From Chitinophaga vietnamensis (GTDB taxonomy: Bacteria > Bacteroidota > Bacteroidia > Chitinophagales > Chitinophagaceae), in assembly GCF_902167635.1 (NCBI RefSeq), contig NZ_CABHMS010000010.1, forward strand, positions 124,001 through 188,000: 64,000 nt of DNA, written 5' to 3'. The position numbers were made by a program, and so were the translations under genes. Every line of letters starts with the position of its first letter. Within the stretch, counting starts at the first letter, position 1. Under the pieces are notes generated by a model that saw nothing but the letters and a program-made list of their open reading frames with translations, searched no databases and was not told where the DNA came from. Shown here piece by piece: positions 1-64,000 of the stretch.

Positions 1-1842
1 GGCGCTACACAGGCACTCAAGCCGGATGGCTCGCCCATCGTGGATTCCCGCAACCCGCTGCCCGATCTGTATAATGGCAACAGCCAGTATGTGAATACTT
101 TTTTCCGGGCCAACCTGAACGCTACGGCTAACATCACGAAAGACCTTACTTTCAAAACAATGTTCACCGGGCAATCAAACAACAATCGTCAGGATCGATA
201 CAATCAGCTCAACTACGTATATACGTCCACGGGGCTGCAAGGCAAAGTGCTCGATTACCCTTCCCAGGTTACGCCATACAGGAGCAATAATGAAGAGTTC
301 TATTGGGTATTCTATAACACGCTCAACTATACGAAATCCATCAACAACGTACATAACTTTTCCGCGATATTGGGTACGCAGGCAGAGTCGTACCAGCTCA
401 AGAACATGTCGGCGCAAAAGTCCGACCCGCCTAAGTCCGGCCTGAATGAAGTAGATGCAGGTACCAGTAATGTGCAGGCTTCCGGCAATACTACTGAATG
501 GAGCATGCTCTCTTATTTCGGTCGTGTGAACTATAATTACCGCGAAAAATACCTGTTGGAAGGCAACCTGCGTGCGGATGCTTCTTCCCGTTTCCGGCAG
601 GGCAACCGCTGGGGCTATTTTCCATCTGTATCAGTAGGCTGGGCGATGGAGAAAGAAAATTTCATCAAACGTTTGCCTGCGATCAGTCAGCTGAAATTAC
701 GCGCCTCCTGGGGCCAGCTGGGCAACCAGAATATCGACAACAACTATCCGTACATCGGTGCAGTGACGCAAACTAACGGTACCAGCTATACGGTGGGCGG
801 CCAGCTGGCGCCCGGCGCCGCCATCACGCAACTGGTGGATCGCAATATCAGCTGGGAAACCACTACCAGCGCAGATGTGGGATTAGACCTCGGCTTCTTC
901 GATAATGCCCTTTCTTTCGAGCTCGACTACTTCAATAAAAATACCGACAAGATATTGGTGCAATTGCCTATCTCCAGCACTTTGGGAGAAGTGAGCGCAC
1001 CGATACAGAATATTGGTAAGATGAATAACAAAGGCTTTGAATTTGCGGTGAACTACCGTTCGCCGGAATATAAGTCGGGCTTCAGTTACGCCATCGGCGC
1101 CAACGTCTCCTATATCAAAAATATGGTCACCAGATTCCGCGAAGATGCGCCGGACCAGCTATGGCTGATCCGCGAAGGACAGCCTTACAAAATGCTGTAT
1201 GGTTTCAAGGCCATCGGTATTTTCCAGACAGACAAAGAAGCGTCTCAATACATGTATGCCAATGGCTATGTGCCGAAGGCGGGAGATATCAAATATGAAG
1301 ATGTGAACGGCGATGGCAAACTCGATTACAAAGACAAGCAAGCCCTTGGAAACACGCTGCCATCCTGGACTTACGGCTTCACCATCAATGTCAATTACAA
1401 ACGTTGGAGCCTGAACGTAGTAACGCAGGGTATGGCCGGCGTATATGGTTATAACCAGAGTGCCTGGACCACGCCGCTGGGCATTTCCGGAGGCACCTTG
1501 CTGACCCGCTGGCGCGACGCCTGGACGCCGGAGAACCACAGCGCCACACTGCCAAGGATCGTGGTGAACGATACCTGGAACCGTTACGAATCTTCTTTCT
1601 GGGTGCAAAATATGAGCTATCTGAAGATCAAGAATATCCAGCTCTCCTACCAGCTGCCCGAAGCCTGGATGAAGACTATCCGCTTCAGAAGCGCGAATGT
1701 GTATGCCAACGTACAAAACCTGCCATCCTTTACCAGCAAGGGTTACATTGGTTTTGATCCGGAGCAGAACACGTTCGGTAACGGCGCAACCATCTATCCC
1801 ACGCCGGTGATCACATCTTTTGGTATCAATGTGCAACTTTAA
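1..1842 (+). CDS. SusC/RagA-family TonB-linked outer-membrane receptor, C-terminal part (5' truncated by window edge)
   Basis: The frame is open from base 1, so the real start lies outside the window; the first in-frame GTG at 40 is not a credible start. About 613 residues of beta-barrel are present, rich in aromatic, Asn, Gly and Tyr residues in alternating strands, ending in a typical outer-membrane C-terminus (SFGINVQL). The middle holds the usual SusC features: a Trp-Gly-Gln-Leu-Gly-Asn-Gln segment, an internal EF-hand-like loop (DVNGDGKLDYKDK) and a PSWTYGF stretch. SusC proteins import oligosaccharides or peptides across the outer membrane using TonB energy. The SusD partner follows 6 bases downstream in the same operon. 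The plug domain is missing only because of the window edge. Substrate cannot be told. Confidence 0.93.
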   Translation, partial: GATQALKPDGSPIVDSRNPLPDLYNGNSQYVNTFFRANLNATANITKDLTFKTMFTGQSNNNRQDRYNQLNYVYTSTGLQGKVLDYPSQVTPYRSNNEEFYWVFYNTLNYTKSINNVHNFSAILGTQAESYQLKNMSAQKSDPPKSGLNEVDAGTSNVQASGNTTEWSMLSYFGRVNYNYREKYLLEGNLRADASSRFRQGNRWGYFPSVSVGWAMEKENFIKRLPAISQLKLRASWGQLGNQNIDNNYPYIGAVTQTNGTSYTVGGQLAPGAAITQLVDRNISWETTTSADVGLDLGFFDNALSFELDYFNKNTDKILVQLPISSTLGEVSAPIQNIGKMNNKGFEFAVNYRSPEYKSGFSYAIGANVSYIKNMVTRFREDAPDQLWLIREGQPYKMLYGFKAIGIFQTDKEASQYMYANGYVPKAGDIKYEDVNGDGKLDYKDKQALGNTLPSWTYGFTINVNYKRWSLNVVTQGMAGVYGYNQSAWTTPLGISGGTLLTRWRDAWTPENHSATLPRIVVNDTWNRYESSFWVQNMSYLKIKNIQLSYQLPEAWMKTIRFRSANVYANVQNLPSFTSKGYIGFDPEQNTFGNGATIYPTPVITSFGINVQL

Positions 1843-1848
1843 AAAGAA

Positions 1849-3381
1849 ATGACTATGCGATATATATGTTTTTTGATGATGGCCCTGATGTTGTTGGTCA
1901 GCAGCTGCTCTAAATCATTCCTCGATAAAAAGCCCGACGACCGCATCACTACAGAAAATTTCTGGCAGAATGAATCCGATGCCTTGCTGGCTTTGTACGG
2001 CGTGTACAACGTTTTACATGAATCTTTCGTATATGGCTATGGCGGCGGTTTTGACGCCTGTTCGCCCAACGCCTATCAATGGGCCTACTGGGAAGGGATG
2101 GAGAAGCAGGTGGGTAACGGCACCATCTCTGCCAATGATGGCGGTATCGTCAGCGGGCGATGGCAGCAGTGTTATACCGGTATCAATCGTGCCAATACTT
2201 TTTTTGAAAATATAGATAAGGTACCGATGGATAGTTTGAAGAAAGTGCAGTTGAAGGGAGAGATTTATTTCCTGCGCGGGGTATACTATGCGCTGCTCGC
2301 CAATAGCTATGGCGGCGTGCCGGTGTTTACCAGATCGATCAGCGCTGAGGAGGCGCGGTCGCTGAAACGCAATACAGAAGACGAAGTATGGGCACAGGTA
2401 CATGCAGATTACGACGAAGCGATCAAACGTTTGCAGAAAGAAGCGCCTGTAACGGGAAGGGCTACACTGGGCGCCGCCTATGCCATGAAGCTGCGGGCAT
2501 ATCTCTACAAAAGTAATTGGGACAAAGTACTGGAATATGCCGATAAAATTGATGCGTTGAACAAGTACAGCCTGTTCCCCAGCTACCATGGCCTGTTTCA
2601 GCTCGCCAATGAAAACAACGCCGAAGTACTTTTTGATGTGGAATATATGGATGGCCCTTTTCAGCAGGGCAGTTATTTCGATCGTCACTGGCAACCGCAG
2701 AACATCAAATATGGCATCGATGGTTCTAACTCCGTTGCGCCGATCCAGAACCTGGTGGATGCCTATGAAACCATCGATGGATCGCCGGTAGATAAAAGTA
2801 ATCCTTACGCCAACCGTGATCCGCGGCTGGATTTCACGATCCTGCGGCCGGGCGCTTATTTCCAGGGGCAGCTCTATCCCGTGGAAATAAAAAACCACAC
2901 TGGTCAGAAAGTAGGTTTCGGTATCCGTAAGTATACCATTGAAACGCAGCAGGTGGTGGCAGGGCAGGAGCCCCTGAATTTCATCATCTACCGTTATGCC
3001 GATGTGATCCTGTCGCGGGCAGAGGCCATGATAGAAAAGGGTGTGAATATTCCGCAGGCTATCCAGCTGATCAACCAGATACGTACTTCACGTACAGATG
3101 TGAAGATCAAGGCGCTGCCGCTGAACCTCCCGCAGGATGCGGCCCGCCAGCAGTTGCGCCACGAGCGCCGCATCGAGTTTGCGCTCGAAGGGCTTTATTG
3201 GGATGATGTAAGGCGCTGGGGCATCGGCAAAGATATCTATCCCGTTGAAGTGCGTGGCGCCGATGGCGGCCTGATCGAAACGAAATTCGCCAGCGGCTAT
3301 ACCGACAAGTCGAAGTTCCTGCCCATCTCCAATAATGAAATTTCCATCAATCACAACCTGGTGCAGAATCCCGGCTACTAG
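1849..3381 (+). CDS. SusD/RagB-family outer-membrane lipoprotein
   Basis: This 510-residue protein begins with a lipoprotein signal (hydrophobic segment then LLVSSC, so the mature protein starts at Cys 20) followed by the SusD-typical FLDKKPDDRITTENFWQNESDA. TPR-like helices occur throughout, and a C-terminal RHERRIEFALEGLYWDDVRRW block is the classic SusD/RagB signature. SusD proteins cap the SusC barrel on the cell surface and bind the substrate. It lies 6 bases behind the SusC gene. Two ATG codons (1849 and 1855) are possible starts. A 53-bp perfect inverted repeat begins 8 bases after the stop and may end the transcript. Confidence 0.95.
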   Translation: MTMRYICFLMMALMLLVSSCSKSFLDKKPDDRITTENFWQNESDALLALYGVYNVLHESFVYGYGGGFDACSPNAYQWAYWEGMEKQVGNGTISANDGGIVSGRWQQCYTGINRANTFFENIDKVPMDSLKKVQLKGEIYFLRGVYYALLANSYGGVPVFTRSISAEEARSLKRNTEDEVWAQVHADYDEAIKRLQKEAPVTGRATLGAAYAMKLRAYLYKSNWDKVLEYADKIDALNKYSLFPSYHGLFQLANENNAEVLFDVEYMDGPFQQGSYFDRHWQPQNIKYGIDGSNSVAPIQNLVDAYETIDGSPVDKSNPYANRDPRLDFTILRPGAYFQGQLYPVEIKNHTGQKVGFGIRKYTIETQQVVAGQEPLNFIIYRYADVILSRAEAMIEKGVNIPQAIQLINQIRTSRTDVKIKALPLNLPQDAARQQLRHERRIEFALEGLYWDDVRRWGIGKDIYPVEVRGADGGLIETKFASGYTDKSKFLPISNNEISINHNLVQNPGY

Positions 3382-3388
3382 GCCCGCG

Positions 3389-3507
3389 GGATTTTCGAAT
3401 TTATTGATTTTCGGATTTATTGATTTAATTGAAGCGGAGATAACAATATTGTTCATCTCCGCTTCAATTAAATCAATAAATCCGAAAATCAATAAATTCG
3501 AAAATCC
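3389..3507. repeat. 53-bp perfect inverted repeat (long hairpin) behind the SusD gene
   Basis: The left arm, 3389-3441, and the right arm, 3455-3507, are exact reverse complements over 53 bases, with a 13-base loop that itself contains the palindrome AACAATATTGTT. The arms contain two copies of a unit of the form GGATTTATTGATTT. The same unit recurs near 15930, 19345 and 36915. The structure would fold as a very stable RNA hairpin directly after the susD stop. It may serve as a terminator or 3' stabiliser, or be a mobile palindromic element; the sequence does not decide between these. Confidence 0.9.
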
Positions 3508-3562
3508 TTCCTGAGCCAATTTGCGGGAAATACCTTAAACTTGGTGATTGAAATCTTCTGCA

Positions 3563-4750
3563 ATGCTTAAAGAAAGAATCCGTCAGCTGGCCAGTGAGCT
3601 GCACTCTGCTGCTATTGCCAACCGCAGGCACCTGCATGCCAATCCGGAATTGTCTTATAAAGAGTTTAATACCGCCCTGTTCATCGAAGAACAGCTAAGG
3701 GCGCTGGATATACCTTTCAAACGAATGGCCAATACGGGCGTGGTGGGCTTGCTCAGCGGCGCCCGCCAGCCCTCGGAGGCCGTGGTGGCACTGCGCGCCG
3801 ATATCGACGCACTGCCGATACTGGAACAGAACGAAGTAACCTACCGCTCGCGCAACAATGGCGTGATGCATGCCTGTGGCCATGATGTGCATACTTCCTC
3901 GCTGCTGGCCACAGCGGGCATTCTCAGCCGGATGCGCGAAGAGTTTGCCGGCACGGTGAAGCTGATTTTCCAACCTGCGGAAGAACTGATACCAGGCGGC
4001 GCCAGCATGCTGATCAAAGAAGGCGTGCTCGAAAACCCGCGTCCGCATTACATCCTGGGGCAGCATACCATGCCCGAGATGCCAGCGGGCAAAGTAGGTT
4101 TCCATCCCGGCCGTTATATGGCCAGCAATGATGAAATATTTATTACCATCAAAGGAAAAGGCAGTCATGGCGCCATGCCTCACCTGGGCATCGATCCCGT
4201 GGTGGTGGCTTGTCATATGATCATCGCTTTGCAACAGATCGTGAGTCGCCGCGCTAACCCGCTGATGCCATCGGTATTGTCATTCGGCAAGATGACCGCC
4301 AACGGCGCTACCAACGTGATCCCCGATGAAGTGCAGATCGCCGGTACTTTCCGGTCTATGGATGAAGACTGGCGCCAGGAGGCGCTTGCCAAGATCCGCA
4401 AGATGGCTGTCGGCATCGCTGACAGCATGGAAGCTACCTGCGATATTGATATACAGCAAGGCTATCCGGTGCTCATCAATGATGATCAGCTCACGGCTTT
4501 TGCCCGTGAACATGCCATTGATTTTCTCGGTGCAGAAAATGTGATTGATCTCGATATCTGGATGGCGGCAGAAGATTTTGCCTATTATTCGCAGGCCTCG
4601 GATGCCTGCTTCTATCGCCTCGGCGTGCGCAATGAAGCCAGGGGCATCATTTCCGGCCTGCATACCGCCACCTTCGATGCAGATGAAACCTCCATCGAAA
4701 CCGGCGCCGGACTGATGACCTATCTCGCGCTTAAATCGCTGGGCAACTAA
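3563..4750 (+). CDS. M20D-family metallo-amidohydrolase (N-acyl amino acid / peptide hydrolase)
   Basis: A 395-residue enzyme of the M20D family (IAA-amino acid hydrolase, hippurate hydrolase and AbgB relatives), which cleaves N-acyl amino acids or related amides with two metal ions. Visible motifs are RHLHANPELSYKE near the N-terminus, the metal-binding MHACGHDVHTS around residue 100, FQPAEE about 35 residues later, the HTMPEMPAG segment, and the lid-domain GSHGAMPHLGIDP. The ATG at 3563 was preferred to the TTG at 3548 because family homology begins right after it. No signal peptide is seen, so it is probably cytoplasmic. The exact substrate is not readable. Confidence 0.9.
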   Translation: MLKERIRQLASELHSAAIANRRHLHANPELSYKEFNTALFIEEQLRALDIPFKRMANTGVVGLLSGARQPSEAVVALRADIDALPILEQNEVTYRSRNNGVMHACGHDVHTSSLLATAGILSRMREEFAGTVKLIFQPAEELIPGGASMLIKEGVLENPRPHYILGQHTMPEMPAGKVGFHPGRYMASNDEIFITIKGKGSHGAMPHLGIDPVVVACHMIIALQQIVSRRANPLMPSVLSFGKMTANGATNVIPDEVQIAGTFRSMDEDWRQEALAKIRKMAVGIADSMEATCDIDIQQGYPVLINDDQLTAFAREHAIDFLGAENVIDLDIWMAAEDFAYYSQASDACFYRLGVRNEARGIISGLHTATFDADETSIETGAGLMTYLALKSLGN

Positions 4751-4818
4751 CTTTACTAGCTGTAAATAGTACATATCGCCTGCTGCAAATTATTTATCTT
4801 GCGGCCAATATTTTTACT

Positions 4819-5478
4819 ATGATACGCACCTATACCCGTATGTTGGCTGTAGCGCTGATGACCACAGCCCTGTTCTCCTGCAGTAAAGAAATGAGCGTTG
4901 CGCCCAATGCCCCCGGAAATAATAATAGCGGCAACCCCGCTACCGGCGGTATTTCCGGCGGTGTTACAGGTACTTATGATTTCCTCTGGGAAGAAGTCAA
5001 TACCAAAACATCCATGACGCTGAACGAAGAGGGCAGTACCTACCTTACTAAATCCAATTGTGATTATGTAACGAAGAAAAACACAGGTATTGTCACCTTT
5101 CAGAATGGAAAAACTACTTCTGTTGATTTTTCTTATACTGTTGAAACAATGATGACAGCAGAAACCTGGATAGATAGCGTGAAAGCGGGAGAACAAATAG
5201 TTCCGTTCAATTTCACCTTGCCTGCCATGAGCACGGAAGGTACTTATACCATGGTCGGAACAGATTCCCTCCGTTCCGGGTTTGGACAGGTAACGTCCGG
5301 TATCCCTGATATGAACACCACCAGCGTTCCTACTACTTTCAAAATCAGCTGGGCGGGCGATACCCTGCGCCTGAACGGCGTTCTCTCTGTCAAAGGCCGC
5401 CAGAAAGTAATAATGGGATCAACGTATATACAGGACGTAGATGCGAAAGTGGTGATGGTGCTCAAGAAACGAAAATAA
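4819..5478 (+). CDS. Putative SPII lipoprotein of unknown function
   Basis: A 219-residue protein with a lipoprotein signal (MIRTYTRMLAVALMTTALFS then Cys 21). A low-complexity Asn/Gly/Pro/Thr linker (about residues 30-55) follows, then a probably beta-rich domain (TYDFLWEEVNTKTSMTL and similar). It resembles the small lipocalin-like or DUF-type lipoproteins common in Bacteroidota, but no family is recognised with certainty. It stands alone, 68 bases after the M20 gene, and faces a convergent SDR gene across a strong hairpin at 5484-5528. Confidence 0.75.
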   Translation: MIRTYTRMLAVALMTTALFSCSKEMSVAPNAPGNNNSGNPATGGISGGVTGTYDFLWEEVNTKTSMTLNEEGSTYLTKSNCDYVTKKNTGIVTFQNGKTTSVDFSYTVETMMTAETWIDSVKAGEQIVPFNFTLPAMSTEGTYTMVGTDSLRSGFGQVTSGIPDMNTTSVPTTFKISWAGDTLRLNGVLSVKGRQKVIMGSTYIQDVDAKVVMVLKKRK

Positions 5479-5483
5479 ACGAA

Positions 5484-5528
5484 GATCATTTTTGTACCCC
5501 GGGTGCAACCCGGGGTACAAAAATGATC
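5484..5528. terminator. Bidirectional hairpin between convergent genes
   Basis: A 21-bp perfect stem (5484-5504 with 5508-5528) closes a 3-base loop. The A/T-rich foot supplies a U-run in both transcription directions. It lies between the convergent lipoprotein and SDR genes, and its right foot overlaps the SDR stop codon (5527-5529). Confidence 0.85.
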
Positions 5529-6285
5529 ACAAAAACATACCGCCGCTCGCTTCAATCCGCTGCGCATTTACCCACGCCATTTCATCTGTACACAGCGAGG
5601 CGATCACGCCGCCGATATCATCAGCCACGCCGATGCGGCCCAGGGCGGTGTTGGCGCCGATGGCTTCACGGCTGCCCGGATGGGCATCGAAGTCGGACTT
5701 GTTGAAATCCGTATCGATAGCGCCCGGCGCAATCACATTTACACGGATACCCCTGGCGCCCAGCTCCTTGGCCATATAGCGGGAAAGCACTTCTATTGCG
5801 CCTTTCATGGCCCCGTAGGCCGCATATCCCGGCAGGGCAAAGCGCGCCAGGCCGCTGGAAAGATTGATGATGCCGCCTTTGTCGGCCAGCAGTGGTAACA
5901 ATGTTTGTGTGAGGAAGAACACCCCTTTGAAATGTATGTTCAGCAGCTCATCGAACTGCGCTTCTGTAAATGTGCCGAAGGCGCCTTTTACATTAGTGCC
6001 GGCGTTGTTGATGAGGAAATCAAAGGTATTGCGTTGCCATTGCTCTTGCAGCAGCGCGCCTAAACGCTGCGCGAAATCGCTGAAACCAGCTATGGATGCG
6101 GTGTTCAGCTGCAGGGCTGCCGCCTGGTTGCCGGCGTTGCTGATCTCATTCACTACTTTCTCTGCTTCGTCTTTTTTACTGTGATAGGTGATGATCACAT
6201 CGAAACCTTTCTTTGATAATGCCAGGGCGGCATTTCTGCCGAGACCGCGGCTGCCGCCTGTGATCAGTGCTATTTTCTTTGCCAT
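5527..6285 (-). CDS. Short-chain dehydrogenase/reductase (SDR)
   Basis: A 252-residue classical SDR, an NAD(P)-dependent oxidoreductase. It has the nucleotide-binding TGGSRGLG motif at residues 9-16, NNAG in the middle, the catalytic Ser in NLSSGLARF, and the Tyr-Lys pair in YAAYGAMKGA. IAPGAIDTDFN and a C-terminal GGVIASLCTDEMAWVNAQRIEASGG segment follow. The ATG at 6285 (MAKKIALITGG) was chosen over the one at 6324, since Rossmann-fold homology begins at once there. The substrate is unknown; the form resembles 3-oxoacyl reductase or glucose dehydrogenase-like SDRs. Confidence 0.92.
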   Translation of the reverse strand: MAKKIALITGGSRGLGRNAALALSKKGFDVIITYHSKKDEAEKVVNEISNAGNQAAALQLNTASIAGFSDFAQRLGALLQEQWQRNTFDFLINNAGTNVKGAFGTFTEAQFDELLNIHFKGVFFLTQTLLPLLADKGGIINLSSGLARFALPGYAAYGAMKGAIEVLSRYMAKELGARGIRVNVIAPGAIDTDFNKSDFDAHPGSREAIGANTALGRIGVADDIGGVIASLCTDEMAWVNAQRIEASGGMFL

Positions 6286-6357
6286 GGTTGTTGAAATTTT
6301 TATGACACAAATTTCGCCCGGCATCGCTTCACGGGCATGGTGACAGTTTCAGTATTT

Positions 6358-7971
6358 TTAATGCCCTGATGGCGCTATCTTCAGTTCGTCGAGGTCGAGC
6401 TGCATTTCCTGCTTGCGGATCTCCTCATCGCTGAAGGTGTTGGCCTTGCGCAGGCGGAAGAGCTCTTTGCGTTGTTCGGCATAAATATCTTCCAGCACTT
6501 CGTGATACCGGGCCACCTCGTGCGCTTCTGTTTCGTCGCATTCCAGCGAATCGAGGCGCATGCGGGTTACGTCGATATCATGCTCAAGTTGTTGGTGCAG
6601 GAAGCCCACCAGTTCATTCTCTTTAATATCTTCCTGGTATTTTTCGTTTAGCCGTGCCAGTGCTACGCGCTTCAGGCTGAGCTGTATGCCTGCTTCCTGC
6701 TCGGCTTCAGGGATCAGCTCATCGATCTCTTTGATACCGGTGAGTTTGATGATCAATGGCAGCGTGAGGCCCTGGAATACCAGCGTTACCAATATAACGA
6801 TGAAGGTGATGAAGATAACAAGATTGCGATGCGGAAATGCCGGGCCGCCCTCATGTAAGAGAAAGGGGACCGACAAGGCAGATGCCAGCGACACCACGCC
6901 GCGCATGCCAGCCCAGCCCACTACCAGCGGGCCGCGCCAGCCGGGCGATGATTCGCGCGTGCGGATACTTTTGCTCAACATCCGCGGGATGAAGGCGGCA
7001 GGATAGATCCATGCAATGCGCACGATGATGGTGAGTGCGCTGATCACCAGGCCATAAGTGATGGCTTGTCCTATAGAATAATCCCCTAATCCATTCACGA
7101 TCACCGGCAGTTCCAGCCCGATGAGGATGAACACGAGCCCGTTCAATACGAAGATGAGCGTGCTCCACACTCCCAGCATTTGCAGGCGGGTGGCGCCGGT
7201 GCTGAATATTTCATGCGAGCGCCAGGAGAGGAAAAGCCCGCCGCTCACTACGGCCATCACACCGGAAAAATGAAATTGCTCGGCGGCGAGGTACATAAAA
7301 TAAGGCGTCATTACCGTCAATGCAGCGTCGATACTGGGCGTAGTAGGGAGGAAGCGGTGGATGGCATACATGATATGCGCGATCACCAGGCCTATCACGA
7401 TACCCATGCCTGCGGCGAGAAAGAACTGCTGCATTGCTTCGTGCATGGAGAACTGGCCGGTTAATACCGCCGCCAGCGCAAAGCGGAATACGATCAATGA
7501 AGAGGCGTCGTTGATCAAACTTTCGCCTTCCAGTATGGTGGTCACCCTTTTGGGTACTTTGATATTTTTCAGCACAGATGTGGCTGCCACTGCATCAGGA
7601 GGAGAGATGATACCGCCCAGCAGGAAGCCCAGCGCCAGCGTGAATCCGGGAATCATATTGCTGGATACATAAGCAACAATGCAGGAGGTGAAAAGCACCA
7701 GCCCGAATGCCAGCAACGAAATAGGCCGCAGCCATTTCCGGAAATCATTCCAGGAAGTATACCAGGCAGCCTCATACAGCAAGGGCGGCAGGAAGATCAT
7801 GAAGATCAGCTCGGGGTCTACTTCCGCATGCGGCAGGCCGGGAACGAAGCTGATGGCGAGTCCGGAGAGCACGAGAAAGATGGGATAGGATATCTTCATC
7901 TTCTGCCCAAGCATCACCAACATGAAAATACCAAAGAGTAAAGAGAGGATCAACAATAGTGTGTGGTGCAT
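6358..7971 (-). CDS. CPA1-family Na+/H+ antiporter (first of two paralogues)
   Basis: A 537-residue membrane antiporter with about 12 hydrophobic helices, exchanging cytoplasmic Na+ (or K+) for protons. Family motifs are FLPPLLYEAAWYTSW, ISPPDAVAATSVLK and the ion-site ILEGESLINDASSL, then GWAGMRGVVSLASAL near the end of the membrane part. The last 90 or so residues form a charged, helical cytoplasmic tail. The ATG at 7971 (MHHTLLLILSLL) is preferred: the longer frame to 8196 would run into the divergent deacetylase gene. This start also matches its paralogue at 22316, which has exactly the same length. Confidence 0.93.
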   Translation of the reverse strand: MHHTLLLILSLLFGIFMLVMLGQKMKISYPIFLVLSGLAISFVPGLPHAEVDPELIFMIFLPPLLYEAAWYTSWNDFRKWLRPISLLAFGLVLFTSCIVAYVSSNMIPGFTLALGFLLGGIISPPDAVAATSVLKNIKVPKRVTTILEGESLINDASSLIVFRFALAAVLTGQFSMHEAMQQFFLAAGMGIVIGLVIAHIMYAIHRFLPTTPSIDAALTVMTPYFMYLAAEQFHFSGVMAVVSGGLFLSWRSHEIFSTGATRLQMLGVWSTLIFVLNGLVFILIGLELPVIVNGLGDYSIGQAITYGLVISALTIIVRIAWIYPAAFIPRMLSKSIRTRESSPGWRGPLVVGWAGMRGVVSLASALSVPFLLHEGGPAFPHRNLVIFITFIVILVTLVFQGLTLPLIIKLTGIKEIDELIPEAEQEAGIQLSLKRVALARLNEKYQEDIKENELVGFLHQQLEHDIDVTRMRLDSLECDETEAHEVARYHEVLEDIYAEQRKELFRLRKANTFSDEEIRKQEMQLDLDELKIAPSGH

Positions 7972-8056
7972 ATCATTCACATTAAGTACACAATAAATTA
8001 GGAAATAAATATGAAACGAAAACAACAGATATCCAACTGGTTTTTTATTAATTTCA

Positions 8057-8064
8057 TACATTTG
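8057..8064 (+). promoter_or_regulatory. Predicted -7 element TACATTTG of the PIG-L/GT4/glycosidase operon
   Basis: TACATTTG fits the Bacteroidota -7 consensus TAnnTTTG. A T-rich stretch lies about 20 bases upstream. It would start the mRNA near 8070, about 55 bases before the deacetylase ATG. Confidence 0.5.
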
Positions 8065-8125
8065 TAAGAGAACATTTTCCCCGGTTTTCCTTTTAACAGC
8101 AACGGTTATACGAAAAACAACCACG

Positions 8126-8764
8126 ATGCATGCAACAAGATCCGTACTGGTAATTGTAGCACATCCTGATGACGAAACGTTGTGGGCAGGAGGCACCCTG
8201 CTGGATCACCCCGGCTGGAACTGCTTCGTAGCCTGCATTTGCAGGGGGAGCGATCCCGACCGCGCACCACGTTTCTTTGCAGCGCTTCGGCTATTCGGCG
8301 CTACCGGTGCTATAGATGATCTGGACGATGGCCCGGAGCAAACGCCCCTCCGCCAGGAAGTGCTCATCCATCACCTGTTGTCGCTGATTCCTCAGCAACA
8401 TTTTGATCTGCTGATCACCCATCATCCCAAGGGAGAATATACCCGTCATAAACGTCATGAGGAAGTAAGCAAAGCGGTCATCAATTGCTGGCAGGAAGGC
8501 CGGATACAGGCCAGCGAGTTGTGGATGTTCGCATATGAAGATGGCCACGGCGCCTATTATCCCCAGGCCGACAGCCAGGCGCCATTGCAGGCGCCATTGT
8601 CGCCCGCCACCTGGCAACGTAAATATCAGCTTATCACAGTAACATACGGTTTTGCGCCCGGCAGCTGGGAAGCCGCCACCACACCGGCTACGGAAGCATT
8701 CTGGCGTTTTACTGATCCATCAGCGGCCTGCCGCTACCTGCAACAAGGAAGTACGCTATTATGA
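8126..8764 (+). CDS. PIG-L/LmbE-family N-deacetylase
   Basis: A 212-residue zinc deacetylase of the PIG-L/LmbE family, which removes N-acetyl groups from GlcNAc-type sugars or related molecules. The signature AHPDDETLWAGG (zinc ligands H and D) is at residues 12-23. The third metal-ligand region is HHPKGEYTRHKRHEEV. It is first in a three-gene operon and overlaps the GT4 gene by 4 bases (ATGA). This pairing suggests that a sugar made or transferred by the next enzyme is deacetylated. It does not look like BshB (bacillithiol), whose N-terminus is different. Confidence 0.9.
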   Translation: MHATRSVLVIVAHPDDETLWAGGTLLDHPGWNCFVACICRGSDPDRAPRFFAALRLFGATGAIDDLDDGPEQTPLRQEVLIHHLLSLIPQQHFDLLITHHPKGEYTRHKRHEEVSKAVINCWQEGRIQASELWMFAYEDGHGAYYPQADSQAPLQAPLSPATWQRKYQLITVTYGFAPGSWEAATTPATEAFWRFTDPSAACRYLQQGSTLL

Positions 8765-9882
8765 GAATATTGTTGTTATACGACTATCCGCCCAGCCCTG
8801 GTGGCCTCTCTACACAAGGCGACCTGCTCTACAAAGGGCTATTGGAAACTGGAATAGATGTGCATGCCGTACATACTGGCAGTCACCTCGAAAAAGAATG
8901 GTATTACCGTTGGTTCAAACCGGATGTGGTCACCGGTATCGGCTACTGGGGCCATGTGCCGGAGATCGCGCTGCATCCGCAACGCCACGGTATGCTGGCG
9001 GTACCCTGGCTGGTGGCCGATGGCTTCATCGCCAGCTATCAGCAGGAACTCAACGAGCTGCCGCTGCTGCTCGTTACTTCCGGCTGGGTGAAAGAGATGT
9101 ACCAGCGCGATGGCATCACATCCGGCAATATCGAAGTGTTGCCTGTTGGTTGTAATACAGATGCATTCCACCCTTTCCCGCAGCATGATGAAAAAATAAA
9201 TACCCTCCGTCAAATGATGGGTATCAGGGGAGATGAGCTCATGATCCTGACGGTAGGCGGAGATGCGGCCTCCAAGGGCGCCCGCGAAGTGATGCGGGCG
9301 CTCGCACAACTCGGCGATGAGGTACCGCCCTGGAAATATGTATGCAAAGTATGGAAGCAGGACCGTACCGAACGGCAGAACAAAGAAGACCTGAAACTGG
9401 CCAGTGAACTGGGTATTGCGGACCGTATCATCTTCAAAATGGAACAGATATCCCGCAATGCCATGCCTTACCTGATAGGCGCTTGTGATATATATGCAGC
9501 GCCATCGCGGCTGGAAGGTTTCGGTATGCCGCTCGTAGAAGCCGGCGCCTGCGGCAAGCCGGTAGTGAGTATGAAAGCGATGGGCATGCTGGATACGCTT
9601 GTCCATGGCGAAACGGCGCTGCTGGCGGGGGTAGATAAACACATCACCATCCACGAAGCAGTAGGCGCGCGCGCAGAGAAAGTAGTGTTCGATGTGCCAC
9701 GTACGGTAGAGTACCGCGCCAAGGTCGACGATCTGGCTACACATTTGCGGCAGTTGCTGAGCAGTGAGCTGCTGCGGTACAATCTGGGCAGGGCCGCCAG
9801 GAAACATGTGCGGGAGCATTTCGATTACCGCATCGTGGCCAGGCAATTTGTACAGCTGCTCCGGGAAAGATTTGATCTATGA
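8761..9882 (+). CDS. Glycosyltransferase family 4
   Basis: A 373-residue retaining GT-B glycosyltransferase that uses an activated sugar donor. The N-terminal acceptor domain opens with MRILLLYDYPPSPGGLSTQGD. The C-terminal donor domain has ILTVGGDAASKGAREVMRAL and the GT4 E-x7-E motif in PSRLEGFGMPLVEAGACGKPVV. Start and stop overlap both neighbours by 4 bases, which indicates tight translational coupling. No membrane segment is evident. The sugar product is unknown; a glycan, glycolipid or small glycoside are all possible. Confidence 0.9.
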   Translation: MRILLLYDYPPSPGGLSTQGDLLYKGLLETGIDVHAVHTGSHLEKEWYYRWFKPDVVTGIGYWGHVPEIALHPQRHGMLAVPWLVADGFIASYQQELNELPLLLVTSGWVKEMYQRDGITSGNIEVLPVGCNTDAFHPFPQHDEKINTLRQMMGIRGDELMILTVGGDAASKGAREVMRALAQLGDEVPPWKYVCKVWKQDRTERQNKEDLKLASELGIADRIIFKMEQISRNAMPYLIGACDIYAAPSRLEGFGMPLVEAGACGKPVVSMKAMGMLDTLVHGETALLAGVDKHITIHEAVGARAEKVVFDVPRTVEYRAKVDDLATHLRQLLSSELLRYNLGRAARKHVREHFDYRIVARQFVQLLRERFDL

Positions 9883-11048
9883 CACCTTATATAGAACAGG
9901 CGCGCGAAGCCGCCATAGCCGTGCTGTTGCATAACAGGGTAGGCAATTATCACGGCCTACCGCGTACGGCAGGGTGGGGCTATCCTGAGCCCTACACGCG
10001 CGACCTGCTGCTGGCCATATTGGGCATCGCCGTAACGGATAATAAACTGCTCCACAAAAGCGCGCGCAAAGTGCTGGAAACACTGGCGCTGCACCAATCG
10101 TCGCATGGCCACATCCCTTCGCTGGTGCATGATCCGGACGACCGTGGCGCCAGCGATACCACGCCCTTGTTCCTGCTTGCCACAGGTATCTACCGTCAAT
10201 TATCCGATGAGAAAGATTTCCTGGAAAACGCCGTACAGAAAAGCCTCGCCTGGATGCGCTATCAAAGCCCGTCCGACCGCTGCCTGGTTGCACAGCTGCC
10301 TACTACCGACTGGCGCGATGAACAGTGGACCATCGGGTATGCTTTGTATGTGAATACGCTGGTATATAGTTATCTCCGGCTGCTGGGGCATCATCGCGCA
10401 GCGGATGACCTGCGCCATGAAATGCGCCACTTCACGATCACCGCTGGCATTCAGCACCGGCATGTACACGAAGGACTAACGGTGAAGCATAAACCGTATT
10501 ATGCTTTCTGGTCGTATAAAATATATAGCAGCGAACGTTTCGACCTGTTAGGTAATTCCCTTGCGATCCTTGCTGGTATTGCCTCTCCGGCGAGGGCGGT
10601 GGAGATGGTGGACTGGATCGAGGAAGAGTGCAGGGCCATGCGCGCGAAGGGAGAGCTGGCCATGAACCTGCCGCCTAATTTTTTTCCTTATGTCCGGCCC
10701 GGTGATCCCGACTGGCATGAGCGTTATGAAATATTCAATCAACCTGGTAACTACCACAATGGCGGCATCTGGCCGTTCATCTGCAGTCTTTATATAGCGG
10801 CCCTGGTAGCGGCAAAAAAAATGAAGCTGGCCACAGAAAAGCTCGAGGTGCTTACTGCGCTGATAAAGCTGTCCCGTAACCAGCCGCTGGACTATGGTTT
10901 CAATGAATGGATCAAAGCCCAGGATGGCCGCCCGATGGGGCAGAACTGGCAAACCTGGTCGGCCGCACTATACCTCTATGCCGTAAAATGTGTAGAACTC
11001 GGTTACACGCCTTTCTTCGACAAGATCAGGGCCGAAAGTCAAAAATAA
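9879..11048 (+). CDS. Alpha/alpha-barrel glycosidase (GH100 / amylo-1,6-glucosidase-like)
   Basis: A 389-residue protein without a signal peptide, resembling the six-hairpin glycosidases annotated as amylo-alpha-1,6-glucosidase or neutral-invertase-like (GH100). Supporting segments are WGYPEPYTRDLLLAILG near residue 30 with its likely acidic site, RGASDTTPLFLLATGIYR, and the C-terminal GNYHNGGIWPFICSLYIAA and DYGFNEWIKAQDG. It ends the operon that starts with the PIG-L deacetylase. It probably trims or recycles the product of the neighbouring glycosyltransferase. The family assignment rests on general pattern and is moderate. Confidence 0.7.
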   Translation: MTPYIEQAREAAIAVLLHNRVGNYHGLPRTAGWGYPEPYTRDLLLAILGIAVTDNKLLHKSARKVLETLALHQSSHGHIPSLVHDPDDRGASDTTPLFLLATGIYRQLSDEKDFLENAVQKSLAWMRYQSPSDRCLVAQLPTTDWRDEQWTIGYALYVNTLVYSYLRLLGHHRAADDLRHEMRHFTITAGIQHRHVHEGLTVKHKPYYAFWSYKIYSSERFDLLGNSLAILAGIASPARAVEMVDWIEEECRAMRAKGELAMNLPPNFFPYVRPGDPDWHERYEIFNQPGNYHNGGIWPFICSLYIAALVAAKKMKLATEKLEVLTALIKLSRNQPLDYGFNEWIKAQDGRPMGQNWQTWSAALYLYAVKCVELGYTPFFDKIRAESQK

Positions 11049-11050
11049 TT

Positions 11051-11081
11051 TTTTAAATGAATGATCGCTTACTTATCTTTG
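11051..11081 (+). promoter_or_regulatory. Promoter/operator of the TetR gene, close to its ATG
   Basis: TATCTTTG at 11074-11081 fits TAnnTTTG and ends 6 bases before the chosen ATG (11088), so the mRNA should be leaderless or nearly so. The upstream AAATGAATGATCGCTTACTT is closely matched by AAATGAACGCTTGCTTATTT before the transporter gene at 11696-11720. This suggests one regulator acts at both sites. Confidence 0.5.
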
Positions 11082-11087
11082 TGCCGC

Positions 11088-11681
11088 ATGAGATACAGAG
11101 ATGAAAATAAAATGCAGGCCGTCAAGGAAAAAGCGGTAGAGATGGTAGCGATCGAAGGGCTGGAAAATTTCAGCATCAACCGCTTGGCGAAAACGGCGGG
11201 AGTGTCTCCCGCTACGATCTACATCTATCATAAAGATAAGGATGACCTGATCAAAAGTGTGAGCGTGGAAGAGATCTCGCGCATGCTGGATTTTATTTTC
11301 CGTGATTTCAAGGCCACGATGAAGTTCCGGGAAGGGATGTGGGTGCAATGGCGGAACCGTGCCGACTATACCCTGCAGAACAGGCTGTCCAGCATCTTCT
11401 TTGAAAAGATACGTTTCTCTACTTATGCCGGCGAGATGATGGCGCTCATCCGGGGAGAGATGAATGAACGCATGCATACCTTTGTGCAAGGCGCCATTGA
11501 CCGGGGCGAGATAGCGCCGTTGTCTGTAGAGGCTTTCTGGTCTATCGGTTTTTCTCCCTTATATACTTTATTACGTTTTCATCACGAAGGAAAAAATATT
11601 GCCGGCCAGAAATTCGTCTTCTCTGATAAAGTGATGAAAGAAACTTTCGACCTCGCAATGAAAGGTATATTGCTCAAATAA
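11088..11681 (+). CDS. TetR/AcrR-family transcriptional repressor
   Basis: A 197-residue regulator. The N-terminal helix-turn-helix runs over about residues 20-50 (SINRLAKTAGVSPATIYIYHKDKDDLIKS, read here in two parts around PATIY). The C-terminal two-thirds is a helical ligand domain without an obvious class signature. The ATG at 11088 is preferred to 11061 because the longer frame would begin upstream of the predicted -7 box. It sits directly before an MFS exporter with a matching upstream motif, so it probably represses that exporter and itself until a drug-like inducer binds. Confidence 0.88.
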   Translation: MRYRDENKMQAVKEKAVEMVAIEGLENFSINRLAKTAGVSPATIYIYHKDKDDLIKSVSVEEISRMLDFIFRDFKATMKFREGMWVQWRNRADYTLQNRLSSIFFEKIRFSTYAGEMMALIRGEMNERMHTFVQGAIDRGEIAPLSVEAFWSIGFSPLYTLLRFHHEGKNIAGQKFVFSDKVMKETFDLAMKGILLK

Positions 11682-11695
11682 TTTTTTTCTCTATT

Positions 11696-11720
11696 TTATA
11701 AATGAACGCTTGCTTATTTT
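11696..11720 (+). promoter_or_regulatory. Probable operator/promoter of the MFS gene, twin of the site at 11051
   Basis: The stretch TAAATGAACGCTTGCTTAT closely repeats the sequence before the TetR gene (AAATGAA, then CGCTT-A/G-CTTAT), with a 3-base difference in spacing. It ends about 8 bases before the transporter ATG at 11728. Confidence 0.45.
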
Positions 11721-11727
11721 TAATCTT

Positions 11728-12984
11728 ATGAAACAGGAAACCACTTTTACATCACATCAAAAACTGTTGATCGCCATGTTGGCGTTGACACAGTTTACCG
11801 TTATACTCGACTTCATGGTGATGTCGCCGCTGGGGGATATGCTGATGAAATCGATGAATATCAAACCCGGGCCTTTTGGCCTGGTAGTATCTGCCTATGC
11901 CTTTAGCGCCGGGGCTTCCGGCCTGCTCACGGCGGGTTTTGCCGATCGTTTCGACCGTAAGAAACTGCTGGTATTTTTTTATAGCGGATTTATTTTAGGT
12001 ACGCTCTGCTGCGGGATGGCGCAGTCGTATCCCGTGCTGGTAGCGGCCCGTATCATCACGGGCCTCTTTGGTGGCGTGATTGGTTCTATCTCGATGGCCA
12101 TCATCACCGACCTGTTCGCCATAGAGTTGCGTGGCCGTGTGATGGGCTTCTTACAGATGGGCTTTGGCGCCAGCCAGGTGTTAGGTATTCCTATCAGCCT
12201 GTACCTGGCTAACCGCTGGGGATGGGAAGCGCCTTTCTTCATGGTGGTAGCCATCGCGTTGATCGTGGTAACGCTCATCCAGCTGAAGATGGAGCCGGTC
12301 AATAAACATCTCGCCCTGCAACACGACCGTAACGCCTTCCTGCACCTGTGGCATGCGATCTCTAAAAAAGAATACCGCATTGCCTTTGCAGCTACCGCGT
12401 TGATGTCTATCGGCGGATTTATGATGATGCCCTTCGGTAGCGCCTTTGCGATCAACAACCTGCATATCACCGCCGAACAGCTGCCGCTGCTTTTCATGGT
12501 ATCCGGTGTGAGCTCCCTGTTCATCATGCCCACCATTGGCCGTGTTAGTGATAAGGTCGACAAATTCGCAGTGTTCAGCGCAGCTACTTTATACCTGATG
12601 ATTATGGTAGTGGTATATACGAACCTCACACCGCATCCCCTGTGGGTGATCATGATCTTCAACGTACTGATGATGGTGGGTATCATGAGCCGCGTAGTGC
12701 CCGGCGTAGCTCTCACAACGGGCGTTCCCGACATGGTAGACCGTGGCGCATTTATGAGCATCAACTCCTCCCTGCAACAGATCGCCGGCGGCGTGGCCGC
12801 CGCAGTTGCCGGCGTGATCGTTACACAAAAAACGAAAGCCAGTCCACTCGAACATTACGACACACTGGGCTGGGTAGTGGTTGCCGTGAGCATGGTCAGC
12901 ATCCTGGCCCTGGGCCGCGTGAGCAAAATGCTGAAAGCGAGAACCGCCAAGGCTTCCGCGCGGATGGCTGTTGCTCAGGATTAG
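11728..12984 (+). CDS. MFS drug-type efflux transporter (DHA1-like)
   Basis: A 418-residue protein with 12 predicted membrane helices. The first helix reads MLALTQFTVILDFMVMSPLGD, followed by the MFS motif A in the 2-3 loop (GFADRFDRKKLLVFF). The second half begins near residue 210 after a short charged loop. It is likely a proton-coupled exporter of small molecules. The ATG at 11728 replaces the TTG at 11710. It follows the TetR gene by 46 bases and shares its upstream motif, so it is the probable target of that repressor. Confidence 0.9.
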   Translation: MKQETTFTSHQKLLIAMLALTQFTVILDFMVMSPLGDMLMKSMNIKPGPFGLVVSAYAFSAGASGLLTAGFADRFDRKKLLVFFYSGFILGTLCCGMAQSYPVLVAARIITGLFGGVIGSISMAIITDLFAIELRGRVMGFLQMGFGASQVLGIPISLYLANRWGWEAPFFMVVAIALIVVTLIQLKMEPVNKHLALQHDRNAFLHLWHAISKKEYRIAFAATALMSIGGFMMMPFGSAFAINNLHITAEQLPLLFMVSGVSSLFIMPTIGRVSDKVDKFAVFSAATLYLMIMVVVYTNLTPHPLWVIMIFNVLMMVGIMSRVVPGVALTTGVPDMVDRGAFMSINSSLQQIAGGVAAAVAGVIVTQKTKASPLEHYDTLGWVVVAVSMVSILALGRVSKMLKARTAKASARMAVAQD

Positions 12985-13066
12985 AATGATTGAAAGGATT
13001 AGCAGGATTTTTTTACAGGATTAAAAAAGATGAAAGGAGATGGATGGGGGAGATATTCGCGATGGT

Positions 13067-13160
13067 AGCCCTTGAAGCGCTCAAAGCGCTTCAAGGGCTT
13101 CTTCGCTTAAATGATCTTCTCGTTAAATCAGGGTAATCTTTTTAATCCGTTTAATCGTGG
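13067..13160. repeat. Dispersed palindromic element, copy 1
   Basis: AGCCCTTGAAGCGCT (13067-13081) and its exact complement (13085-13099) form a 15-bp hairpin with a 3-base loop. Flanking segments CTTCGCTTAAATG and AATCTTTTTAATCCGTTTAA recur at 15009-15100 and 36911-37190. The right flank runs over the stop codon of the alpha/beta hydrolase gene (13151). Confidence 0.85.
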
Positions 13161-14092
13161 TCAATGAACTGCACCAAAGTCGTTACCAGTTCAGGCTTGA
13201 GCGGGAGTGTGGGGTCCTTGTAGGTTTTGAAGTTGGCGTCTCTGTCTGCAGGCGCTGCTTTCAGGATGTGGCTCATCTCCGGGATGATCACGAGCTGCGC
13301 AGCAGGGTGGGCTTGTTTTAGCAGCTGTGCATCATTTTCACTTATTTGTATATCGTTGCTGCCTTGAATGATGAGAACGGGTATTTGTAGCTTTTTGATT
13401 TCCTGTTGTGGGTCGTATCGCATCCAGCTGATCAGGTAGGGTTGTACGGAAGAGCGGAGGAACATTTGCAGTGAGGGCGCAGCGTGCACCATGTGGCCCT
13501 GGTGGAGAGAGTCGATTAATGGAATAACGGCTTCCCTTACCTGCGGCGGTTGTTGTGCAAATTGTTTTTTGAGAATGAGGTCGGCACTTTCTCCGGCGCC
13601 GGCAATGGAGATGTAACCGTTAACCGGCGTTTTTTGCGCGGCCAGCATACCGATGAGGGAGCCTTCGCTATGGCCGGCAACATATACTTTGGAGAAACGT
13701 TTGTCGGCTTTCAGCAATTGTAGCAGGCCGGCGGCGTCGTTCACGTAATCATCAAAGCGGATGTCGGATTCCTTTGGCATAGCAGATCGGCTTTGCGCTA
13801 TGCCGCGTTTGTCGTAGCGCAGGGAGGCGATGCCATGGGCGCTAAGCGAGTCGGCCAGCATGCGGAAAGCATCTGTGTGCGTCATCGGCGGGGTGTTACA
13901 ATCCCGGTCAGTAGGGCCGGAGCCGGAAATGATCAATACTACAGGCACTTGTTGGTGATGTGAGGGAACGGTGAGCGTACCATAGATATCGCCCGTAGGG
14001 GTGTGCAACACGGCGGTGGAAGTGTCGGCGGCTTGCGCCAGCATCCACAGCGAGTTTGCAAGTAGCAGGGTGATGAGGATGAACTTTTTCAT
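13151..14092 (-). CDS. Exported alpha/beta hydrolase (serine peptidase/esterase-like)
   Basis: A 313-residue protein with a Sec signal (MKKFILITLLLANSLWMLAQA). The hydrolase fold has an oxyanion-type segment (VPVVLIISGSGPTDRDCN), the nucleophile elbow GHSEGS (Ser catalytic), LIIQGSNDIQIS with the likely Asp, and a final His in EMSHIL. It belongs to the Hydrolase_4/S9-like proteins exported to the periplasm in Bacteroidota. The ATG at 14092 overlaps the stop of the upstream membrane-protein gene by 4 bases (ATGA). The stop codon is supplied by a dispersed palindromic element. Confidence 0.88.
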   Translation of the reverse strand: MKKFILITLLLANSLWMLAQAADTSTAVLHTPTGDIYGTLTVPSHHQQVPVVLIISGSGPTDRDCNTPPMTHTDAFRMLADSLSAHGIASLRYDKRGIAQSRSAMPKESDIRFDDYVNDAAGLLQLLKADKRFSKVYVAGHSEGSLIGMLAAQKTPVNGYISIAGAGESADLILKKQFAQQPPQVREAVIPLIDSLHQGHMVHAAPSLQMFLRSSVQPYLISWMRYDPQQEIKKLQIPVLIIQGSNDIQISENDAQLLKQAHPAAQLVIIPEMSHILKAAPADRDANFKTYKDPTLPLKPELVTTLVQFIDHD

Positions 14093-14634
14093 ATGATTGT
14101 ATATATAAAATTGATAATTCCGTAGGAGATACCTTCTGCGAGTATGAGCCCGGCGATGAAAATGATCACACCATTGGCGCCGCTGATATTGCACGATACC
14201 CGGAAGGCCTGCCACATCAGCTGTATCATCCAGATCACAAAAATGAGGCTTATCAACACGATGGTGATATAGCTTGGGCCAATCTCTTTCAGGCTATTGA
14301 TATGCGGCAGCAGAAAATAAAGCAATGTGACGAAGATCAGCGGCCAGCGCGCCATGGCGAAGGTGCCGGCTACGTCGATCCAGCGGATGGAGGAACGCGA
14401 AAAGAACAGGCCGGCAAGATAGAATACCAGCACTACACTGCCCCAGGCGATCGGCGGTTCAATGAAATAATATTTCAGGGGGGTGATCCGATTCGTGTGA
14501 ACGTCAATAGCGCCGTCGAAGTGGGTGTGGTTCGTGATGGCGATGCCGGTGGTGATCAGCATCAGCGCCCAGCCGATCAGCAGGGCCTTGGCGCCCGCCA
14601 CGTAAGTAAAGGGCTCAAACAACCATTTTTTCAT
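14089..14634 (-). CDS. Yip1-like multi-spanning membrane protein
   Basis: A 181-residue integral membrane protein with about five hydrophobic helices and the outline of Yip1-domain proteins (MKKWLFEPFTYVAGAKALLIGW at the start, then a membrane bundle). Its function is not known. It is the middle gene of a three-gene operon in which each junction is a 4-base ATGA overlap, with a DUF2089 regulator upstream and an exported hydrolase downstream. Confidence 0.75.
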   Translation of the reverse strand: MKKWLFEPFTYVAGAKALLIGWALMLITTGIAITNHTHFDGAIDVHTNRITPLKYYFIEPPIAWGSVVLVFYLAGLFFSRSSIRWIDVAGTFAMARWPLIFVTLLYFLLPHINSLKEIGPSYITIVLISLIFVIWMIQLMWQAFRVSCNISGANGVIIFIAGLILAEGISYGIINFIYTII

Positions 14635-14930
14635 TTAGTTGATTTTATTTTCTTTTCTTCTGAAATGATCTTCTGTATAATATCATCCAGCAGGTTGCGC
14701 ACAGTAGGATAGCTCAATCCCAGTTGTTGCGCCATGTCTTTCAAACTGCCACTGCTTTTTACAAAGTCGATCACGAATTGGAGGTCCTCCCCTGAAAGCC
14801 TTGCCAGCAGCGGCATTTCAAATGATCCTGTTACCGCTGTATCACAGGCTTCGCAACTCAGTGAAGTTACTTTCAGCGGCGAAGCACATGCCGGACAAAG
14901 ATGCGGCAATGATTTTTTTACTTGTTTCAT
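14631..14930 (-). CDS. DUF2089-family zinc-ribbon/HTH protein
   Basis: A 99-residue protein with a four-Cys zinc ribbon (CPAC near residue 12 and CEAC near residue 31) and a C-terminal helix-turn-helix (DMAQQLGLSYPTVRNLLDDI). This arrangement is typical of DUF2089, a small likely regulator. It is first in the operon, so it probably controls the membrane protein and hydrolase behind it. The upstream region (14931-15000) is very A/T-rich and contains repeated AAGTAAGTAAACTTTTAA-like sequence that could hold promoter and operator. Confidence 0.82.
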   Translation of the reverse strand: MKQVKKSLPHLCPACASPLKVTSLSCEACDTAVTGSFEMPLLARLSGEDLQFVIDFVKSSGSLKDMAQQLGLSYPTVRNLLDDIIQKIISEEKKIKSTK

Positions 14931-15008
14931 GCTTTAATAAAAGTAAGTAAACTTTTAATAAAATTCAAAACAAATTTAATTTTGTTTATTTTATTGATTT
15001 ATGAGAAG

Positions 15009-15100
15009 GTCATTTAAGCGAAGAAGCCCTTGAAGCGCTTCAAGGGCTGGAACCTTGTTGGGAAATCTTTTTAATCCATTTAATCCTGGTTCAATGCCAG
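15009..15100. repeat. Dispersed palindromic element, copy 2
   Basis: The core (15025-15048) is a 24-base perfect palindrome starting AGCCCTTGAA. It is flanked by CATTTAAGCGAAG and AATCTTTTTAATCCATTTAA, as in the copies at 13067 and 36911. The core is inverted relative to the right-hand flank when compared with copy 1. The right flank again supplies the stop codon of a neighbouring gene (GNAT, 15080). Confidence 0.85.
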
Positions 15101-15586
15101 CACGATCTCATCGCCTTCCTGTATTTTCCGGAATCCTTGTTTTTCCAGCACGGCGATAGAACGTTGGTTGCCGGGCTTCACATAACCTTCGATGGCTTTG
15201 AGCCCGCATTGTTCGAAAGCGAAGGTGGTAACGGCTTTCAGGGCTTCCGTCATGTAGCCGGCGCCCTGGTGTGATGGCATCAGCTCAAAACCGACTTCCG
15301 CCACCAGGCGGTCGGCCGAAAAATTCCAGAGGCAGATGCAACCGATCAGGCGGTCGCTGTTACGCCGTGTGATAGCCCAATAGCAGCTGCGTTGCTGACC
15401 AACTTCCGCTTCGATATGAGAAATGAATTGCCGGCTTTGGTCCAGCGTGGTATAAGGGGTGCGGTCCACAAAACGGTTCACTTCCGGATCAGTACGCAGC
15501 GCAAGTATGTCCTGATCGTCGGAAAGCCGCAAGGAACGCAGGATAAGGCGAGAGGTGAAGAGTTGTTGCTGGACCAAGTTTTTCAT
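15080..15586 (-). CDS. GNAT-family N-acetyltransferase (RimJ/RimL type)
   Basis: A 168-residue acetyl-CoA-dependent transferase. It begins with the TSRLILRSLRLSDDQDILAL segment typical of RimJ/RimL-like enzymes. The acetyl-CoA loop region is ELMPSHQGAGYMTEAL, followed by the C-terminal VKPGNQRSIAVLEKQGFRK. The ATG at 15586 fits this homology; the longer frame to 15709 would cover the divergent gene. The substrate (protein N-terminus, amino acid or drug) is not readable. Confidence 0.9.
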   Translation of the reverse strand: MKNLVQQQLFTSRLILRSLRLSDDQDILALRTDPEVNRFVDRTPYTTLDQSRQFISHIEAEVGQQRSCYWAITRRNSDRLIGCICLWNFSADRLVAEVGFELMPSHQGAGYMTEALKAVTTFAFEQCGLKAIEGYVKPGNQRSIAVLEKQGFRKIQEGDEIVLALNQD

Positions 15587-15637
15587 TTTTGTAAGTTTCC
15601 ATATGAAGATATAACTTGTTAACGATAAAGTAAACAT

Positions 15638-15928
15638 ATGAACCTGGATACATTTATGGCCTCGCTGGCTGCGGCGCAGCCGCCGGAAGGCAGCTCCGTT
15701 TTCCTGCAATCATTGTGGTATGATAAAAAGGGCGACTGGAAAAAGGCGCATGACCTGGTAGATAGTTTACCTGGCCGGGAAGCCGCCCGGGTACATGCCT
15801 ACCTGCACCGCGTAGAAGGCGACGAGTGGAATGCCGGCTACTGGTACGACCGTGCCGCCGAAAAGAAGCCTGCCCTTACATTGGAAGAAGAATGGCAGCA
15901 GCTGGTGGGGAGATTTTTGAATGTTTGA
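15638..15928 (+). CDS. Small conserved protein of unknown function
   Basis: A 96-residue soluble protein, Trp- and Asp-rich (SLWYDKKGDWKKAHDLVDSL, then AGYWYDRAAEKKPALTLEEEW). It is transcribed divergently from the GNAT gene. The sequence looks like a real, constrained protein of the kind annotated as hypothetical in Chitinophagaceae and related groups. No domain or activity is recognised. Confidence 0.7.
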   Translation: MNLDTFMASLAAAQPPEGSSVFLQSLWYDKKGDWKKAHDLVDSLPGREAARVHAYLHRVEGDEWNAGYWYDRAAEKKPALTLEEEWQQLVGRFLNV

Positions 15929-16018
15929 ATTTACGGATTTAGGGATTTTCGGATTTATTGATTGGTGCGGAGTTTTCACCAATCAAAAAATCCGTAAATC
16001 AAAAAATCCGTAAATCAA
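15924..16018. repeat. Imperfect long inverted repeat with the GGATTTATTGATT unit
   Basis: Two arms of about 43 bases flank a short loop near 15970. The left arm reads GGATTTAGGGATTTTCGG then ATTTATTGATTGGTG; the right arm is a diverged complement made of two copies of CAAAAAATCCGTAAAT. It starts at the stop of the 15638 gene and belongs to the same family as the repeat at 3389. Confidence 0.7.
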
Positions 16019-16019
16019 A

Positions 16020-16043
16020 GAAGGCCGCCTTTCGGGCGACCTT
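16020..16043 (+). terminator. Short GC-rich hairpin, possible terminator
   Basis: GAAGGCCGCC and GGGCGACCTTC pair (one G-U) around a 4-base loop. Only a weak T-run follows. The region from here to the next gene (16044-16191) shows no open frame that looks coding. Confidence 0.5.
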
Positions 16044-16191
16044 CTGTTGATTTGGGGATATTGAGCAAAGTGTTGCTACCAACACACACTAATGTACGAT
16101 GTGGCACAAATGTAATAAGCCTCGCGCTGTTTTTTCTAAGTAGAAACCACAGTATGATAAAAATCCGTACAACTACGTAGGTAATATATCT

Positions 16192-16217
16192 TACTTTTGT
16201 AAGATACCAATTAGTAT
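16192..16217 (+). promoter_or_regulatory. Promoter and operator half of the second TetR gene
   Basis: TACTTTTG at 16192-16199 fits TAnnTTTG, 21 bases before the ATG. Between them ATACCAATTAGTATGTTA is a diverged copy of the palindrome at 16821-16846, so the repressor probably binds both sites. Confidence 0.6.
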
Positions 16218-16220
16218 GTT

Positions 16221-16808
16221 ATGTCTAAGAAGGCAGAATCAACAAGGCTGGCTATTTTGGAGAAGGCTTTTGGATTGATCTACGGGCAAGGTTACCAGGC
16301 TACCAGTATCGATGATATCATTGCTACCACGAAGGTAACGAAGGGGGCTTTCTTTTACCACTTTGCCAATAAGGAAGAGATGGGGCTGGCCATGATCCGG
16401 GATGTAATGTACCCTGGCATGTATCACGCGATGGTAGCGCCTTTGCTGGAGGCCGCCGATCCCGTGAAAGAGATTTATACGATGATGAGAAACCTGCTGC
16501 TGGACCCCCGTTTTGAAGTGAAGTATGGTTGCCCGGCCATTAACCTGATTGATGAGATGGCGCCGTTGAACAAACCTTTCCACGATGCGCTGACCACCCT
16601 CGTGCTGCAATGGCAGGAGGCCATAGAAAAAGCGTTGAAGAAAGGCAAGGCCGCAGGGCAGATCAGGAAAGATGTATCTGTGCAACAAACCGCATTCTTT
16701 ATTATGTCCGGCTATGGCGGCATCCGTAACCTCGGTAAGATATATGGCAAGAGTTGTTACAACAATTACCTCAAGGAATTGAAAACCTACCTGCAATCAC
16801 TGCGATAA
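16221..16808 (+). CDS. TetR/AcrR-family repressor (second module)
   Basis: A 195-residue regulator. The N-terminal DNA-binding domain carries the recognition helix region (TSIDDIIATTKVTKGAFFYH, then FANKEEMGLAMI). The C-terminal domain has a Cys in YGCPAINLIDEM, seen in the TetR subgroup with a TetR_C_6/YcdC-like fold. An ACATACCAATTGGTATGT palindrome lies directly behind the gene and before two membrane-protein genes, with a diverged copy in front of this gene. The arrangement indicates autoregulation plus control of 16882-17657. Confidence 0.9.
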   Translation: MSKKAESTRLAILEKAFGLIYGQGYQATSIDDIIATTKVTKGAFFYHFANKEEMGLAMIRDVMYPGMYHAMVAPLLEAADPVKEIYTMMRNLLLDPRFEVKYGCPAINLIDEMAPLNKPFHDALTTLVLQWQEAIEKALKKGKAAGQIRKDVSVQQTAFFIMSGYGGIRNLGKIYGKSCYNNYLKELKTYLQSLR

Positions 16809-16820
16809 TTTTTTTTCTTC

Positions 16821-16859
16821 AAAAACATACCAATTGGTATGTTTTTTTATCTACCTTTG
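16821..16859 (+). promoter_or_regulatory. Perfect TetR-type operator plus TAnnTTTG promoter
   Basis: A 26-base perfect palindrome with core ACATACCAATTGGTATGT spans 16821-16846. The -7 element TACCTTTG follows at 16852-16859, placing the operator in the promoter spacer. Transcription would begin near 16866, just before the membrane-protein ATG at 16882. Confidence 0.8.
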
Positions 16860-16881
16860 TCTGGAAATAATTCAGCCGGAT

Positions 16882-17346
16882 ATGTATGCCGTTCTTTTGT
16901 TCCTGCATTCTGTATGCCGATGGCTGGTGTTGATCAGCCTGATCTATGCCATCATCAGGGCTTTCCGCGGATACAGCCAGCGGCGCCCGTTCACCAAAAC
17001 AGATGCCACTGCCCGGCAGATGGCCGTGAACTTTGCACAGCTGCAATTTACGATCGGCATGGTGCTGTACTTTGTAAGCCCCGTAAGCCGTTACTTTCTC
17101 ATGCACTTTAAAGCGGCTATAACGGACACGGGTACACTCTTTTTCGGATGCATACATGCCTTGCTGATGATTGCCGCCGTAGGCGTGATCAGTACCGGCG
17201 CAGGTGTGAGTCAGCGCAGCACAGATGATCATACCCGTTTCAGTAAAATGCTGCTATGGTATGCGATCGCTTTGCTGATCATCCTGATTGCAGTGCCATG
17301 GCCGTTTTCGCCGTTTGCGCACCGGCCTTATCTCAGAACATTCTAA
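16882..17346 (+). CDS. Four-helix membrane protein, TetR-controlled
   Basis: A 154-residue protein with four predicted membrane helices (LLFLHSVCRWLVLISLIYAI first). A loop reads GYSQRRPFTKTDATARQMA, and His residues lie in helix regions (LHSVCR, FFGCIHALLM). The outline is like small cytochrome-b-like or DUF-type membrane proteins, but no family is certain. The ATG at 16882 lies behind the promoter at 16852; the frame from 16834 would start inside the operator. It is co-transcribed with the DUF3817 gene 2 bases downstream. Confidence 0.75.
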   Translation: MYAVLLFLHSVCRWLVLISLIYAIIRAFRGYSQRRPFTKTDATARQMAVNFAQLQFTIGMVLYFVSPVSRYFLMHFKAAITDTGTLFFGCIHALLMIAAVGVISTGAGVSQRSTDDHTRFSKMLLWYAIALLIILIAVPWPFSPFAHRPYLRTF

Positions 17347-17348
17347 CG

Positions 17349-17657
17349 ATGAAACAGTTCTTCAATACTAACATCGGGCGCCTGCGGTTGCTGGCGCTCC
17401 TGGAAGGTATTTCCCTGCTGGCGCTGGTATTTATAGCCGTGCCGATGAAATACCTGGCCCATGATCCTGCGGTGACACGCCTGCTGGGGCCCGTTCACGG
17501 CGCTTTGTTCCTCCTGTTTGTGATCAACACTTTCAGCGTAAGCGTGGCGCAGCGCTGGAAAGCAGCTACCACCGGCAAGGTGCTGCTGGCCTGCATCATA
17601 CCATTTGGTACGTTTTATATCGACCATCACATTTTGAGCAAGCTGACTTCCAAATAA
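17349..17657 (+). CDS. DUF3817-family small membrane protein
   Basis: A 102-residue protein with three hydrophobic helices and the DUF3817 pattern: GRLRLLALLEGISLLALVF, then VPMKYLAHDPAVTRLLGPVHG and FGTFYIDHHIL. The function of the family is unknown. It starts 2 bases after the preceding membrane-protein gene and would share its TetR-controlled promoter. The ATG at 17349 is preferred to 17256, which overlaps the upstream gene in another frame. Confidence 0.85.
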   Translation: MKQFFNTNIGRLRLLALLEGISLLALVFIAVPMKYLAHDPAVTRLLGPVHGALFLLFVINTFSVSVAQRWKAATTGKVLLACIIPFGTFYIDHHILSKLTSK

Positions 17658-17682
17658 GAGAAAGAACGATTATCTTTCTCAT

Positions 17683-18492
17683 ATGAAGAAGACAACAGAT
17701 GCCTATCAACGCGCGGCCATGCCTTCCGGCGCCGTGGCCGTACTGGAAACGCGCACACTGGAAAATTCCAATGCCAACCTGCTGGCCGTATTGCAACCCG
17801 GCCAATCCGTGCTGGACGTGGGCTGCGGCTCCGGCGCCATCACACGCGGCATTGTGCCTTATGTGGGCGCACAGGGCTTTGTAATGGGAATCGACAGAAG
17901 CGCCGAGTTGATCCAACTGGCACAGGAACTATCCGGCCCGGCAACTAACCTGTCTTTTGCTGTGGCCGATGTGCTGGACTTCCAGCCCGGCCGCACTTTT
18001 GATGTGATCACCATCGCGCGCACCCTGCAATGGATCGAAGCACCGGAACAGGTGCTACAGCGGCTGATCACCCTGCTCCGGCCCGGGGGCGTCATCTGCG
18101 TGCTGGATTATAATCATCTCCTGCTGGAATGGCAACCGCAGGCGCCCGCCGCTATGCAACACTTTTACGACGCCTTCCTGAAATGGCGCGCAGATGCGCA
18201 TATGGACAATGCCATCGGGGATCATGTAGCGGACCTGTTCCATCGCTTACATGCCAGCACCGTAACCGTGACGCCTCAACACGAATATGTTGAAAAGGGC
18301 ATGCCCGGATTTGAAACGCATATCGGTATCTGGCAGAAAGTGGCGGAAACAAGAGGGGTGCAATTGGTGCAGGATGGATATATCACAGAAGAGGAGCGGC
18401 AGGCGGCCATCGCGGCATATGCCCAATGGATCAGGGATACGGCGCAAAGCATGCGGCTACATGTTGTAGCAACACATGCTACATTCGGATAA
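17683..18492 (+). CDS. Class I SAM-dependent methyltransferase
   Basis: A 269-residue Rossmann-fold methyltransferase with the SAM-binding motif I VLDVGCGSGAITRG near residue 45 and the acidic motif II GIDRSAE. FDVITIARTLQW follows, then LLRPGGVICVLDYN. The C-terminal half probably forms the substrate cap. The family is closest to small-molecule methyltransferases of the UbiE/Methyltransf_11/25 kind. It lies 25 bases behind the DUF3817 gene and may be part of that TetR-controlled unit. Confidence 0.9.
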   Translation: MKKTTDAYQRAAMPSGAVAVLETRTLENSNANLLAVLQPGQSVLDVGCGSGAITRGIVPYVGAQGFVMGIDRSAELIQLAQELSGPATNLSFAVADVLDFQPGRTFDVITIARTLQWIEAPEQVLQRLITLLRPGGVICVLDYNHLLLEWQPQAPAAMQHFYDAFLKWRADAHMDNAIGDHVADLFHRLHASTVTVTPQHEYVEKGMPGFETHIGIWQKVAETRGVQLVQDGYITEEERQAAIAAYAQWIRDTAQSMRLHVVATHATFG

Positions 18493-18532
18493 AATCACCG
18501 CCGGTACTACATACCCGCGGTGATCATCTCCC

Positions 18533-19339
18533 TTAATTCATATTAAAATGATTGCGGACCATATTTTCGTAGGTCCGTGCAGGTAGTATTTTCTTCAGCA
18601 GTACGGATAATTTCTCCAATGGCTTGCCAATGCGGTAGCAGCGCTTCAGCACCGGCGACAGTATGATCTTCTCAATGGCAGGCCCGAACCTGGAAGTGGG
18701 CAGGCCTTTGCTCACGCTGTTATTGACCACCGTCATACATTTCTCCCAGCTATCCTGGTAGGGCGAACCTGCCGGCAGCGTTGCCAGTACGCGGTTGGCA
18801 TTGATATCGGTGACGATGCCGCCTGGCTGCACATAGCAGGCTTGTACGCCAAAGGGCACCAGCTCTGTCCGCAATGCTTCGGTAAGGCGGTCCAGCGCCG
18901 CTTTGCTGGCGCTATAGCCGGCACGATAGGGCAGTCCGTTCTCCGAGGCGATGGAGCTGATGTTGATGATCTTGCCGGAACGCTGCTGCCGCATCTGTGG
19001 CAGCACGGCCTGCACCAGGCGCAGCACGCCCAGCACATTGGTATCGAGCACACGCGCGAGATCGGCTACAGACAAGTATTCCACCGGACCGGCAAATCCC
19101 AGTCCTGCATTGTTGATCAGCACATCGATGCGGCCCTGCTCGCGGATAATAGTATCCACCGCCTGCCGGATGCTGGCTTCATCACTAACATCCATCTTTA
19201 AAGCATGGAAGTTATGACCTTCCCGTTGTATATTCCTGGAAACGCCATATACCGTGAAACCCTTGCCAGACAAGTAAGTGGCGAGGGCGTTCCCCAGTCC
19301 GGCAGAAGCGCCGGTGATAAGAATGACTTTATTAGGCAT
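18533..19339 (-). CDS. Short-chain dehydrogenase/reductase (SDR), second copy type
   Basis: A 268-residue SDR with TGASAGLG at residues 8-15, NNAGLGFAGPVE, the catalytic Ser in ISSIASENG and Tyr/Lys in YRAGYSASKAALDRL. The C-terminal basic segment (LKKILPARTYENMVRNHF) resembles SDRs that act on lipids or ketones. It is not closely similar to the SDR at 5527. A half-copy of the GGATTTATTGATTT repeat lies immediately upstream of its start. Confidence 0.92.
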   Translation of the reverse strand: MPNKVILITGASAGLGNALATYLSGKGFTVYGVSRNIQREGHNFHALKMDVSDEASIRQAVDTIIREQGRIDVLINNAGLGFAGPVEYLSVADLARVLDTNVLGVLRLVQAVLPQMRQQRSGKIINISSIASENGLPYRAGYSASKAALDRLTEALRTELVPFGVQACYVQPGGIVTDINANRVLATLPAGSPYQDSWEKCMTVVNNSVSKGLPTSRFGPAIEKIILSPVLKRCYRIGKPLEKLSVLLKKILPARTYENMVRNHFNMN

Positions 19340-19343
19340 GTGA

Positions 19344-19385
19344 TGGATTTTCGGATTTATTGATTTCTGGATTTATTGATTTTTG
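19344..19385. repeat. Single arm of the GGATTTATTGATTT repeat
   Basis: Two direct copies of the unit (ending TTTATTGATTT) lie just upstream of the SDR start, without the complementary arm seen at 3389 and 36911. It looks like a decayed or half element. Confidence 0.7.
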
Positions 19386-19425
19386 CGATTCACCGCCGGA
19401 AGGGCGGATGGGCGCGGAGATGCAA

Positions 19426-20805
19426 TTATAGTAATGTTCCTTTAAGAATAATAGCGGCGATGGTAAAGTAGATGATGAGCCCCGTAACATCCACCAGCGT
19501 CGCCACAAATGGCGCAGAAGAGGTGGCGGGGTCAAATCCGAGACGCTTCAGCACAATGGGCAGCATGGAGCCGGAAAGCGTGCCCCAGAGCACAATGCCG
19601 ATGAGCGCTACACCTACGGTGGTAGCTACCAGCAGCCAGTGCGTGCCATAGATGCCGGGGAAGAGGCTGGCCCACAAACTGATGCGCACAAAGCCCAGCG
19701 TGCCGAGTATCACGCCCAGTATAACGCCGGAAATCACTTCTTTCTGTACCACCTTCCACCAGTCGCGGATACCGATTTCATTCAGCGCCAGCGCCCTGAT
19801 CACGAGGGTGGCGGCCTGCGAGCCGGAGTTGCCGCCGCTGGAAATGATCAGGGGTACAAAAAGATTAAGCACGATGGCCTTTTCCAGTTCGTACTGGAAA
19901 TGCGTCATGGCAGAAGCGGTCAGCATCTCGCTGAGGAAGAGGATCACGAGCCAGCCGGCGCGTTTGCGGATCAGTTCAAAAGAAACAGTGGTGAGGTAAG
20001 GGTAGTTGAGGGCTTCCAGACCACCGAATTTCTGTATATCTTCTGTATCTTCTTCTACCACCACATCCAGCACATCATCCACTGTTACTACGCCCAGCAG
20101 GTGGTTATGGGAATCTACTACCGGCAGGGTGGTTTTATCGTATTGTTTGAAGATGTCTACCGCAAAGGCCCGGTCGTCGTGGGCATTGAGGCAGATGAGG
20201 TCTTCGCGCATCAGTGATTTTACGGTTTGTTCCGGACTGGCCATCAGCAGGTCTTTGATCTTGATGGCGTCTTTGAGTTTTTTATCGGCGCCGACTACGA
20301 AGATCACATCTACGTTATCAACTTTATAGGCATAGCGGCGTATATGGTCCAGGGCTTTGCTCACGGGCCAGTATTCCCGTGTGCGCAGGTATTCAGTTGT
20401 CATCATGCGGCCTACGCTGTCCTGCGAGTAGCCCAGCAGGGTGTTGGCGATCTGGCGTTCTTTGTCGGTCAGCAGCTCCAGCAGCTGTTGTACAACGGGT
20501 GCGGGAAGTTCTTCGAACAGCGTGGTACGGTCATCGTCGGACATATCGTTGAGCACTTCTGCTACTTTCTCGTGTCCGAGCGACCGGAGCAGTTCTTTCT
20601 GGATCTTGATATCCAGGTATTCGAAGGTTTCATGCGCCAGCTCCCTTGGCAGGATGCGGAACAGCAGGGCACTGTCTTCCGGCTGAATGTCATCAAACAA
20701 TTCTGCAAGATCGCTGGGGTGGCTTTCTTTCAGGATATTTTTGATGGCGTACAGCTCTCTTTTCTCTATCAGTGCTAACAGTTCCTGTTTGATTTTAGCC
20801 TCCAT
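19426..20805 (-). CDS. mgtE: MgtE-family magnesium channel
   Basis: A 459-residue protein with full MgtE architecture. It has an N-terminal superhelical domain (SHPSDLAELFDDIQPEDSA and LPAPVVQQLLELL). Two CBS domains span about residues 135-260, with MMTTEYLRTREYWPVSKAL and LPVVDSHNHLLGVVTVDDVLD. Five C-terminal membrane helices include the pore segments LIISSGGNSGSQAATL and APFVATLVDVTGLIIYF. MgtE imports Mg2+ and is closed by Mg2+ binding to the cytoplasmic domains. A TAnnTTTG promoter lies 43 bases upstream of the ATG. Confidence 0.97.
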   Translation of the reverse strand: MEAKIKQELLALIEKRELYAIKNILKESHPSDLAELFDDIQPEDSALLFRILPRELAHETFEYLDIKIQKELLRSLGHEKVAEVLNDMSDDDRTTLFEELPAPVVQQLLELLTDKERQIANTLLGYSQDSVGRMMTTEYLRTREYWPVSKALDHIRRYAYKVDNVDVIFVVGADKKLKDAIKIKDLLMASPEQTVKSLMREDLICLNAHDDRAFAVDIFKQYDKTTLPVVDSHNHLLGVVTVDDVLDVVVEEDTEDIQKFGGLEALNYPYLTTVSFELIRKRAGWLVILFLSEMLTASAMTHFQYELEKAIVLNLFVPLIISSGGNSGSQAATLVIRALALNEIGIRDWWKVVQKEVISGVILGVILGTLGFVRISLWASLFPGIYGTHWLLVATTVGVALIGIVLWGTLSGSMLPIVLKRLGFDPATSSAPFVATLVDVTGLIIYFTIAAIILKGTLL

Positions 20806-20847
20806 TGTTGAGCCCTGTTATTGGTGTTGATATTAATTTCGAGCGTG

Positions 20848-20855
20848 CAAATGTA
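20848..20855 (-). promoter_or_regulatory. Predicted -7 element TACATTTG of mgtE
   Basis: Read on the minus strand, 20855-20848 is TACATTTG, fitting TAnnTTTG, and would give a leader of about 36 bases before the mgtE ATG (20805). The rest of 20856-21102, up to the divergent ATP-grasp gene, shows no coding frame or clear structure. Confidence 0.5.
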
Positions 20856-21102
20856 GGCTAATTTAGTAAGAAAGGATCAAGTTGGTATAGTGTTTGTTTT
20901 ATCGGGGCCGGGTAAGGCAGAAATGTTTGTTAAACACCTCTCTTGGTTGCTGCCGCCCGTTCTTCTCCCTCTCGAGGCCATTACTATCTATGTCAAGCCC
21001 CTTATAGTGTGTAGCATTATTTTATCATTATTTTTTCACCCTGGAGCGACCTGCCAACGAGGCTAATTCGTCGTGTCATCCTGTTAACCGAAAGACCAGA
21101 CA

Positions 21103-22119
21103 ATGAAAATTGCGATTCATCACACCCCCGGCTCATTCAGCGATCGCTGGATTGCTTATTGCGAATCTAACGGTATAGACTATACGAAAGTTAACTGTTA
21201 TCATACCGACATCATTTCACAGCTGGCGGATTGCGATGCCCTGATGTGGCATTGGCATCACGCTGATCCCAAGGCGGTATTGTTTGCGCGGCAGCTGATC
21301 TATTCACTGGAGGCGATGGGCAAGCGCGTATTTCCCGATGCCCGCACCTGCTGGCATTTCGACGACAAGGTAGGGCAGAAGTATTTGCTGGAAGCCCTGG
21401 GCGCGCCGCTCGTGCCCTCCTACGTATTCTATGATCCACAGGAGGCGCGCCAGTGGGCGGCCCGCACCACTTTCCCGAAAGTGTTCAAGCTGCGTGGCGG
21501 CGCCGGATCTTCCAATGTGATATTGGTGAAAAATGCGCGGCATGCTGGCCGTCTTATCAACAGGGCCTTTGGCCGCGGCTTTCCGGCTAACAGTCATGCC
21601 AACCGTATCCAGGACCTCTGGTGGCGCCTGCGGCGCGATAAAAGTCTGCAAGCCTTCAAAGACTTCTGCGGTGGCCTGGCGCGCACCATTGTGCCTTCCA
21701 GGTTTGAAAAAATGCGTGGCCGCGAAAGAGGCTATGTTTATTTCCAGGATTTCCTTCCCGGCAACACTTATGATACCCGCGTCAATGTAGTGGATGGCAA
21801 AGCCAGCGCCATCAGGCGTTACAACCGGGAGGGCGATTTCCGCGCATCGGGGAGCGGTCTCTTTGGCTACGATAAAGCCCTCTGCGATGAACGTTGTTTG
21901 CAGATCGCTTTCCGCCTTGCAGAGAAAATGAAAACCCAAAGCCTCGCCCTCGATTTTATCTTCAACGAAAAAAAAGAACCGCTGATCGTGGAAATGAGTT
22001 ATGGCTTCACCAAAGTGCTCGATAACTGCCCCGGCTACTGGGACCGGCAGCTGCAATGGCATGCCAGCCCGTATATTCCCCAGTACTTCATGGTAGAAGC
22101 ATTGGTGGCCGCCGGCTAG
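21103..22119 (+). CDS. ATP-grasp domain protein (RimK-like ligase, substrate unknown)
   Basis: A 338-residue protein that looks like an ATP-grasp carboxylate-amine/thiol ligase. The N-terminal pre-ATP domain reads MKIAIHHTPGSFSDRW. ATP-binding parts include DKVGQKYLLEALGAPLVPSY, the Lys and glycine-rich loop VFKLRGGAGSSNVILVK, and a Mg2+-binding acidic end (SLALDFIFNEKKEPLIVEMS). An insertion of about 50 basic residues (RIQDLWWRLRRDKSLQAF region) sits within the ATP-grasp fold. It stands alone, so partners and product are unknown; peptide tag addition and cell-surface polymer synthesis are both possible. Confidence 0.8.
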   Translation: MKIAIHHTPGSFSDRWIAYCESNGIDYTKVNCYHTDIISQLADCDALMWHWHHADPKAVLFARQLIYSLEAMGKRVFPDARTCWHFDDKVGQKYLLEALGAPLVPSYVFYDPQEARQWAARTTFPKVFKLRGGAGSSNVILVKNARHAGRLINRAFGRGFPANSHANRIQDLWWRLRRDKSLQAFKDFCGGLARTIVPSRFEKMRGRERGYVYFQDFLPGNTYDTRVNVVDGKASAIRRYNREGDFRASGSGLFGYDKALCDERCLQIAFRLAEKMKTQSLALDFIFNEKKEPLIVEMSYGFTKVLDNCPGYWDRQLQWHASPYIPQYFMVEALVAAG

Positions 22120-22154
22120 TGCAGGATATGCAGGGAGTTTTATATCTTAGCCCC

Positions 22155-22262
22155 TACCAATATATCGTCCCTACGGGACGGGAGATTGATAATACATCGC
22201 CCCGTAGGGCGGCATATTGGTAGCAATGCCGGTGATGAAAACCTTCCGCCCCGTAGGGGCGG
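22155..22262. repeat. REP-like palindromes of the TACCAATAT / CCCCGTAGGGGCGG family
   Basis: Three hairpin-forming units (GTCCCTACGGGAC, GCCCCGTAGGGC and CCGCCCCGTAGGGGCGG) lie here. The stretch is bordered by CTACCAATAT and ATATTGGTAG, the same borders as in the array at 46369-46982. It fills the space between the ATP-grasp and antiporter genes. Confidence 0.8.
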
Positions 22263-22315
22263 AACCGTTATTAACGGCAACGCATACACGTATTAAACCA
22301 TTCAACCAGCTCCTG

Positions 22316-23929
22316 ATGCATGAGACTTTGTTATTAGTACTATCCCTGATCACCGGCGTAGCCTTCCTGGTGATACTGGCGCAGCGCCTGCGTATCTCCA
22401 CACCTATTTTCCTGGTGCTGGGCGGACTGGCCGCCAGTTTTGTGCCGGGCGTACCGTCTATACGTATCAATCCTGATCTTGTGTTCCTGATACTGTTACC
22501 GCCTATTCTTTTTGAGGCGGCCTGGTTTACTTCCTGGAAAGAGTTCTGGCGCTGGCGCAGAATTATATTGATGCTGGCTTTCGGCTTTGTGCTGATCACG
22601 TCTTCGGCGGTGGCGCTGGTATCGCACTGGATGATACCGGGGATTACTTTGTCGCTGGGCTTTTTGCTGGGTGCGATCATTTCGCCGCCGGATGCGGTGG
22701 CCGCTACTTCTGTGCTGAAAGGCGTGCGCATTCCCAAGCGGATAATATCTGTGCTGGAAGGCGAGAGCCTTGTGAATGACGCGGCCAGTTTGATCATCTT
22801 CCGTTTTGCATTGGCTGCGGTGCTGGATAACAGCTTTGCATGGCAGCAGGCCACCCTGAGCTTTTTTTATGTAAGCATAGCGGGTATCGCTGTGGGATTG
22901 CTTTTCGGGCTATTGTTCTTTGCGATATTCAGGTGGGTGCCGATGTCGTCGAATATCTCCATTGTATTATCTTTTGTTGCGCCTTATCTCATGTACCTGA
23001 GCGCGGAGCAGATACACAGTTCCGGTGTGATGGCCGTAGTGGCGGGTGGCATGTTCCTGTCTTACCACAATCATAAATTCTTCTCCAATACGGCCCGCTT
23101 GCATGGCACGGCGGTATGGTCTGCCGTTATCTTTGTCCTCAACGGACTGGTGTTCCTCATGATCGGACTGGAATTACCGGTGGTGATGGAGGGGTTGAAA
23201 GAATACTCCGTAACGCAGGCTTTGGGTTATGCGCTGGTGATCACGGCGGTGGTGATACTGGTGCGGTTGCTGAGCAGTATGGCCACGACGGCCTTCACCT
23301 GGGTGGCGGGGCATTTCATTTATGTAGAAGACAGGCGGCCTGGTTTCCGCACGTCGTTGATCGCAAGCTGGGCGGGCATGAGAGGGGTGGTGTCGCTGGC
23401 TTCTGCATTGGCGATCCCGCTGCTCACCAAATCGGGGGAAGCCTTTCCGCATCGCAACCTTATTCTGTTCATCACTTTTGTAGTGATATTGATTACGCTG
23501 GTGGTACAGGGGTTTTCGCTGCCGGCTTTGGTGAAGTGGCTGAACGTAGAAGACCCTGATCACCGCAAGTCGCCGTCCTTACAGCGGATTGAGCTGCATG
23601 TGGACCTGTTGTCGCAGGCCGTTGCAGCATTGGAACAAAAATATCCCGATGAGCTGGAACATAATCCCATCCTGCGTAACAAGCTACTGCACCTGAAAAA
23701 TGAAATAGAACAATTACAGGGCGACGAGCCCCTTACCAATCTCTCCAGTGGACCGGCGGCGGCATATTTACGTATTGCAAAAGAGATGATCCATTTACAA
23801 CGGGAACGGCTAAACGTACTTCGCAAAGATATCAACTACGATGATGAAGTGATACGCCAGCACGAGGTGCGCATCGATATGGACGAAGAGCGCCTGCAGG
23901 ACATACTCGGCGCAAGTGAGGAGCATTGA
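22316..23929 (+). CDS. CPA1-family Na+/H+ antiporter (second paralogue)
   Basis: A 537-residue antiporter homologous over its whole length to the one at 6358-7971. It shares MHETLLLVLSL at the start, FLILLPPILFEAAWFTSW, IISPPDAVAATSVLKG, the ion-site VLEGESLVNDAASL and ASWAGMRGVVSLASAL. About 12 membrane helices are followed by a charged cytoplasmic tail of about 100 residues. The ATG at 22316 was chosen by comparison with the paralogue; the frame to 22217 runs into the REP-like repeats. It ends 2 bases before the convergent decarboxylase gene. Confidence 0.94.
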   Translation: MHETLLLVLSLITGVAFLVILAQRLRISTPIFLVLGGLAASFVPGVPSIRINPDLVFLILLPPILFEAAWFTSWKEFWRWRRIILMLAFGFVLITSSAVALVSHWMIPGITLSLGFLLGAIISPPDAVAATSVLKGVRIPKRIISVLEGESLVNDAASLIIFRFALAAVLDNSFAWQQATLSFFYVSIAGIAVGLLFGLLFFAIFRWVPMSSNISIVLSFVAPYLMYLSAEQIHSSGVMAVVAGGMFLSYHNHKFFSNTARLHGTAVWSAVIFVLNGLVFLMIGLELPVVMEGLKEYSVTQALGYALVITAVVILVRLLSSMATTAFTWVAGHFIYVEDRRPGFRTSLIASWAGMRGVVSLASALAIPLLTKSGEAFPHRNLILFITFVVILITLVVQGFSLPALVKWLNVEDPDHRKSPSLQRIELHVDLLSQAVAALEQKYPDELEHNPILRNKLLHLKNEIEQLQGDEPLTNLSSGPAAAYLRIAKEMIHLQRERLNVLRKDINYDDEVIRQHEVRIDMDEERLQDILGASEEH

Positions 23930-23931
23930 GA

Positions 23932-24717
23932 TCACTTGCCATTTTCCACGCTCTTCAGTTCTGCTTTCCGGTCTTTCCCGAAATTGAATTCGCGGAAACC
24001 CTTGCTGTCAGGGAGTGTCATGGCAAAGTGCGGCAGTTCTGCGATCTCGATCGTCACATCTTTTACGCCCAGGTCAATGATATGTCCGCCATTATTTTTA
24101 TCAGCAGAAAGAAAATGAAAATGATAACCATGGATGCTGAGTGATTCCAGGTAGAGAGGCAGGCGATATCCTACGAGGTCGCCATTGATGTGCTGATAGT
24201 GGAAGAAATGTTGCAGTGGCAATAACTCCGCCAGTGGCCTGTAGGGCAGGGGCGGCGGCGGAAAAGCCCTGGTGGTGGCGCTGTCGAAGGAGCCATATAT
24301 ATGAATGGCATAGATAGCGTTGGGATTGGAGAGGAGACTGTCGAGATAATGATAGAATGTTTGTTTATCCATCGCATGCGGCAGCCGGAAAATTTTTTGT
24401 GCATGAAAGAAAGTGACGAGGGCCAGTGAAGTGCTGGCGTCGTCTGTCATCACAGAAGTATGTCCGTCAGCGCGCGTCTGGTATATTTTTCCTTTGAGCA
24501 TCAGCATTTCCCCATCGAGTTTATCGGGTGCGCCGAGCCCGAAATCCCCATGTTTTTTCAGTTCGCGGTTAGGGTACCATCCGTCGTAAAGGCCGCCGAT
24601 AAAGCCGCTGGCCACGCCGGTCTGGAAGAAGGTGCCACCTTTATTTTTTTGTTGGGCAGATGATAAAAGCGGAGATAGCGCGATGACGATCAGTATATAA
24701 AACAGGGATTTCTTCAT
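23932..24717 (-). CDS. budA: Exported alpha-acetolactate decarboxylase
   Basis: A 261-residue enzyme converting (S)-2-acetolactate to acetoin and CO2. Family motifs are HGDFGLGAPDKLDGEMLMLKG in the N-terminal half and GYRLPLYLESLSIHGYHFHF, then LSADKNNGGHIIDLG, with the zinc-binding His residues. A Sec signal peptide is present (MKKSLFYILIVIALSPLLSSAQQ), so the enzyme acts in the periplasm or outside. This contrasts with the usual cytoplasmic form, but exported forms are known in some bacteria. No acetolactate synthase gene is nearby. Confidence 0.92.
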   Translation of the reverse strand: MKKSLFYILIVIALSPLLSSAQQKNKGGTFFQTGVASGFIGGLYDGWYPNRELKKHGDFGLGAPDKLDGEMLMLKGKIYQTRADGHTSVMTDDASTSLALVTFFHAQKIFRLPHAMDKQTFYHYLDSLLSNPNAIYAIHIYGSFDSATTRAFPPPPLPYRPLAELLPLQHFFHYQHINGDLVGYRLPLYLESLSIHGYHFHFLSADKNNGGHIIDLGVKDVTIEIAELPHFAMTLPDSKGFREFNFGKDRKAELKSVENGK

Positions 24718-24783
24718 AACTTAAAGTTAATACAATGATATCCTAAAAAGGGGTAATTTTTAGTTTAAATTTAAATCACTTCT

Positions 24784-26241
24784 ATGAAAATTTTGTCGAG
24801 CACCAACTTCCTGCTGGCAGTGGCCAGCATGCTGGTTTTTGCGTCCTGTAGCAAAGAGCAGGCGCCTGCTGTTAACCCGTCCTCACAGCAGCAAAAAGTA
24901 GCAACCGAATCTACTATCGGGGTATCAGAAAATTTCGACACCGGCACCAAAGGCGCTTATGCAACAGGTACGGTGAACCTGAGCAGCGGCTCCTGGACTT
25001 TCACAGACGCCTTGCTGGGCAACCTCGCCACCGATGTGAAAAACGGTACGCAGTCGGCCCGCGTGCGTAACAGCGGCAAGCTGACCATGAATTTCGACAA
25101 TGCCAACGGCGCATCTACCGTGACCGTACAGCATGCGAAATTCGGTTCCGATGGCAACAGCACCTGGCAGCTGTGGTACAGCACCAACGGCGGCAGCAGC
25201 TACTCGCAGGCTGGCGGCACCATCACCACCAGCAGCAGCACCTTCCAGACCGCTACCTTTACGATCAACCAGGCAGGTAATATCCGCTTCGAGATCCGTA
25301 AAACAGATGGCACTTCCAACCGCATCAATTTTGATGATTTCGTTGTGTACAACAATGGCACCGACACGGTTACCAATCCTGGCGGCGGCGCCAAGGGCAA
25401 ACGTTTCCTCTTCGACGCCACCAAAGCAGAAACCGCCGGTAATGCGGATTGGGTGATCGATGAAGACAACAACATTCCGCAACGTTTCCCCACGCCGGCA
25501 CAATCAATGGTTACCGCCAGTACCCCTGAAACTTACTGGACCGGCGCACTTTCCAGCTGGGGCATCGCGCTGGTGAAAGGCGGCCACACCGTAGAAACGC
25601 TGCCTGCCGGCGGCGCCATCACCTATGGCAATGCTTCCAATCCGCAGGACCTTTCCAACTACGATGTATTTGTAGTGGATGAACCGAACATCCTGTTCAC
25701 CGCAGCAGAGAAAACGGCGATCCTCAATTTCGTAAGCCACGGCGGCGGCCTGTTCATGATCTCTGATCATACTATCAGCGACCGTAACAACGACGGCTAC
25801 GATTCGCCTGTTATCTGGAACGACCTGATGACCAACAACAGCGTACAGGCGAACCCGTTTGGTTTCAGCATTGATCTCACCAATATCACGGAATTGAGCA
25901 GCAATGTGCTCACCAACAGCAGCAGCAATCCTATCCTCAACGGATCACAGGGCTCGGTGTCACAGCTGGATTTTCATAATGGGGCCACCATTACTATCGA
26001 TCCCAGCGTGAATGCCACCGTGCAGGGCCTCATCTGGCAGAACGGCTACGCTCAGGGCTATACGCACCTGATGAGCGCTTCTTCTACCTTTGGCGCTGGC
26101 CGCGTATACGTAGTAACCGACAGCTCTCCCATGGACGATGGTACCGGCGCGCCGGGCAACAACCTGTATGTAAGCTGGAGCACTTACAGCCATACAGCTT
26201 TGTTCATGAACGCTTCCTACTGGCTGGCGAAGCTTCAATAG
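24784..26241 (+). CDS. Surface lipoprotein: jelly-roll-like domain plus GATase-like domain
   Basis: A 485-residue lipoprotein (lipobox VFASC, Cys at residue 22). Residues 45-190 form a beta-sandwich of the type seen in exported nucleases and adhesins (SENFDTGTKGAYATGTVNLS, then FEIRKTDGTSNRINFDDFVVYN). After a Gly-rich linker, residues 210-485 form an alpha/beta domain like type 1 glutamine amidotransferases or DUF4350 (YDVFVVDEPNILFTAAEKTA, then FVSHGGGLFMISDHT). No catalytic Cys is visible in that domain. The role may be glycan or nucleotide binding; it is unknown. Confidence 0.78.
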   Translation: MKILSSTNFLLAVASMLVFASCSKEQAPAVNPSSQQQKVATESTIGVSENFDTGTKGAYATGTVNLSSGSWTFTDALLGNLATDVKNGTQSARVRNSGKLTMNFDNANGASTVTVQHAKFGSDGNSTWQLWYSTNGGSSYSQAGGTITTSSSTFQTATFTINQAGNIRFEIRKTDGTSNRINFDDFVVYNNGTDTVTNPGGGAKGKRFLFDATKAETAGNADWVIDEDNNIPQRFPTPAQSMVTASTPETYWTGALSSWGIALVKGGHTVETLPAGGAITYGNASNPQDLSNYDVFVVDEPNILFTAAEKTAILNFVSHGGGLFMISDHTISDRNNDGYDSPVIWNDLMTNNSVQANPFGFSIDLTNITELSSNVLTNSSSNPILNGSQGSVSQLDFHNGATITIDPSVNATVQGLIWQNGYAQGYTHLMSASSTFGAGRVYVVTDSSPMDDGTGAPGNNLYVSWSTYSHTALFMNASYWLAKLQ

Positions 26242-26309
26242 CTTAACAAATATTAAGGGCTTTCCCACGGCCACCCGGCCGTGGGAAAGCCCTTAATATT
26301 TGTTAAGCT
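26240..26309. terminator. 33-bp perfect hairpin behind the surface lipoprotein gene
   Basis: Arms 26240-26272 and 26277-26309 are exact complements with a 4-base loop, starting inside the stop codon (26239-26241). The length exceeds an ordinary intrinsic terminator. It likely separates this gene from the LytS gene, whose promoter must lie in 26310-26385. Confidence 0.85.
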
Positions 26310-26385
26310 GCTGTTTGGCCTTCTTTACCGGTTATCGGTAATTTTTTTCTTTGTGTTCTTTTCTTTTTTACGATTTTTGAGTTGC

Positions 26386-27447
26386 ATGAGGCGAGCGCTG
26401 TTACATATTCTTTTCTGGGTCGTATACCTGTTGCAGGACACTTTGCTGGAATACAAGTGGATTGTGCCATCGTTACGGGGTTTTACGCCCGAGCAGCAGG
26501 TCTGGGTATCGGTGGAAACGACCTTGTGCATCCTGCTTCCCAAGTTGTTATTTACGTATTTTCTGTTAGAGGTAACAGTAAAGCAGGCATTGACGTACCC
26601 GCGTAATTTCTGGCGTATCGGTACAGAGGCGCTGGCAGCCTTCCTGGTGGCGGTGCTGCTGAACCGCGTGATCTCCAATTATTTCATCATCCCGGTGTTG
26701 TATAAGGGAACACTCCCGGTGTATCCCTTGCTTGAAACGAGCCGTTTGTTGCTCACCGTGATGGATGTGGGCTTTGTAGCCGGTATCGCCGCCATGCTCA
26801 AACTGTTGCGGGTGCAGGTGCAGAAGGAAGAGAAGGAGAAGCTGCTGGTAAAAGAAAAACTGGAAACAGAATTGAAATTCCTGCGTAACCAGATCAATCC
26901 GCATTTCCTGTTCAATACACTCAATAATATTTATGCGCTGGCCAGGAAGAAATCGGACAATACGCCCGAAATTGTGATGAAGCTCTCCAAGCTGCTGCGT
27001 TTCATGCTCTATGAATCCCGTAAAGACCTGATCCCTATTGCAGAAGAGATCAAAATGCTGAACGACTGCCTGGAACTGGAACGTATCCGCTACAATGAAC
27101 GCCTCACTATCACCTTTGAAAAGCAGGTGGATAACGGGCAACAGCTCATCGCGCCCTTGCTGCTGCTGCCTTTCATCGAAAATGCCTTTAAACATGGCGT
27201 GAGCGAAACCCGTTTTGAATCATTTATCCATATCGCGCTGCAATTGAAGACCGGACAGCTTAACTTCAGGGTGGAAAACACCAAAGAGAATGGTACGCCG
27301 GGCGCCATTACCGATAATATTGGCCTGGGGAATGTAAGGCGTCAACTGGAACTGATGTACAAGGACTATCATCTACAGGTAGACAATGAAGCCAGTGTGT
27401 TCAAAGTTCACCTGCACATCAATCTCAACAGTCATGCAAAAATATAG
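26386..27447 (+). CDS. LytS/YehU-type sensor histidine kinase
   Basis: A 353-residue kinase with four N-terminal membrane helices (LLHILFWVVYLLQDTLLEYK first). A short coiled coil follows (KEEKEKLLVKEKLETELKFL). The His_kinase domain has the phospho-acceptor in LRNQINPHFLFNTLNNIYAL near residue 172, the ATP-binding FIENAFKHG and a terminal G-box (NIGLGNVRRQLELMY). It passes phosphate to the LytTR regulator, whose gene overlaps its 3' end by 14 bases. The ATG at 26386 is preferred to 26281, which lies inside the hairpin. Confidence 0.93.
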   Translation: MRRALLHILFWVVYLLQDTLLEYKWIVPSLRGFTPEQQVWVSVETTLCILLPKLLFTYFLLEVTVKQALTYPRNFWRIGTEALAAFLVAVLLNRVISNYFIIPVLYKGTLPVYPLLETSRLLLTVMDVGFVAGIAAMLKLLRVQVQKEEKEKLLVKEKLETELKFLRNQINPHFLFNTLNNIYALARKKSDNTPEIVMKLSKLLRFMLYESRKDLIPIAEEIKMLNDCLELERIRYNERLTITFEKQVDNGQQLIAPLLLLPFIENAFKHGVSETRFESFIHIALQLKTGQLNFRVENTKENGTPGAITDNIGLGNVRRQLELMYKDYHLQVDNEASVFKVHLHINLNSHAKI

Positions 27448-28150
27448 TTGTATCATCGTAGAAGATGAGCCACTGGCCGCTGAAATGCTCAGCGACTATA
27501 TCCGGCAGGTACCCTTCCTGCATTTCAAAGGCGTATGCGCCGATGCCATCTATGCCATGGAGATGTTGCAACAGGAGCCCATCGACCTGATCTTTCTTGA
27601 TATCCATCTCCCTAAACTCAAAGGGCTCGCTTTTATCCGCTCCCTCAAACAACCGCCACAGATCATCATCACCACCGCTTACCAGGAATATGCCTTGCAA
27701 GGCTATGAGTACAACGTAGTGGATTACCTGCTGAAACCTATAGAGTTCAGCCGTTTCCTGATGGCGGTGAACAAATTGCGGCAGCCGCTGATGCGGCAGG
27801 AGCCGGTAGAAATGATGCGACCCATTGCCGAAAGGCCCTATCTCTTTTTTAATGTGAGCAAGAAAAAAGTGAAAGTGTTTTTAGATGAGATATTATATAT
27901 AGAAAGCCTGAAAGAATACATCAGTATCACCACGAAAGACAAGACCATTCTTACCAAATTCCCGCTGGGAGAGATTGAGGAGCTGCTGGCGCGCAATAAT
28001 TTCCTGCGCATACACCGCTCGTTTATCATTGCGAAAGACAAGATCGATGCATTTACGGCAACGGATGTGGAGATCAGTAACAAGTCGATCCCTATCGGCA
28101 GAAGTTATAAAGAGCTGGTATTAAGCGTATTGGCTCCGCCGCCGTATTAG
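27434..28150 (+). CDS. LytTR-family response regulator
   Basis: A 238-residue regulator. The receiver domain covers residues 1-120 (YSCIIVEDEPLAAEML, phospho-Asp in LIFLDIHLPKLKG, the switch Lys in YLLKPIEF). A C-terminal LytTR DNA-binding domain covers about residues 140-235 (YLFFNVSKKKVKVFLDEI, then FLRIHRSFII). It is translationally coupled to the kinase gene. The SusC/SusD operon starts about 160 bases downstream and is a plausible target, but no binding site could be defined. Confidence 0.94.
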   Translation: MQKYSCIIVEDEPLAAEMLSDYIRQVPFLHFKGVCADAIYAMEMLQQEPIDLIFLDIHLPKLKGLAFIRSLKQPPQIIITTAYQEYALQGYEYNVVDYLLKPIEFSRFLMAVNKLRQPLMRQEPVEMMRPIAERPYLFFNVSKKKVKVFLDEILYIESLKEYISITTKDKTILTKFPLGEIEELLARNNFLRIHRSFIIAKDKIDAFTATDVEISNKSIPIGRSYKELVLSVLAPPPY

Positions 28151-28313
28151 TCCCTGCTGTTTGCTGCGTACGAACAACGTATATGCATCTACGAAAACCT
28201 CCCGTATGCCCCTTGATGGCCGTGTGTAGCTATAGCGCTGTTCTTCGTTGATCCGCCGGCGGCCGCAAGCGCGGGTAGATTAATTTCACAGGCACAGACC
28301 AAAATCTTGCCTG

Positions 28314-31300
28314 ATGAAATCGCAATGCTACACCCTGTTTTTGATGTTACTGCTATTGCCGCTGCTTGGCGTTGCACAGCAGACCATCACCGGAAGAGTG
28401 ACCGCCAAAGACAATCAACAACCCATCCCCGGCGCCACTGTTCGCATACAAAATACCAGTACCGGCACACAAACAGACGCCCAGGGGCGTTTCAGCCTGA
28501 AAGCCAGTCCCGGCGCTATACTGGAAATAACCTCCGTTGGATTCGCTACACAAACCCGGCGGGTCGACAACAGCAGCGAGTATAACATTGTACTCGCCAC
28601 TTCGGAAACCGCCCTCACCGAAATCATTGTTACCAGCCAGGGCATCAGGAAAGAAAAAAGAAGTCTTGGCTATGCCGTATCCACTATCACCAGCAGCGAG
28701 ATAGGCGAAAACGTCAGTCCTATCAATGCCTTGCAGGGAAAGGTGGCCGGCCTCAATATCACTTCGGGATATGCGCCAGGATCTTCTTCACGCATTGTAT
28801 TGCGCGGCCCCACCTCGTTCTCCGGCAATAATCAGCCCGTATTCATCATCGATGGCGTGCCTGTGAGCAACGACAACATGCGTAACACCGACTTCCTCAA
28901 CGACCAGGTAGATTATGGCAACCGTGGCAATGACCTCAATCCCGCTGAAATTGAAAGCGTGACCGTGCTCAAAGGCCCCGCCGCTGCTGCATTGTACGGC
29001 AGCATCGCTTCCAACGGCGCTATTCTCATCACCACCAAAAAAGGAAAAAAGAACAGCCGCGCACAGATCAACGTTACCAGCAGTTACCAGCTGTCCAACA
29101 TCCTGAAACTGCCTACCTTTCAGAACAAGTTCGGTGAAGGCAACCTGGACGCCATCGTAGACGACAGGCGGGAAAACTTCAGCTGGGGCGAGCCTTTCGA
29201 CGGAAAAGAACGGCCTTTCGGACAGATCATCAATGGCAAACAACAGCTGAAAAAATATGAAGCGATACCCAACAATGTGCGGGATTTCTTTGACCATGGC
29301 CAGACCTGGAACAACAATATTTCCATAACAGGAGGAACGGATAAATCTACCTACTTCCTGTCCATCGCAGCGCTCAATAACAAAGGCGTAGTACCGGGAA
29401 CTAATTTCAACAAGTATAACGTGCGCCTCAGCGGCACTTCCGAATTTTCCGAGAAGTTCTCCAGCAGCGCTACCATAGCCTATTCCAACCTTTCCGGTAA
29501 ACTGCCGCTGGGCGGGCAATCCAACTCCGTATATTCTTCGGTGTTCCAGCAGCCGAGGGATATTTCAATCATTAGTTTCAAAGACCTTAGCAATCCCTAT
29601 AACGGCACCTTCACCGGCCCCGATGGTACGCAGTATTACGGCTACTACGGCGCCTATTCAAAGAACCCCTATTTTCTCTTGCAGAATTATACGAACAACA
29701 ATGCGGTGGATCGCATCACGGGCGATTTCTCCCTGTCGTATAAACCCATTACAGAACTGGATATCACAGAACGTATCGGTGCGGATATCTACTCCGACCG
29801 CCGTTATGAAAGGGGCGCGAAATACAATTATGTGCCCGCCGATCCTTTCTATGCCGGTAATAACTGGACGGATAACGGCCGCTATTCAGAAGACCTGATC
29901 AACTACAGCCAGATCAATCACGATGTGATCATTACCTGGACACATGAGCTGGCGAAAGCCCTCAACATGAAGCTGCTGGCGGGTAACAACGTACGTATGG
30001 AAAAACGTACCCGTACCATGACCAGCACCAATACTACCGGCGGCCTTAATATTCCCGGGTTCTACAGCTTCACCAATTCCAATGGCCCGCTGAACAGTAC
30101 GAATTTATTGTACAATAAAAGGTTGTATGGCTTCTATGGCGCTGCGGACTTCGATTACAAGAGCATGTTGTTCCTCGGTTTCACCGGGCGTAATGATATC
30201 TCTTCCACCTTGCCGGTCGATAACAACTCTTACTTTTATTCCAGTGTGAATGGCGCCTTTGTTTTCACGGAGCTATTGAAAGACAAGGCCGCAGGACATG
30301 TGCTCAGTTTCGGTAAGGTGCGCGCCGGTTTCGCCAAAGTGGGCGCCGATGCTGATCCCTATCTTTTGTCGACCAATTTTTCCCAAACCAATCTGACGGT
30401 TGACTTCGGGTCGCTTACTTTTCCACTCACCAGCAATGGTGCGCTGGTGCCGGGTTTCACCCGCAATGACCGGATCGGCAATCCTCATATCAAACCGGAA
30501 TTTACGCAGTCGCTGGAAGTAGGTACGGAGCTTTCCTTCTTCAACGACCGCCTCGGGCTGGATGTTTCCTATTATACTACTAAATCTACCAACCAGATCG
30601 TGCGTGTGCCGATTGCGCCCGCCACGGGTTATACCTCTGCTATCATCAACACCGGGGAGATGCGTAACAAGGGCGTAGAAATAAGCCTGCGCGGCATCCC
30701 GGTGAATACCAGCTATGGCCTTAAAATAGAAGTGTTCGGCACTTTCAATAAAGTGAATAATAAAGTGATCAGCATTTCGCCGGGGCTCGACCAGATCGCC
30801 ATCAGTACCGGTATTTCAGCTATCACCACCATGACGCAGGTAGCTGCGGTAGGCAAAACTTATGGCGTGTTCTACGGGCAGGGCTTTGTGACAGACCCGG
30901 CTACAGGCAAGGTGGTGGTAGACAAAAACACAGGTCTGCCAGTGAACAATGCCACCAATTACTATGGCACTTACCTGCCGGATTATATGGCTTCATTAGG
31001 CGCCAATATTTCCTGGAAAGGCTTCAATATGCGCCTGCTCTTCGATACCAAGCAGGGAGGCATGTTCTATTCCAATACCAAAAGCCTGATCTCTTTTGGC
31101 GGATATACCGAAGAAACCGCGTACAACGACCGCAAAGATTATGTATGGCCTAATTCGGTGTATGAAGAAAACGGGAAGTACGTGCCCAATACCAGTGTGA
31201 AGTTCCATCCTTACACTTACTGGACTTCCGTTGCGCCATCGTCGGCATTTCTCACAGATGCGTCTTATATCAAATTCCGCGAGGCGTCGCTGCAATATAG

Positions 31301-31508
31301 CCTGCCCCTCAATACCACGCGGCGCCTGGGTTTCACGGGATTGAGCCTGACGCTCTATGGCAACAACCTCTTCATCTGGACGCCATCGTCCAACAAGTTT
31401 GCCGATCCGGAGATCAATGCGCAGGGCGCTTCCAATGTACAGGGATACGAATTCCTTTCGAACCTGTCTTTGCGCAACTATGGTATCAAGGTGACTGCTA
31501 CATTATGA
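28314..31508 (+). CDS. SusC/RagA-family TonB-dependent receptor
   Basis: A complete 1064-residue receptor. A signal peptide (LFLMLLLLPLLGVAQQ) is followed by the carboxypeptidase-like beta-sandwich (TITGRVTAKDNQQPIPGATV). The plug comes next (LTEIIVTSQGIRKEKRSLGY and PVFIIDGVPVSNDNM, then the SusC signature ESVTVLKGPAAAALYGS). A long 22-strand barrel runs to the C-terminus. It imports a ligand with TonB/ExbBD energy. The SusD partner follows 26 bases later, then a small Ig-like lipoprotein. No FecR-type extra N-domain is present. Confidence 0.97.
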   Translation: MKSQCYTLFLMLLLLPLLGVAQQTITGRVTAKDNQQPIPGATVRIQNTSTGTQTDAQGRFSLKASPGAILEITSVGFATQTRRVDNSSEYNIVLATSETALTEIIVTSQGIRKEKRSLGYAVSTITSSEIGENVSPINALQGKVAGLNITSGYAPGSSSRIVLRGPTSFSGNNQPVFIIDGVPVSNDNMRNTDFLNDQVDYGNRGNDLNPAEIESVTVLKGPAAAALYGSIASNGAILITTKKGKKNSRAQINVTSSYQLSNILKLPTFQNKFGEGNLDAIVDDRRENFSWGEPFDGKERPFGQIINGKQQLKKYEAIPNNVRDFFDHGQTWNNNISITGGTDKSTYFLSIAALNNKGVVPGTNFNKYNVRLSGTSEFSEKFSSSATIAYSNLSGKLPLGGQSNSVYSSVFQQPRDISIISFKDLSNPYNGTFTGPDGTQYYGYYGAYSKNPYFLLQNYTNNNAVDRITGDFSLSYKPITELDITERIGADIYSDRRYERGAKYNYVPADPFYAGNNWTDNGRYSEDLINYSQINHDVIITWTHELAKALNMKLLAGNNVRMEKRTRTMTSTNTTGGLNIPGFYSFTNSNGPLNSTNLLYNKRLYGFYGAADFDYKSMLFLGFTGRNDISSTLPVDNNSYFYSSVNGAFVFTELLKDKAAGHVLSFGKVRAGFAKVGADADPYLLSTNFSQTNLTVDFGSLTFPLTSNGALVPGFTRNDRIGNPHIKPEFTQSLEVGTELSFFNDRLGLDVSYYTTKSTNQIVRVPIAPATGYTSAIINTGEMRNKGVEISLRGIPVNTSYGLKIEVFGTFNKVNNKVISISPGLDQIAISTGISAITTMTQVAAVGKTYGVFYGQGFVTDPATGKVVVDKNTGLPVNNATNYYGTYLPDYMASLGANISWKGFNMRLLFDTKQGGMFYSNTKSLISFGGYTEETAYNDRKDYVWPNSVYEENGKYVPNTSVKFHPYTYWTSVAPSSAFLTDASYIKFREASLQYSLPLNTTRRLGFTGLSLTLYGNNLFIWTPSSNKFADPEINAQGASNVQGYEFLSNLSLRNYGIKVTATL

Positions 31509-31534
31509 TTTGCTCATAAAAATATTTTTACCAG

Positions 31535-32980
31535 ATGAAAACGACCTTACGCATCATTGCATTGCTGTTCACGGGAACCTTGCTGTTTGCCGGCTGCAAG
31601 AAATTCCTCGACATCAACGCTGATCCTAATAATGCTGCCGATGTGCCCATCTCGTACCTGCTGCCATCAGCGCAGGGGGAGCTGTCTTATGCACTGGGCA
31701 ATACCCTCACGATCGATGGCGGCATATGGAGCCAGTACTGGACCCAGAATCCCTCTTCTTCCCAATACCGTCCGCTGGACCAGTACGTGCCGGATGCCGG
31801 CAGTTTCGGGAATGTATGGGCCACCCTCAATTCCGATGCGCTCGAAGATATGCAGCAGGTGATCGACAAGGGCAAAGCCGGCAACCGCCTGCAATATATT
31901 GCCATTGCTTCTATCCTGAAAGCATATACGTTTCAGTTGTCGACAGATCTGTGGGGAGATATTCCATTTTCACAGGCTTTGCAAGGCACGGCCAATCTTA
32001 CGCCAGCTTACGACAAGCAATCTGATATCTATGATGGTTTGGTGAAGCTGATCGATTCCGCTGTAGTGCTTATCAATCCTAATGATCCCAATGCGCCGGG
32101 CAATGATGACCTGATCTATCAGGGAGATATGGGCAAGTGGCTACGTTTTGCCAATACGCTGAAACTGAAGATAGGCTTGCGCTTGGCGAAGAAAGATCCA
32201 GCGCGGGCGATGGCGATTGTGAAAAGCCTGGCGGGCAAAGATTTTCTGCAGGATGGCGAAACGGCCGGGCAGCAGTTCAATGCTACCGGCGGCCAGCAAA
32301 ACCCGCTCTATGGCGCTATTGCAGGCTCTGTACTGAATAAGGTGCAGAACCTGGTGGCCAGCAGTACCACTATTAACTTCTTTTCCTCGCATAATGATCC
32401 GCGTATTCGCGCCTTTTACGATCCTTTGCCTGGTGGCAACTTCATAGGCATCCCGCAGGGCAGTTTCGGTACTGCCGGACAGGGACCTATCAGTATCCCT
32501 TCGGCCAAAACGGGTGGTAATGCCAACAACCCCGCTTCCGCATCTGCACCGGTGATCCTGATCTCCGATTATGAGTCGAGATTCCTGCAGGCGGAAGCTG
32601 TGGTACGCGGCTGGCTCACAGGCGATGCAGCCGCCCTGTACAAAGCGGGCATCGCCAACAGCTTTGCGGCTTATGGTATCGCCGGCGGCGATGCCTATAT
32701 GGCGCAGCCCAGTGTAGCCTTTCCCGTTAGTGGTACCACAGAGGCGCAGGTGGAAGCCATCATCACGCAGAAATGGGCGGCCATGTGCGGTAACCAATGC
32801 ATTGAGAGCTGGACAGAATGGCGTCGTACCGGCTATCCTTCTTTCTTCGTTATCTCACAGGCTTCCATCATCGGGCAGCGCTTTCCGGGCATCTTTCTGT
32901 ATCCTGGATCCGAAACTACCCGCAATCCGAAAACGCCGCCGCAACACAACATATACGACAAAGTATGGTGGGCGCTTTGA
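31535..32980 (+). CDS. SusD/RagB-like outer-membrane lipoprotein (SusD_RagB_2 type)
   Basis: A 481-residue lipoprotein with lipobox LLFAGC and the following KKFLDINADPNNAADVPISYLL, typical of the SusD-like group with the DxNxDPN motif. It contains TPR-like helices (IASILKAYTFQLSTDLWGDI) and a C-terminal block (WTEWRRTGYPSF) matching this group. It works as the surface lid of the SusC channel just upstream. Ligand specificity is not readable from sequence. Confidence 0.95.
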   Translation: MKTTLRIIALLFTGTLLFAGCKKFLDINADPNNAADVPISYLLPSAQGELSYALGNTLTIDGGIWSQYWTQNPSSSQYRPLDQYVPDAGSFGNVWATLNSDALEDMQQVIDKGKAGNRLQYIAIASILKAYTFQLSTDLWGDIPFSQALQGTANLTPAYDKQSDIYDGLVKLIDSAVVLINPNDPNAPGNDDLIYQGDMGKWLRFANTLKLKIGLRLAKKDPARAMAIVKSLAGKDFLQDGETAGQQFNATGGQQNPLYGAIAGSVLNKVQNLVASSTTINFFSSHNDPRIRAFYDPLPGGNFIGIPQGSFGTAGQGPISIPSAKTGGNANNPASASAPVILISDYESRFLQAEAVVRGWLTGDAAALYKAGIANSFAAYGIAGGDAYMAQPSVAFPVSGTTEAQVEAIITQKWAAMCGNQCIESWTEWRRTGYPSFFVISQASIIGQRFPGIFLYPGSETTRNPKTPPQHNIYDKVWWAL

Positions 32981-33009
32981 TCTCTGTTCACATAAAATCT
33001 CTCCATCTT

Positions 33010-33651
33010 ATGAAGATGCTTTATATCTTATTGGCTACAGCATGGTTATTCTCTTCCTGCAAGAAAACGGATAATGTAGTGACCCGCATCGTGACGCCGG
33101 TGTACCCGGTGATCACCCTCAATGGCGCGCCGCTGCTCTCGTCAGGCGTGGGCGGCACTTACACGGACCCCGGCGCCGTGGCGTATGATAGTCTTACCGG
33201 CCAAAGCACGCAGCTGACGCCCTACGCCAACAACGTAGATCTCAGCCAGGCCGGTTTTTACTCCGTGAATTTCATCGCCAAAAATGCCTATGGTTACCGC
33301 ACCTATGCTTCGCGCCTGGTGCTGGCCACCACCGTGCCTGCCAGCGATGATATCAGCGGCACCTATCACCGCGTTCCCAACGGCGCAGTGGTAAACATCA
33401 CCAAAGTTGGCACCGGGGCTTATAAAGTAGACAATGTAGGCGGAGTGCCCAACAATCCTGCTTTTATATTCCCGTTCTATATAGGCTTCACGGACCTTAA
33501 CAATTTTCAGGGTCCTACACAGTCTACCCCTATCGGCGATCTTAGTATAGCCGGCCCCGTTATTATTCGCAATGGCGCTACCATCACGCTGAAGTGGCAG
33601 GTGATCAACCCTAACTTCGGCGCGAGCGTGCGCACGTTTGTAAAGAATTGA
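33010..33651 (+). CDS. Ig-like (BT_2033/DUF5011-type) lipoprotein of the Sus operon
   Basis: A 213-residue lipoprotein (lipobox WLFSSC). The first part is an Ig-like DUF5011-type domain (PVITLNGAPLLSSGVGGTYTDPGAVAYD, seen in two stretches, then YSVNFIAKNAYGYRTYASR). The second part is a beta-rich domain often found as the third member of SusCD operons. It is probably a surface glycan-binding accessory. The ATG at 33010 follows the susD stop by 29 bases and begins a proper signal; the longer frame overlaps susD. Confidence 0.85.
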   Translation: MKMLYILLATAWLFSSCKKTDNVVTRIVTPVYPVITLNGAPLLSSGVGGTYTDPGAVAYDSLTGQSTQLTPYANNVDLSQAGFYSVNFIAKNAYGYRTYASRLVLATTVPASDDISGTYHRVPNGAVVNITKVGTGAYKVDNVGGVPNNPAFIFPFYIGFTDLNNFQGPTQSTPIGDLSIAGPVIIRNGATITLKWQVINPNFGASVRTFVKN

Positions 33652-33748
33652 CTAAACTACCAATATCTTGACGGCCTGGATATTTATATATCTGGCCTTG
33701 TATTTTATCTTGCAGGTATTATCTTGTGCTGGTAAAAATATTCCAGGT

Positions 33749-34699
33749 ATGAGAAATTTCCTGCTCGCGATATTGTTAATGGGCAGCACCACCGTATCGG
33801 CGCAAACGTCTGGTAATCCTGTATTCCAGGGCTGGTATGCAGATCCTGAAGCCGCCGTTTTCGATAAGCAATACTGGATCTATCCTACCTATTCCGCACC
33901 TTATAACGAGCAGGTATTCCTCGACGCTTTTTCTTCTCCCGATCTCATACATTGGCAAAAGCATCCGCGTATCATCGATACCGCTGCGGTGAAATGGGCG
34001 CACCGCGCCATGTGGGCGCCAGCCATCGTAAAAAAGGGGCAGCAGTATTTTCTTTTCTTCTCCGCCAATGATATACAACACAATGGCGAAACTGGTGGTA
34101 TCGGCGTGGCGGTGAGCGATCGGCCGCAGGGGCCTTACCGCGACCTGCTGGGCAAGCCGCTGCTGGACCGCATCGAGAACGGCGCGCAGCCGATCGACCA
34201 ATTTGTGTTCCACGATAAAGATGGCGCCTGGTATATGATCTATGGCGGTTGGGGACATTGTAATATCGTGCAGCTGAAAGATGATTTCACCGGCATCCTG
34301 CCCGCTACGATGAAGGAGATCACGCCCAAAGGATATGTAGAAGGACCGGTGCTATTCACCCGCAAGGGCAAATATTATTTCATGTGGTCGGAAGGCGGCT
34401 GGGGCGGCCCCCACTACCGCGTGGCCTACGCGATCGCTGATAAGGCTACCGGTCCTTTTGAACGTATTGGCACCATTCTGCAACAAGACAGCACCGTAGC
34501 CACTGGAGCCGGCCACCACTCTGTGATACAGCTGCCTGGCAAGGACCGGTGGTACATTGTATATCATCGCCGGCCGCTTGGCGAAACCGATGCGAATCAC
34601 CGCGTTACCTGCATAGACAAGCTATATTTTGATGAAGATGGAAAGATAAAACCTGTGAAGATCACCTTTGAAGGGGTGGCTGCACAGGCCCTCAAATGA
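33749..34699 (+). CDS. Exported GH43-family glycosidase
   Basis: A 316-residue five-bladed beta-propeller glycosidase with a signal peptide (MRNFLLAILLMGSTTVSAQ). Catalytic residues expected for GH43 can be placed: the general base Asp in GWYADPEAAVF, the pKa-modulating Asp in QPIDQFVFHDKDG and the general acid Glu in GYVEGPVLF. Such enzymes remove arabinose, xylose or galactose side chains. It lies behind the Sus operon with a 97-base gap and may belong to the same utilisation locus. The ATG at 33749 begins the signal peptide. Confidence 0.9.
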   Translation: MRNFLLAILLMGSTTVSAQTSGNPVFQGWYADPEAAVFDKQYWIYPTYSAPYNEQVFLDAFSSPDLIHWQKHPRIIDTAAVKWAHRAMWAPAIVKKGQQYFLFFSANDIQHNGETGGIGVAVSDRPQGPYRDLLGKPLLDRIENGAQPIDQFVFHDKDGAWYMIYGGWGHCNIVQLKDDFTGILPATMKEITPKGYVEGPVLFTRKGKYYFMWSEGGWGGPHYRVAYAIADKATGPFERIGTILQQDSTVATGAGHHSVIQLPGKDRWYIVYHRRPLGETDANHRVTCIDKLYFDEDGKIKPVKITFEGVAAQALK

Positions 34700-34702
34700 T
34701 GG

Positions 34703-35134
34703 CTATTCTGCTATCTTGCAACCATGACTTTCACCACGCAGCGCCTGTTCCAGTGCGTTGCCATCTATCAGTGCCCAATGTTCTGCAATGCGGCCATCTT
34801 CCAGGCGGAAGCTGCGGTAACCTACGGTGCTTACGGTTTTGCCGGTAGCGGGGATGCCGCGCCAGATGCCGGTATGTTCCAGTATCATTTTTATTTTCAG
34901 GATCACCTTATCCGCTTCGGCCACCGCATCAACGATTTCGGTATTTGACCGGAAAGAGGACTTGTTGATCGCTACCCATTGCCGCAGCCCGTCGGCGTCG
35001 GGCGGGAGAGGAGCGGGCAGGGAATGATCCCTGAAAGCCGGATGCAGAAAGGTTTCCAGCCGGCTGGTGTCGGACTCGTTCCATACCTGTTGCATAAACT
35101 GGCGTACCAGTGCTTTGTTTGCCGTCGTGTTCAT
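34703..35134 (-). CDS. SnoaL-like ester-cyclase-family protein
   Basis: A 143-residue cone-shaped alpha+beta protein of the SnoaL/NTF2-like superfamily (NKALVRQFMQQVWNESDTSRL, HPAFRDHSLP, then GIPATGKTVSTVGYRSFRLEDGRIAEHWAL). Such proteins bind or cyclise small hydrophobic molecules, and many are of unknown role. It faces the GH43 gene, 3 bases apart at the stops. A TAnnTTTG promoter precedes it, and the Crp-type regulator gene lies upstream on the same strand. Confidence 0.88.
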   Translation of the reverse strand: MNTTANKALVRQFMQQVWNESDTSRLETFLHPAFRDHSLPAPLPPDADGLRQWVAINKSSFRSNTEIVDAVAEADKVILKIKMILEHTGIWRGIPATGKTVSTVGYRSFRLEDGRIAEHWALIDGNALEQALRGESHGCKIAE

Positions 35135-35155
35135 AAGTTTAAAATTTTAGTAAGG

Positions 35156-35163
35156 CAAAAGTA
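35156..35163 (-). promoter_or_regulatory. Predicted -7 element TACTTTTG of the SnoaL-like gene
   Basis: On the minus strand, 35163-35156 reads TACTTTTG, fitting TAnnTTTG, 21 bases before the ATG at 35134. This suggests the SnoaL gene has its own promoter rather than depending on the Crp gene. Confidence 0.5.
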
Positions 35164-35206
35164 TGCCCTGGCCTTATGCACGACCTGCGTCAAACGTCAC
35201 AAAAAT

Positions 35207-35785
35207 TTATTGTCTTTTTTTCCGGATGCGGCTGAGGGTTTCCCGGGAGATGCCGATGTAGGAGCTGAGCTGGGTGAGGGATACCCGCTGTAGTAGTTCG
35301 GGATGATTTTCCAGTAACAATTGGTAGCGCTCTTCCGGCGTATGTACCTGAAGCCAGTGGGCTTGCGCCTCCTGCGCCATGAGCATCTGTTCCAGCCATA
35401 GCTTGCCAAACGCCACGATCTCCGGCGATTGCTGATAGATGCGGCGCAGGTCATCTTCCTGCCATCGCCATATCACGCTGGGTGCTATCGTTTGAATATT
35501 ATAGAGAGAAGGCGTTTGTCCGCGCAGACTGGCGAGGTTGGTGAAGAAAGTATTTTCGAAATAGAAATTGGTATTGATCTCTTTGCCGCCCTTCAGATGA
35601 AAAACTTTGCAGGCGCCTGATTCGATATACCAGATGTCGCGGCATCGATTACCTTCTACCAGCAGCATCGCACCTTTTTTAAGCGTAGCGGTGTGCGCTG
35701 CGCTCACAAAGAGGTCCAGCGCGGGCGCTGGCAATGTCATTACCTGCATGATGTGGTGGATAAGGGTTCCGGGGGCATGGCTCAT
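35207..35785 (-). CDS. Crp/Fnr-family transcriptional regulator
   Basis: A 192-residue protein with a cyclic-nucleotide-binding-like beta-roll (residues 20-115: LKKGAMLLVEGNRCRDIWYIESGACKV in part, then NTNFYFENTFFTNLASL) and a C-terminal helix-turn-helix (LTQLSSYIGISRETLSRIRK). The phosphate-binding cassette is not well conserved, as in many Bacteroidota Crp-like proteins, so cAMP may not be the effector. It may control the SnoaL-like gene just downstream on the same strand. Confidence 0.92.
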   Translation of the reverse strand: MSHAPGTLIHHIMQVMTLPAPALDLFVSAAHTATLKKGAMLLVEGNRCRDIWYIESGACKVFHLKGGKEINTNFYFENTFFTNLASLRGQTPSLYNIQTIAPSVIWRWQEDDLRRIYQQSPEIVAFGKLWLEQMLMAQEAQAHWLQVHTPEERYQLLLENHPELLQRVSLTQLSSYIGISRETLSRIRKKRQ

Positions 35786-35964
35786 GATGGTAAAGATAAT
35801 AAATCATTTTGCCCGGCAATACTGAAATAATTATTTAAATTTATTGAGCAACGATAGTACGTTTTTATACCCAGGCAGGCATTTATCATTAACCCAGGAT
35901 GTAACCCGTTCCCTGTTAATGACGGCAGGGAGTCCATGTTATTATTAAACTCAAAAACCCGTTT

Positions 35965-36909
35965 ATGAAGCAATCTGTCCACGTTCGGCAGGCATTCCTG
36001 CTGGCACTTCCCATTTCATTTCTATTATCGATGGCAGCCTGTAACAAAACAGACAAGGAAACTACGCCAACGGATAAACGAAATGTAAGCACCGAATCCG
36101 TTACCAAGGCAGGCGGTAAATCCGTTTGTTATGTAGAAGTGAACAGTAACAGCTTATTGAACACCGGCAAATACACGCTGACTACCGGCGGCCAGCAGTT
36201 GTTCGATATTGCGATCATCTTCGCTGCTAACATTAATTACAATACTACTACCCAGCAGGCGGTATTGTACAACAACCCTAACGTAAGCAATGTGCTGGTG
36301 AACCGCGCTACACAGATCGTGCCTTTGCAGAACAAGGGTATGAAGGTCATGCTTTCCATCCTGGGCAACCACCAGGGCGCCGGCTTCTGCAACTTCACCA
36401 GCAGGACCGCTGCCAGAGCCTTTGCGCAGCAACTCGCCGATACCGCCAGCTATTACAACCTCGATGGTATCGACTTCGACGATGAATATGCTGATTATGG
36501 CAACAATGGCCTCCCACAGCCGAACGACAGCTCTTTTGTGATGCTGGTGGATGAGCTGCGCAAGCTGATGCCCGGCAAGCTCATCTCTTTCTACTACTAT
36601 GGCCCGGCCGCATCCCGCACCAGCTGGAACGGCACGCAGGTGGGCAACCTGATCAACTACAGCTGGAATGCCATCTATGGCTCTTACTCCGTACCCAATG
36701 TAGCCGGCCTGCCCAAGAGCAACCTGGCGCCCGCGGCAGTAGATATCCAGAGCACCAGCCAAACCACCGCCAATTCACTGGCTACACAAACAAAAAACAA
36801 CGGATATGGCGTTTATCTCTGGTACAACCTCACCAGCACCAATAAAGCCACTTACTTCTCCGGCGTATCGCAGATACTATACGGCAGCAAGGTAACCTAC
36901 ACACCGTGA
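35965..36909 (+). CDS. GH18 endo-beta-N-acetylglucosaminidase (Endo H/Endo F type) lipoprotein
   Basis: A 314-residue lipoprotein (lipobox SMAAC). The catalytic domain has the Endo H-type active-site strand LDGIDFDDEYADYG with the predicted catalytic Glu at residue 174 and assisting Asp at 172. Other barrel strands are MKVMLSILGNHQGAGF and KLISFYYYGPAA. These enzymes cut the chitobiose core of N-linked glycans (EC 3.2.1.96). The lipid anchor suggests surface deglycosylation of glycoproteins. A giant hairpin begins directly after the stop codon. Confidence 0.9.
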   Translation: MKQSVHVRQAFLLALPISFLLSMAACNKTDKETTPTDKRNVSTESVTKAGGKSVCYVEVNSNSLLNTGKYTLTTGGQQLFDIAIIFAANINYNTTTQQAVLYNNPNVSNVLVNRATQIVPLQNKGMKVMLSILGNHQGAGFCNFTSRTAARAFAQQLADTASYYNLDGIDFDDEYADYGNNGLPQPNDSSFVMLVDELRKLMPGKLISFYYYGPAASRTSWNGTQVGNLINYSWNAIYGSYSVPNVAGLPKSNLAPAAVDIQSTSQTTANSLATQTKNNGYGVYLWYNLTSTNKATYFSGVSQILYGSKVTYTP

Positions 36910-36910
36910 G

Positions 36911-37190
36911 AAATTTTGGGATTTATTGATTTTCGGATTTATTGATTTGATTGGAGATTGTCTGAACCAGGATTAAACGGATTTATAAGATTTTCCTGAT
37001 TTAGCGCGAAGATCAAAGCGGTTCCAGCCCTTGAAGCGCTTTGAGCGCTTCAAGGGCTTCTTTGCTTAAATGCTCTTCGCTTTGATCTTCGCGCTAAATC
37101 AGGAAAATCTTATAAATCCGTTTAATCCTGGTTAAGACAATCTCCAATCAAATCAATAAATCCGAAAATCAATAAATCCGAAAATTTTCA
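36911..37190. repeat. 280-base composite inverted repeat with about 110-bp arms
   Basis: Outer arms 36911-37020 and 37078-37190 are nearly perfect complements. They contain the GGATTTATTGATTT unit (also at 3389) and then a GATTAAACGGATTTATAAG unit (related to 13140 and 15070). Inside lies AGCCCTTGAAGCGCT (37026-37040) paired with 37044-37058, the same hairpin as at 13067. So one element nests inside another. It covers the whole space between the Endo H-type gene and the next gene. Confidence 0.92.
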
Positions 37191-37233
37191 AACTGGTGCG
37201 ATCCTTGTGGCTTTTTTTATTAAAAAACCTGTT

Positions 37234-37497
37234 ATGGCCCAGGAAATAAAATTGTCTGTAAACGGCCACCCATACGCCTTGCAGGTGGAAGCAACGGAAT
37301 ACAATGGGCACACCCTGTATTACCTGCTGGATGATGACCTCGAAGAAATGTTCCACCATGCGCTTCCCGATCACCTGATACTGATGGACAAGGGCGACGG
37401 CTTTGTCTGCTCCCCGAAATTGTCGGAAATGGAAGGTGGTTATATTGCACAACAAGTATGGAATGCGATCAGACAGCAATACATCGCAGGCAGGTGA
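37234..37497 (+). CDS. Small acidic conserved protein of unknown function
   Basis: An 87-residue soluble protein (MAQEIKLSVNGHPYALQVEA, then YYLLDDDLEEMFHHALPDHL and GYIAQQVWNAIRQQYI). It shows the alternating pattern of a small alpha+beta fold. I do not recognise the family. The ATG at 37234 is chosen over the GTG at 37207. A terminator hairpin shared with the convergent ligD gene follows. Confidence 0.7.
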   Translation: MAQEIKLSVNGHPYALQVEATEYNGHTLYYLLDDDLEEMFHHALPDHLILMDKGDGFVCSPKLSEMEGGYIAQQVWNAIRQQYIAGR

Positions 37498-37525
37498 GCT
37501 GTAGCGCCATGCTGATAATATCCTT

Positions 37526-37558
37526 AAACGGGTGCATGCAGGTACATGCACCCGTTTT
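37526..37558. terminator. Terminator hairpin between convergent genes
   Basis: AAACGGGTGCATG pairs with CATGCACCCGTTT (13 bp) around a 6-base loop, with A- and T-runs at the feet usable in both directions. It ends 3 bases before the ligD stop. Confidence 0.85.
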
Positions 37559-37560
37559 GA

Positions 37561-40101
37561 TTACAGGAGTTCTTTCAATTGCTTTAATACACTGCGCATG
37601 TTGATACCCTTTCCCAGCAAGCCTTTCAACAGGTCGCCCTCCGTGGCCAGCCGGGCGGCCATGTTATGGATATTGAAATGTGCGGGCTTGAGACCATGTT
37701 TTACTTCGTCCCAGCGCAGCGGTGCAGATACCGGCGCGCCCGGCCTGGGCCGCAGGGAGTAAGCGGCTGCCATGGTTTGTATCTGTCTGTTTTGGAGGTA
37801 GTCGAGGTAGATCTTGCCTTTGCGTTTGGCGGGTGTGCGCACTGTGCTGGTGAGGTTGGGCAGGCGTTTTTGTACCACGTGTACGATCAATTCGGCCAGC
37901 ATGCGCGACTGTTCAAAGGTGTAGCGTGCGCCCAATGGTAATAGTATATGCATGCCCGTAGCGCCGGATGTTTTGACAAAGGAAGCAGCGCCGATGCTGT
38001 CGAGCACTTCTTTCAATACCAGCGCAGTATCTATCACCTGGTTAAATGAGTTGCCATCGGGGTCGAGATCGATCAGGCAGTAATCGGGGTAATCGGGTTT
38101 GCTGATGCGGCTATGCCAGGGGTGCAGCTCAATGCAGCCCAGGTTGGCCATGTACAGCAGGGTGGCTTTGTCTTTGCACACCAGGAACTCTTTGGTGCTA
38201 CGGTCGTTTTCGCTGGTATAAGGGAAGGTGGTGATCCAGGAGGCTACTTTATCTTCCACATTTTTCTGGTAGAAGCTGGAGCCTTTGATGCCATCCGGGT
38301 GCCGGTTGAGGGATTGCGGCCTGTTTTTGAGATAGGGCAGGATGTAATCGGCGATGCTTGCATAGTAGTTGATCATATCGCCTTTGGTGATGCCTTCGCC
38401 GGGCCAGTATACTTTATCGAGATGGGTGAATTTAAGGAGATGGTGATTGACCTTCAGCGTGGCTTGTTTTTCGTCTTCCGGCAAACTGGTAACAGGAGCG
38501 GGTTTCACGGCTACGTTCTTTTCGTTGGCAGCGTGTTTATCTTCCCGCAGGCCCAGGAAAATTGCTTGTCGCAAGATACCTTCCGCTGTGATTTCCGCAA
38601 ATTTCACTTCGCACACCAGTTCGGGTTTGAGCCAGGTGGCGGGCATATTGGTGGCCGGCGTTACTTTGAAGGGGCTGCGGTTGGTGATCAGCGGCTGAAA
38701 TTGCTGGTAGAGTGTTTTCAGCGTTTTTTCATCGAAGCCGCTGCCCGTGTGGCCGATGTATTGCAATGTGTTGCCTTTGTATTTGCCGAGTATTACCGCG
38801 CCAAAATGTTTGCGGCTGTTGCGTCCTTTCGTATAGCCGCAAATGATAGCCTCGGTATGTTGGTGGTGTTTTACTTTCAGCCAGTTGCCCGTGCGGCGTC
38901 CCGTCACATACGGGCTGTTGCAGTCTTTGGCGATAACGCCTTCCAAACCCTTGCTGATGGCGGCTTTATAGAAAGAGATCCCTTGTTCTGTAACATGATG
39001 GCTATAGGCGAGTTGCGGGATATCAGCGGGCAGCACTTGTTGCAGAATGGTTTTCCTGGCGAGCAGCGGCAGATGGGTGAGGTCTTTACCTTCATACCAG
39101 AGCAGGTCAAACAGGTAGTAGATGAGGCGTGCGCTTTTACCATGTTTGAAATAATTCTGCAATGTCTGGAAATCGGGGCTGCCGGCGTCGTTGATAGCTA
39201 CGATCTCTCCATCTGTTACGGCGCGTACCTTCCATTGTTGCAGGGCTTCCCTGATCACCGCGAACTTTTCATTGAAAGAAAGCTGGTTGCGGGAGAGGAT
39301 ATCTGCTTTGCCATTGTTGAGATATGCGACCGCGCGGTAGCCATCCCATTTAATTTCGTATAGCCAGTTGGCGTTATCGAACGGTTTGTCGGTGAGGGTA
39401 GCCAGCATGGGCGCTACAGCCTTTGGCATGGCGCTTTTCCGGGCTGGCTGTAATAGCTCGTCCAGCGGTGTGGCTTTTGTTTTCGGTGTATTTTTTTTCG
39501 TCCGTTTGCTGTGCCAGGTAGCATCAGGATGTTGTGCGATCTGTGCAATCGTTTTACCTGATTTCGCTGATTTATTTTTGGAGAGGATATCAGTGGTGCT
39601 GGCGTAGCGGTCTTTGAGCTTCATGAGGAGCCAGGCATTATCGCCACGACCGGTAGATTTGATGAGGGCGAAAGCGCCTTTGAGTTTTTTCCCTTGCAGG
39701 GTGAAGGTGAGCTTGCCTTTATTCAAATGCTGCAGGGCGGCTTTTTCGCTGAGCGATTCACCGGTATGATGGTCCTGCGGGATATAGACGCCTTCATCCC
39801 ATACGATCACTGTGCCGGCGCCATAATTACCTTTGGGGATGACGCCTTCAAAATCCTTGTAATCGTAAGGATGATCTTCTACCATCATAGCAAGGCGTTT
39901 CACATTAGGGTCCATAGACGGGCCTTTGGGAACAGCCCAGCTTTTGAGCACGCCCTGCATTTCGAGGCGGAAGTCGTAATGCAGACGGGAGGCATCGTGT
40001 ATCTGTACAACAAATAGCAGCTTGCCCTTGCTGCCGGCGCCTCCTGTGGGCTCGGGCGTTTTATCGAACGACCGTTTCTGCCGGTATTTTTGCAGCCCCA
40101 T
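37561..40101 (-). CDS. ligD: Multifunctional ATP-dependent DNA ligase LigD (PE-ligase-polymerase)
   Basis: An 846-residue three-domain LigD of non-homologous end joining. Residues 1-160 are the 3'-phosphoesterase (FVVQIHDASRLHYDFRLEM, VPKGPSMDP, then GVIPKGNYGAGTVIVWD). Residues about 220-530 are the ATP-dependent ligase with the nucleotidyl-transfer Lys in YEIKWDGYRAVAYL near residue 250. Residues about 550-846 are the primase-polymerase (LTHLDKVYWPGEGITKGDM, metal-binding LIDLDPDGNSF near 678, KTSGATGMHILLPL). The PE-ligase-polymerase order is the one common in Bacteroidota and Proteobacteria other than Pseudomonas-specific variants. No Ku gene is present in the window. Confidence 0.96.
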   Translation of the reverse strand: MGLQKYRQKRSFDKTPEPTGGAGSKGKLLFVVQIHDASRLHYDFRLEMQGVLKSWAVPKGPSMDPNVKRLAMMVEDHPYDYKDFEGVIPKGNYGAGTVIVWDEGVYIPQDHHTGESLSEKAALQHLNKGKLTFTLQGKKLKGAFALIKSTGRGDNAWLLMKLKDRYASTTDILSKNKSAKSGKTIAQIAQHPDATWHSKRTKKNTPKTKATPLDELLQPARKSAMPKAVAPMLATLTDKPFDNANWLYEIKWDGYRAVAYLNNGKADILSRNQLSFNEKFAVIREALQQWKVRAVTDGEIVAINDAGSPDFQTLQNYFKHGKSARLIYYLFDLLWYEGKDLTHLPLLARKTILQQVLPADIPQLAYSHHVTEQGISFYKAAISKGLEGVIAKDCNSPYVTGRRTGNWLKVKHHQHTEAIICGYTKGRNSRKHFGAVILGKYKGNTLQYIGHTGSGFDEKTLKTLYQQFQPLITNRSPFKVTPATNMPATWLKPELVCEVKFAEITAEGILRQAIFLGLREDKHAANEKNVAVKPAPVTSLPEDEKQATLKVNHHLLKFTHLDKVYWPGEGITKGDMINYYASIADYILPYLKNRPQSLNRHPDGIKGSSFYQKNVEDKVASWITTFPYTSENDRSTKEFLVCKDKATLLYMANLGCIELHPWHSRISKPDYPDYCLIDLDPDGNSFNQVIDTALVLKEVLDSIGAASFVKTSGATGMHILLPLGARYTFEQSRMLAELIVHVVQKRLPNLTSTVRTPAKRKGKIYLDYLQNRQIQTMAAAYSLRPRPGAPVSAPLRWDEVKHGLKPAHFNIHNMAARLATEGDLLKGLLGKGINMRSVLKQLKELL

Positions 40102-40198
40102 GTAGATCGGTTTTGTGTCACAAATTTACGCAATTAATGCCCTCTCATGAATGATGCCACTGGCATGGTTTTGTGCGTGTTTTTCAAAAAAGAAAGCT

Positions 40199-40471
40199 AT
40201 GGTACAGGAAGAAGCAAAATTTACCAAGAATGATCTGCTGGGTAAACAGGAGCAATCTGAACCAGCCGAACTGGAAGGCTCTTTTACCAGCCCCGGCACT
40301 ACAGAGGCTGTGAAGACAAAGAAAATAGCAGACAGCTGCATGTTGGCAGCGATGGGCCTCTTGGGCGTATCCGCTATTTTGTTTTGCGCAGGTAAAAAAC
40401 ACCTGGGGCTTTTTACCGGCCAGTTGGTAGCGCCTTTACTATTGTTCGGGATCTATCATCAAAAAGAATAA
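40199..40471 (+). CDS. Small two-helix membrane protein, unknown
   Basis: A 90-residue protein with a charged N-terminal half (MVQEEAKFTKNDLLGKQEQS) and two hydrophobic segments near the C-terminus (CMLAAMGLLGVSAILFCAG and GQLVAPLLLFGIYH). It resembles small stress-type membrane proteins, without a recognised family. It is divergent from ligD and is followed at once by a good terminator. The ATG at 40199 is chosen because the longer frame starts in the ligD promoter region. Confidence 0.6.
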   Translation: MVQEEAKFTKNDLLGKQEQSEPAELEGSFTSPGTTEAVKTKKIADSCMLAAMGLLGVSAILFCAGKKHLGLFTGQLVAPLLLFGIYHQKE

Positions 40472-40500
40472 AAGGGCCGCGAGAATGAAGCGGCCCTTTT
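40470..40500 (+). terminator. Intrinsic terminator
   Basis: AAAAGGGCCGC pairs with GCGGCCCTTTT (11 bp) around a 9-base loop and is followed by further T-rich sequence. It ends the small membrane-protein transcript. Confidence 0.88.
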
Positions 40501-40752
40501 CTTTATTAAACCGGAAACGCCGTCCGGCACGGTGTGCTTTGAACATTCACAAATGATGTGAAATATTTCCCCTTATGAACCTGATCAAAATCCTTTCCGT
40601 TTTTATTGTATATGATCTCTCCACCGGCACTGTGGTCTTTTATCATCATTATGCCGTCATTCTTCAACTATTGGTGGCGTGCATTGCCTGTCTTCTCTCT
40701 TTTCATTTGCTGCGGTATATTCTTTGGAGATTTCATTAAAAAAACATGTGTG

Positions 40753-41040
40753 ATGAAGAAGACAAACGGAAAAAAGAAATGGTCTGCAAAGGTGACGGCT
40801 ACCAGTCATGCGATGGACCTGAAAAAAGATATCTTCAGATCAGATGATCCGGAGGAGATTGCGAGATCGTTGAAACGCTCGTCCAGCAAGAGTCATAACA
40901 GAAAAGGCACGCCGTATCAGTCTGCCATGTCTATGCTGAATTTCTATATCAACCGGGCAGGGAAGAACCTGTCGGCCAGTAAAAAGCATACGCTCGAAGA
41001 AGCCAAGGTGAAACTGAAAGAAGTGTTTCACCACGCGTAA
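40753..41040 (+). CDS. DUF3175-family protein
   Basis: A 95-residue basic protein matching DUF3175: KKWSAKVTATSHAMDLKKDI, DDPEEIARSLKRS, then GTPYQSAMSMLNFYINRAGK and a C-terminal helix (KHTLEEAKVKLKEVFHH). DUF3175 proteins occur near DNA repair or stress genes, but their function is unknown. Here ligD lies about 650 bases away on the other strand. The ATG at 40753 gives the usual family length; the frame from 40606 adds a hydrophobic stretch foreign to the family. Confidence 0.87.
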   Translation: MKKTNGKKKWSAKVTATSHAMDLKKDIFRSDDPEEIARSLKRSSSKSHNRKGTPYQSAMSMLNFYINRAGKNLSASKKHTLEEAKVKLKEVFHHA

Positions 41041-41051
41041 TAAAAAATAAA

Positions 41052-41083
41052 TTTGTTTATTTCGACCGATCGGTCTAGTTTTG
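41052..41083 (+). promoter_or_regulatory. Complete promoter with embedded TetR operator
   Basis: TTTG at 41052-41055 (-33), a 20-base spacer containing the perfect palindrome GACCGATCGGTC (41064-41075), and TAGTTTTG at 41076-41083 (-7) form a textbook Bacteroidota promoter. Only 4 bases separate the -7 box from the TetR ATG, so the mRNA should be leaderless or nearly so. Confidence 0.82.
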
Positions 41084-41087
41084 GGCT

Positions 41088-41678
41088 ATGCTATCGAAGT
41101 CGGAGAGAACGAAACAATTCATTATTGAGCGTGCGGCGCCGATCATCAACCGGAAGGGGATGGCCGGCACGGCGATCAGTGATATCATGGAGGCGACCGA
41201 TATGGCCAAAGGCGGCATCTATGGCAATTTTGAAAGCAAGGAAGCCATTTGTAGCGAGGCGTTCACGCACCTGATCGGCGTACTCACAGCGCAAATAGGA
41301 CAATTGCTGGCCGCCCAGCAAACCGCGAAAGGCAAGCTCTTTGCCTTGCTGGATTTTTATATGAGCTCGCATGCCTTGCACGACAAAGGCGGATGCCCGA
41401 TCCTCAATTTCGGCATTGAGGCGGATGATACCAATCCTGCCATGCGTGCGAGGGTAGCGGAAACCATTACCCGCTTTGAGAAACGTATCAGCCAGATCGT
41501 GCAGAAAGGTAAGGAGACCGGAGAATTTATAGCAGATATAGATGAACAAACGTTTGCCATAAAAATGTTCGCCATGATAGAAGGCAGTATCCTGATCGGC
41601 CGCGTACAAGGCAACACCAGGCAGATGAAAGTCATTGCCCGGGCGCTCAAAACAGAAATTGAAAGCTTCTGCGCATAG
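41088..41678 (+). CDS. TetR/AcrR-family repressor (third module)
   Basis: A 196-residue regulator with an N-terminal helix-turn-helix (GTAISDIMEATDMAKGGIYG, then NFESKEAICSEAF) and a C-terminal ligand domain with a GCPILNFGIEADDTNPAMR segment typical of TetR_C_6/YcdC-like members. Operators GACCGATCGGTC lie before the gene and again behind it (41698-41719), upstream of the DHA2 exporter. The layout indicates negative autoregulation and repression of the exporter until a toxic compound is bound. Confidence 0.92.
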   Translation: MLSKSERTKQFIIERAAPIINRKGMAGTAISDIMEATDMAKGGIYGNFESKEAICSEAFTHLIGVLTAQIGQLLAAQQTAKGKLFALLDFYMSSHALHDKGGCPILNFGIEADDTNPAMRARVAETITRFEKRISQIVQKGKETGEFIADIDEQTFAIKMFAMIEGSILIGRVQGNTRQMKVIARALKTEIESFCA

Positions 41679-41697
41679 CGCCCTTTTTTTTGCGATA

Positions 41698-41719
41698 AAA
41701 AAGACCGATCGGTCTTTTT
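41698..41719 (+). promoter_or_regulatory. Second GACCGATCGGTC operator, with terminator-like A/T feet
   Basis: The perfect palindrome AAAAAGACCGATCGGTC plus TTTTT carries the same 12-base core as the operator before the TetR gene. The A-run and T-run would also let it act as an intrinsic terminator for the TetR transcript. The exporter ATG is about 110 bases downstream; a clear -7 box for it was not found. Confidence 0.75.
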
Positions 41720-41830
41720 AAGAAGAACCTGATTTAGCTTTCCTGTTTTTTTGATTTGCGATGAAGGGAGGGCCGTTGCCCGCGACAGCAATGGCGCCCT
41801 TCTTTTTCTCATCTTCCATTATGCTCACCT

Positions 41831-43384
41831 ATGCATCCGTTAAAACGACAGCTCCTGATCATCACGGTCATCGCGGCCGCCATCATGGAATTGATAGATA
41901 CCTCTATCGTAAACGTAGCCTTATCGCAGATGAGTGGCAACCTGGGCGCCACATTGGAAGACATCAGCTGGGTGGTCACTTCATACGCCATCGCTAACGT
42001 GATCGTGATACCGATCACCAGTTTTCTCAGCAACAAACTGGGGCGCCGCAATTATTATATCGGCTCCATTGTGCTCTTCACCGTTTGTTCTTTTATGTGC
42101 GGCAATGCCGGCAACATCTGGGAGCTGGTAGCATTCCGTTTTTTGCAAGGCATCGGCGGGGGCTCGCTGCTGTCGGTATCACAGGCGATCATGTTTGAAC
42201 TATTCCCGAAAGAGAAGCAGGGAGTAGCCAGCGCGATATTTGGTATCGGCGTATTCATAGGGCCTACGATCGGCCCTACTCTTGGCGGTATTATTACAGA
42301 GAATTATAACTGGCCCTGGATATTTTATATCAACATACCGATTGGTATTGCCGCGGTTATTTCCTGCTATTTCCTTTTGCAGGAACCTTTGATCAAACAG
42401 CGGGCGAACAAGATCGACTGGACGGGCATTGCCTTGCTGGTGATCGGCGTCAGCACCCTGCAAACCGTGTTGGAGCGCGGGCAAACGGAAGACTGGTTCG
42501 AAACGCGCTACATCACAGTGTTTACAGTGATCGCGGTGCTGGCGCTTCTCATGTTTGTGATGTGGGAGCTATCGATCCCTGATCCGGTGGTGAACCTGCG
42601 GGTGCTGAAAAGCCGTACGCTCATGATATCGGCTGCACTCACTTTTGTGACGGGGTTGGGATTGTACACATCGGTATTCCTTACGCCGGTATTGGCGCAG
42701 CGACTGTTAAATTTCACGCCTACGCAAACGGGGCTGTTACTATTGCCCGGCGCGCTCTTCGCGGTACTGGCATTGGTCATTTCCGGCGCGATGCTGCAAA
42801 GAGGCGTATCGCCGGTGATCATCACCGTTGGTGGTTACCTGTTGTTCATTTATTTCTGCTGGTGTATGTCGCGCATTAATGGAGATGTGTCTGCAGGAAC
42901 CTTGAGCACTTATCTCGTGTATCGTGCGCTGGGCGTGGCTTTGCTCACCGCGCCGCTTACCATGCTGGCGGTATCGTCATTGGATGTGAAAGATATTCCG
43001 CAAGGGGCGGCGCTCAATAACATGATGCGGCAGCTCGGTGGTTCTTTCGGTATTTCTATCGTCAACACCTATACGGCGCGGCGCATGGCGGTACATCGTG
43101 TGGACCTGGTGAGTCATCTGAACAAGAGCGATCCGCTCATCGCCGAACGTTTGCAGCAATACACACGTTATTTTATGCAACATGGCGCTACGCTGCCTGT
43201 TGCCAAACAGCGGTCGCTTGCCGCGCTGGAATATGCGGTGGGAAAGCAATCCATGATGCTCAGTTACCTGGATGCCTTCCTGATGATAGGGGCACTGTTT
43301 GTGGTCATGATCCCTTTATTGCTGTTGGTACGGCGCAAAAAGAAAGGTGCGCTGGCGCCTGCGCGGGTGATGTCGGATCACTGA
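41831..43384 (+). CDS. DHA2-family (EmrB/QacA-like) MFS drug exporter
   Basis: A 517-residue transporter with 14 predicted helices, the DHA2 number. The start has the DHA2 motif in helix 1 (IMELIDTSIVNVALSQMSGN). Motif A is present in the 2-3 loop (FLSNKLGRRNYYIG) and the antiporter motif C in GVFIGPTIGPTLGG. It probably exports drugs or toxic compounds using protons, usually with an EmrA adaptor and TolC, neither of which is adjacent. It is the likely target of the TetR regulator just upstream. Confidence 0.93.
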   Translation: MHPLKRQLLIITVIAAAIMELIDTSIVNVALSQMSGNLGATLEDISWVVTSYAIANVIVIPITSFLSNKLGRRNYYIGSIVLFTVCSFMCGNAGNIWELVAFRFLQGIGGGSLLSVSQAIMFELFPKEKQGVASAIFGIGVFIGPTIGPTLGGIITENYNWPWIFYINIPIGIAAVISCYFLLQEPLIKQRANKIDWTGIALLVIGVSTLQTVLERGQTEDWFETRYITVFTVIAVLALLMFVMWELSIPDPVVNLRVLKSRTLMISAALTFVTGLGLYTSVFLTPVLAQRLLNFTPTQTGLLLLPGALFAVLALVISGAMLQRGVSPVIITVGGYLLFIYFCWCMSRINGDVSAGTLSTYLVYRALGVALLTAPLTMLAVSSLDVKDIPQGAALNNMMRQLGGSFGISIVNTYTARRMAVHRVDLVSHLNKSDPLIAERLQQYTRYFMQHGATLPVAKQRSLAALEYAVGKQSMMLSYLDAFLMIGALFVVMIPLLLLVRRKKKGALAPARVMSDH

Positions 43385-43388
43385 TACA

Positions 43389-45818
43389 CTATTCCGTACG
43401 CAGGCATTTTACCGGGTTGGCTGCTGCCGCCTTCAATGCCTGGTAGCCGGTGGCCGCGAGGGCCAGCAACAATGCGCCAATGCCTGCTGCTGCAAACAGC
43501 TGCCAGCTCATCTGCGTGTGATAGGCAAAATGTTGCAGCCATTGCTGCATAGCGAAATAGGCGAGCGGTCCTGCCATCACAAAGGCCAGCAACACCAGCC
43601 GGATAAAATTACCCGATAGCTGCCCGGCGATGTGCATCGTAGTAGCGCCCAGCGTTTTCCGGATACCGATTTCCCTGGTGCGTTGCTGTACATCGAAAGT
43701 AGCGAGGCCGAAGAGGCCTAATACAGAGATCAGGATGGCGATGAGCGTGAAGTAATTCAATATGCTGAAGGTGCGTTGTTCCGCATTATAGTTACGCTGG
43801 AAATCATCGCTCAGAAAAGTATATTCAAAGGGTTCGCCCGGCAGTTGCGCTTTCCACTTGCTTTCCAGCGCAGCAATGGTTTGCCGCATATCGGCGGTAT
43901 TGGCATGTACCACGATGTAACTGTAAGCAGTACTGGCATTCAACAGGAAGGCATAGGGGGCAATTGGTTTGCGCAGGTCTTCAAAATGAAAATCTTTCAC
44001 CACGCCGGTGATCTCATACACCCGTAATTTTCCCTGGAAATTAAAATGGAGCTGTTGGCCAACAGCTTTGCTGAGCGGCACGCCGAACTTCCGCAGGGTG
44101 GCTTCATTCACCACCAGGCGGTTGCTGGTATCACTGCTGCCTGCCCGGAAGAAGCGGCCTGCAGCCAGTTTGAAGTCCATAGACTCGAGGAAGCCGGGCG
44201 CTACCCAATTCACATTTACCTGTTGAATATCGTTCACGGTTTGATCGGCACGGTAAAGGCTAAACGTAGTGGGGTTAGGTATGCCTGGATAGAACGTAGT
44301 GCCGGCGGCGCTTTTCACCTGGCTGTTATGCATGAAATTTTCGCAAAGAACCGTATAGGCATGTTGTGCGGCATTGCTGCGCAGCGGTATCACGATCTGT
44401 TGCTCCTGTTCAAATCCCAGGGGTTGTTTGCGCAGGAAATCCAGCTGATGGCGTACCGTGAGGGTAGCCAGTATCAATGTGCAGGCGATCACAAACTGGA
44501 ACACTACCAGTCCTTTACGCAAGGCAATGGCGGGAATGCTGTTGTTGAAGCGGCCTTTGAGCGTATCGAGCGGTTTGAAGGCGGCCAGGTAGAAGGCGGG
44601 ATAGCTGCCTGCCACAAAACCGGTGACCAGCGCCAGCCCGATGAAAGCGGCCGCGAGATAGGGGAGCGACGGCAGGAGACTGTTCATATCTTTTCCGCTA
44701 AGACGGCTGAAAAGCGGCAGTAGCAAGGCCGTGAGGCCAGCGGCCAGCAGCAGTGCAAAGAAAGTAAGGATAAAGGATTCGCCGAGGAACTGACGGATCA
44801 GCTCCTGTTTACGTGCGCCCAGCGCTTTTCGTATACCCACTTCCGTTGCCCTCCGAATAGAGCGTGCGGTGGAGAGATTCATGAAGTTCACACAGCCGAT
44901 CACGAGTATGAACAAAGCGATAGAAGCCATGATATAAAGATAGGAGCGGCTGCTCACGGCGGTTACGATCGTATTGAGACCGTCATAAAGATGCAGATCT
45001 GTAACCGGCACGAGGAAGATCCTTTTGCTGAAGCCCGCCTGCTGCAAATCCTTGCCTGCCACGTCTTTCATGAATACTGCCAGCTTGCGGTCCACCAATT
45101 TTGGATCAGCGCCGGGTTGCAGGCGCACATAGGTATAGAACATATTGTTGGTGGCGAAAGATGTGGACGTACGGAGGAAATCGCCCAGCCATCCTGCATT
45201 GAGCGGCAGGAAGAAATGCGCGTCGATATGTGAGTGATAGCTTTCATCGCGCACCACCCCCGTGACTTTGAAAGCGCTGTTACCGCCAAGGGTGATCACC
45301 TGGTTGAGCGCTGCATTTTCGCCAAACAGTTTTTTGGCGAGGATATCGGTGATCACAATGGAATTGGTTTCCTGCAAGGCATGTGTGCTGTCGCCTTCCA
45401 GGAAATGATAGCTGAACAACTGGAAGAAGGAGGGATCGGCCTGGCAGCCTCTTGTTTCGTAAAAGGCGCGTGGCGCTTGTCCTGCGGGCTGTACCTGCAA
45501 CAGCGTTTTATCTTCCGTCACAAAAAGGCGTGCGCTCTGTTGCACTTCCGGCAAGGCGTTGCTGAGAGCCGGCCCGTAAGATGCCGAGAGCATCGGATAT
45601 TCTTCTTTAGCGCCGGAAGCGATCATCGCTTCGCTGTTCACCAGGTACAGGCTGGCGGCATGTTGCTGGTGCTGGTCGTACGATAGTTCGCTGCGGACAT
45701 ACAGCGCCAGTAAAATACAGGCAGTAAGACCTGCTGCCAGTCCGCATATATTGATCAATGAAAAGGCCGGACTTTTAAGCAGGTTACGTATGGCTATTTT
45801 AATGTAGTTACCTGACAT
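43389..45818 (-). CDS. MacB/FtsX-type ABC transporter permease
   Basis: An 809-residue permease of the type frequent in Bacteroidota: two fused modules, each with a MacB periplasmic core and FtsX helices. Helix 1 is in FSLINICGLAAGLTACILLALY. The FtsX domain repeats near residues 290-420 (SIRRATEVGIRKALGARKQELIRQF) and again near the C-terminus (QQRTREIGIRKTLGATTMHI). No ATPase gene is adjacent, so the partner must be encoded elsewhere. The ATG at 45818 is preferred to 45857. It is divergent from the lanthipeptide cluster, so a link to self-protection is possible but unproven. Confidence 0.9.
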   Translation of the reverse strand: MSGNYIKIAIRNLLKSPAFSLINICGLAAGLTACILLALYVRSELSYDQHQQHAASLYLVNSEAMIASGAKEEYPMLSASYGPALSNALPEVQQSARLFVTEDKTLLQVQPAGQAPRAFYETRGCQADPSFFQLFSYHFLEGDSTHALQETNSIVITDILAKKLFGENAALNQVITLGGNSAFKVTGVVRDESYHSHIDAHFFLPLNAGWLGDFLRTSTSFATNNMFYTYVRLQPGADPKLVDRKLAVFMKDVAGKDLQQAGFSKRIFLVPVTDLHLYDGLNTIVTAVSSRSYLYIMASIALFILVIGCVNFMNLSTARSIRRATEVGIRKALGARKQELIRQFLGESFILTFFALLLAAGLTALLLPLFSRLSGKDMNSLLPSLPYLAAAFIGLALVTGFVAGSYPAFYLAAFKPLDTLKGRFNNSIPAIALRKGLVVFQFVIACTLILATLTVRHQLDFLRKQPLGFEQEQQIVIPLRSNAAQHAYTVLCENFMHNSQVKSAAGTTFYPGIPNPTTFSLYRADQTVNDIQQVNVNWVAPGFLESMDFKLAAGRFFRAGSSDTSNRLVVNEATLRKFGVPLSKAVGQQLHFNFQGKLRVYEITGVVKDFHFEDLRKPIAPYAFLLNASTAYSYIVVHANTADMRQTIAALESKWKAQLPGEPFEYTFLSDDFQRNYNAEQRTFSILNYFTLIAILISVLGLFGLATFDVQQRTREIGIRKTLGATTMHIAGQLSGNFIRLVLLAFVMAGPLAYFAMQQWLQHFAYHTQMSWQLFAAAGIGALLLALAATGYQALKAAAANPVKCLRTE

Positions 45819-45965
45819 GAGCAATGATTTAGAAGTGGCTGCCAGGAGGAGCGCCAAAGGGATGCCATAATCCAGCGATCAATACGGGCGGGCTTTTCAC
45901 GGGTTGCTGCGATCGCCAAACGTCCGCTTTTGATACGTATCTGTCCGAAGGCGGACAATCGGCAA

Positions 45966-46152
45966 GGGGCGCCAAAAACAATTTTTTTTTTTTAATAAAA
46001 TACTTATCTTCAAAATAACAAATACTCAATATAACCCTTGTGCTATGAAACGATGTGTCAGTGAGGGCCAGCGCTGGCTTTTCCCGACGATCGACGGCAC
46101 AGTTACAACGATAATGGTTACCTCCTTTTAATTTAACCCGTAAACCCTCATT
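45966..46152 (+). promoter_or_regulatory. Upstream region and long leader of the lanthipeptide cluster
   Basis: The stretch begins with an A/T-rich block (45976-46020, with a run of T and then TACTTATCTTC) that probably holds the promoter. The region 46045-46131 includes a 28-codon open frame without recognisable similarity. GCCAGCGCTGGC at 46067-46078, followed by TTTT, could form a small attenuator. No certain TAnnTTTG box was found. The part 45819-45965 would serve the divergent permease gene. Confidence 0.35.
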
Positions 46153-46353
46153 ATGAAAAAGAAAAGACTGCCTTTAGAGAAAAAGCTTTTCCTGGGAAAA
46201 GCGCACATCGCTTCTTTGAACACACAACAACAATCAGCCATAAATGGTGGCGCAGCCTTCCTTACCCGCTTTACCATTTGCACTACTACTCAAACTGCGG
46301 TAGAAACCTGTTCAACCATTCCTCCTGGTCAAGATCTATGCGTTGCCTGCTAG
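46153..46353 (+). CDS. Lanthipeptide precursor 1 (LanA)
   Basis: A 66-residue precursor. The leader (residues 1-33) has the Bacteroidota GG-leader pattern: basic MKKK start, LEKKLFLGKAHIASLN, then QQQSAINGG. The core (34-66) holds four Cys (43, 53, 63, 66) and nine Ser/Thr, including a Thr-rich TICTTTQTAVETCST. LanB would dehydrate Ser/Thr, LanC would join them to Cys, and the C39 peptidase of the exporter would cut after GG. It is separated from the other precursors by a 600-base array of repeats. Confidence 0.88.
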   Translation: MKKKRLPLEKKLFLGKAHIASLNTQQQSAINGGAAFLTRFTICTTTQTAVETCSTIPPGQDLCVAC

Positions 46354-46368
46354 GCGCATCCATATAAC

Positions 46369-46982
46369 GCTACCAATATAGCGCTCCTCCGGAGCGTACG
46401 GGTAGATTGCATTGTATGGCTACCAATTAACGCTCCTCCGGAGCGATGTACGGGTAGATTGCATTGCACGGCTACCAATATAACGCTCCTCCGGAGCGAT
46501 GTACGGGTAGATTGCATTGTATGGCTACCAATATTGCGCTCCTCCGGAGCGATGTATGGGTAGACCACATTGTATGGATACCAATATTGCGGTCCTGCGG
46601 AGATGTATGGGTAGATTGCATTGTATGGCTACCAATATAACGCTCCTGCGGAGCGTACGGGTAGATTGCATCGCAGGGCTACCAATATTGCGCTCCTTCG
46701 GAGCGATGTAGGGTAGACCACATTGTATGGATACCAATATTGCGCTCCGGAGGAGCGATGTATGGGTAGATTGCGTTGTATGGCTACCAATATAACGCTC
46801 CTCCGGAGCGATGTACGGGTAGATTGCATTGTATGGCTACCAATATAGCGCTCCTCCGGAGCGATGAACAGGTAGATCGCACAATATGTATCCCCGCCAT
46901 GCGCCCCGCAGGGGCGGCATATTGGTAGCTCAAATGATATACCTACGCTTCCTGCGCCCCGTAGGGGCGCCATATTGGTAGC
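46369..46982. repeat. Tandem array of about ten hairpin repeats plus two inverted units
   Basis: About ten direct copies of a 50-53-base unit follow each other without spacers. Each starts GCTACCAATAT, carries a small hairpin CGCTCCTCCGGAGCG, and ends GGGTAGATTGCATTGTATG, with scattered changes. The last 120 bases hold two GCGCCCCGTAGGGGCG-type palindromes ending ATATTGGTAGC, the reverse of the unit border. These palindromes match those at 22155-22262. Open frames on the minus strand here are repeat artefacts. It is not a CRISPR array because there are no unique spacers. Confidence 0.92.
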
Positions 46983-47095
46983 CGCCATATGGGCAACATG
47001 AAACCGGCTATTATTTTTATTTCTTAACCCAGACCCGCTTTATCCCCGCTGTCACACCAGCCAGAGGGAAAGGTATGTCTATTAAAACCCAGTTT

Positions 47096-47269
47096 ATGAA
47101 AAAGAAAAAAGTATCCCTCAGCAAAAAACTCGTGCTGAAAAAAGAAGCCATTGTTAACCTGAACGCACAGGAACAAGCCAAAATCAATGGCGGCGCGCCT
47201 ATCACCTGGTGGAGCGCTTGCTGTGTTGAAACTGATGAGGTGACCTGCCCTGCTGGCTGTCACAGATAA
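47096..47269 (+). CDS. Lanthipeptide precursor 2 (LanA)
   Basis: A 57-residue precursor with the shared leader (MKKKK, LSKKLVLKKEAIVNLN, AKINGG, ending at residue 33). The 24-residue core has exactly four Cys (42, 43, 51, 55) and four Ser/Thr (37, 40, 46, 50). This balance would allow all Cys to enter rings. The core is paralogous to precursor 3 with the pattern P-x-T-x-W-S-x-C-C-V-x-T-x-E-x-T-C-P-x-x-C-x-R. The ATG at 47096 fits the other leaders; the frame from 47075 adds seven non-conserved residues. Confidence 0.9.
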   Translation: MKKKKVSLSKKLVLKKEAIVNLNAQEQAKINGGAPITWWSACCVETDEVTCPAGCHR

Positions 47270-47301
47270 GTTCTCCCATTATTCACCTTCATTCCACCCA
47301 C

Positions 47302-47484
47302 ATGAAAAAGAAAAAGCCTTTACTCAGCAAGAAACTCCTGCTGAAAAAAGATGCCATCGCTAACCTGAATGAAGCGCAACAAGCCAGCATCGCTGGTGGT
47401 ATGCCTGTTACCACCTGGAGCGTCTGCTGCGTAAAAACCAATGAGGCTACCTGCCCCGATGACTGCGTAAGAACTCACTTTTAA
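47302..47484 (+). CDS. Lanthipeptide precursor 3 (LanA)
   Basis: A 60-residue precursor with the same 33-residue leader type (MKKKKPLLSKKLLLKKDAIA, then ASIAGG). The 27-residue core carries four Cys at 42, 43, 51 and 55, the same positions as in precursor 2, and six Ser/Thr. It is clearly a tandem duplicate of precursor 2, diverged at about half of core positions. It lies 32 bases downstream of precursor 2 and 10 bases upstream of precursor 4. Confidence 0.9.
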   Translation: MKKKKPLLSKKLLLKKDAIANLNEAQQASIAGGMPVTTWSVCCVKTNEATCPDDCVRTHF

Positions 47485-47494
47485 AACACCATTT

Positions 47495-47692
47495 ATGAAA
47501 AAGAAAAAAATTGACCTCAGCAAAAAACTGCTGTTGAACAAATCAACAGTGGCTTCCTTGAACACCGACCAACAGCAGCAATTGCTGGGTGGTTTCGGCG
47601 TATCTGTGCTCTGTACAGACGACACCCGTCAGATCTCCAGCTGCCGCGCTACCAGCCCTGGCACTGGCCGTCCCTGCTGCCAGATACCTTGA
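47495..47692 (+). CDS. Lanthipeptide precursor 4 (LanA)
   Basis: A 65-residue precursor. The leader (1-33) again matches (MKKKKIDLSKKLLLNKSTVA, ending QQQLLGG). The 32-residue core has four Cys (40, 50, 61, 62) and eight Ser/Thr, with a different arrangement: VSVLCTDDTRQISSCRATS, then RPCCQIP. Here the double Cys is near the C-terminus instead of the middle. So the cluster makes at least three different product scaffolds. A hairpin (47717-47749) separates it from lanC. Confidence 0.9.
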   Translation: MKKKKIDLSKKLLLNKSTVASLNTDQQQQLLGGFGVSVLCTDDTRQISSCRATSPGTGRPCCQIP

Positions 47693-47716
47693 TAGCACCG
47701 GACTGTTTATTTTTTT

Positions 47717-47749
47717 ACAACCGGGAAGATGTCCTGTTTTCCCGGTTGT
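47717..47749 (+). promoter_or_regulatory. Stem-loop between precursor genes and biosynthetic genes
   Basis: ACAACCGGGAA (47717-47727) pairs with TTCCCGGTTGT (47739-47749), an 11-bp stem with an 11-base loop. No strong U-run follows. It may act as a partial terminator or RNA-processing barrier, giving more precursor than enzyme mRNA, as is known in other lanthipeptide operons. Confidence 0.5.
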
Positions 47750-47770
47750 ATATCATCAACCTCCTGGCAA

Positions 47771-48976
47771 ATGAATCCTGTTCCATTACCGCTGCAACAA
47801 CTTTATCACGACCTGGTCCAGCTGCTCCGCGAAGAGCGTTTTGATGCGGACTACGCCAACAGCCTCTTTAAAGGGCCCTGGGGAGCGCTCCTGTTTATGT
47901 TCTACTATGAGCAGTATGCCGATCCTACGGCAGATAATGCCACCGCCCTGCTGGAAAAGATATACGAGCAATACTCGATCGAGGAAGATAGCAGCTATGC
48001 CTTCTGTTCCGGCCATACCGGCCCTTTCTGGCTGTTGGATCATCTCAACAGGCATGGGTTCCTGGAGATGGATATGCAATACCTCGCGGATGATTTCGTG
48101 ACAGCTACGATTGTACAAAGCCGTGATCATCTCGATCATCTCAATTTCGATTTCCTGCATGGCAGCTCCGGCATGTGCAATTTCCTGCTGCATTACAGTG
48201 CCCGCCCCGATGTAGCGGCACACTTGCAGGAGTTTGTAAATGCGATGATGCTCCACAGCAAAATGACCGCCCACGGCCGCAGTCTGCCGCTCTTCTATAC
48301 GCATGAAAAGCCGGTGGGCACTTTCGTGGATGCTTTCAGTCTGGCTCATGGTTCCTGCTCCATCCTCATTATACTGGCAAAGATCTACCAGGCGGGCATC
48401 GCGCAGGAGCAATGCCGGCAACTGCTGCTCGAAAGTTTTCCTTTCATCCTCCATCATAAAAATACACCGGCGGAAGGCAGCTTCCAGGCGCTGTTTCCAG
48501 CCATACTGGACGGTCATTCGATCAACAGTCGTCTTTCATGGTGCTATGGTGATCTCAACGTAGCGCTGGCGCTCTGGCGTTGTGGCCAGGCTATCAACAT
48601 GCCTGCCTGGCAGGAAGAAGCCAAAGCGATCATGCATTATAATATTTGCCGCAATACGGATGAAGCGGCAGGTATCCTCGATAATTGTATCTGTCATGGT
48701 TCTGGCGGCATCGCCGCCTTTTACCGGAAGTTCTGGTTCGAGACGGGAGATATTGCTTTCTACCACTGCGCCAGCCACTGGCAGCGGCAAGCGGTGGAGA
48801 AAATTTCTTTTGATGAAGAAGGCCGCAAACACGGCATCAAAGTATGGCAGGGAAAAGACAAACAATGGGACTATGCCTGGGACCTGCTGGATGGCGGGGC
48901 CGGCGTGGGATTGTCGATGTTGTCGCACCTGCATGATACGCCACTGGCCTGGGATGAATGTTTCTTGTTGTCATAA
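47771..48976 (+). CDS. lanC: LanC-like lanthionine cyclase
   Basis: A 401-residue alpha/alpha-barrel cyclase that adds Cys thiols to dehydrated Ser/Thr to form (methyl)lanthionine rings. The zinc ligands are present: Cys 258 in LSWCYGDLNVA and Cys 308/His 309 in NCICHGSGGIAAFY. Earlier family repeats include FLHGSSGMCNFLLHY and FSLAHGSCSILIILAKIY. The ATG at 47771 is preferred to 47729, which would cover the stem-loop. It is followed 13 bases later by lanB. Confidence 0.94.
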   Translation: MNPVPLPLQQLYHDLVQLLREERFDADYANSLFKGPWGALLFMFYYEQYADPTADNATALLEKIYEQYSIEEDSSYAFCSGHTGPFWLLDHLNRHGFLEMDMQYLADDFVTATIVQSRDHLDHLNFDFLHGSSGMCNFLLHYSARPDVAAHLQEFVNAMMLHSKMTAHGRSLPLFYTHEKPVGTFVDAFSLAHGSCSILIILAKIYQAGIAQEQCRQLLLESFPFILHHKNTPAEGSFQALFPAILDGHSINSRLSWCYGDLNVALALWRCGQAINMPAWQEEAKAIMHYNICRNTDEAAGILDNCICHGSGGIAAFYRKFWFETGDIAFYHCASHWQRQAVEKISFDEEGRKHGIKVWQGKDKQWDYAWDLLDGGAGVGLSMLSHLHDTPLAWDECFLLS

Positions 48977-48989
48977 AAAATAATTGAAA

Positions 48990-51900
48990 ATGGCACTTTC
49001 GCATAAAGGGTTTTTCCTGTTGAGAACTCCGCTATACCCTGTAACCCGCTACAGGGAGGTGTTACAGGACAGCCTGTCTGAGCTGGCCGCCGCACATCCG
49101 CTGTTCCTGTATGCGCTGTGCATTGCTTCCAAAGACCTGCTGCGGGAACTGGAACGCGCCATCGCCGATCCTGCGGCGTTTAACCAGAAGAAGCTCGATA
49201 AATTACGCCGCTCTCTTTATAAATATTGGGTACGCGCCTGCACGCGCAGCACGCCCTACGGCATTTTCGCCGGATGCACCACCGGCGCCATCGCCGGCAA
49301 CACAGTGATACAATTGCAAGATATTACCGCCGCACATCAGCATGTGCGACTGGACATGGATTATTTCACCAAAATCTGCGACCACATACAGCAACTCCCG
49401 GAAGTGAAGCCGGTACTGCGTTACAGCCCGAACAACAGCATATACCCGGCGGGCAACAAATACCGTTATGCAGAATATACTATTCAGCATAACTACCGCA
49501 AGTACCTGCTTACTTCCGTGGAGGACTCTGTATTTATGGAGAAGATATTAGGGGAAACCCGCGCGGGATCAACTGTAGCGGAGATCGTTCAAATGATATT
49601 GTCGGAAGATGATACCATCGCGCAGGAAGAGGCGGAAGCTTTTGTGGAAGAACTGATACAATCACAATTGCTGATACCGGATATTTCACCGCAGATCACA
49701 GGCCCCGATCAGCTACAGGCGCTGATCAGCCGTTTGTCGTCGGTGGCAGAGGCGGAGGTCCTGTACCAGTCTTTATGCGGCCTGCAGCAATTGTTGCGCC
49801 AGCAAGACTTTGCGCGCACGCGGCTCAATAGCATCCAGCAAATGTGCGAAACGCTTTTTCCTTTGGAAGCGCCGAAAGACCTGCTGCAGGTAGATCTTTT
49901 TAAAACGGCCCATACCTGCACCCTGAGCGAAAAACTCGTGAGCGATATTACCACGCAGGTGAACCGTTTGTTATCTATCTGCCACGGCTATACGAAATCA
50001 CAATCGGAGATGAGCAACTTTGCGGCCCGTTTCCGTGAGCAATATGAATCGCGGGAGATGCCGCTCAGCTTTGTGCTGGACGCGGAAACCGGCATCGGCT
50101 ATGGCGGCGCTACGGAACAAACGGTACATACGCCTTTCGTGGAAGACGTGTCCAATGGCCCCGCTACAGAAAACGCGACGGTGAGCTGGTCTGCCCTGCA
50201 ACAGTTATGCCTGGATAAATACGAAACATTCCTGAAGGAAGGAGGAGGTACGGTGTACATCACCGATGAAGACCTTCAAAAACTGGGCGACCCGGAAACG
50301 GTGAACATGGCCAACAGCTGCTATCTCTTTGGTACGGTGCTGGCCGCATCTGCGGAGGCGGCAGATAATGGCGACTACCAGTTTGCGATGCAGTCGATGG
50401 GCGGCCCTTCCGCCGCCAACCTGCTCGGCCGCTTCTGTAGCGGCGATCCCGTGTTGGCCGCCAAACTGGCTGCCACACTGGAAGAGGAGGCTGCTGCGCA
50501 TCCCGATGCCATACTCGCGGAGGTAGTGCATTATCCTGAAGCGCGTGCCGCCAATGTATTGATCAGGCCCGCTTTGCGGCCTTATGAAATACCGTATATC
50601 AGCGTGCCTGCCGCCACGGCAGATCATCAGATACCGGTATCCGACCTGCTGGTGAGCGTGCGGGGCAATGATGTGATCCTCCGCAGCAAAAGGCTCAACA
50701 AGCGCGTGATGCCGCGCCTCAGCTCTGCGCATAATTACAGTTTCAATAGCCTGCCGGTGTATAAGTTCCTCTGCGATCTGCAACATCAGTCGGTGGTATC
50801 GCATCTGTCCTGGGACTGGGGCGTGCTGGCTTCCCGGCAGCGATTGCCGCGTGTAGTGTATAAAAATATTATCCTCGCCAGGGCAGGATGGACGCTTACT
50901 TTTAAAGAGGTAGAGCAGCTGGGAGAAGCAGAGGCCGCACTACTGTCCTTTTTCACGGAATACCGTTCACGGCATGCCATGCCGGCGCTGGTATTGCTGG
51001 CAGAAGCAGATAATGAACTACTGATCGATCTCACACAACCCGCGTCTATACAGGTGTTGATGGAACATCTGCGGAGTAAAGGCCATGCAAAGCTGAAAGA
51101 ATTTATCAATGGCGAAACAGAAGGCCTGGTGCGCGATGCGCAAAACAACGTATATGCGCACGAGTTATTACTGCCGCTCACCTGCATGCCTGCTGCCGCC
51201 AAAACGGCTACGATGGCTGCTCCGCGGCGCATGATCCTGGATGGACCCATGCGTTCTTTTACGCCCGGCAGCGAATGGCTATTTGTAAAGATCTATTGTG
51301 GATTTAAAACTGGAGAAGAATTGCTGGCCGGTTATTTTGCCGCGCAGCTTCCGGAATGGCAGGAGGATGGCCTCTTTGAGCAGTTTTTCTTTCTGCGCTT
51401 CGGCGATCCGCAGCCGCATATCCGCATCCGTTTTCTGAACAGCGCGCATCCGGCGAACAATGATGTGATACTGCACCGCATCGCCGCCGCCATGCAGCCT
51501 TTCATTGCGTCGGGGCAGGTGAGCAAGGTGCAATGCGATACTTACGTAAGGGAGATAGAAAGATATGGCGCGGAGACCATAATGTATTGCGAGCAATTGT
51601 TCATGGCCGACAGCCAGGCGGTATTGGGCATCATCAGCATGCTGGATGGCGCCGAGGGCGAGGCCTTCCGCTGGAAACTGGCCCTGCGCGGCGCGGGCAT
51701 GCTGCTGGAAGATTTCGGGCTGAGCATCTCCGAACGCAAAAACCTGCTGGCCGCGCTGCGGGAGAGCTTCATCACCGAATTTGGCGGCGCTAAATTGCAG
51801 CACAAAGCACTCAACGATAAATACCGCAAGCATCAGCAGGAGATACAATCATTTATGCAGGCAGCGGATGATGAGAAGAACGAGATCACAGAAGCAATTG

Positions 51901-52121
51901 AAATGTTCCAGGCGAGAAGCGCCGTGACGGCACCTTTGGCGGAGAAGATACAATCGCTTTGCAGAGATGAAAACCGCTATCGCGATATCGTAGCCAGTCA
52001 TCTTCATATGTTCCTCAACCGCATCTTCGTGGCTAAACAACGCAAGCACGAACTGGTCATTTACTTCTTCCTCGAAAAATACTATTTGTCACAACTGGCC
52101 ATGGCCGCTACTATACGATGA
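48990..52121 (+). CDS. lanB: Full-length LanB lantibiotic dehydratase
   Basis: A 1043-residue class I dehydratase. It uses glutamyl-tRNA to glutamylate Ser/Thr of the precursor and then eliminates glutamate. The N-terminal glutamylation domain shows the signature RSTPYGIFAG at residues 86-95 and runs to about 730. The C-terminal elimination (SpaB_C-type) domain begins near 750 (PGSEWLFVKIYCGF, then FFLRFGDPQPHIRIRF). Both domains are in one chain, unlike the split dehydratase reported for pinensins of Chitinophaga pinensis. The ATG at 48990 follows lanC by 13 bases, and the stop overlaps lanT by 4. Confidence 0.95.
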   Translation: MALSHKGFFLLRTPLYPVTRYREVLQDSLSELAAAHPLFLYALCIASKDLLRELERAIADPAAFNQKKLDKLRRSLYKYWVRACTRSTPYGIFAGCTTGAIAGNTVIQLQDITAAHQHVRLDMDYFTKICDHIQQLPEVKPVLRYSPNNSIYPAGNKYRYAEYTIQHNYRKYLLTSVEDSVFMEKILGETRAGSTVAEIVQMILSEDDTIAQEEAEAFVEELIQSQLLIPDISPQITGPDQLQALISRLSSVAEAEVLYQSLCGLQQLLRQQDFARTRLNSIQQMCETLFPLEAPKDLLQVDLFKTAHTCTLSEKLVSDITTQVNRLLSICHGYTKSQSEMSNFAARFREQYESREMPLSFVLDAETGIGYGGATEQTVHTPFVEDVSNGPATENATVSWSALQQLCLDKYETFLKEGGGTVYITDEDLQKLGDPETVNMANSCYLFGTVLAASAEAADNGDYQFAMQSMGGPSAANLLGRFCSGDPVLAAKLAATLEEEAAAHPDAILAEVVHYPEARAANVLIRPALRPYEIPYISVPAATADHQIPVSDLLVSVRGNDVILRSKRLNKRVMPRLSSAHNYSFNSLPVYKFLCDLQHQSVVSHLSWDWGVLASRQRLPRVVYKNIILARAGWTLTFKEVEQLGEAEAALLSFFTEYRSRHAMPALVLLAEADNELLIDLTQPASIQVLMEHLRSKGHAKLKEFINGETEGLVRDAQNNVYAHELLLPLTCMPAAAKTATMAAPRRMILDGPMRSFTPGSEWLFVKIYCGFKTGEELLAGYFAAQLPEWQEDGLFEQFFFLRFGDPQPHIRIRFLNSAHPANNDVILHRIAAAMQPFIASGQVSKVQCDTYVREIERYGAETIMYCEQLFMADSQAVLGIISMLDGAEGEAFRWKLALRGAGMLLEDFGLSISERKNLLAALRESFITEFGGAKLQHKALNDKYRKHQQEIQSFMQAADDEKNEITEAIEMFQARSAVTAPLAEKIQSLCRDENRYRDIVASHLHMFLNRIFVAKQRKHELVIYFFLEKYYLSQLAMAATIR

Positions 52122-54316
52122 TGGGATTCACTTTTTTCAAACAGCTGGATGCGATGGACTGCGGCCCTACCTGCCTGAAGATGATAGCAAAATATCACGG
52201 CCGCGACTATCCGCTGGAATATCTGCGGCAGCAGTCGGGCATTACGCGCGAAGGCGTTACCCTGCTCGGCATCAGTGAGGCGGCGGAGAAGATCGGTATG
52301 CGCACCAACGCCGTGCAGGTCACCTTTGAAGAGCTGGACGAGCTGGTGGAACTGCCTTGCATCCTGCATTGGAACCAGCAGCATTTCGTGGTGCTGCCCC
52401 CACAGAATTACGACCGGCATAAAAAAAATGACAAGATACTTGTGGCAGATCCTGCACATGGCATGGTAAAGGTAGACAGGGCCACCTTTCAGCGTTGCTG
52501 GCAAGGTAACCGGAACCGCGGGGTGGCGCTGATGTTGGAGCCCGGCGAAAATTTTTTTGCCCTGAAGTCGGAGAAGCCCGCCCGTAGCGGCTTTCGCTTC
52601 CTGTTCCGCTACCTGAAACCTTACCGCAGGCAGGTAGTGCAACTGATGCTTAGCCTGCTGCTCGCCAGTTTGTTATCGCTCATCGCGCCCTTTCTCACAC
52701 AGAGCCTGGTGGATGATGGCATCAACCGGCATCATATCGGTTTTGTATACCTGGTGCTGTTTTCGCAGCTATTGCTGTTTGCCGGTGCTACCGCTATCGA
52801 AATGATCCGCAGCTGGATATTGTTGCATATGAACAGCCGTATCAATATTAACATCATCTCTGATTTTCTCATCAAGCTGATGAAATTGCCGATCCGTTTT
52901 TTTGATACGAAGATGATCGGTGATATCCGTCAGCGCATCAACGATCATACCCGCATACAAGCTTTTTTAACCGGTACTACTTTGTCTACACTTTTTTCAT
53001 TTGTGAACCTCCTCGTATTTGCCGCGGTGCTGGCGGTATACAGCTGGAAGATATTATTGGTGTTTGTATTTTTCAGTGCGGCGGCTATTACGTGGATATT
53101 GTTTTTCCTGCGCCGCCGCAAGGCGCTCGACTACAAACGTTTTCAGCGGATGAGCGAAAATGAGAACGTGCTGTTCGAAATGATCACCGGTATGCAGGAG
53201 ATTAAACTGAATAATTGTGAAACAGCGCGCCGCTGGGAGTGGGAGCATGTGCAGGCGGGCCTGTACCGCATCAATGTGAAGGGCCTGGCCCTGGGGCAGT
53301 ATCAGCAGCTGGGGGCGGTTTTTTTTCATCAGCTTAAAAATATCCTTATCTCGTTTATCACCGCAACAGAAGTGATGAACGGGCATCTAACGCTGGGGAT
53401 GATGTTATCCGTGAGTTACATTATCGGGCAGATGAATAGTCCGCTGGATCAGTTGCTGACCTTCATTCAATCTGCGCAGGACGCCAAGATCAGTTTAGAC
53501 AGATTGGGGGAGATCCATGAGCGGGAAGAAGAGGAGGCGCCGGAACGCGCGCCGGGCGTGCCTTCCCGGCTGAGTGGCGGGGATATTCATCTGCATCATG
53601 TATCCTTCCGTTATGGCGCGCGGCAATCCGCCTATGTGTTGCAGGATATCAACCTTACCATTCCGGAAGGCAAGGTGACCGCTATTGTGGGTACCAGTGG
53701 CAGTGGTAAAACTACCCTGATGAAATTGTTGTTGCAATTCTATGCGCCGGATGAAGGCACTATCACCGTTGGCGGTCAGCCACTGCAAAGCATTTCACCG
53801 AAGTGGTGGAGGAGGCAATGCGGCAATGTGATGCAGGATGGATTTATTTTTTCGGCCAGTATTGCAAAGAATATTGCGATCAGCGATGAAAAGATCGATC
53901 AGGAGAAGTTGATAAAAGCGGCGGAAGCGGCCAATATCAGGGATTTCATCGAGGCTTTGCCGGCGGGGTATCAAACGCGTATTGGTACGGCTGGCAATGG
54001 CATCAGTGCAGGGCAGCGGCAACGTATCCAGATCGCGCGGGCGATCTATAAGGATCCATCTTATCTTTTCTTTGATGAGGCGACGAGCGCGCTGGATGCC
54101 AATAATGAGCGGGTGATCATGCATAACCTGGAACATTTCTTCCGGGGGAAGACGGTGGTGGTGATTGCGCATCGTTTAAGTACGGTGCGGCATGCGGACC
54201 AGATCATTGTGCTGGATAAGGGCCGTATTGTGGAGCGGGGCACGCATGCCGCGCTCACGGCCAATCGTGGTAATTATTTTGAACTTGTAAAAAACCAGCT
54301 GGAGCTGGGCGCCTGA
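52118..54316 (+). CDS. lanT: C39-peptidase ABC exporter (LanT-type)
   Basis: A 732-residue fusion. Residues 1-140 are a C39 cysteine peptidase that cleaves after double Gly: catalytic Cys 15 in MDCGPTCLKMIAKYHG, His in NQQHFVVLPP, Asp in VADPAHGM. Residues 160-450 are six membrane helices. Residues about 490-732 are the ATPase, with Walker A GTSGSGKTT near 525, signature ISAGQRQR near 628 and Walker B YLFFDEATSALD near 648. It should both trim the leaders of the four precursors and export the products. It overlaps lanB by 4 bases. Confidence 0.96.
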   Translation: MMGFTFFKQLDAMDCGPTCLKMIAKYHGRDYPLEYLRQQSGITREGVTLLGISEAAEKIGMRTNAVQVTFEELDELVELPCILHWNQQHFVVLPPQNYDRHKKNDKILVADPAHGMVKVDRATFQRCWQGNRNRGVALMLEPGENFFALKSEKPARSGFRFLFRYLKPYRRQVVQLMLSLLLASLLSLIAPFLTQSLVDDGINRHHIGFVYLVLFSQLLLFAGATAIEMIRSWILLHMNSRININIISDFLIKLMKLPIRFFDTKMIGDIRQRINDHTRIQAFLTGTTLSTLFSFVNLLVFAAVLAVYSWKILLVFVFFSAAAITWILFFLRRRKALDYKRFQRMSENENVLFEMITGMQEIKLNNCETARRWEWEHVQAGLYRINVKGLALGQYQQLGAVFFHQLKNILISFITATEVMNGHLTLGMMLSVSYIIGQMNSPLDQLLTFIQSAQDAKISLDRLGEIHEREEEEAPERAPGVPSRLSGGDIHLHHVSFRYGARQSAYVLQDINLTIPEGKVTAIVGTSGSGKTTLMKLLLQFYAPDEGTITVGGQPLQSISPKWWRRQCGNVMQDGFIFSASIAKNIAISDEKIDQEKLIKAAEAANIRDFIEALPAGYQTRIGTAGNGISAGQRQRIQIARAIYKDPSYLFFDEATSALDANNERVIMHNLEHFFRGKTVVVIAHRLSTVRHADQIIVLDKGRIVERGTHAALTANRGNYFELVKNQLELGA

Positions 54317-54322
54317 TAAAAT

Positions 54323-54829
54323 ATGCCGGAACAAAAAACATTTACACATGCCTCGCTGGAAGAGGTGCGCAGTGAAGAGGTGCAGGAGCTCATGGGCAAG
54401 ATGCCGCCGTGGATTGTGCGCAGCGGTATTACGATGATCGGTATTGTATTGTTATGTACTCTGGTGATGGCCGCCTGCCTGCGTTTCCCGGAGGTGGTGG
54501 CGGTGCGTGTATCCGTGAGAGGTAGTGAGGTGCAGGCGGTGGTGCCGTCAAAAGATGTATGGAAAGTACGTCCGGGCCAGGCGGTGGTGATCCGGTTGGA
54601 TGCCTATCCATATGAGCAGTATGGCGTATTACAGGGGATGGTGCAAACGATTCCATTCGCAATTTCTGATACTACTTTCACCTGCAGGATAAAATTGAAA
54701 CAGGGGAGGACTACGGCTACGGGAAAGGTGATCCCTCTGCAACCCTTGCTGGTGGCTGATGCGGAGATTGTAATCAGTGAAAAGAGCTTGTTGTACCGCT
54801 TATCAAGGCATTTCTTAACCAGTAATTAA
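54323..54829 (+). CDS. Very short HlyD-like membrane-fusion protein
   Basis: A 168-residue protein with a cytoplasmic N-terminus, one membrane helix at about residues 35-53 (GITMIGIVLLCTLVMAACL) and a periplasmic lipoyl/beta-barrel-like part (VRVSVRGSEVQAVVPSKDVW, VRPGQAVVIRLDAYPYEQYG, then FTCRIKLKQGR). It lacks the long alpha-helical hairpin of normal HlyD/LanT adaptors (usually 350-450 residues) that meets TolC. The gene is 6 bases after the exporter, so it is part of the operon. It may be a reduced adaptor or serve the exporter without an outer-membrane channel. Confidence 0.8.
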   Translation: MPEQKTFTHASLEEVRSEEVQELMGKMPPWIVRSGITMIGIVLLCTLVMAACLRFPEVVAVRVSVRGSEVQAVVPSKDVWKVRPGQAVVIRLDAYPYEQYGVLQGMVQTIPFAISDTTFTCRIKLKQGRTTATGKVIPLQPLLVADAEIVISEKSLLYRLSRHFLTSN

Positions 54830-55259
54830 CAAACGGTAAGGATGCAGAATCATAAATGATTTACTAACTTGAGTAATAATAGAGAGCGTAATATCTGTCC
54901 AGACTAATCAGGAAAAACGAAACATATGATAAACATCTGCTGAGATGTATTACCTTTGCGCAAATTTTTCCATATCCCAATTTGAAAAAAGTGAACATGC
55001 TTTAATTACAACAGACCCTGATTGTTTGTAATGACGAGGAGATGCAGATTCATTTAAAAAATAAATATTGTATCGATGCCAAGAGACGTTGTCATTCCCA
55101 GTAACCCGTTTACCACTGATGATTCCGCTAAAACGTTTTACACCAGCCTTTAGGTAGTTTGTATTCCCGCGATGCGGACGGGATGTTATTGTTATGCCAA
55201 TGGAGGGAGCGGCCCATTGTGCCAAGGGATATTGATTGTATGTTTTGAACTTTGATTGC
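54830..55259. other. Intergenic region between the transporter and sigma-factor genes
   Basis: These 430 bases are A/T-rich. They contain a promoter-like site (54933-54958) and several short open frames on both strands, including a 119-codon minus-strand frame that overlaps the sigma gene; none resembles a known protein. I see no convincing small gene. A leader of roughly 290 bases before the sigma gene is possible. Confidence 0.5.
54933..54958 (+). promoter_or_regulatory. TAnnTTTG promoter with an adjacent inverted repeat
   Basis: TACCTTTG at 54951-54958 fits the -7 consensus. Just before it, ACATCT (54933-54938) and AGATGT (54943-54948) form a 6-bp inverted repeat that could be an operator. 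It would drive a transcript leading into the sigma-factor gene. Confidence 0.45.
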
Positions 55260-55820
55260 ATGAATGTGAATGCTACAAATGACAGTGAAGGAAATGAGCT
55301 GAGCAGCATTTCTTTTAAAGATCTTTTTACTCAGCAATACAGTTGGTTATGTTATTGTGCAGCAAGGGTGACACGTGATATGGATATTGCGAGGGACCTG
55401 GTACAGGATTTTTTTGTGTATTATTGGGCCAATCGTGAACAGATCAGGATCACCGGCACTTTTAAATCGTATGCTACGCGGGCGGTATTGAACCTGGCTG
55501 CATCGTATGTGCGGAAAGACCGTACCCGGGAACAGCATTATTCGCAATTACCTTCGGACGAATGGGAAGACAGCTTCGGGCAACGGCATGCGGAGCGGGA
55601 GTATGAGGCGCGCAGCAGCAAGCTGTTTGATGCCATTGGCAGTTTACCCGCCCAAAGGCGCAAGATCCTTATCCTGCACCAGTTTGGCAAAATGAAATAT
55701 ACCGAGATCGCCGATAAAATGGGCGTGAGCAAGAATACCGTTAAAACGCACTTGAAACTGGCGTATCGCATTTTAAGGGAAAATTTAAAAATTATTATGA
55801 TTATATTCACCCCTTTTTAG
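55260..55820 (+). CDS. ECF-type RNA polymerase sigma factor (FecI-like)
   Basis: A 186-residue sigma-70 of the ECF group. Region 2 is at residues 20-90 (LFTQQYSWLCYCAARVTRDM, ARDLVQDFFVYYWANRE). Region 4 is at about 125-175 (LPAQRRKILILHQFGKMKYT, EIADKMGVSKNTVKTHLKLA). The ATG at 55260 is preferred to the TTG at 55236. An anti-sigma gene follows 31 bases later, the usual FecI-FecR order. No SusC gene follows as it normally would; the closest operons are the lanthipeptide cluster upstream and PorP/OmpA downstream. Confidence 0.93.
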   Translation: MNVNATNDSEGNELSSISFKDLFTQQYSWLCYCAARVTRDMDIARDLVQDFFVYYWANREQIRITGTFKSYATRAVLNLAASYVRKDRTREQHYSQLPSDEWEDSFGQRHAEREYEARSSKLFDAIGSLPAQRRKILILHQFGKMKYTEIADKMGVSKNTVKTHLKLAYRILRENLKIIMIIFTPF

Positions 55821-55851
55821 CGATAGACCAACTTAATATTGAAATAACTCA

Positions 55852-56694
55852 ATGTCGTCTGAAAATAGCCATATCAATTGGGACGCAATTTTAGCAGCAT
55901 TGGAGAACGAGGAGAGTGGTGCGGAGATACCGCTGACAGAGGAAGAAGCACGTTGGGTGGAGACGTTCCGGGAATTAGGACAAACGCCCTTTCTTACCGA
56001 GTCGTTGTTGTTACCAGTTGAAGAAGATTTCTGGAAAGTGGCGGCCAGGGCCGGATTACAAGCCCCGGCTGTTGAAAAGAAACCGGAAAACACAACAGGC
56101 AGATTTATCCCTTTGCTGAAATTGGCCCGCCTTAAGGCCGCCGTGCTGCTAGTGATGATAGCAGCGGGAGCTATGGCCGTTTGGTTGCTCGGAAGGAGAG
56201 AAGCCAGGCCCGCCCTGAGGCCGGAATCCGATCCTTCCCTGCTGTACAACACCAATGCCAGCTTCGATCATATTCACGCAGACGGTTCCGAATTGCCTTG
56301 CAACTGCTGTTGTGCTCCCTCCTGCCCACAGAGAGGTAACCTCATGGATCATATCCTGCTGGATGGCGATGGCGACGACAGTAGCGTGATCACCGTTCCC
56401 AATTGTTTCATCAGGGAAACAAACAGCTGCATCCGCCTGGCTTCCTGTCGCCCCGTTACCAGGAAAAAAGATAAATTACTGTTCACACATTCCAGCCTGG
56501 AAGATGTAATGAAAGCTTTCGCTATGCACTACGATCTCAATTATCACTTCCTCGACGATGATAGCAAAAGAATATTACTCAATGGTATTGTTACGCTCAC
56601 ACCGGCGCCGCATGCATTGTTGCATCCGCTGGAGCAGGCCACAGGACTGAAACTGAGGATGTGCAGTGATACCGTATTCATCTCTCATAAATAA
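55852..56694 (+). CDS. FecR-like anti-sigma factor with Cys-rich periplasmic segment
   Basis: A 280-residue protein with a cytoplasmic N-terminal part (residues 1-94), one membrane helix (about 95-113) and a periplasmic part. The last 75 residues (LLFTHSSLEDVMKAFAMHYD, then LLNGIVTLTPAPHALLHPLE) look like the DUF4974/secretin-like end of FecR proteins. The usual central FecR domain is replaced by a short region with nine Cys in the periplasmic part, five of them at 150-158 (CNCCCAPSC). It probably holds the sigma factor at the membrane; the Cys cluster could bind metal or sense redox state or lanthipeptides. Confidence 0.8.
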   Translation: MSSENSHINWDAILAALENEESGAEIPLTEEEARWVETFRELGQTPFLTESLLLPVEEDFWKVAARAGLQAPAVEKKPENTTGRFIPLLKLARLKAAVLLVMIAAGAMAVWLLGRREARPALRPESDPSLLYNTNASFDHIHADGSELPCNCCCAPSCPQRGNLMDHILLDGDGDDSSVITVPNCFIRETNSCIRLASCRPVTRKKDKLLFTHSSLEDVMKAFAMHYDLNYHFLDDDSKRILLNGIVTLTPAPHALLHPLEQATGLKLRMCSDTVFISHK

Positions 56695-57195
56695 TCTTGC
56701 TTTTCTTCTCTTTAAAAAAATCTGTTCTTCATTCACCCCTTCGCGTTATTTGCGATACTTAATATTGTATAATAGTTTAAGGCTATGCTAAAAGGGTGCG
56801 ACCCGAAAAAAAATTAAAAATTGGTTCACCCTTTTTCATATAGCCGCCGACTTAAGTACGAATATGTTTGTGTAACTAAACGTTTTTTCAGGGTCGTTGC
56901 CCATATTTACAGCGGTTATCAGAGAGTCATTAGATTTCTTTTTACAGTGCCAGCTAAGCCAACGTACCTTCCGTAAAACGGAGATTTTGCCCATATCCTC
57001 TTTATTATGACTTGACCAGTGGTTCCTAACTATCTGGCAGAGGGACTTTTATCGCCAGTAAAAAGTGTTGTTTGTTTTAATCGTCAGGAGTCCTTATCAA
57101 GTATAATTAATAGATGAAAAACTTCTTGTCCGGAAACTGTCTGCCAATGGCGGACCGGACCTGCCATGCCTTTTGTGTCTTAAAACGTTGCGGAT
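56695..57195. other. 500-base intergenic region before the PorP operon
   Basis: No coding frame is credible here. The first part is A/T-rich and has TTCACCCCTT (near 56733) and TTCACCCTTTTT (near 56823), which repeat a sequence at the sigma-factor stop (55807). A 9-bp inverted repeat AAAAGGGTG / CACCCTTTT brackets 56797-56832. The rest must hold the promoter of the PorP-OmpA-repeat-protein operon, but no clear TAnnTTTG box was found. Confidence 0.45.
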
Positions 57196-58155
57196 ATGGA
57201 GTGTAAAATTTTACAAAAATCAACTTTATTCCTTCGTCTGTTAACCATTCTGTGTATACCGCTGCTGCGCCCCGTTGTCGTCAACGCGCAGCAGGATGCC
57301 ATGTTTACCCAGTACATGTTTAACCCGCTTGCCGTGAACCCGGCATATGCAGGTAGTCGCAATGTACTGAGCCTTACAGCACTATACCGTGATCAATGGG
57401 TAGGTTTGAAGGGAGCACCTAAAACTTTTACTTTCTCTGCGGATATGCCTACCTGGAATAATAAGCTGGGACTGGGTATCATGGCATTCAACGATCAGAT
57501 CGGCGTTACCAAATCCACCGGCTTTTTCGGCGTGTATACCTATCGTATCCGCTTTTCCAACAGCGGCACGCTGGCCATCGGCCTGCAAGGAGGCGTTACC
57601 AACTATAAAGCCGATCTCACGCAGGTGAGCCTGATCGATCAGAATGATCATGTGTTTGCCAACAACATCAATTCTTTCCTGCCCACCTTCGGCGCGGGCG
57701 TGTATTATAACACGGATAAATTCTATGTTGGTTTTTCTGCACCAAATATTATCAAGAGTTATCTGCGCAAGGATGTGTACTTGTATTCTTCCGAGCTGAT
57801 TGCGCAGAAGTTTGAACATATGTTCTTCATGGCAGGCTATGTGTTTGATATGAATAACGATGTAAAACTGAAACCTTCTTTTCTCGTGAAATACGTGAAG
57901 GGCGCGCCCATACAGGCTGATATCAATGCGCAGGTATGGTTGAAAGATGTAGTGAGCCTCGGCGGTTCCTACCGTACCGACAAGAGCGGCGCACTCCTCA
58001 CGGAAATACAATGTACGCCTCAGTTCCGGCTGGGCTACTCCTATGATTTTTCGAATAAGTCCCTGGCTGCATATAACCGCGGATCGCATGAGATCATGCT
58101 GCGGTACGAGTTTGGTTTTGAGAAAGGGAAGATATTATCACCCCGGTATTTCTAA
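57196..58155 (+). CDS. PorP/SprF-family type IX secretion outer-membrane protein
   Basis: A 319-residue outer-membrane barrel. After the signal peptide (TILCIPLLRPVVVNA) comes the family hallmark QQDAMFTQYMFNPLAVNPAYAGSR, then alternating beta-strands (LTALYRDQWVGLKGAPKTFT, LGLGIMAFNDQIG). The C-terminal strand is RYEFGFEKGK. PorP/SprF proteins help type IX secretion move or attach particular giant surface proteins, as SprF does for SprB in Flavobacterium. Here the gene heads an operon with an OmpA protein and a giant repeat protein, matching that model. Confidence 0.95.
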   Translation: MECKILQKSTLFLRLLTILCIPLLRPVVVNAQQDAMFTQYMFNPLAVNPAYAGSRNVLSLTALYRDQWVGLKGAPKTFTFSADMPTWNNKLGLGIMAFNDQIGVTKSTGFFGVYTYRIRFSNSGTLAIGLQGGVTNYKADLTQVSLIDQNDHVFANNINSFLPTFGAGVYYNTDKFYVGFSAPNIIKSYLRKDVYLYSSELIAQKFEHMFFMAGYVFDMNNDVKLKPSFLVKYVKGAPIQADINAQVWLKDVVSLGGSYRTDKSGALLTEIQCTPQFRLGYSYDFSNKSLAAYNRGSHEIMLRYEFGFEKGKILSPRYF

Positions 58156-58166
58156 AGCAGCAGCCA

Positions 58167-60293
58167 ATGAAGCGGAAATTTTACGTCTTTATCTTTTTAC
58201 TGTATCTCGTTTTATCCCCCGGAATCCCGGCTATTGCTCAATCGGCCGCCAAACTGGTGAAGCAGGCAGATCGTGCCTATGCGCAGCTCCGGTTTGCGGC
58301 CGCATTGGAACTGTACCACCAGGCCAATGCACAACAAGGCGGCGATCCGCATACGATCAAACACATCGCCTTGCTGGAGCAGGAACTGCAACATTATAAA
58401 GAATGCCTGCCCTGGTTTGCGCAGATCAATTACGACAAAGAAGCGCCATCATGGCTGTTGCTATACGTACAGGCGCTTTCCAGCAATGAGCAGTATGAGC
58501 GCGCCGACAGCTGCCTGCGCGTGTACCGCATGAGAACACAGCAGGAGGCGCCCTACAATTTCTCACAGGTAGATCAGTTGTTCCGTGATTCGTCGCAATG
58601 GCAGATACAATATGCATCGCTCAATTCCACGCTGGACGAGTTTTCCCCGGCGCTATTCGGCCATAACCTGGTGTTTGTGACTAACCAGTATTTGTCTACC
58701 GGTATCAAACGAGTATATGCACGCGATGAAAAACCTTTCCTGCAATTGCGCATGGTCACTGATACCGCCGGTATAAAGTATACGGATATACGAAAAATGA
58801 GTTTTATACGTAACGACGATGTGGTGTTCCGTTATGTGTTCAACGACGATGATACTTATCCCACCAGCAACGACAGCAAGGTAGCGGGTTTATACCGTTT
58901 CCGTTACCAGGACTGGAAAGGTGTGAAACGTCCGGGATGGAATAATGGCGTCAATGTTTTCGACAATCATGTAAATACAAAATATCATGAAGGCCCTGTA
59001 ACCTTCTCATCCTTGTTTGATACCCTTTACTTTACGCGTAACAATTATGTGCCGGGCAGGTACCGGACCGACAAGCAGGGCATCAACCGCCTGAAGGTGT
59101 ACAGCGCCGTATACCGCAGTGGTGGCTGGGAGCAGATCAAAGAGTTTCCTTTCGACAGCGACGATTATTCCACTGCGCATCCTGCCTTGTCGAAAGACGG
59201 CAGCACGCTCTTCTTTGTGTCGGACATGCCTGGCGGTTATGGCGGCAAAGACATCTACTATGTTACCAAAGCAGCAGACGGCAGCTGGAACAAGCCGGTG
59301 AATGCGGGCCCGCAGGTAAATACCAGCGGCGATGAGCTTTTTCCTTTCATCGATGCGCGCAACAACCTTTACTTCTCTTCCAATGGCCGCATGGGCCTGG
59401 GCGGCCTTGATATCTACCGGGTACGCTGGGCGCAGGGCGCCGCCAGCGGCGTGGCGGAGAATCTGGGTTATCCCATGAATACTTCCAAAGATGATTTTGG
59501 TATCTGGTGTACGGAAGACGAGAGCGGGCTGCATGGCTTCTTCAGTTCCAACAGGTATGGAGATGATGATGTGTTCCGTTTCCGTTCAAATCCGCTGCAG
59601 CTGCGACTAAGCGGCACGGTGTTCAACCGTATCACCAGCCTGCGGCAGCAGGGGGTAACGGTGTCGCTTATACGAAATGGAGAAAGCAGGGATACGCTTA
59701 CCTCTCTTACGGGCAATTTCGGATGGCCTTTGTTGCCCAATACGGATTATGAGATCAGGGCAGAGATGAAGGGGATGAAGAAAGTGGTGCTGCCTTTTTC
59801 TACCAAGGGTATCGACACAGACAGCCTGATACATCATGACCTTTTCCTGGAACCTTTGCCGGATGGCGCTTTGCGCTGGCCAAAGAACTGTGATTCGCTC
59901 AGGCGCCTGTATGCGATGCCGGATATCTTCTTCGATCTCGACAGCTATGCCATCCGGCCGGATGCTTTGCCGGTGCTGAATAAGTTGGCGGCGATGCTGC
60001 GTCAGGATACGGCTTTGTCGCTCGTGATTGCCTCTTATACCGATGCGCGTGCGAGTGTGGCTTACAATAACCGTTTATCCGAGCGCCGTTCGAGGTCGGT
60101 CGCCGCCTGGCTGGAAAACGCGGGCATAGCGCCCGCGCGCCTGACGGTTCAATATTTCGGGGAAACGCGTTTGCGGAATGGGTGTAAGGATAATGTGCCT
60201 TGTCCGGAATACCTGCATCAGCAGAACCGCCGGTCGGAATTTTATTTCGTGAAAGACGGCATCAATATTACACAGGAATGTGTGCATCAATAA
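58167..60293 (+). CDS. TPR-PD40-OmpA protein (PorE/SprE-cluster type)
   Basis: A 708-residue cell-envelope protein with a signal peptide (FIFLLYLVLSPGIPAIAQ). It has an N-terminal TPR-like part (KLVKQADRAYAQLRFAAALE), WD40-like PD40 repeats in the middle (HPALSKDGSTLFFVSDMPGG, then GDELFPFIDARNNLYFSSNG) and a carboxypeptidase-like linker. A C-terminal peptidoglycan-binding OmpA domain (IFFDLDSYAIRPDALPVLNK, then YNNRLSERRSRSVAAWL) ends the chain. Such proteins link the type IX secretion barrel and surface adhesin to peptidoglycan. The gene follows PorP by 11 bases and precedes the giant repeat gene by 32. Confidence 0.95.
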   Translation: MKRKFYVFIFLLYLVLSPGIPAIAQSAAKLVKQADRAYAQLRFAAALELYHQANAQQGGDPHTIKHIALLEQELQHYKECLPWFAQINYDKEAPSWLLLYVQALSSNEQYERADSCLRVYRMRTQQEAPYNFSQVDQLFRDSSQWQIQYASLNSTLDEFSPALFGHNLVFVTNQYLSTGIKRVYARDEKPFLQLRMVTDTAGIKYTDIRKMSFIRNDDVVFRYVFNDDDTYPTSNDSKVAGLYRFRYQDWKGVKRPGWNNGVNVFDNHVNTKYHEGPVTFSSLFDTLYFTRNNYVPGRYRTDKQGINRLKVYSAVYRSGGWEQIKEFPFDSDDYSTAHPALSKDGSTLFFVSDMPGGYGGKDIYYVTKAADGSWNKPVNAGPQVNTSGDELFPFIDARNNLYFSSNGRMGLGGLDIYRVRWAQGAASGVAENLGYPMNTSKDDFGIWCTEDESGLHGFFSSNRYGDDDVFRFRSNPLQLRLSGTVFNRITSLRQQGVTVSLIRNGESRDTLTSLTGNFGWPLLPNTDYEIRAEMKGMKKVVLPFSTKGIDTDSLIHHDLFLEPLPDGALRWPKNCDSLRRLYAMPDIFFDLDSYAIRPDALPVLNKLAAMLRQDTALSLVIASYTDARASVAYNNRLSERRSRSVAAWLENAGIAPARLTVQYFGETRLRNGCKDNVPCPEYLHQQNRRSEFYFVKDGINITQECVHQ

Positions 60294-60325
60294 AAAATTA
60301 CTGATTACTGAATAAAGATCGCTAT

Positions 60326-63300
60326 ATGATACGGAAACTTTACCTGTTACTGACTTGCTTCTTTTTACTTGCGCTGACGGCTAAGGCGCAGGTGGGCGTT
60401 GGTACCACTACGCCTGATGCTTCGGCAGCCCTGGATGTGACGGCGGCCGACAAGGGGGTGTTGGTGCCGCGGATAGCGCTGCGGGATGTAATGGATCCTT
60501 ATCCCGTGGCGGTGGCGCCGGCAAAGGGTTTGCTGGTATTCAACACAGCTGCGGGCGTAAAGGGCGGCAACGGAGCCGGCTTCTATTATTGGAGCGGCGC
60601 TGATGGCAATCCGGCTAACAAATGGATCTATGTTGGCGGTGATTTTCTTACGGAGATCACCAATAACAAGGTATTGCGTGATTCTATCATCAACCTCATC
60701 AAAAGTTCCGGGCAGAATATGCGCTCGAAAAGCAACAAGCTGGTGATAGCTGGCGGAGATAGCAGCGTGCTGAAGCCGGTATGGCTGGATATTGATATGA
60801 AGGCCTTGCTGACGGATTCGCTTTTCCGGGATACGGTGATCAGCCTGATCCGCAGCCGGGATATCAGGAAAGACAGCGTAGGTAAGTCCGGGTTTATTGA
60901 CTTGTATGATAGCAATGGCAATGTGTTGTCGAGGGCCGATAGCAGTGTATTGAAATATTTCAGGATAGGGGTGAACTCCCGCGGGTTGCGCGATAGTGTG
61001 AGCACTGTGGTGCTGGATAGTTTGAATAGAGGCCGTGTGAGAGATAGTGTATTGCAGATGACCAGCCGTAATATTAAAGATAGTTTGATCAAGAGCACCA
61101 CGTTCCGTGATAGTATGTTTGTAAACCTTCGTGGCAAAGCGGATAGCGTTGGCAAACGTGGCTTCATTGATTTGTATGATGCCAATGGCAATGTGCTGTC
61201 GCGGGCGGACAGTAGTGTATTCAAGCATTTTAAAATCGGTGTGAATTCCCAGGGTTTCCGTGACAGCGTAAGCACCGTAGTGTTGGATAGTTTGAATAAG
61301 GGCCGTGTGAGAGATAGCGTCTTGCAGATGACCAGCCGTAATATTAAAGATAGTTTGATCAAAAGCAACACGTTCCGTGATAGTATGTTTGTAAACCTTC
61401 GCGGCAAGGCGGATAGTGTTGGTAAACGAGGTTTCATTGATCTCTATGATATCAATGGTAATGTGTTGGCGAAGTCCGATAGCAGTGTATTTAAGCACTT
61501 TAAGATCGGTGTGAACTCGCTTGCTTTCCGTGATAGCGTAAGCACTGTAGTGCTGGATAGCCTCAACAAAGGCCGCGTGAGAGATAGTGTCTTGCAGATG
61601 ACCAGCCGTAGTATTAAAGATAGCTTGATCAAAAGCAACACGTTCCGAGATAGCATGTTTGTAAACCTCCGTGGCAAAGCGGATAGCGTTGGGAAGCGCG
61701 GTTTCATTGATCTCTATGATATCAATGGTAATGTGCTGGCGAAGTCTGATAGTAGTGTATTTAAACACTTTAAGATTGGTGTGAATTCCCAAGGCTTCCG
61801 GGACAGTGTAAGCACCGTAGTGCTGGATAGTTTGAATAGAGGCCGTGTGAGAGATAGCGTCTTGCAGATGACCAGCCGTAGTATTAAAGATAGCTTGATC
61901 AAAAGCAACACGTTCCGTGATAGCATGTTTGTAAACCTTCGCGGCAAAGCGGATAGTGTTGGCAAACGTGGCTTCATTGATCTCTATGACATCAATGGCA
62001 ATGTGCTGGCGAAGTCTGATAGTAGTGTGTTCAAGCACTTTAAGATTGGTGTGAACTCCCAAGGCTTCCGTGATAGCGTGAGTACAGTGGTGCTAGATAG
62101 TTTGAATAGAGGCCGTGTGAGAGATAGTGTATTGCAGATGACCAGCCGTAGCATTAAAGATAGTTTGATCAAAAGCACCACGTTCCGTGATAGCATGTTT
62201 GTAAACCTCCGCAGCAAGGCGGATAGCGTTGGGAAGCGTGGCTTCATTGATCTCTATGATATCAATGGTAATGTGCTGGCGAAGTCTGATAGCAGTGTGT
62301 TCAAGCACTTTAAAATCGGTGTGAATTCACTTGCTTTCCGTGATAGTGTAAGTACCGTCGTGCTGGATAGCCTCAACAAAGGCCGTGTGAGAGATAGTAT
62401 CGTTAACATGGTGACCAATAATAAAGTCATCCGCGATAGTATCTTCAATAACCTCCGAGGAAAAGCGGATAGTGTTGGTAAACGTGGCTTCATTGATCTC
62501 TATGACATCAATGGCAATGTGCTGGCGAAGTCTGATAGTAGTGTTTTCAAGCATTTCAAGATTGGTGTGAATTCCCTTGCTTTCCGTGATAGCGTAAGCA
62601 CCGTAGTGCTGGATAGTTTGAATAGAGGCCGTGTGAGAGATAGTGTATTGCAGATGACCAGCCGTAGCATTAAAGATAGTTTGATCAAAAGCACCACGTT
62701 CCGTGATAGCATGTTTGTAAACCTCCGAGGCAAAGCGGATAGCGTTGGTAAACGTGGTTTCATTGATCTCTATGATATCAATGGCAATGTGCTGGCGAAG
62801 TCTGACAGTAGTGTGTTCAAGCATTTCAAGATTGGTGTGAATTCCCAAGGCTTCCGTGATAGCGTAAGCACCGTAGTGCTAGATAGCCTCAACAAAGGTC
62901 GTGTGAGAGATAGTATCGTGAACATGGTGACCAATAATAAAGTGATCCGTGATAGCATTTTCAATAACCTCCGAGGAAAAGCGGATAGTGTAGGTAAACG
63001 TGGCTTCATTGATCTCTATGATATCAATGGTAATGTGCTGGCGAAGTCTGATAGCAGTGTGTTCAAGCATTTCAAGATTGGTGTGAATTCCCAAGGCTTC
63101 CGTGATAGCGTAAGCACCGTAGTGCTGGATAGCCTTAACAAAGGCCGTGTGAGAGACAGTATCGTGAACATGGTGACCAATAATAAAGTCATTCGCGATA
63201 GCATCTTCAATAATCTCCGAGGTAAAGCGGATAGCGTTGGTAAACGTGGTTTCATTGATCTCTATGATATTAATGGTAATGTGCTGGCGAAGTCCGATAG

Positions 63301-64000
63301 CAGTGTATTCAAGCACTTTAAGATTGGTGTGAACTCCCAAGGCTTCCGTGATAGCGTAAGTACCGTAGTGCTGGATAGTTTGAATAGAGGCCGCGTGAGA
63401 GATAGTGTATTACAGATGACCAGTCGTAGCATTAAAGATAGTTTGATCAAAAGCACCACGTTCCGTGATAGCATGTTTGTAAACCTTCGCAGCAAGGCGG
63501 ATAGCGTTGGCAAACGTGGTTTCATTGATCTTTATGATATCAATGGTAATGTGCTGGCGAAGTCCGATAGCAGCGTGTTTAAGCACTTCAAGATCGGCGT
63601 AAACTCCCTAGCTTTCCGTGATAGCGTAAGCACCGTAGTGCTGGACAGCCTAAACAAAGGCCGTGTGAGAGATAGTGTATTACAGATGACCAGCCGTAGT
63701 ATTAAGGATAGTTTGATCAAGAGCACCACGTTCCGTGATAGTATGTTTGTAAACCTTCGCAGCAAAGCGGATAGCGTTGGCAAACGTGGCTTCATTGATC
63801 TCTATGATATCAATGGTAATGTGCTGGCGAAGTCCGATAGTAGTGTATTTAAGCACTTCAAAATCGGTGTGAACTCCCTTGCTTTCCGTGATAGCGTAAG
63901 CACCGTAGTATTGGATAGTCTTAACAAAGGTCGTGTAAGAGATAGTGTATTACAGATGACCAGCCGTAGTATTAAAGATAGCTTGATCAAAAGCACCACG
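60326..64000 (+). CDS. Giant Asp-Ser-rich repeat surface protein (3' truncated by window edge)
   Basis: From the ATG at 60326 the + strand stays open for 1225 codons to the window end. It begins with a signal peptide (MIRKLYLLLTCFFLLALTAKA) and the QVGVGTTTPDASAALDV segment seen at the start of many Bacteroidota surface fibre proteins (followed by KGVLVPRIAL and FYYWSGADG). Repeats begin near residue 185: about eleven complete units of 90 or 82 residues plus a partial one, rich in RDSV, KDSL and DSS. It is probably exported by the type IX system with help of the neighbouring PorP and OmpA proteins. Its role could be adhesion or gliding. The many minus-strand open frames here are shadows of the repeats. 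Confidence 0.88.
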   Translation, partial: MIRKLYLLLTCFFLLALTAKAQVGVGTTTPDASAALDVTAADKGVLVPRIALRDVMDPYPVAVAPAKGLLVFNTAAGVKGGNGAGFYYWSGADGNPANKWIYVGGDFLTEITNNKVLRDSIINLIKSSGQNMRSKSNKLVIAGGDSSVLKPVWLDIDMKALLTDSLFRDTVISLIRSRDIRKDSVGKSGFIDLYDSNGNVLSRADSSVLKYFRIGVNSRGLRDSVSTVVLDSLNRGRVRDSVLQMTSRNIKDSLIKSTTFRDSMFVNLRGKADSVGKRGFIDLYDANGNVLSRADSSVFKHFKIGVNSQGFRDSVSTVVLDSLNKGRVRDSVLQMTSRNIKDSLIKSNTFRDSMFVNLRGKADSVGKRGFIDLYDINGNVLAKSDSSVFKHFKIGVNSLAFRDSVSTVVLDSLNKGRVRDSVLQMTSRSIKDSLIKSNTFRDSMFVNLRGKADSVGKRGFIDLYDINGNVLAKSDSSVFKHFKIGVNSQGFRDSVSTVVLDSLNRGRVRDSVLQMTSRSIKDSLIKSNTFRDSMFVNLRGKADSVGKRGFIDLYDINGNVLAKSDSSVFKHFKIGVNSQGFRDSVSTVVLDSLNRGRVRDSVLQMTSRSIKDSLIKSTTFRDSMFVNLRSKADSVGKRGFIDLYDINGNVLAKSDSSVFKHFKIGVNSLAFRDSVSTVVLDSLNKGRVRDSIVNMVTNNKVIRDSIFNNLRGKADSVGKRGFIDLYDINGNVLAKSDSSVFKHFKIGVNSLAFRDSVSTVVLDSLNRGRVRDSVLQMTSRSIKDSLIKSTTFRDSMFVNLRGKADSVGKRGFIDLYDINGNVLAKSDSSVFKHFKIGVNSQGFRDSVSTVVLDSLNKGRVRDSIVNMVTNNKVIRDSIFNNLRGKADSVGKRGFIDLYDINGNVLAKSDSSVFKHFKIGVNSQGFRDSVSTVVLDSLNKGRVRDSIVNMVTNNKVIRDSIFNNLRGKADSVGKRGFIDLYDINGNVLAKSDSSVFKHFKIGVNSQGFRDSVSTVVLDSLNRGRVRDSVLQMTSRSIKDSLIKSTTFRDSMFVNLRSKADSVGKRGFIDLYDINGNVLAKSDSSVFKHFKIGVNSLAFRDSVSTVVLDSLNKGRVRDSVLQMTSRSIKDSLIKSTTFRDSMFVNLRSKADSVGKRGFIDLYDINGNVLAKSDSSVFKHFKIGVNSLAFRDSVSTVVLDSLNKGRVRDSVLQMTSRSIKDSLIKSTT
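60878..64000 (+). repeat. In-frame repeat array of 270-bp and 246-bp units
   Basis: Units begin with the codons for VGK(R)GFIDLYD at 60878, 61148, 61418, 61688, 61958, 62228, 62474, 62744, 62990, 63236, 63506 and 63776. Spacings are 270, 270, 270, 270, 270, 246, 270, 246, 246, 270, 270, all multiples of three. The longer type carries an insert ending TTFRDSMFVNLRGKADS; the shorter has VNMVTNNKVIRDSIFNNL in that place. Small variants (SQGF or SLAF, LNRG or LNKG) are shuffled between units, a sign of recombination. Confidence 0.95.

Follow-up and report, generated by a model that had tools for sequence, protein, structure and literature searches.

The 64,000-nucleotide stretch of Chitinophaga vietnamensis DNA analysed here (the window) carries, at positions 46153-54829, four precursor genes and the genes of a LanC cyclase, a full-length LanB dehydratase, an exporter combining a C39 peptidase with an ABC transporter, and a 168-aa HlyD-like protein. 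ORF and profile analysis found all the genes that the initial annotation had named where it had placed them, and the locus can be summarized as follows:

46153..46353, + strand: precursor 1, beta-type core AAFLTRFTICTTTQTAVETCSTIPPGQDLCVAC, 9 Ser/Thr and 4 Cys (NF038153, 42.6 bits)
46369..46881, no strand assigned: repeat array separating precursors 1 and 2, in which a 53-bp unit (palindromic core) occurs in about 10 copies
47096..47269, + strand: precursor 2, gamma-type core APITWWSACCVETDEVTCPAGCHR, 4 Ser/Thr and 4 Cys (NF038153, 45.8 bits)
47302..47484, + strand: precursor 3, gamma-type core MPVTTWSVCCVKTNEATCPDDCVRTHF, 6 Ser/Thr and 4 Cys (NF038153, 49.4 bits)
47495..47692, + strand: precursor 4, delta-type core FGVSVLCTDDTRQISSCRATSPGTGRPCCQIP, 8 Ser/Thr and 4 Cys (NF038153, 45.0 bits)
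47771..48976, + strand: LanC cyclase (PF05147; TIGR03897 partial; motifs WCYG and CHG)
48990..52121, + strand: LanB, one-chain glutamyl-tRNA-dependent dehydratase (PF04738 and PF14028; alignment with NisB, 4wd9)
52118..54316, + strand: C39 peptidase-containing ABC exporter (PCAT; PF03412, PF00664 and PF00005; Cys 15)
54323..54829, + strand: predicted HlyD-type adaptor of 168 aa reduced to the collar (a tail at the N terminus, a single membrane helix at about 29-52, then the beta-domain)

Because the catalytic positions that were checked in LanB, LanC and the C39 domain are kept, the enzymes look intact and this locus is, judged from its sequence, a class I lanthipeptide cluster, and a multi-product one as first proposed. 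The tight gene spacing also proposed holds for the exporter gene, which overlaps lanB by 4 bases, but not for precursor 1, which the repeat array separates from precursor 2. As RNA, positions 46354-46995 give a much more stable fold than shuffled versions (z -11.7).

All four precursors exceed the cut-off (22 bits) of NF038153, a 'class I lanthipeptide' leader model, and their leaders have the form LxLxKx5L...GG. They were initially described as sharing the same 33-residue GG leader; the GG leader is indeed present in all four, but the leaders are similar rather than identical. Only 10 places of the whole 6.3 Mb genome match this model and four of them lie within 1.5 kb here. Therefore, chance or misreading can be ruled out as the origin of these precursors. 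Precursor 2 probably starts at ATG 47096 and not at 47075, since its alignment with the other precursors then fits. Each core contains four Cys and four to nine Ser/Thr, and the linear cores of precursors 1 to 4 have calculated monoisotopic masses of 3461.63, 2634.11, 3042.32 and 3354.56 Da; dehydration of all their Ser/Thr would bring these to 3299.54, 2562.07, 2934.25 and 3210.47 Da. Chitinocin from C. flava, an antifungal peptide still unsequenced (PMC10239826, seen in part), was rejected as a candidate product because its mass of 1,852 Da is below all four.

The zinc ligands attributed to LanC (Cys, Cys-His) are present (WCYG at 257 and CHG at 308) in a protein that matches PF05147 (E 5e-28) and aligns with 8byk; its top NCBIfam score, below the cut-off, is for the cyclase part of LanM. 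LanB is a single chain of 1043 aa, as announced, that carries the dehydratase domains for glutamylation (PF04738, E 6e-156) and elimination (PF14028, E 1e-63), and ten NisB positions are conserved in an alignment with 4wd9 read by hand. Since homologues align from there, ATG 47771 and ATG 48990 are the probable starts of LanC and LanB, ATG 47729 and TTG 48984 being also possible. The exporter fuses an N-terminal C39 domain (PF03412), with its active-site Cys, His and Asp (DAMDC, QQHF, VADPAHG), to ABC membrane and ATPase domains, and the Cys reported as intact is indeed found at residue 15, in DAMDC.

Class I clusters of Bacteroidetes with this type of leader (LxLxKx5L...GG), its GG site and the pairing with a C39 protease have already been described (Walker et al. 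2020, PMC7268733), and this kind of cluster is thus not new. The present locus shares with that type (NF038153) its leader motif, GG site, C39 protease, LanB and LanC. However, this work is a survey, and in the portion of it that was consulted we did not meet the core families, their order or a collar-only adaptor. Two other Bacteroidota genera also have LanA, LanB and LanC: in Chryseobacterium OV715 and Runella limosa, likened here by description, the class I system gave seven dehydrations and three rings with matching tRNA-Glu/GluRS (PMC9993889, in part). We found no described product for this cluster in the literature searched, most of it as listings; the suggestion that the mature products are undescribed is consistent with this, and unproven.

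Pinensins are made by the same genus with the same class I chemistry, and the cyclase is LanM-like here, as the part of PMC7268733 consulted reports for the Bacteroidetes LanCs that go with the pinensin-containing precursor family. It is nevertheless very improbable that this cluster makes pinensin-like antifungals, since the pinensin LanB is split (PMC7268733, same portion) whereas the LanB found here is one chain. The comparison of LanB and LanC with the pinensin enzymes that had been recommended was achieved in part: L097, a locus from another genome of the genus not established as a pinensin cluster, served as a stand-in, and its split LanB is 28-30% and its LanC 24% identical to ours. This agrees with the initial view that the cluster differs from the split-dehydratase kind.

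Among the genomes of the genus sampled, 20 of 79 encode a LanB at least 55% identical, whereas the best LanB among the plasmid matches listed is only 37% identical. The related loci encode from 1 to 20 precursors. Among their cores, four families recur, in a mostly fixed order from which, by a script, 3 of 14 loci depart. This recurrence suggests that the mixture is conserved and that the peptides are not toxins diversifying freely. Outside the cassette, antisense frames over the precursors aside, ORF groups are each shared by at most 4 of the 15 loci; therefore, no conserved immunity gene is visible among these loci. The permease encoded at 43389-45857 (MacB/FtsX-like by eye) was rejected as an immunity protein because a related gene lies near only one of the 14 relatives (L016), which is too weak. 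Similarly, a role as cluster regulators is not supported for the genes at 55236-56694 (ECF sigma and FecR-like), since the group of each is limited to 1 of the 15 loci, although sigma factors 24-28% identical occur in L012 and L018. A scan of the window for Bacteroidota-type promoters gave one match, away from the cluster, for 1.22 expected; sigma-70 sites are rarer than in shuffles, terminator-like sites number 16 versus 10.6 (sd 3.4), with two of the listed ones falling inside the repeat array, and neither the Rfam scan (gathering threshold) nor the tRNA scan gave any match.

These observations bear on whether the peptides could be signals or developmental factors rather than antimicrobials. 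The recurrence of the core families across the genus and the lack of a visible immunity gene are in line with this view. Furthermore, neither the nisin nor the mersacidin lipid II motif (SxxxCTP(G/S)C, TxTxEC) occurs in any of the 92 cores of the window and of L011-L024, so that by motif these peptides do not group with the lipid II-binding lantibiotics. However, the pinensins of the same genus are antifungal (PMC9248904, in part) and the conservation fits equally a toxin with a conserved target, so that a signalling role seems rather unlikely.

The small HlyD protein was only partly as initially described: it has an HlyD-like beta-domain but is not a complete HlyD, since only the C-terminal beta-domain matches. 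The profile match covers residues 355-464 of 8dck, TIGR01843 (the HlyD model) aligns over its positions 308-404 only and below cut-off, and Pfam gives a sub-threshold match. The missing parts, those that reach the outer membrane, had been passed over. By its sequence and predicted model, the protein is a membrane anchor followed by the beta-domain 'collar', as sits on HlyB. The membrane anchor and beta-domain match those of HlyD in type 1 secretion systems (8dck, 7sgr) and the ABC partner belongs to the same wider family, but, as judged from its length of 168 aa, the alignments and the model, the lipoyl domain and the TolC-reaching helical hairpin are absent. The model itself shows no hairpin, at moderate confidence (pTM 0.55) and with a high rmsd to 7sgr. 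HlyB has a C39-like domain (PMC8277102, in part), whereas that of the present exporter is of the active type. A hairpin-less adaptor, BesA of Borrelia, is already known, but it still has the lipoyl domain and works with an RND pump (PMC3807786, in part).

Of the 20 genomes, 18 have the short form at the cluster, and on an exporter tree this form appears a minimum of two and at best three times. It could be a decaying remnant without which the exporter works. Gram-positive PCATs do function without such an adaptor. The protein has about 265 residues fewer than the adaptor of L022, with a gap in the middle part, and G034 has a decayed-looking cluster with pieces of LanB only. However, even there an open frame for a short adaptor (182 aa) persists, and dN/dS values of 0.06-0.24 in five close pairs indicate purifying selection, which, with its presence at 18 of 20 clusters, makes decay quite improbable.

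The reading that we consider very probable is that as many as four lanthipeptides are made from this locus, as follows: (i) LanB would dehydrate Ser/Thr of each core with glutamyl-tRNA, (ii) LanC would close thioether rings on the four Cys, and (iii) the C39 domain would cleave after Gly-Gly and the exporter would move the peptide out of the cytoplasm, these roles being suggested by family and conserved residues. The short adaptor would form a collar around the periplasmic mouth of the transporter and probably shape or gate it. Alone, it should be unable to span the periplasm to TolC; therefore, most likely, the peptide would be released into the periplasm, or another protein would pass it on to a channel in the outer membrane. 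More tentatively, this may represent a two-step route of lanthipeptide secretion in Gram-negative bacteria, with a C39 exporter and a collar-only HlyD making no outer-membrane contact, followed by separate exit or by action in the periplasm, the reduction having occurred more than once in Bacteroidota. A comparably tentative alternative is an ordinary three-part type 1 system, in which the short adaptor would be joined by a full-length one, encoded elsewhere, that provides the TolC-docking hairpin. The genome indeed encodes elsewhere one full-length adaptor of the HlyD kind (406 aa) and has 60 OEP matches (TolC-type domains), and a frame of 429-460 aa is listed elsewhere in 17 of 18 short-adaptor genomes, the exception being this one. 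However, the 406-aa adaptor adjoins another C39 exporter, its own, and the L022 cluster keeps a full-length adaptor directly behind the exporter; therefore, the loss at the present locus altered the exporter machine itself.

Only a few Bacteroidota lanthipeptides have been made so far (PMC7268733 and PMC9993889, both in part), and the cassette present in 20 of 79 genomes offers four recurring core types. Overall, a collar-only adaptor would separate two jobs normally fused in HlyD, namely aiding the ABC transporter and bridging to TolC. Short and full-length adaptors beside closely related exporters form natural pairs that may reveal the role of each part, and with which the route of small peptides across the outer membrane could be addressed.

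The initial annotation described a class I lanthipeptide cluster in which four small genes precede those for LanC, LanB, an ABC exporter with a C39 peptidase domain and a small HlyD protein (the adaptor). The ORF list and the sequence confirm this gene set and its coordinates, all on the + strand, with a length of 168 aa for the adaptor; the proposed start codons and spacing need small corrections. All four small proteins exceed the cut-off of NF038153, the NCBIfam "class I lanthipeptide" leader model, which matches 10 places in the whole 6.3 Mb genome, four of them at this cluster. Pfam searches identified LANC_like in LanC, and Lant_dehydr_N and Lant_dehydr_C in a single LanB chain. In the exporter they found Peptidase_C39 together with the two ABC domains.

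Features of the cluster and its surroundings
46153-54829, + strand: lanthipeptide cluster
46369-46881: head-to-tail array separating precursor 1 from precursor 2, about 10 copies of a 53-bp unit whose core is palindromic
54323-54829, + strand: adaptor
55236-56694: downstream ECF sigma factor, and a protein matching the FecR C-terminal domain below threshold; not common to relatives
60905-64000: long tandem repeats (unit about 246-270 bp) inside a large open frame reaching the window end

The 53-bp unit has 21 matches in the genome, seven of them inside the array, and copies elsewhere are degenerate. The array, which has a strong predicted RNA fold, may uncouple precursor 1 from the remaining genes.

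The window LanB was aligned with NisB (4wd9) and 9g04, and ten NisB columns of known role were read by hand: the residue is identical at K79, R83, R87, T89, D121, D299, R464, R786, E823 and R826. LanB also carries a C-terminal SHLHMFLNR motif outside the aligned part, LanC has the WCYG and CHG motifs (sites of zinc ligands), and the Cys, His and Asp motifs are all found in the C39 domain. Because the NisB positions, the zinc-ligand motifs and the C39 motifs are kept, the LanB/LanC/C39 set looks able to work, as predicted from its residues. The best NCBIfam score of LanC, below cut-off, is with the cyclase part of LanM, which fits the reported grouping of certain Bacteroidetes class I LanCs with LanM (PMC7268733, in part). 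The available part of the same source reports that Bacteroidetes class I LanAs carry LxLxKx5L instead of the FxLD motif, that many of their leaders end in Gly-Gly and that a C39 protease is frequent in their clusters; the window precursors share this leader (LxLxKx5L in 4/4, FxLD in 0/4). Furthermore, in two Bacteroidota clusters LanB and LanC yield seven dehydrations and three rings (PMC9993889, in part). Given this leader motif, C39 pairing and LanB/LanC precedent, the cluster belongs to a lanthipeptide kind already described in Bacteroidota.

A contig scan of genomes retained 80 of 97 confirmed loci. LanB matches of any degree occur in 56 of the 79 Chitinophaga genomes (own genome counted) and close ones (at least 55% identity to the window LanB) in 20, the next match being only 42% identical. 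Among 14 related loci (L011-L024, L011 being that of C. niastensis), 13 have LanC, LanB and the C39 exporter in the window's order; neither exporter nor adaptor was found at the remaining one (L021, Taibaiella). L011 lies at the position of the LanB match in G029, from which the genus of the 79 genomes would be Chitinophaga. Apart from these genes and antisense frames over precursors, no ORF group (≥90 aa) is present in more than four of the 15 loci (window included). The window's own genome has a further LanB cluster (L099:3223-4351) whose precursor cores are Gly/Ser/Cys-rich, e.g., ATSTGCGSGSSTC. A split LanB (736 + 294 aa) lies on a contig titled uncultured Bacteroidales (L086:4761-7856), although Bacteroidales are reported to lack LanB in the accessible part of PMC10352776; the contig may be misbinned.

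Searched with a profile of the four window leaders (E <0.5, + strand), these 15 loci yielded 92 precursors, 1-20 per locus, with four recurring core families.

Core families of the precursors
alpha: C-TYDP--TCES-PRP; 11/15 loci, leading precursor in 11/11
beta: TC-TIPPG---C--C
gamma: TWWSACCVETDEVTCPAGC; 11/15 loci with a first regular expression, 12/15 once a second adds an L012 copy
delta: ISSCRATSP----CCQIP; 14/15 loci, final precursor in 14/14

Fourteen loci have at least two precursors, and by script 11 of them keep the alpha-beta-gamma-delta order. By eye, two exceptions (L013, L024) each have one misplaced divergent frame without GG, and in the third (L021) the pattern matches appear spurious. 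The window precursors are beta, gamma, gamma and delta, with no alpha core among them. Since the cores recur in a fixed order, these data argue for conserved functions of the families. One cluster of this kind, in Chitinophaga solisilvae (L012:1490-6666), contains 20 precursor-like genes.

At the level of sequence, the adaptor has a membrane anchor and a beta-domain, and is devoid of lipoyl domain and hairpin. When adaptor frames were paired with close-LanB places by contig and distance, this short form was found in 18 of the 20 genomes (169-197 aa in 16, 245 and 266 aa in two) and a full-length one in two (452 and 453 aa); it is also found in 12 of the loci L011-L024, a count that shares species with the former, including one of 242 aa with a low-complexity insert (L019), while L022 is full length. 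The adaptor dN/dS is 0.06-0.24 in five close pairs, three of them sharing L013; every pair gives a higher value for the adaptor than for the C39 exporter, and L015/L016 also a higher one than for LanC and LanB. This recurrence across genomes and the dN/dS argue strongly against a sequencing error or stray remnant. Order-wide (298 genomes, few of Chitinophaga), the adaptor frames among the matches listed are mostly about 420-470 aa, and at least five are below 200 aa, two of which seem to be split or truncated where a contig ends. More short frames (176-198 aa) occur in the genus distant from the cluster. There are also frames of 200-272 aa, some of which by eye have a lipoyl-like part and no hairpin. 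In G034 (C1:574359-577610), an open 182-aa short adaptor frame adjoins a close LanB present only in pieces (58-64% identical), perhaps a decaying cluster copy.

The tree of 38 C39 exporters includes 25 rows labelled by adaptor (six full, 16 short, three intermediate); the 13 without usable neighbour, including L073 and L089 whose adaptors run past the locus end, were not counted. The tree comes from a short search and has long branches, two of which meet; at its best it requires three changes for the short form, two of them forced by starred branches. The count itself is directionless; we infer that the changes ran from full to short. On the tree, the two Pedobacter cryoconitis short forms neighbour L073 and L089; what is visible of the adaptors at these two loci (219 and 329 aa) is already longer than the short form.

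LanB and LanC would dehydrate and then cyclise the precursors, and the C39 exporter would cleave them at GG and export them. In HlyB/HlyD, the beta-domain sits on the transporter and the hairpin extends to TolC. Adaptor domain roles in general are covered in the available parts of PMC8277102 and PMC3807786; according to the latter, BesA likewise lacks the hairpin but keeps the lipoyl domain, whereas the window adaptor lacks both. Release of the peptide into the periplasm is therefore conceivable, if somewhat doubtful. Alternatively, another protein may complete the channel to the outer membrane: the own genome has one full-length adaptor (406 aa) adjoining a different C39 exporter, a frame of 149 aa downstream of a third C39-ABC gene that matches the N-terminal part of the adaptor (G000:C1:163067-165424), and 60 OEP matches, and 17 of the 18 short-adaptor genomes have a frame of 429-460 aa elsewhere.

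Among the matches listed from the open-access literature on lanthipeptide exporters and hairpin-less adaptors, no description of a short adaptor in lanthipeptide clusters was found. Relative to the described clusters, the form of the exporter, with its short adaptor, appears to be new.
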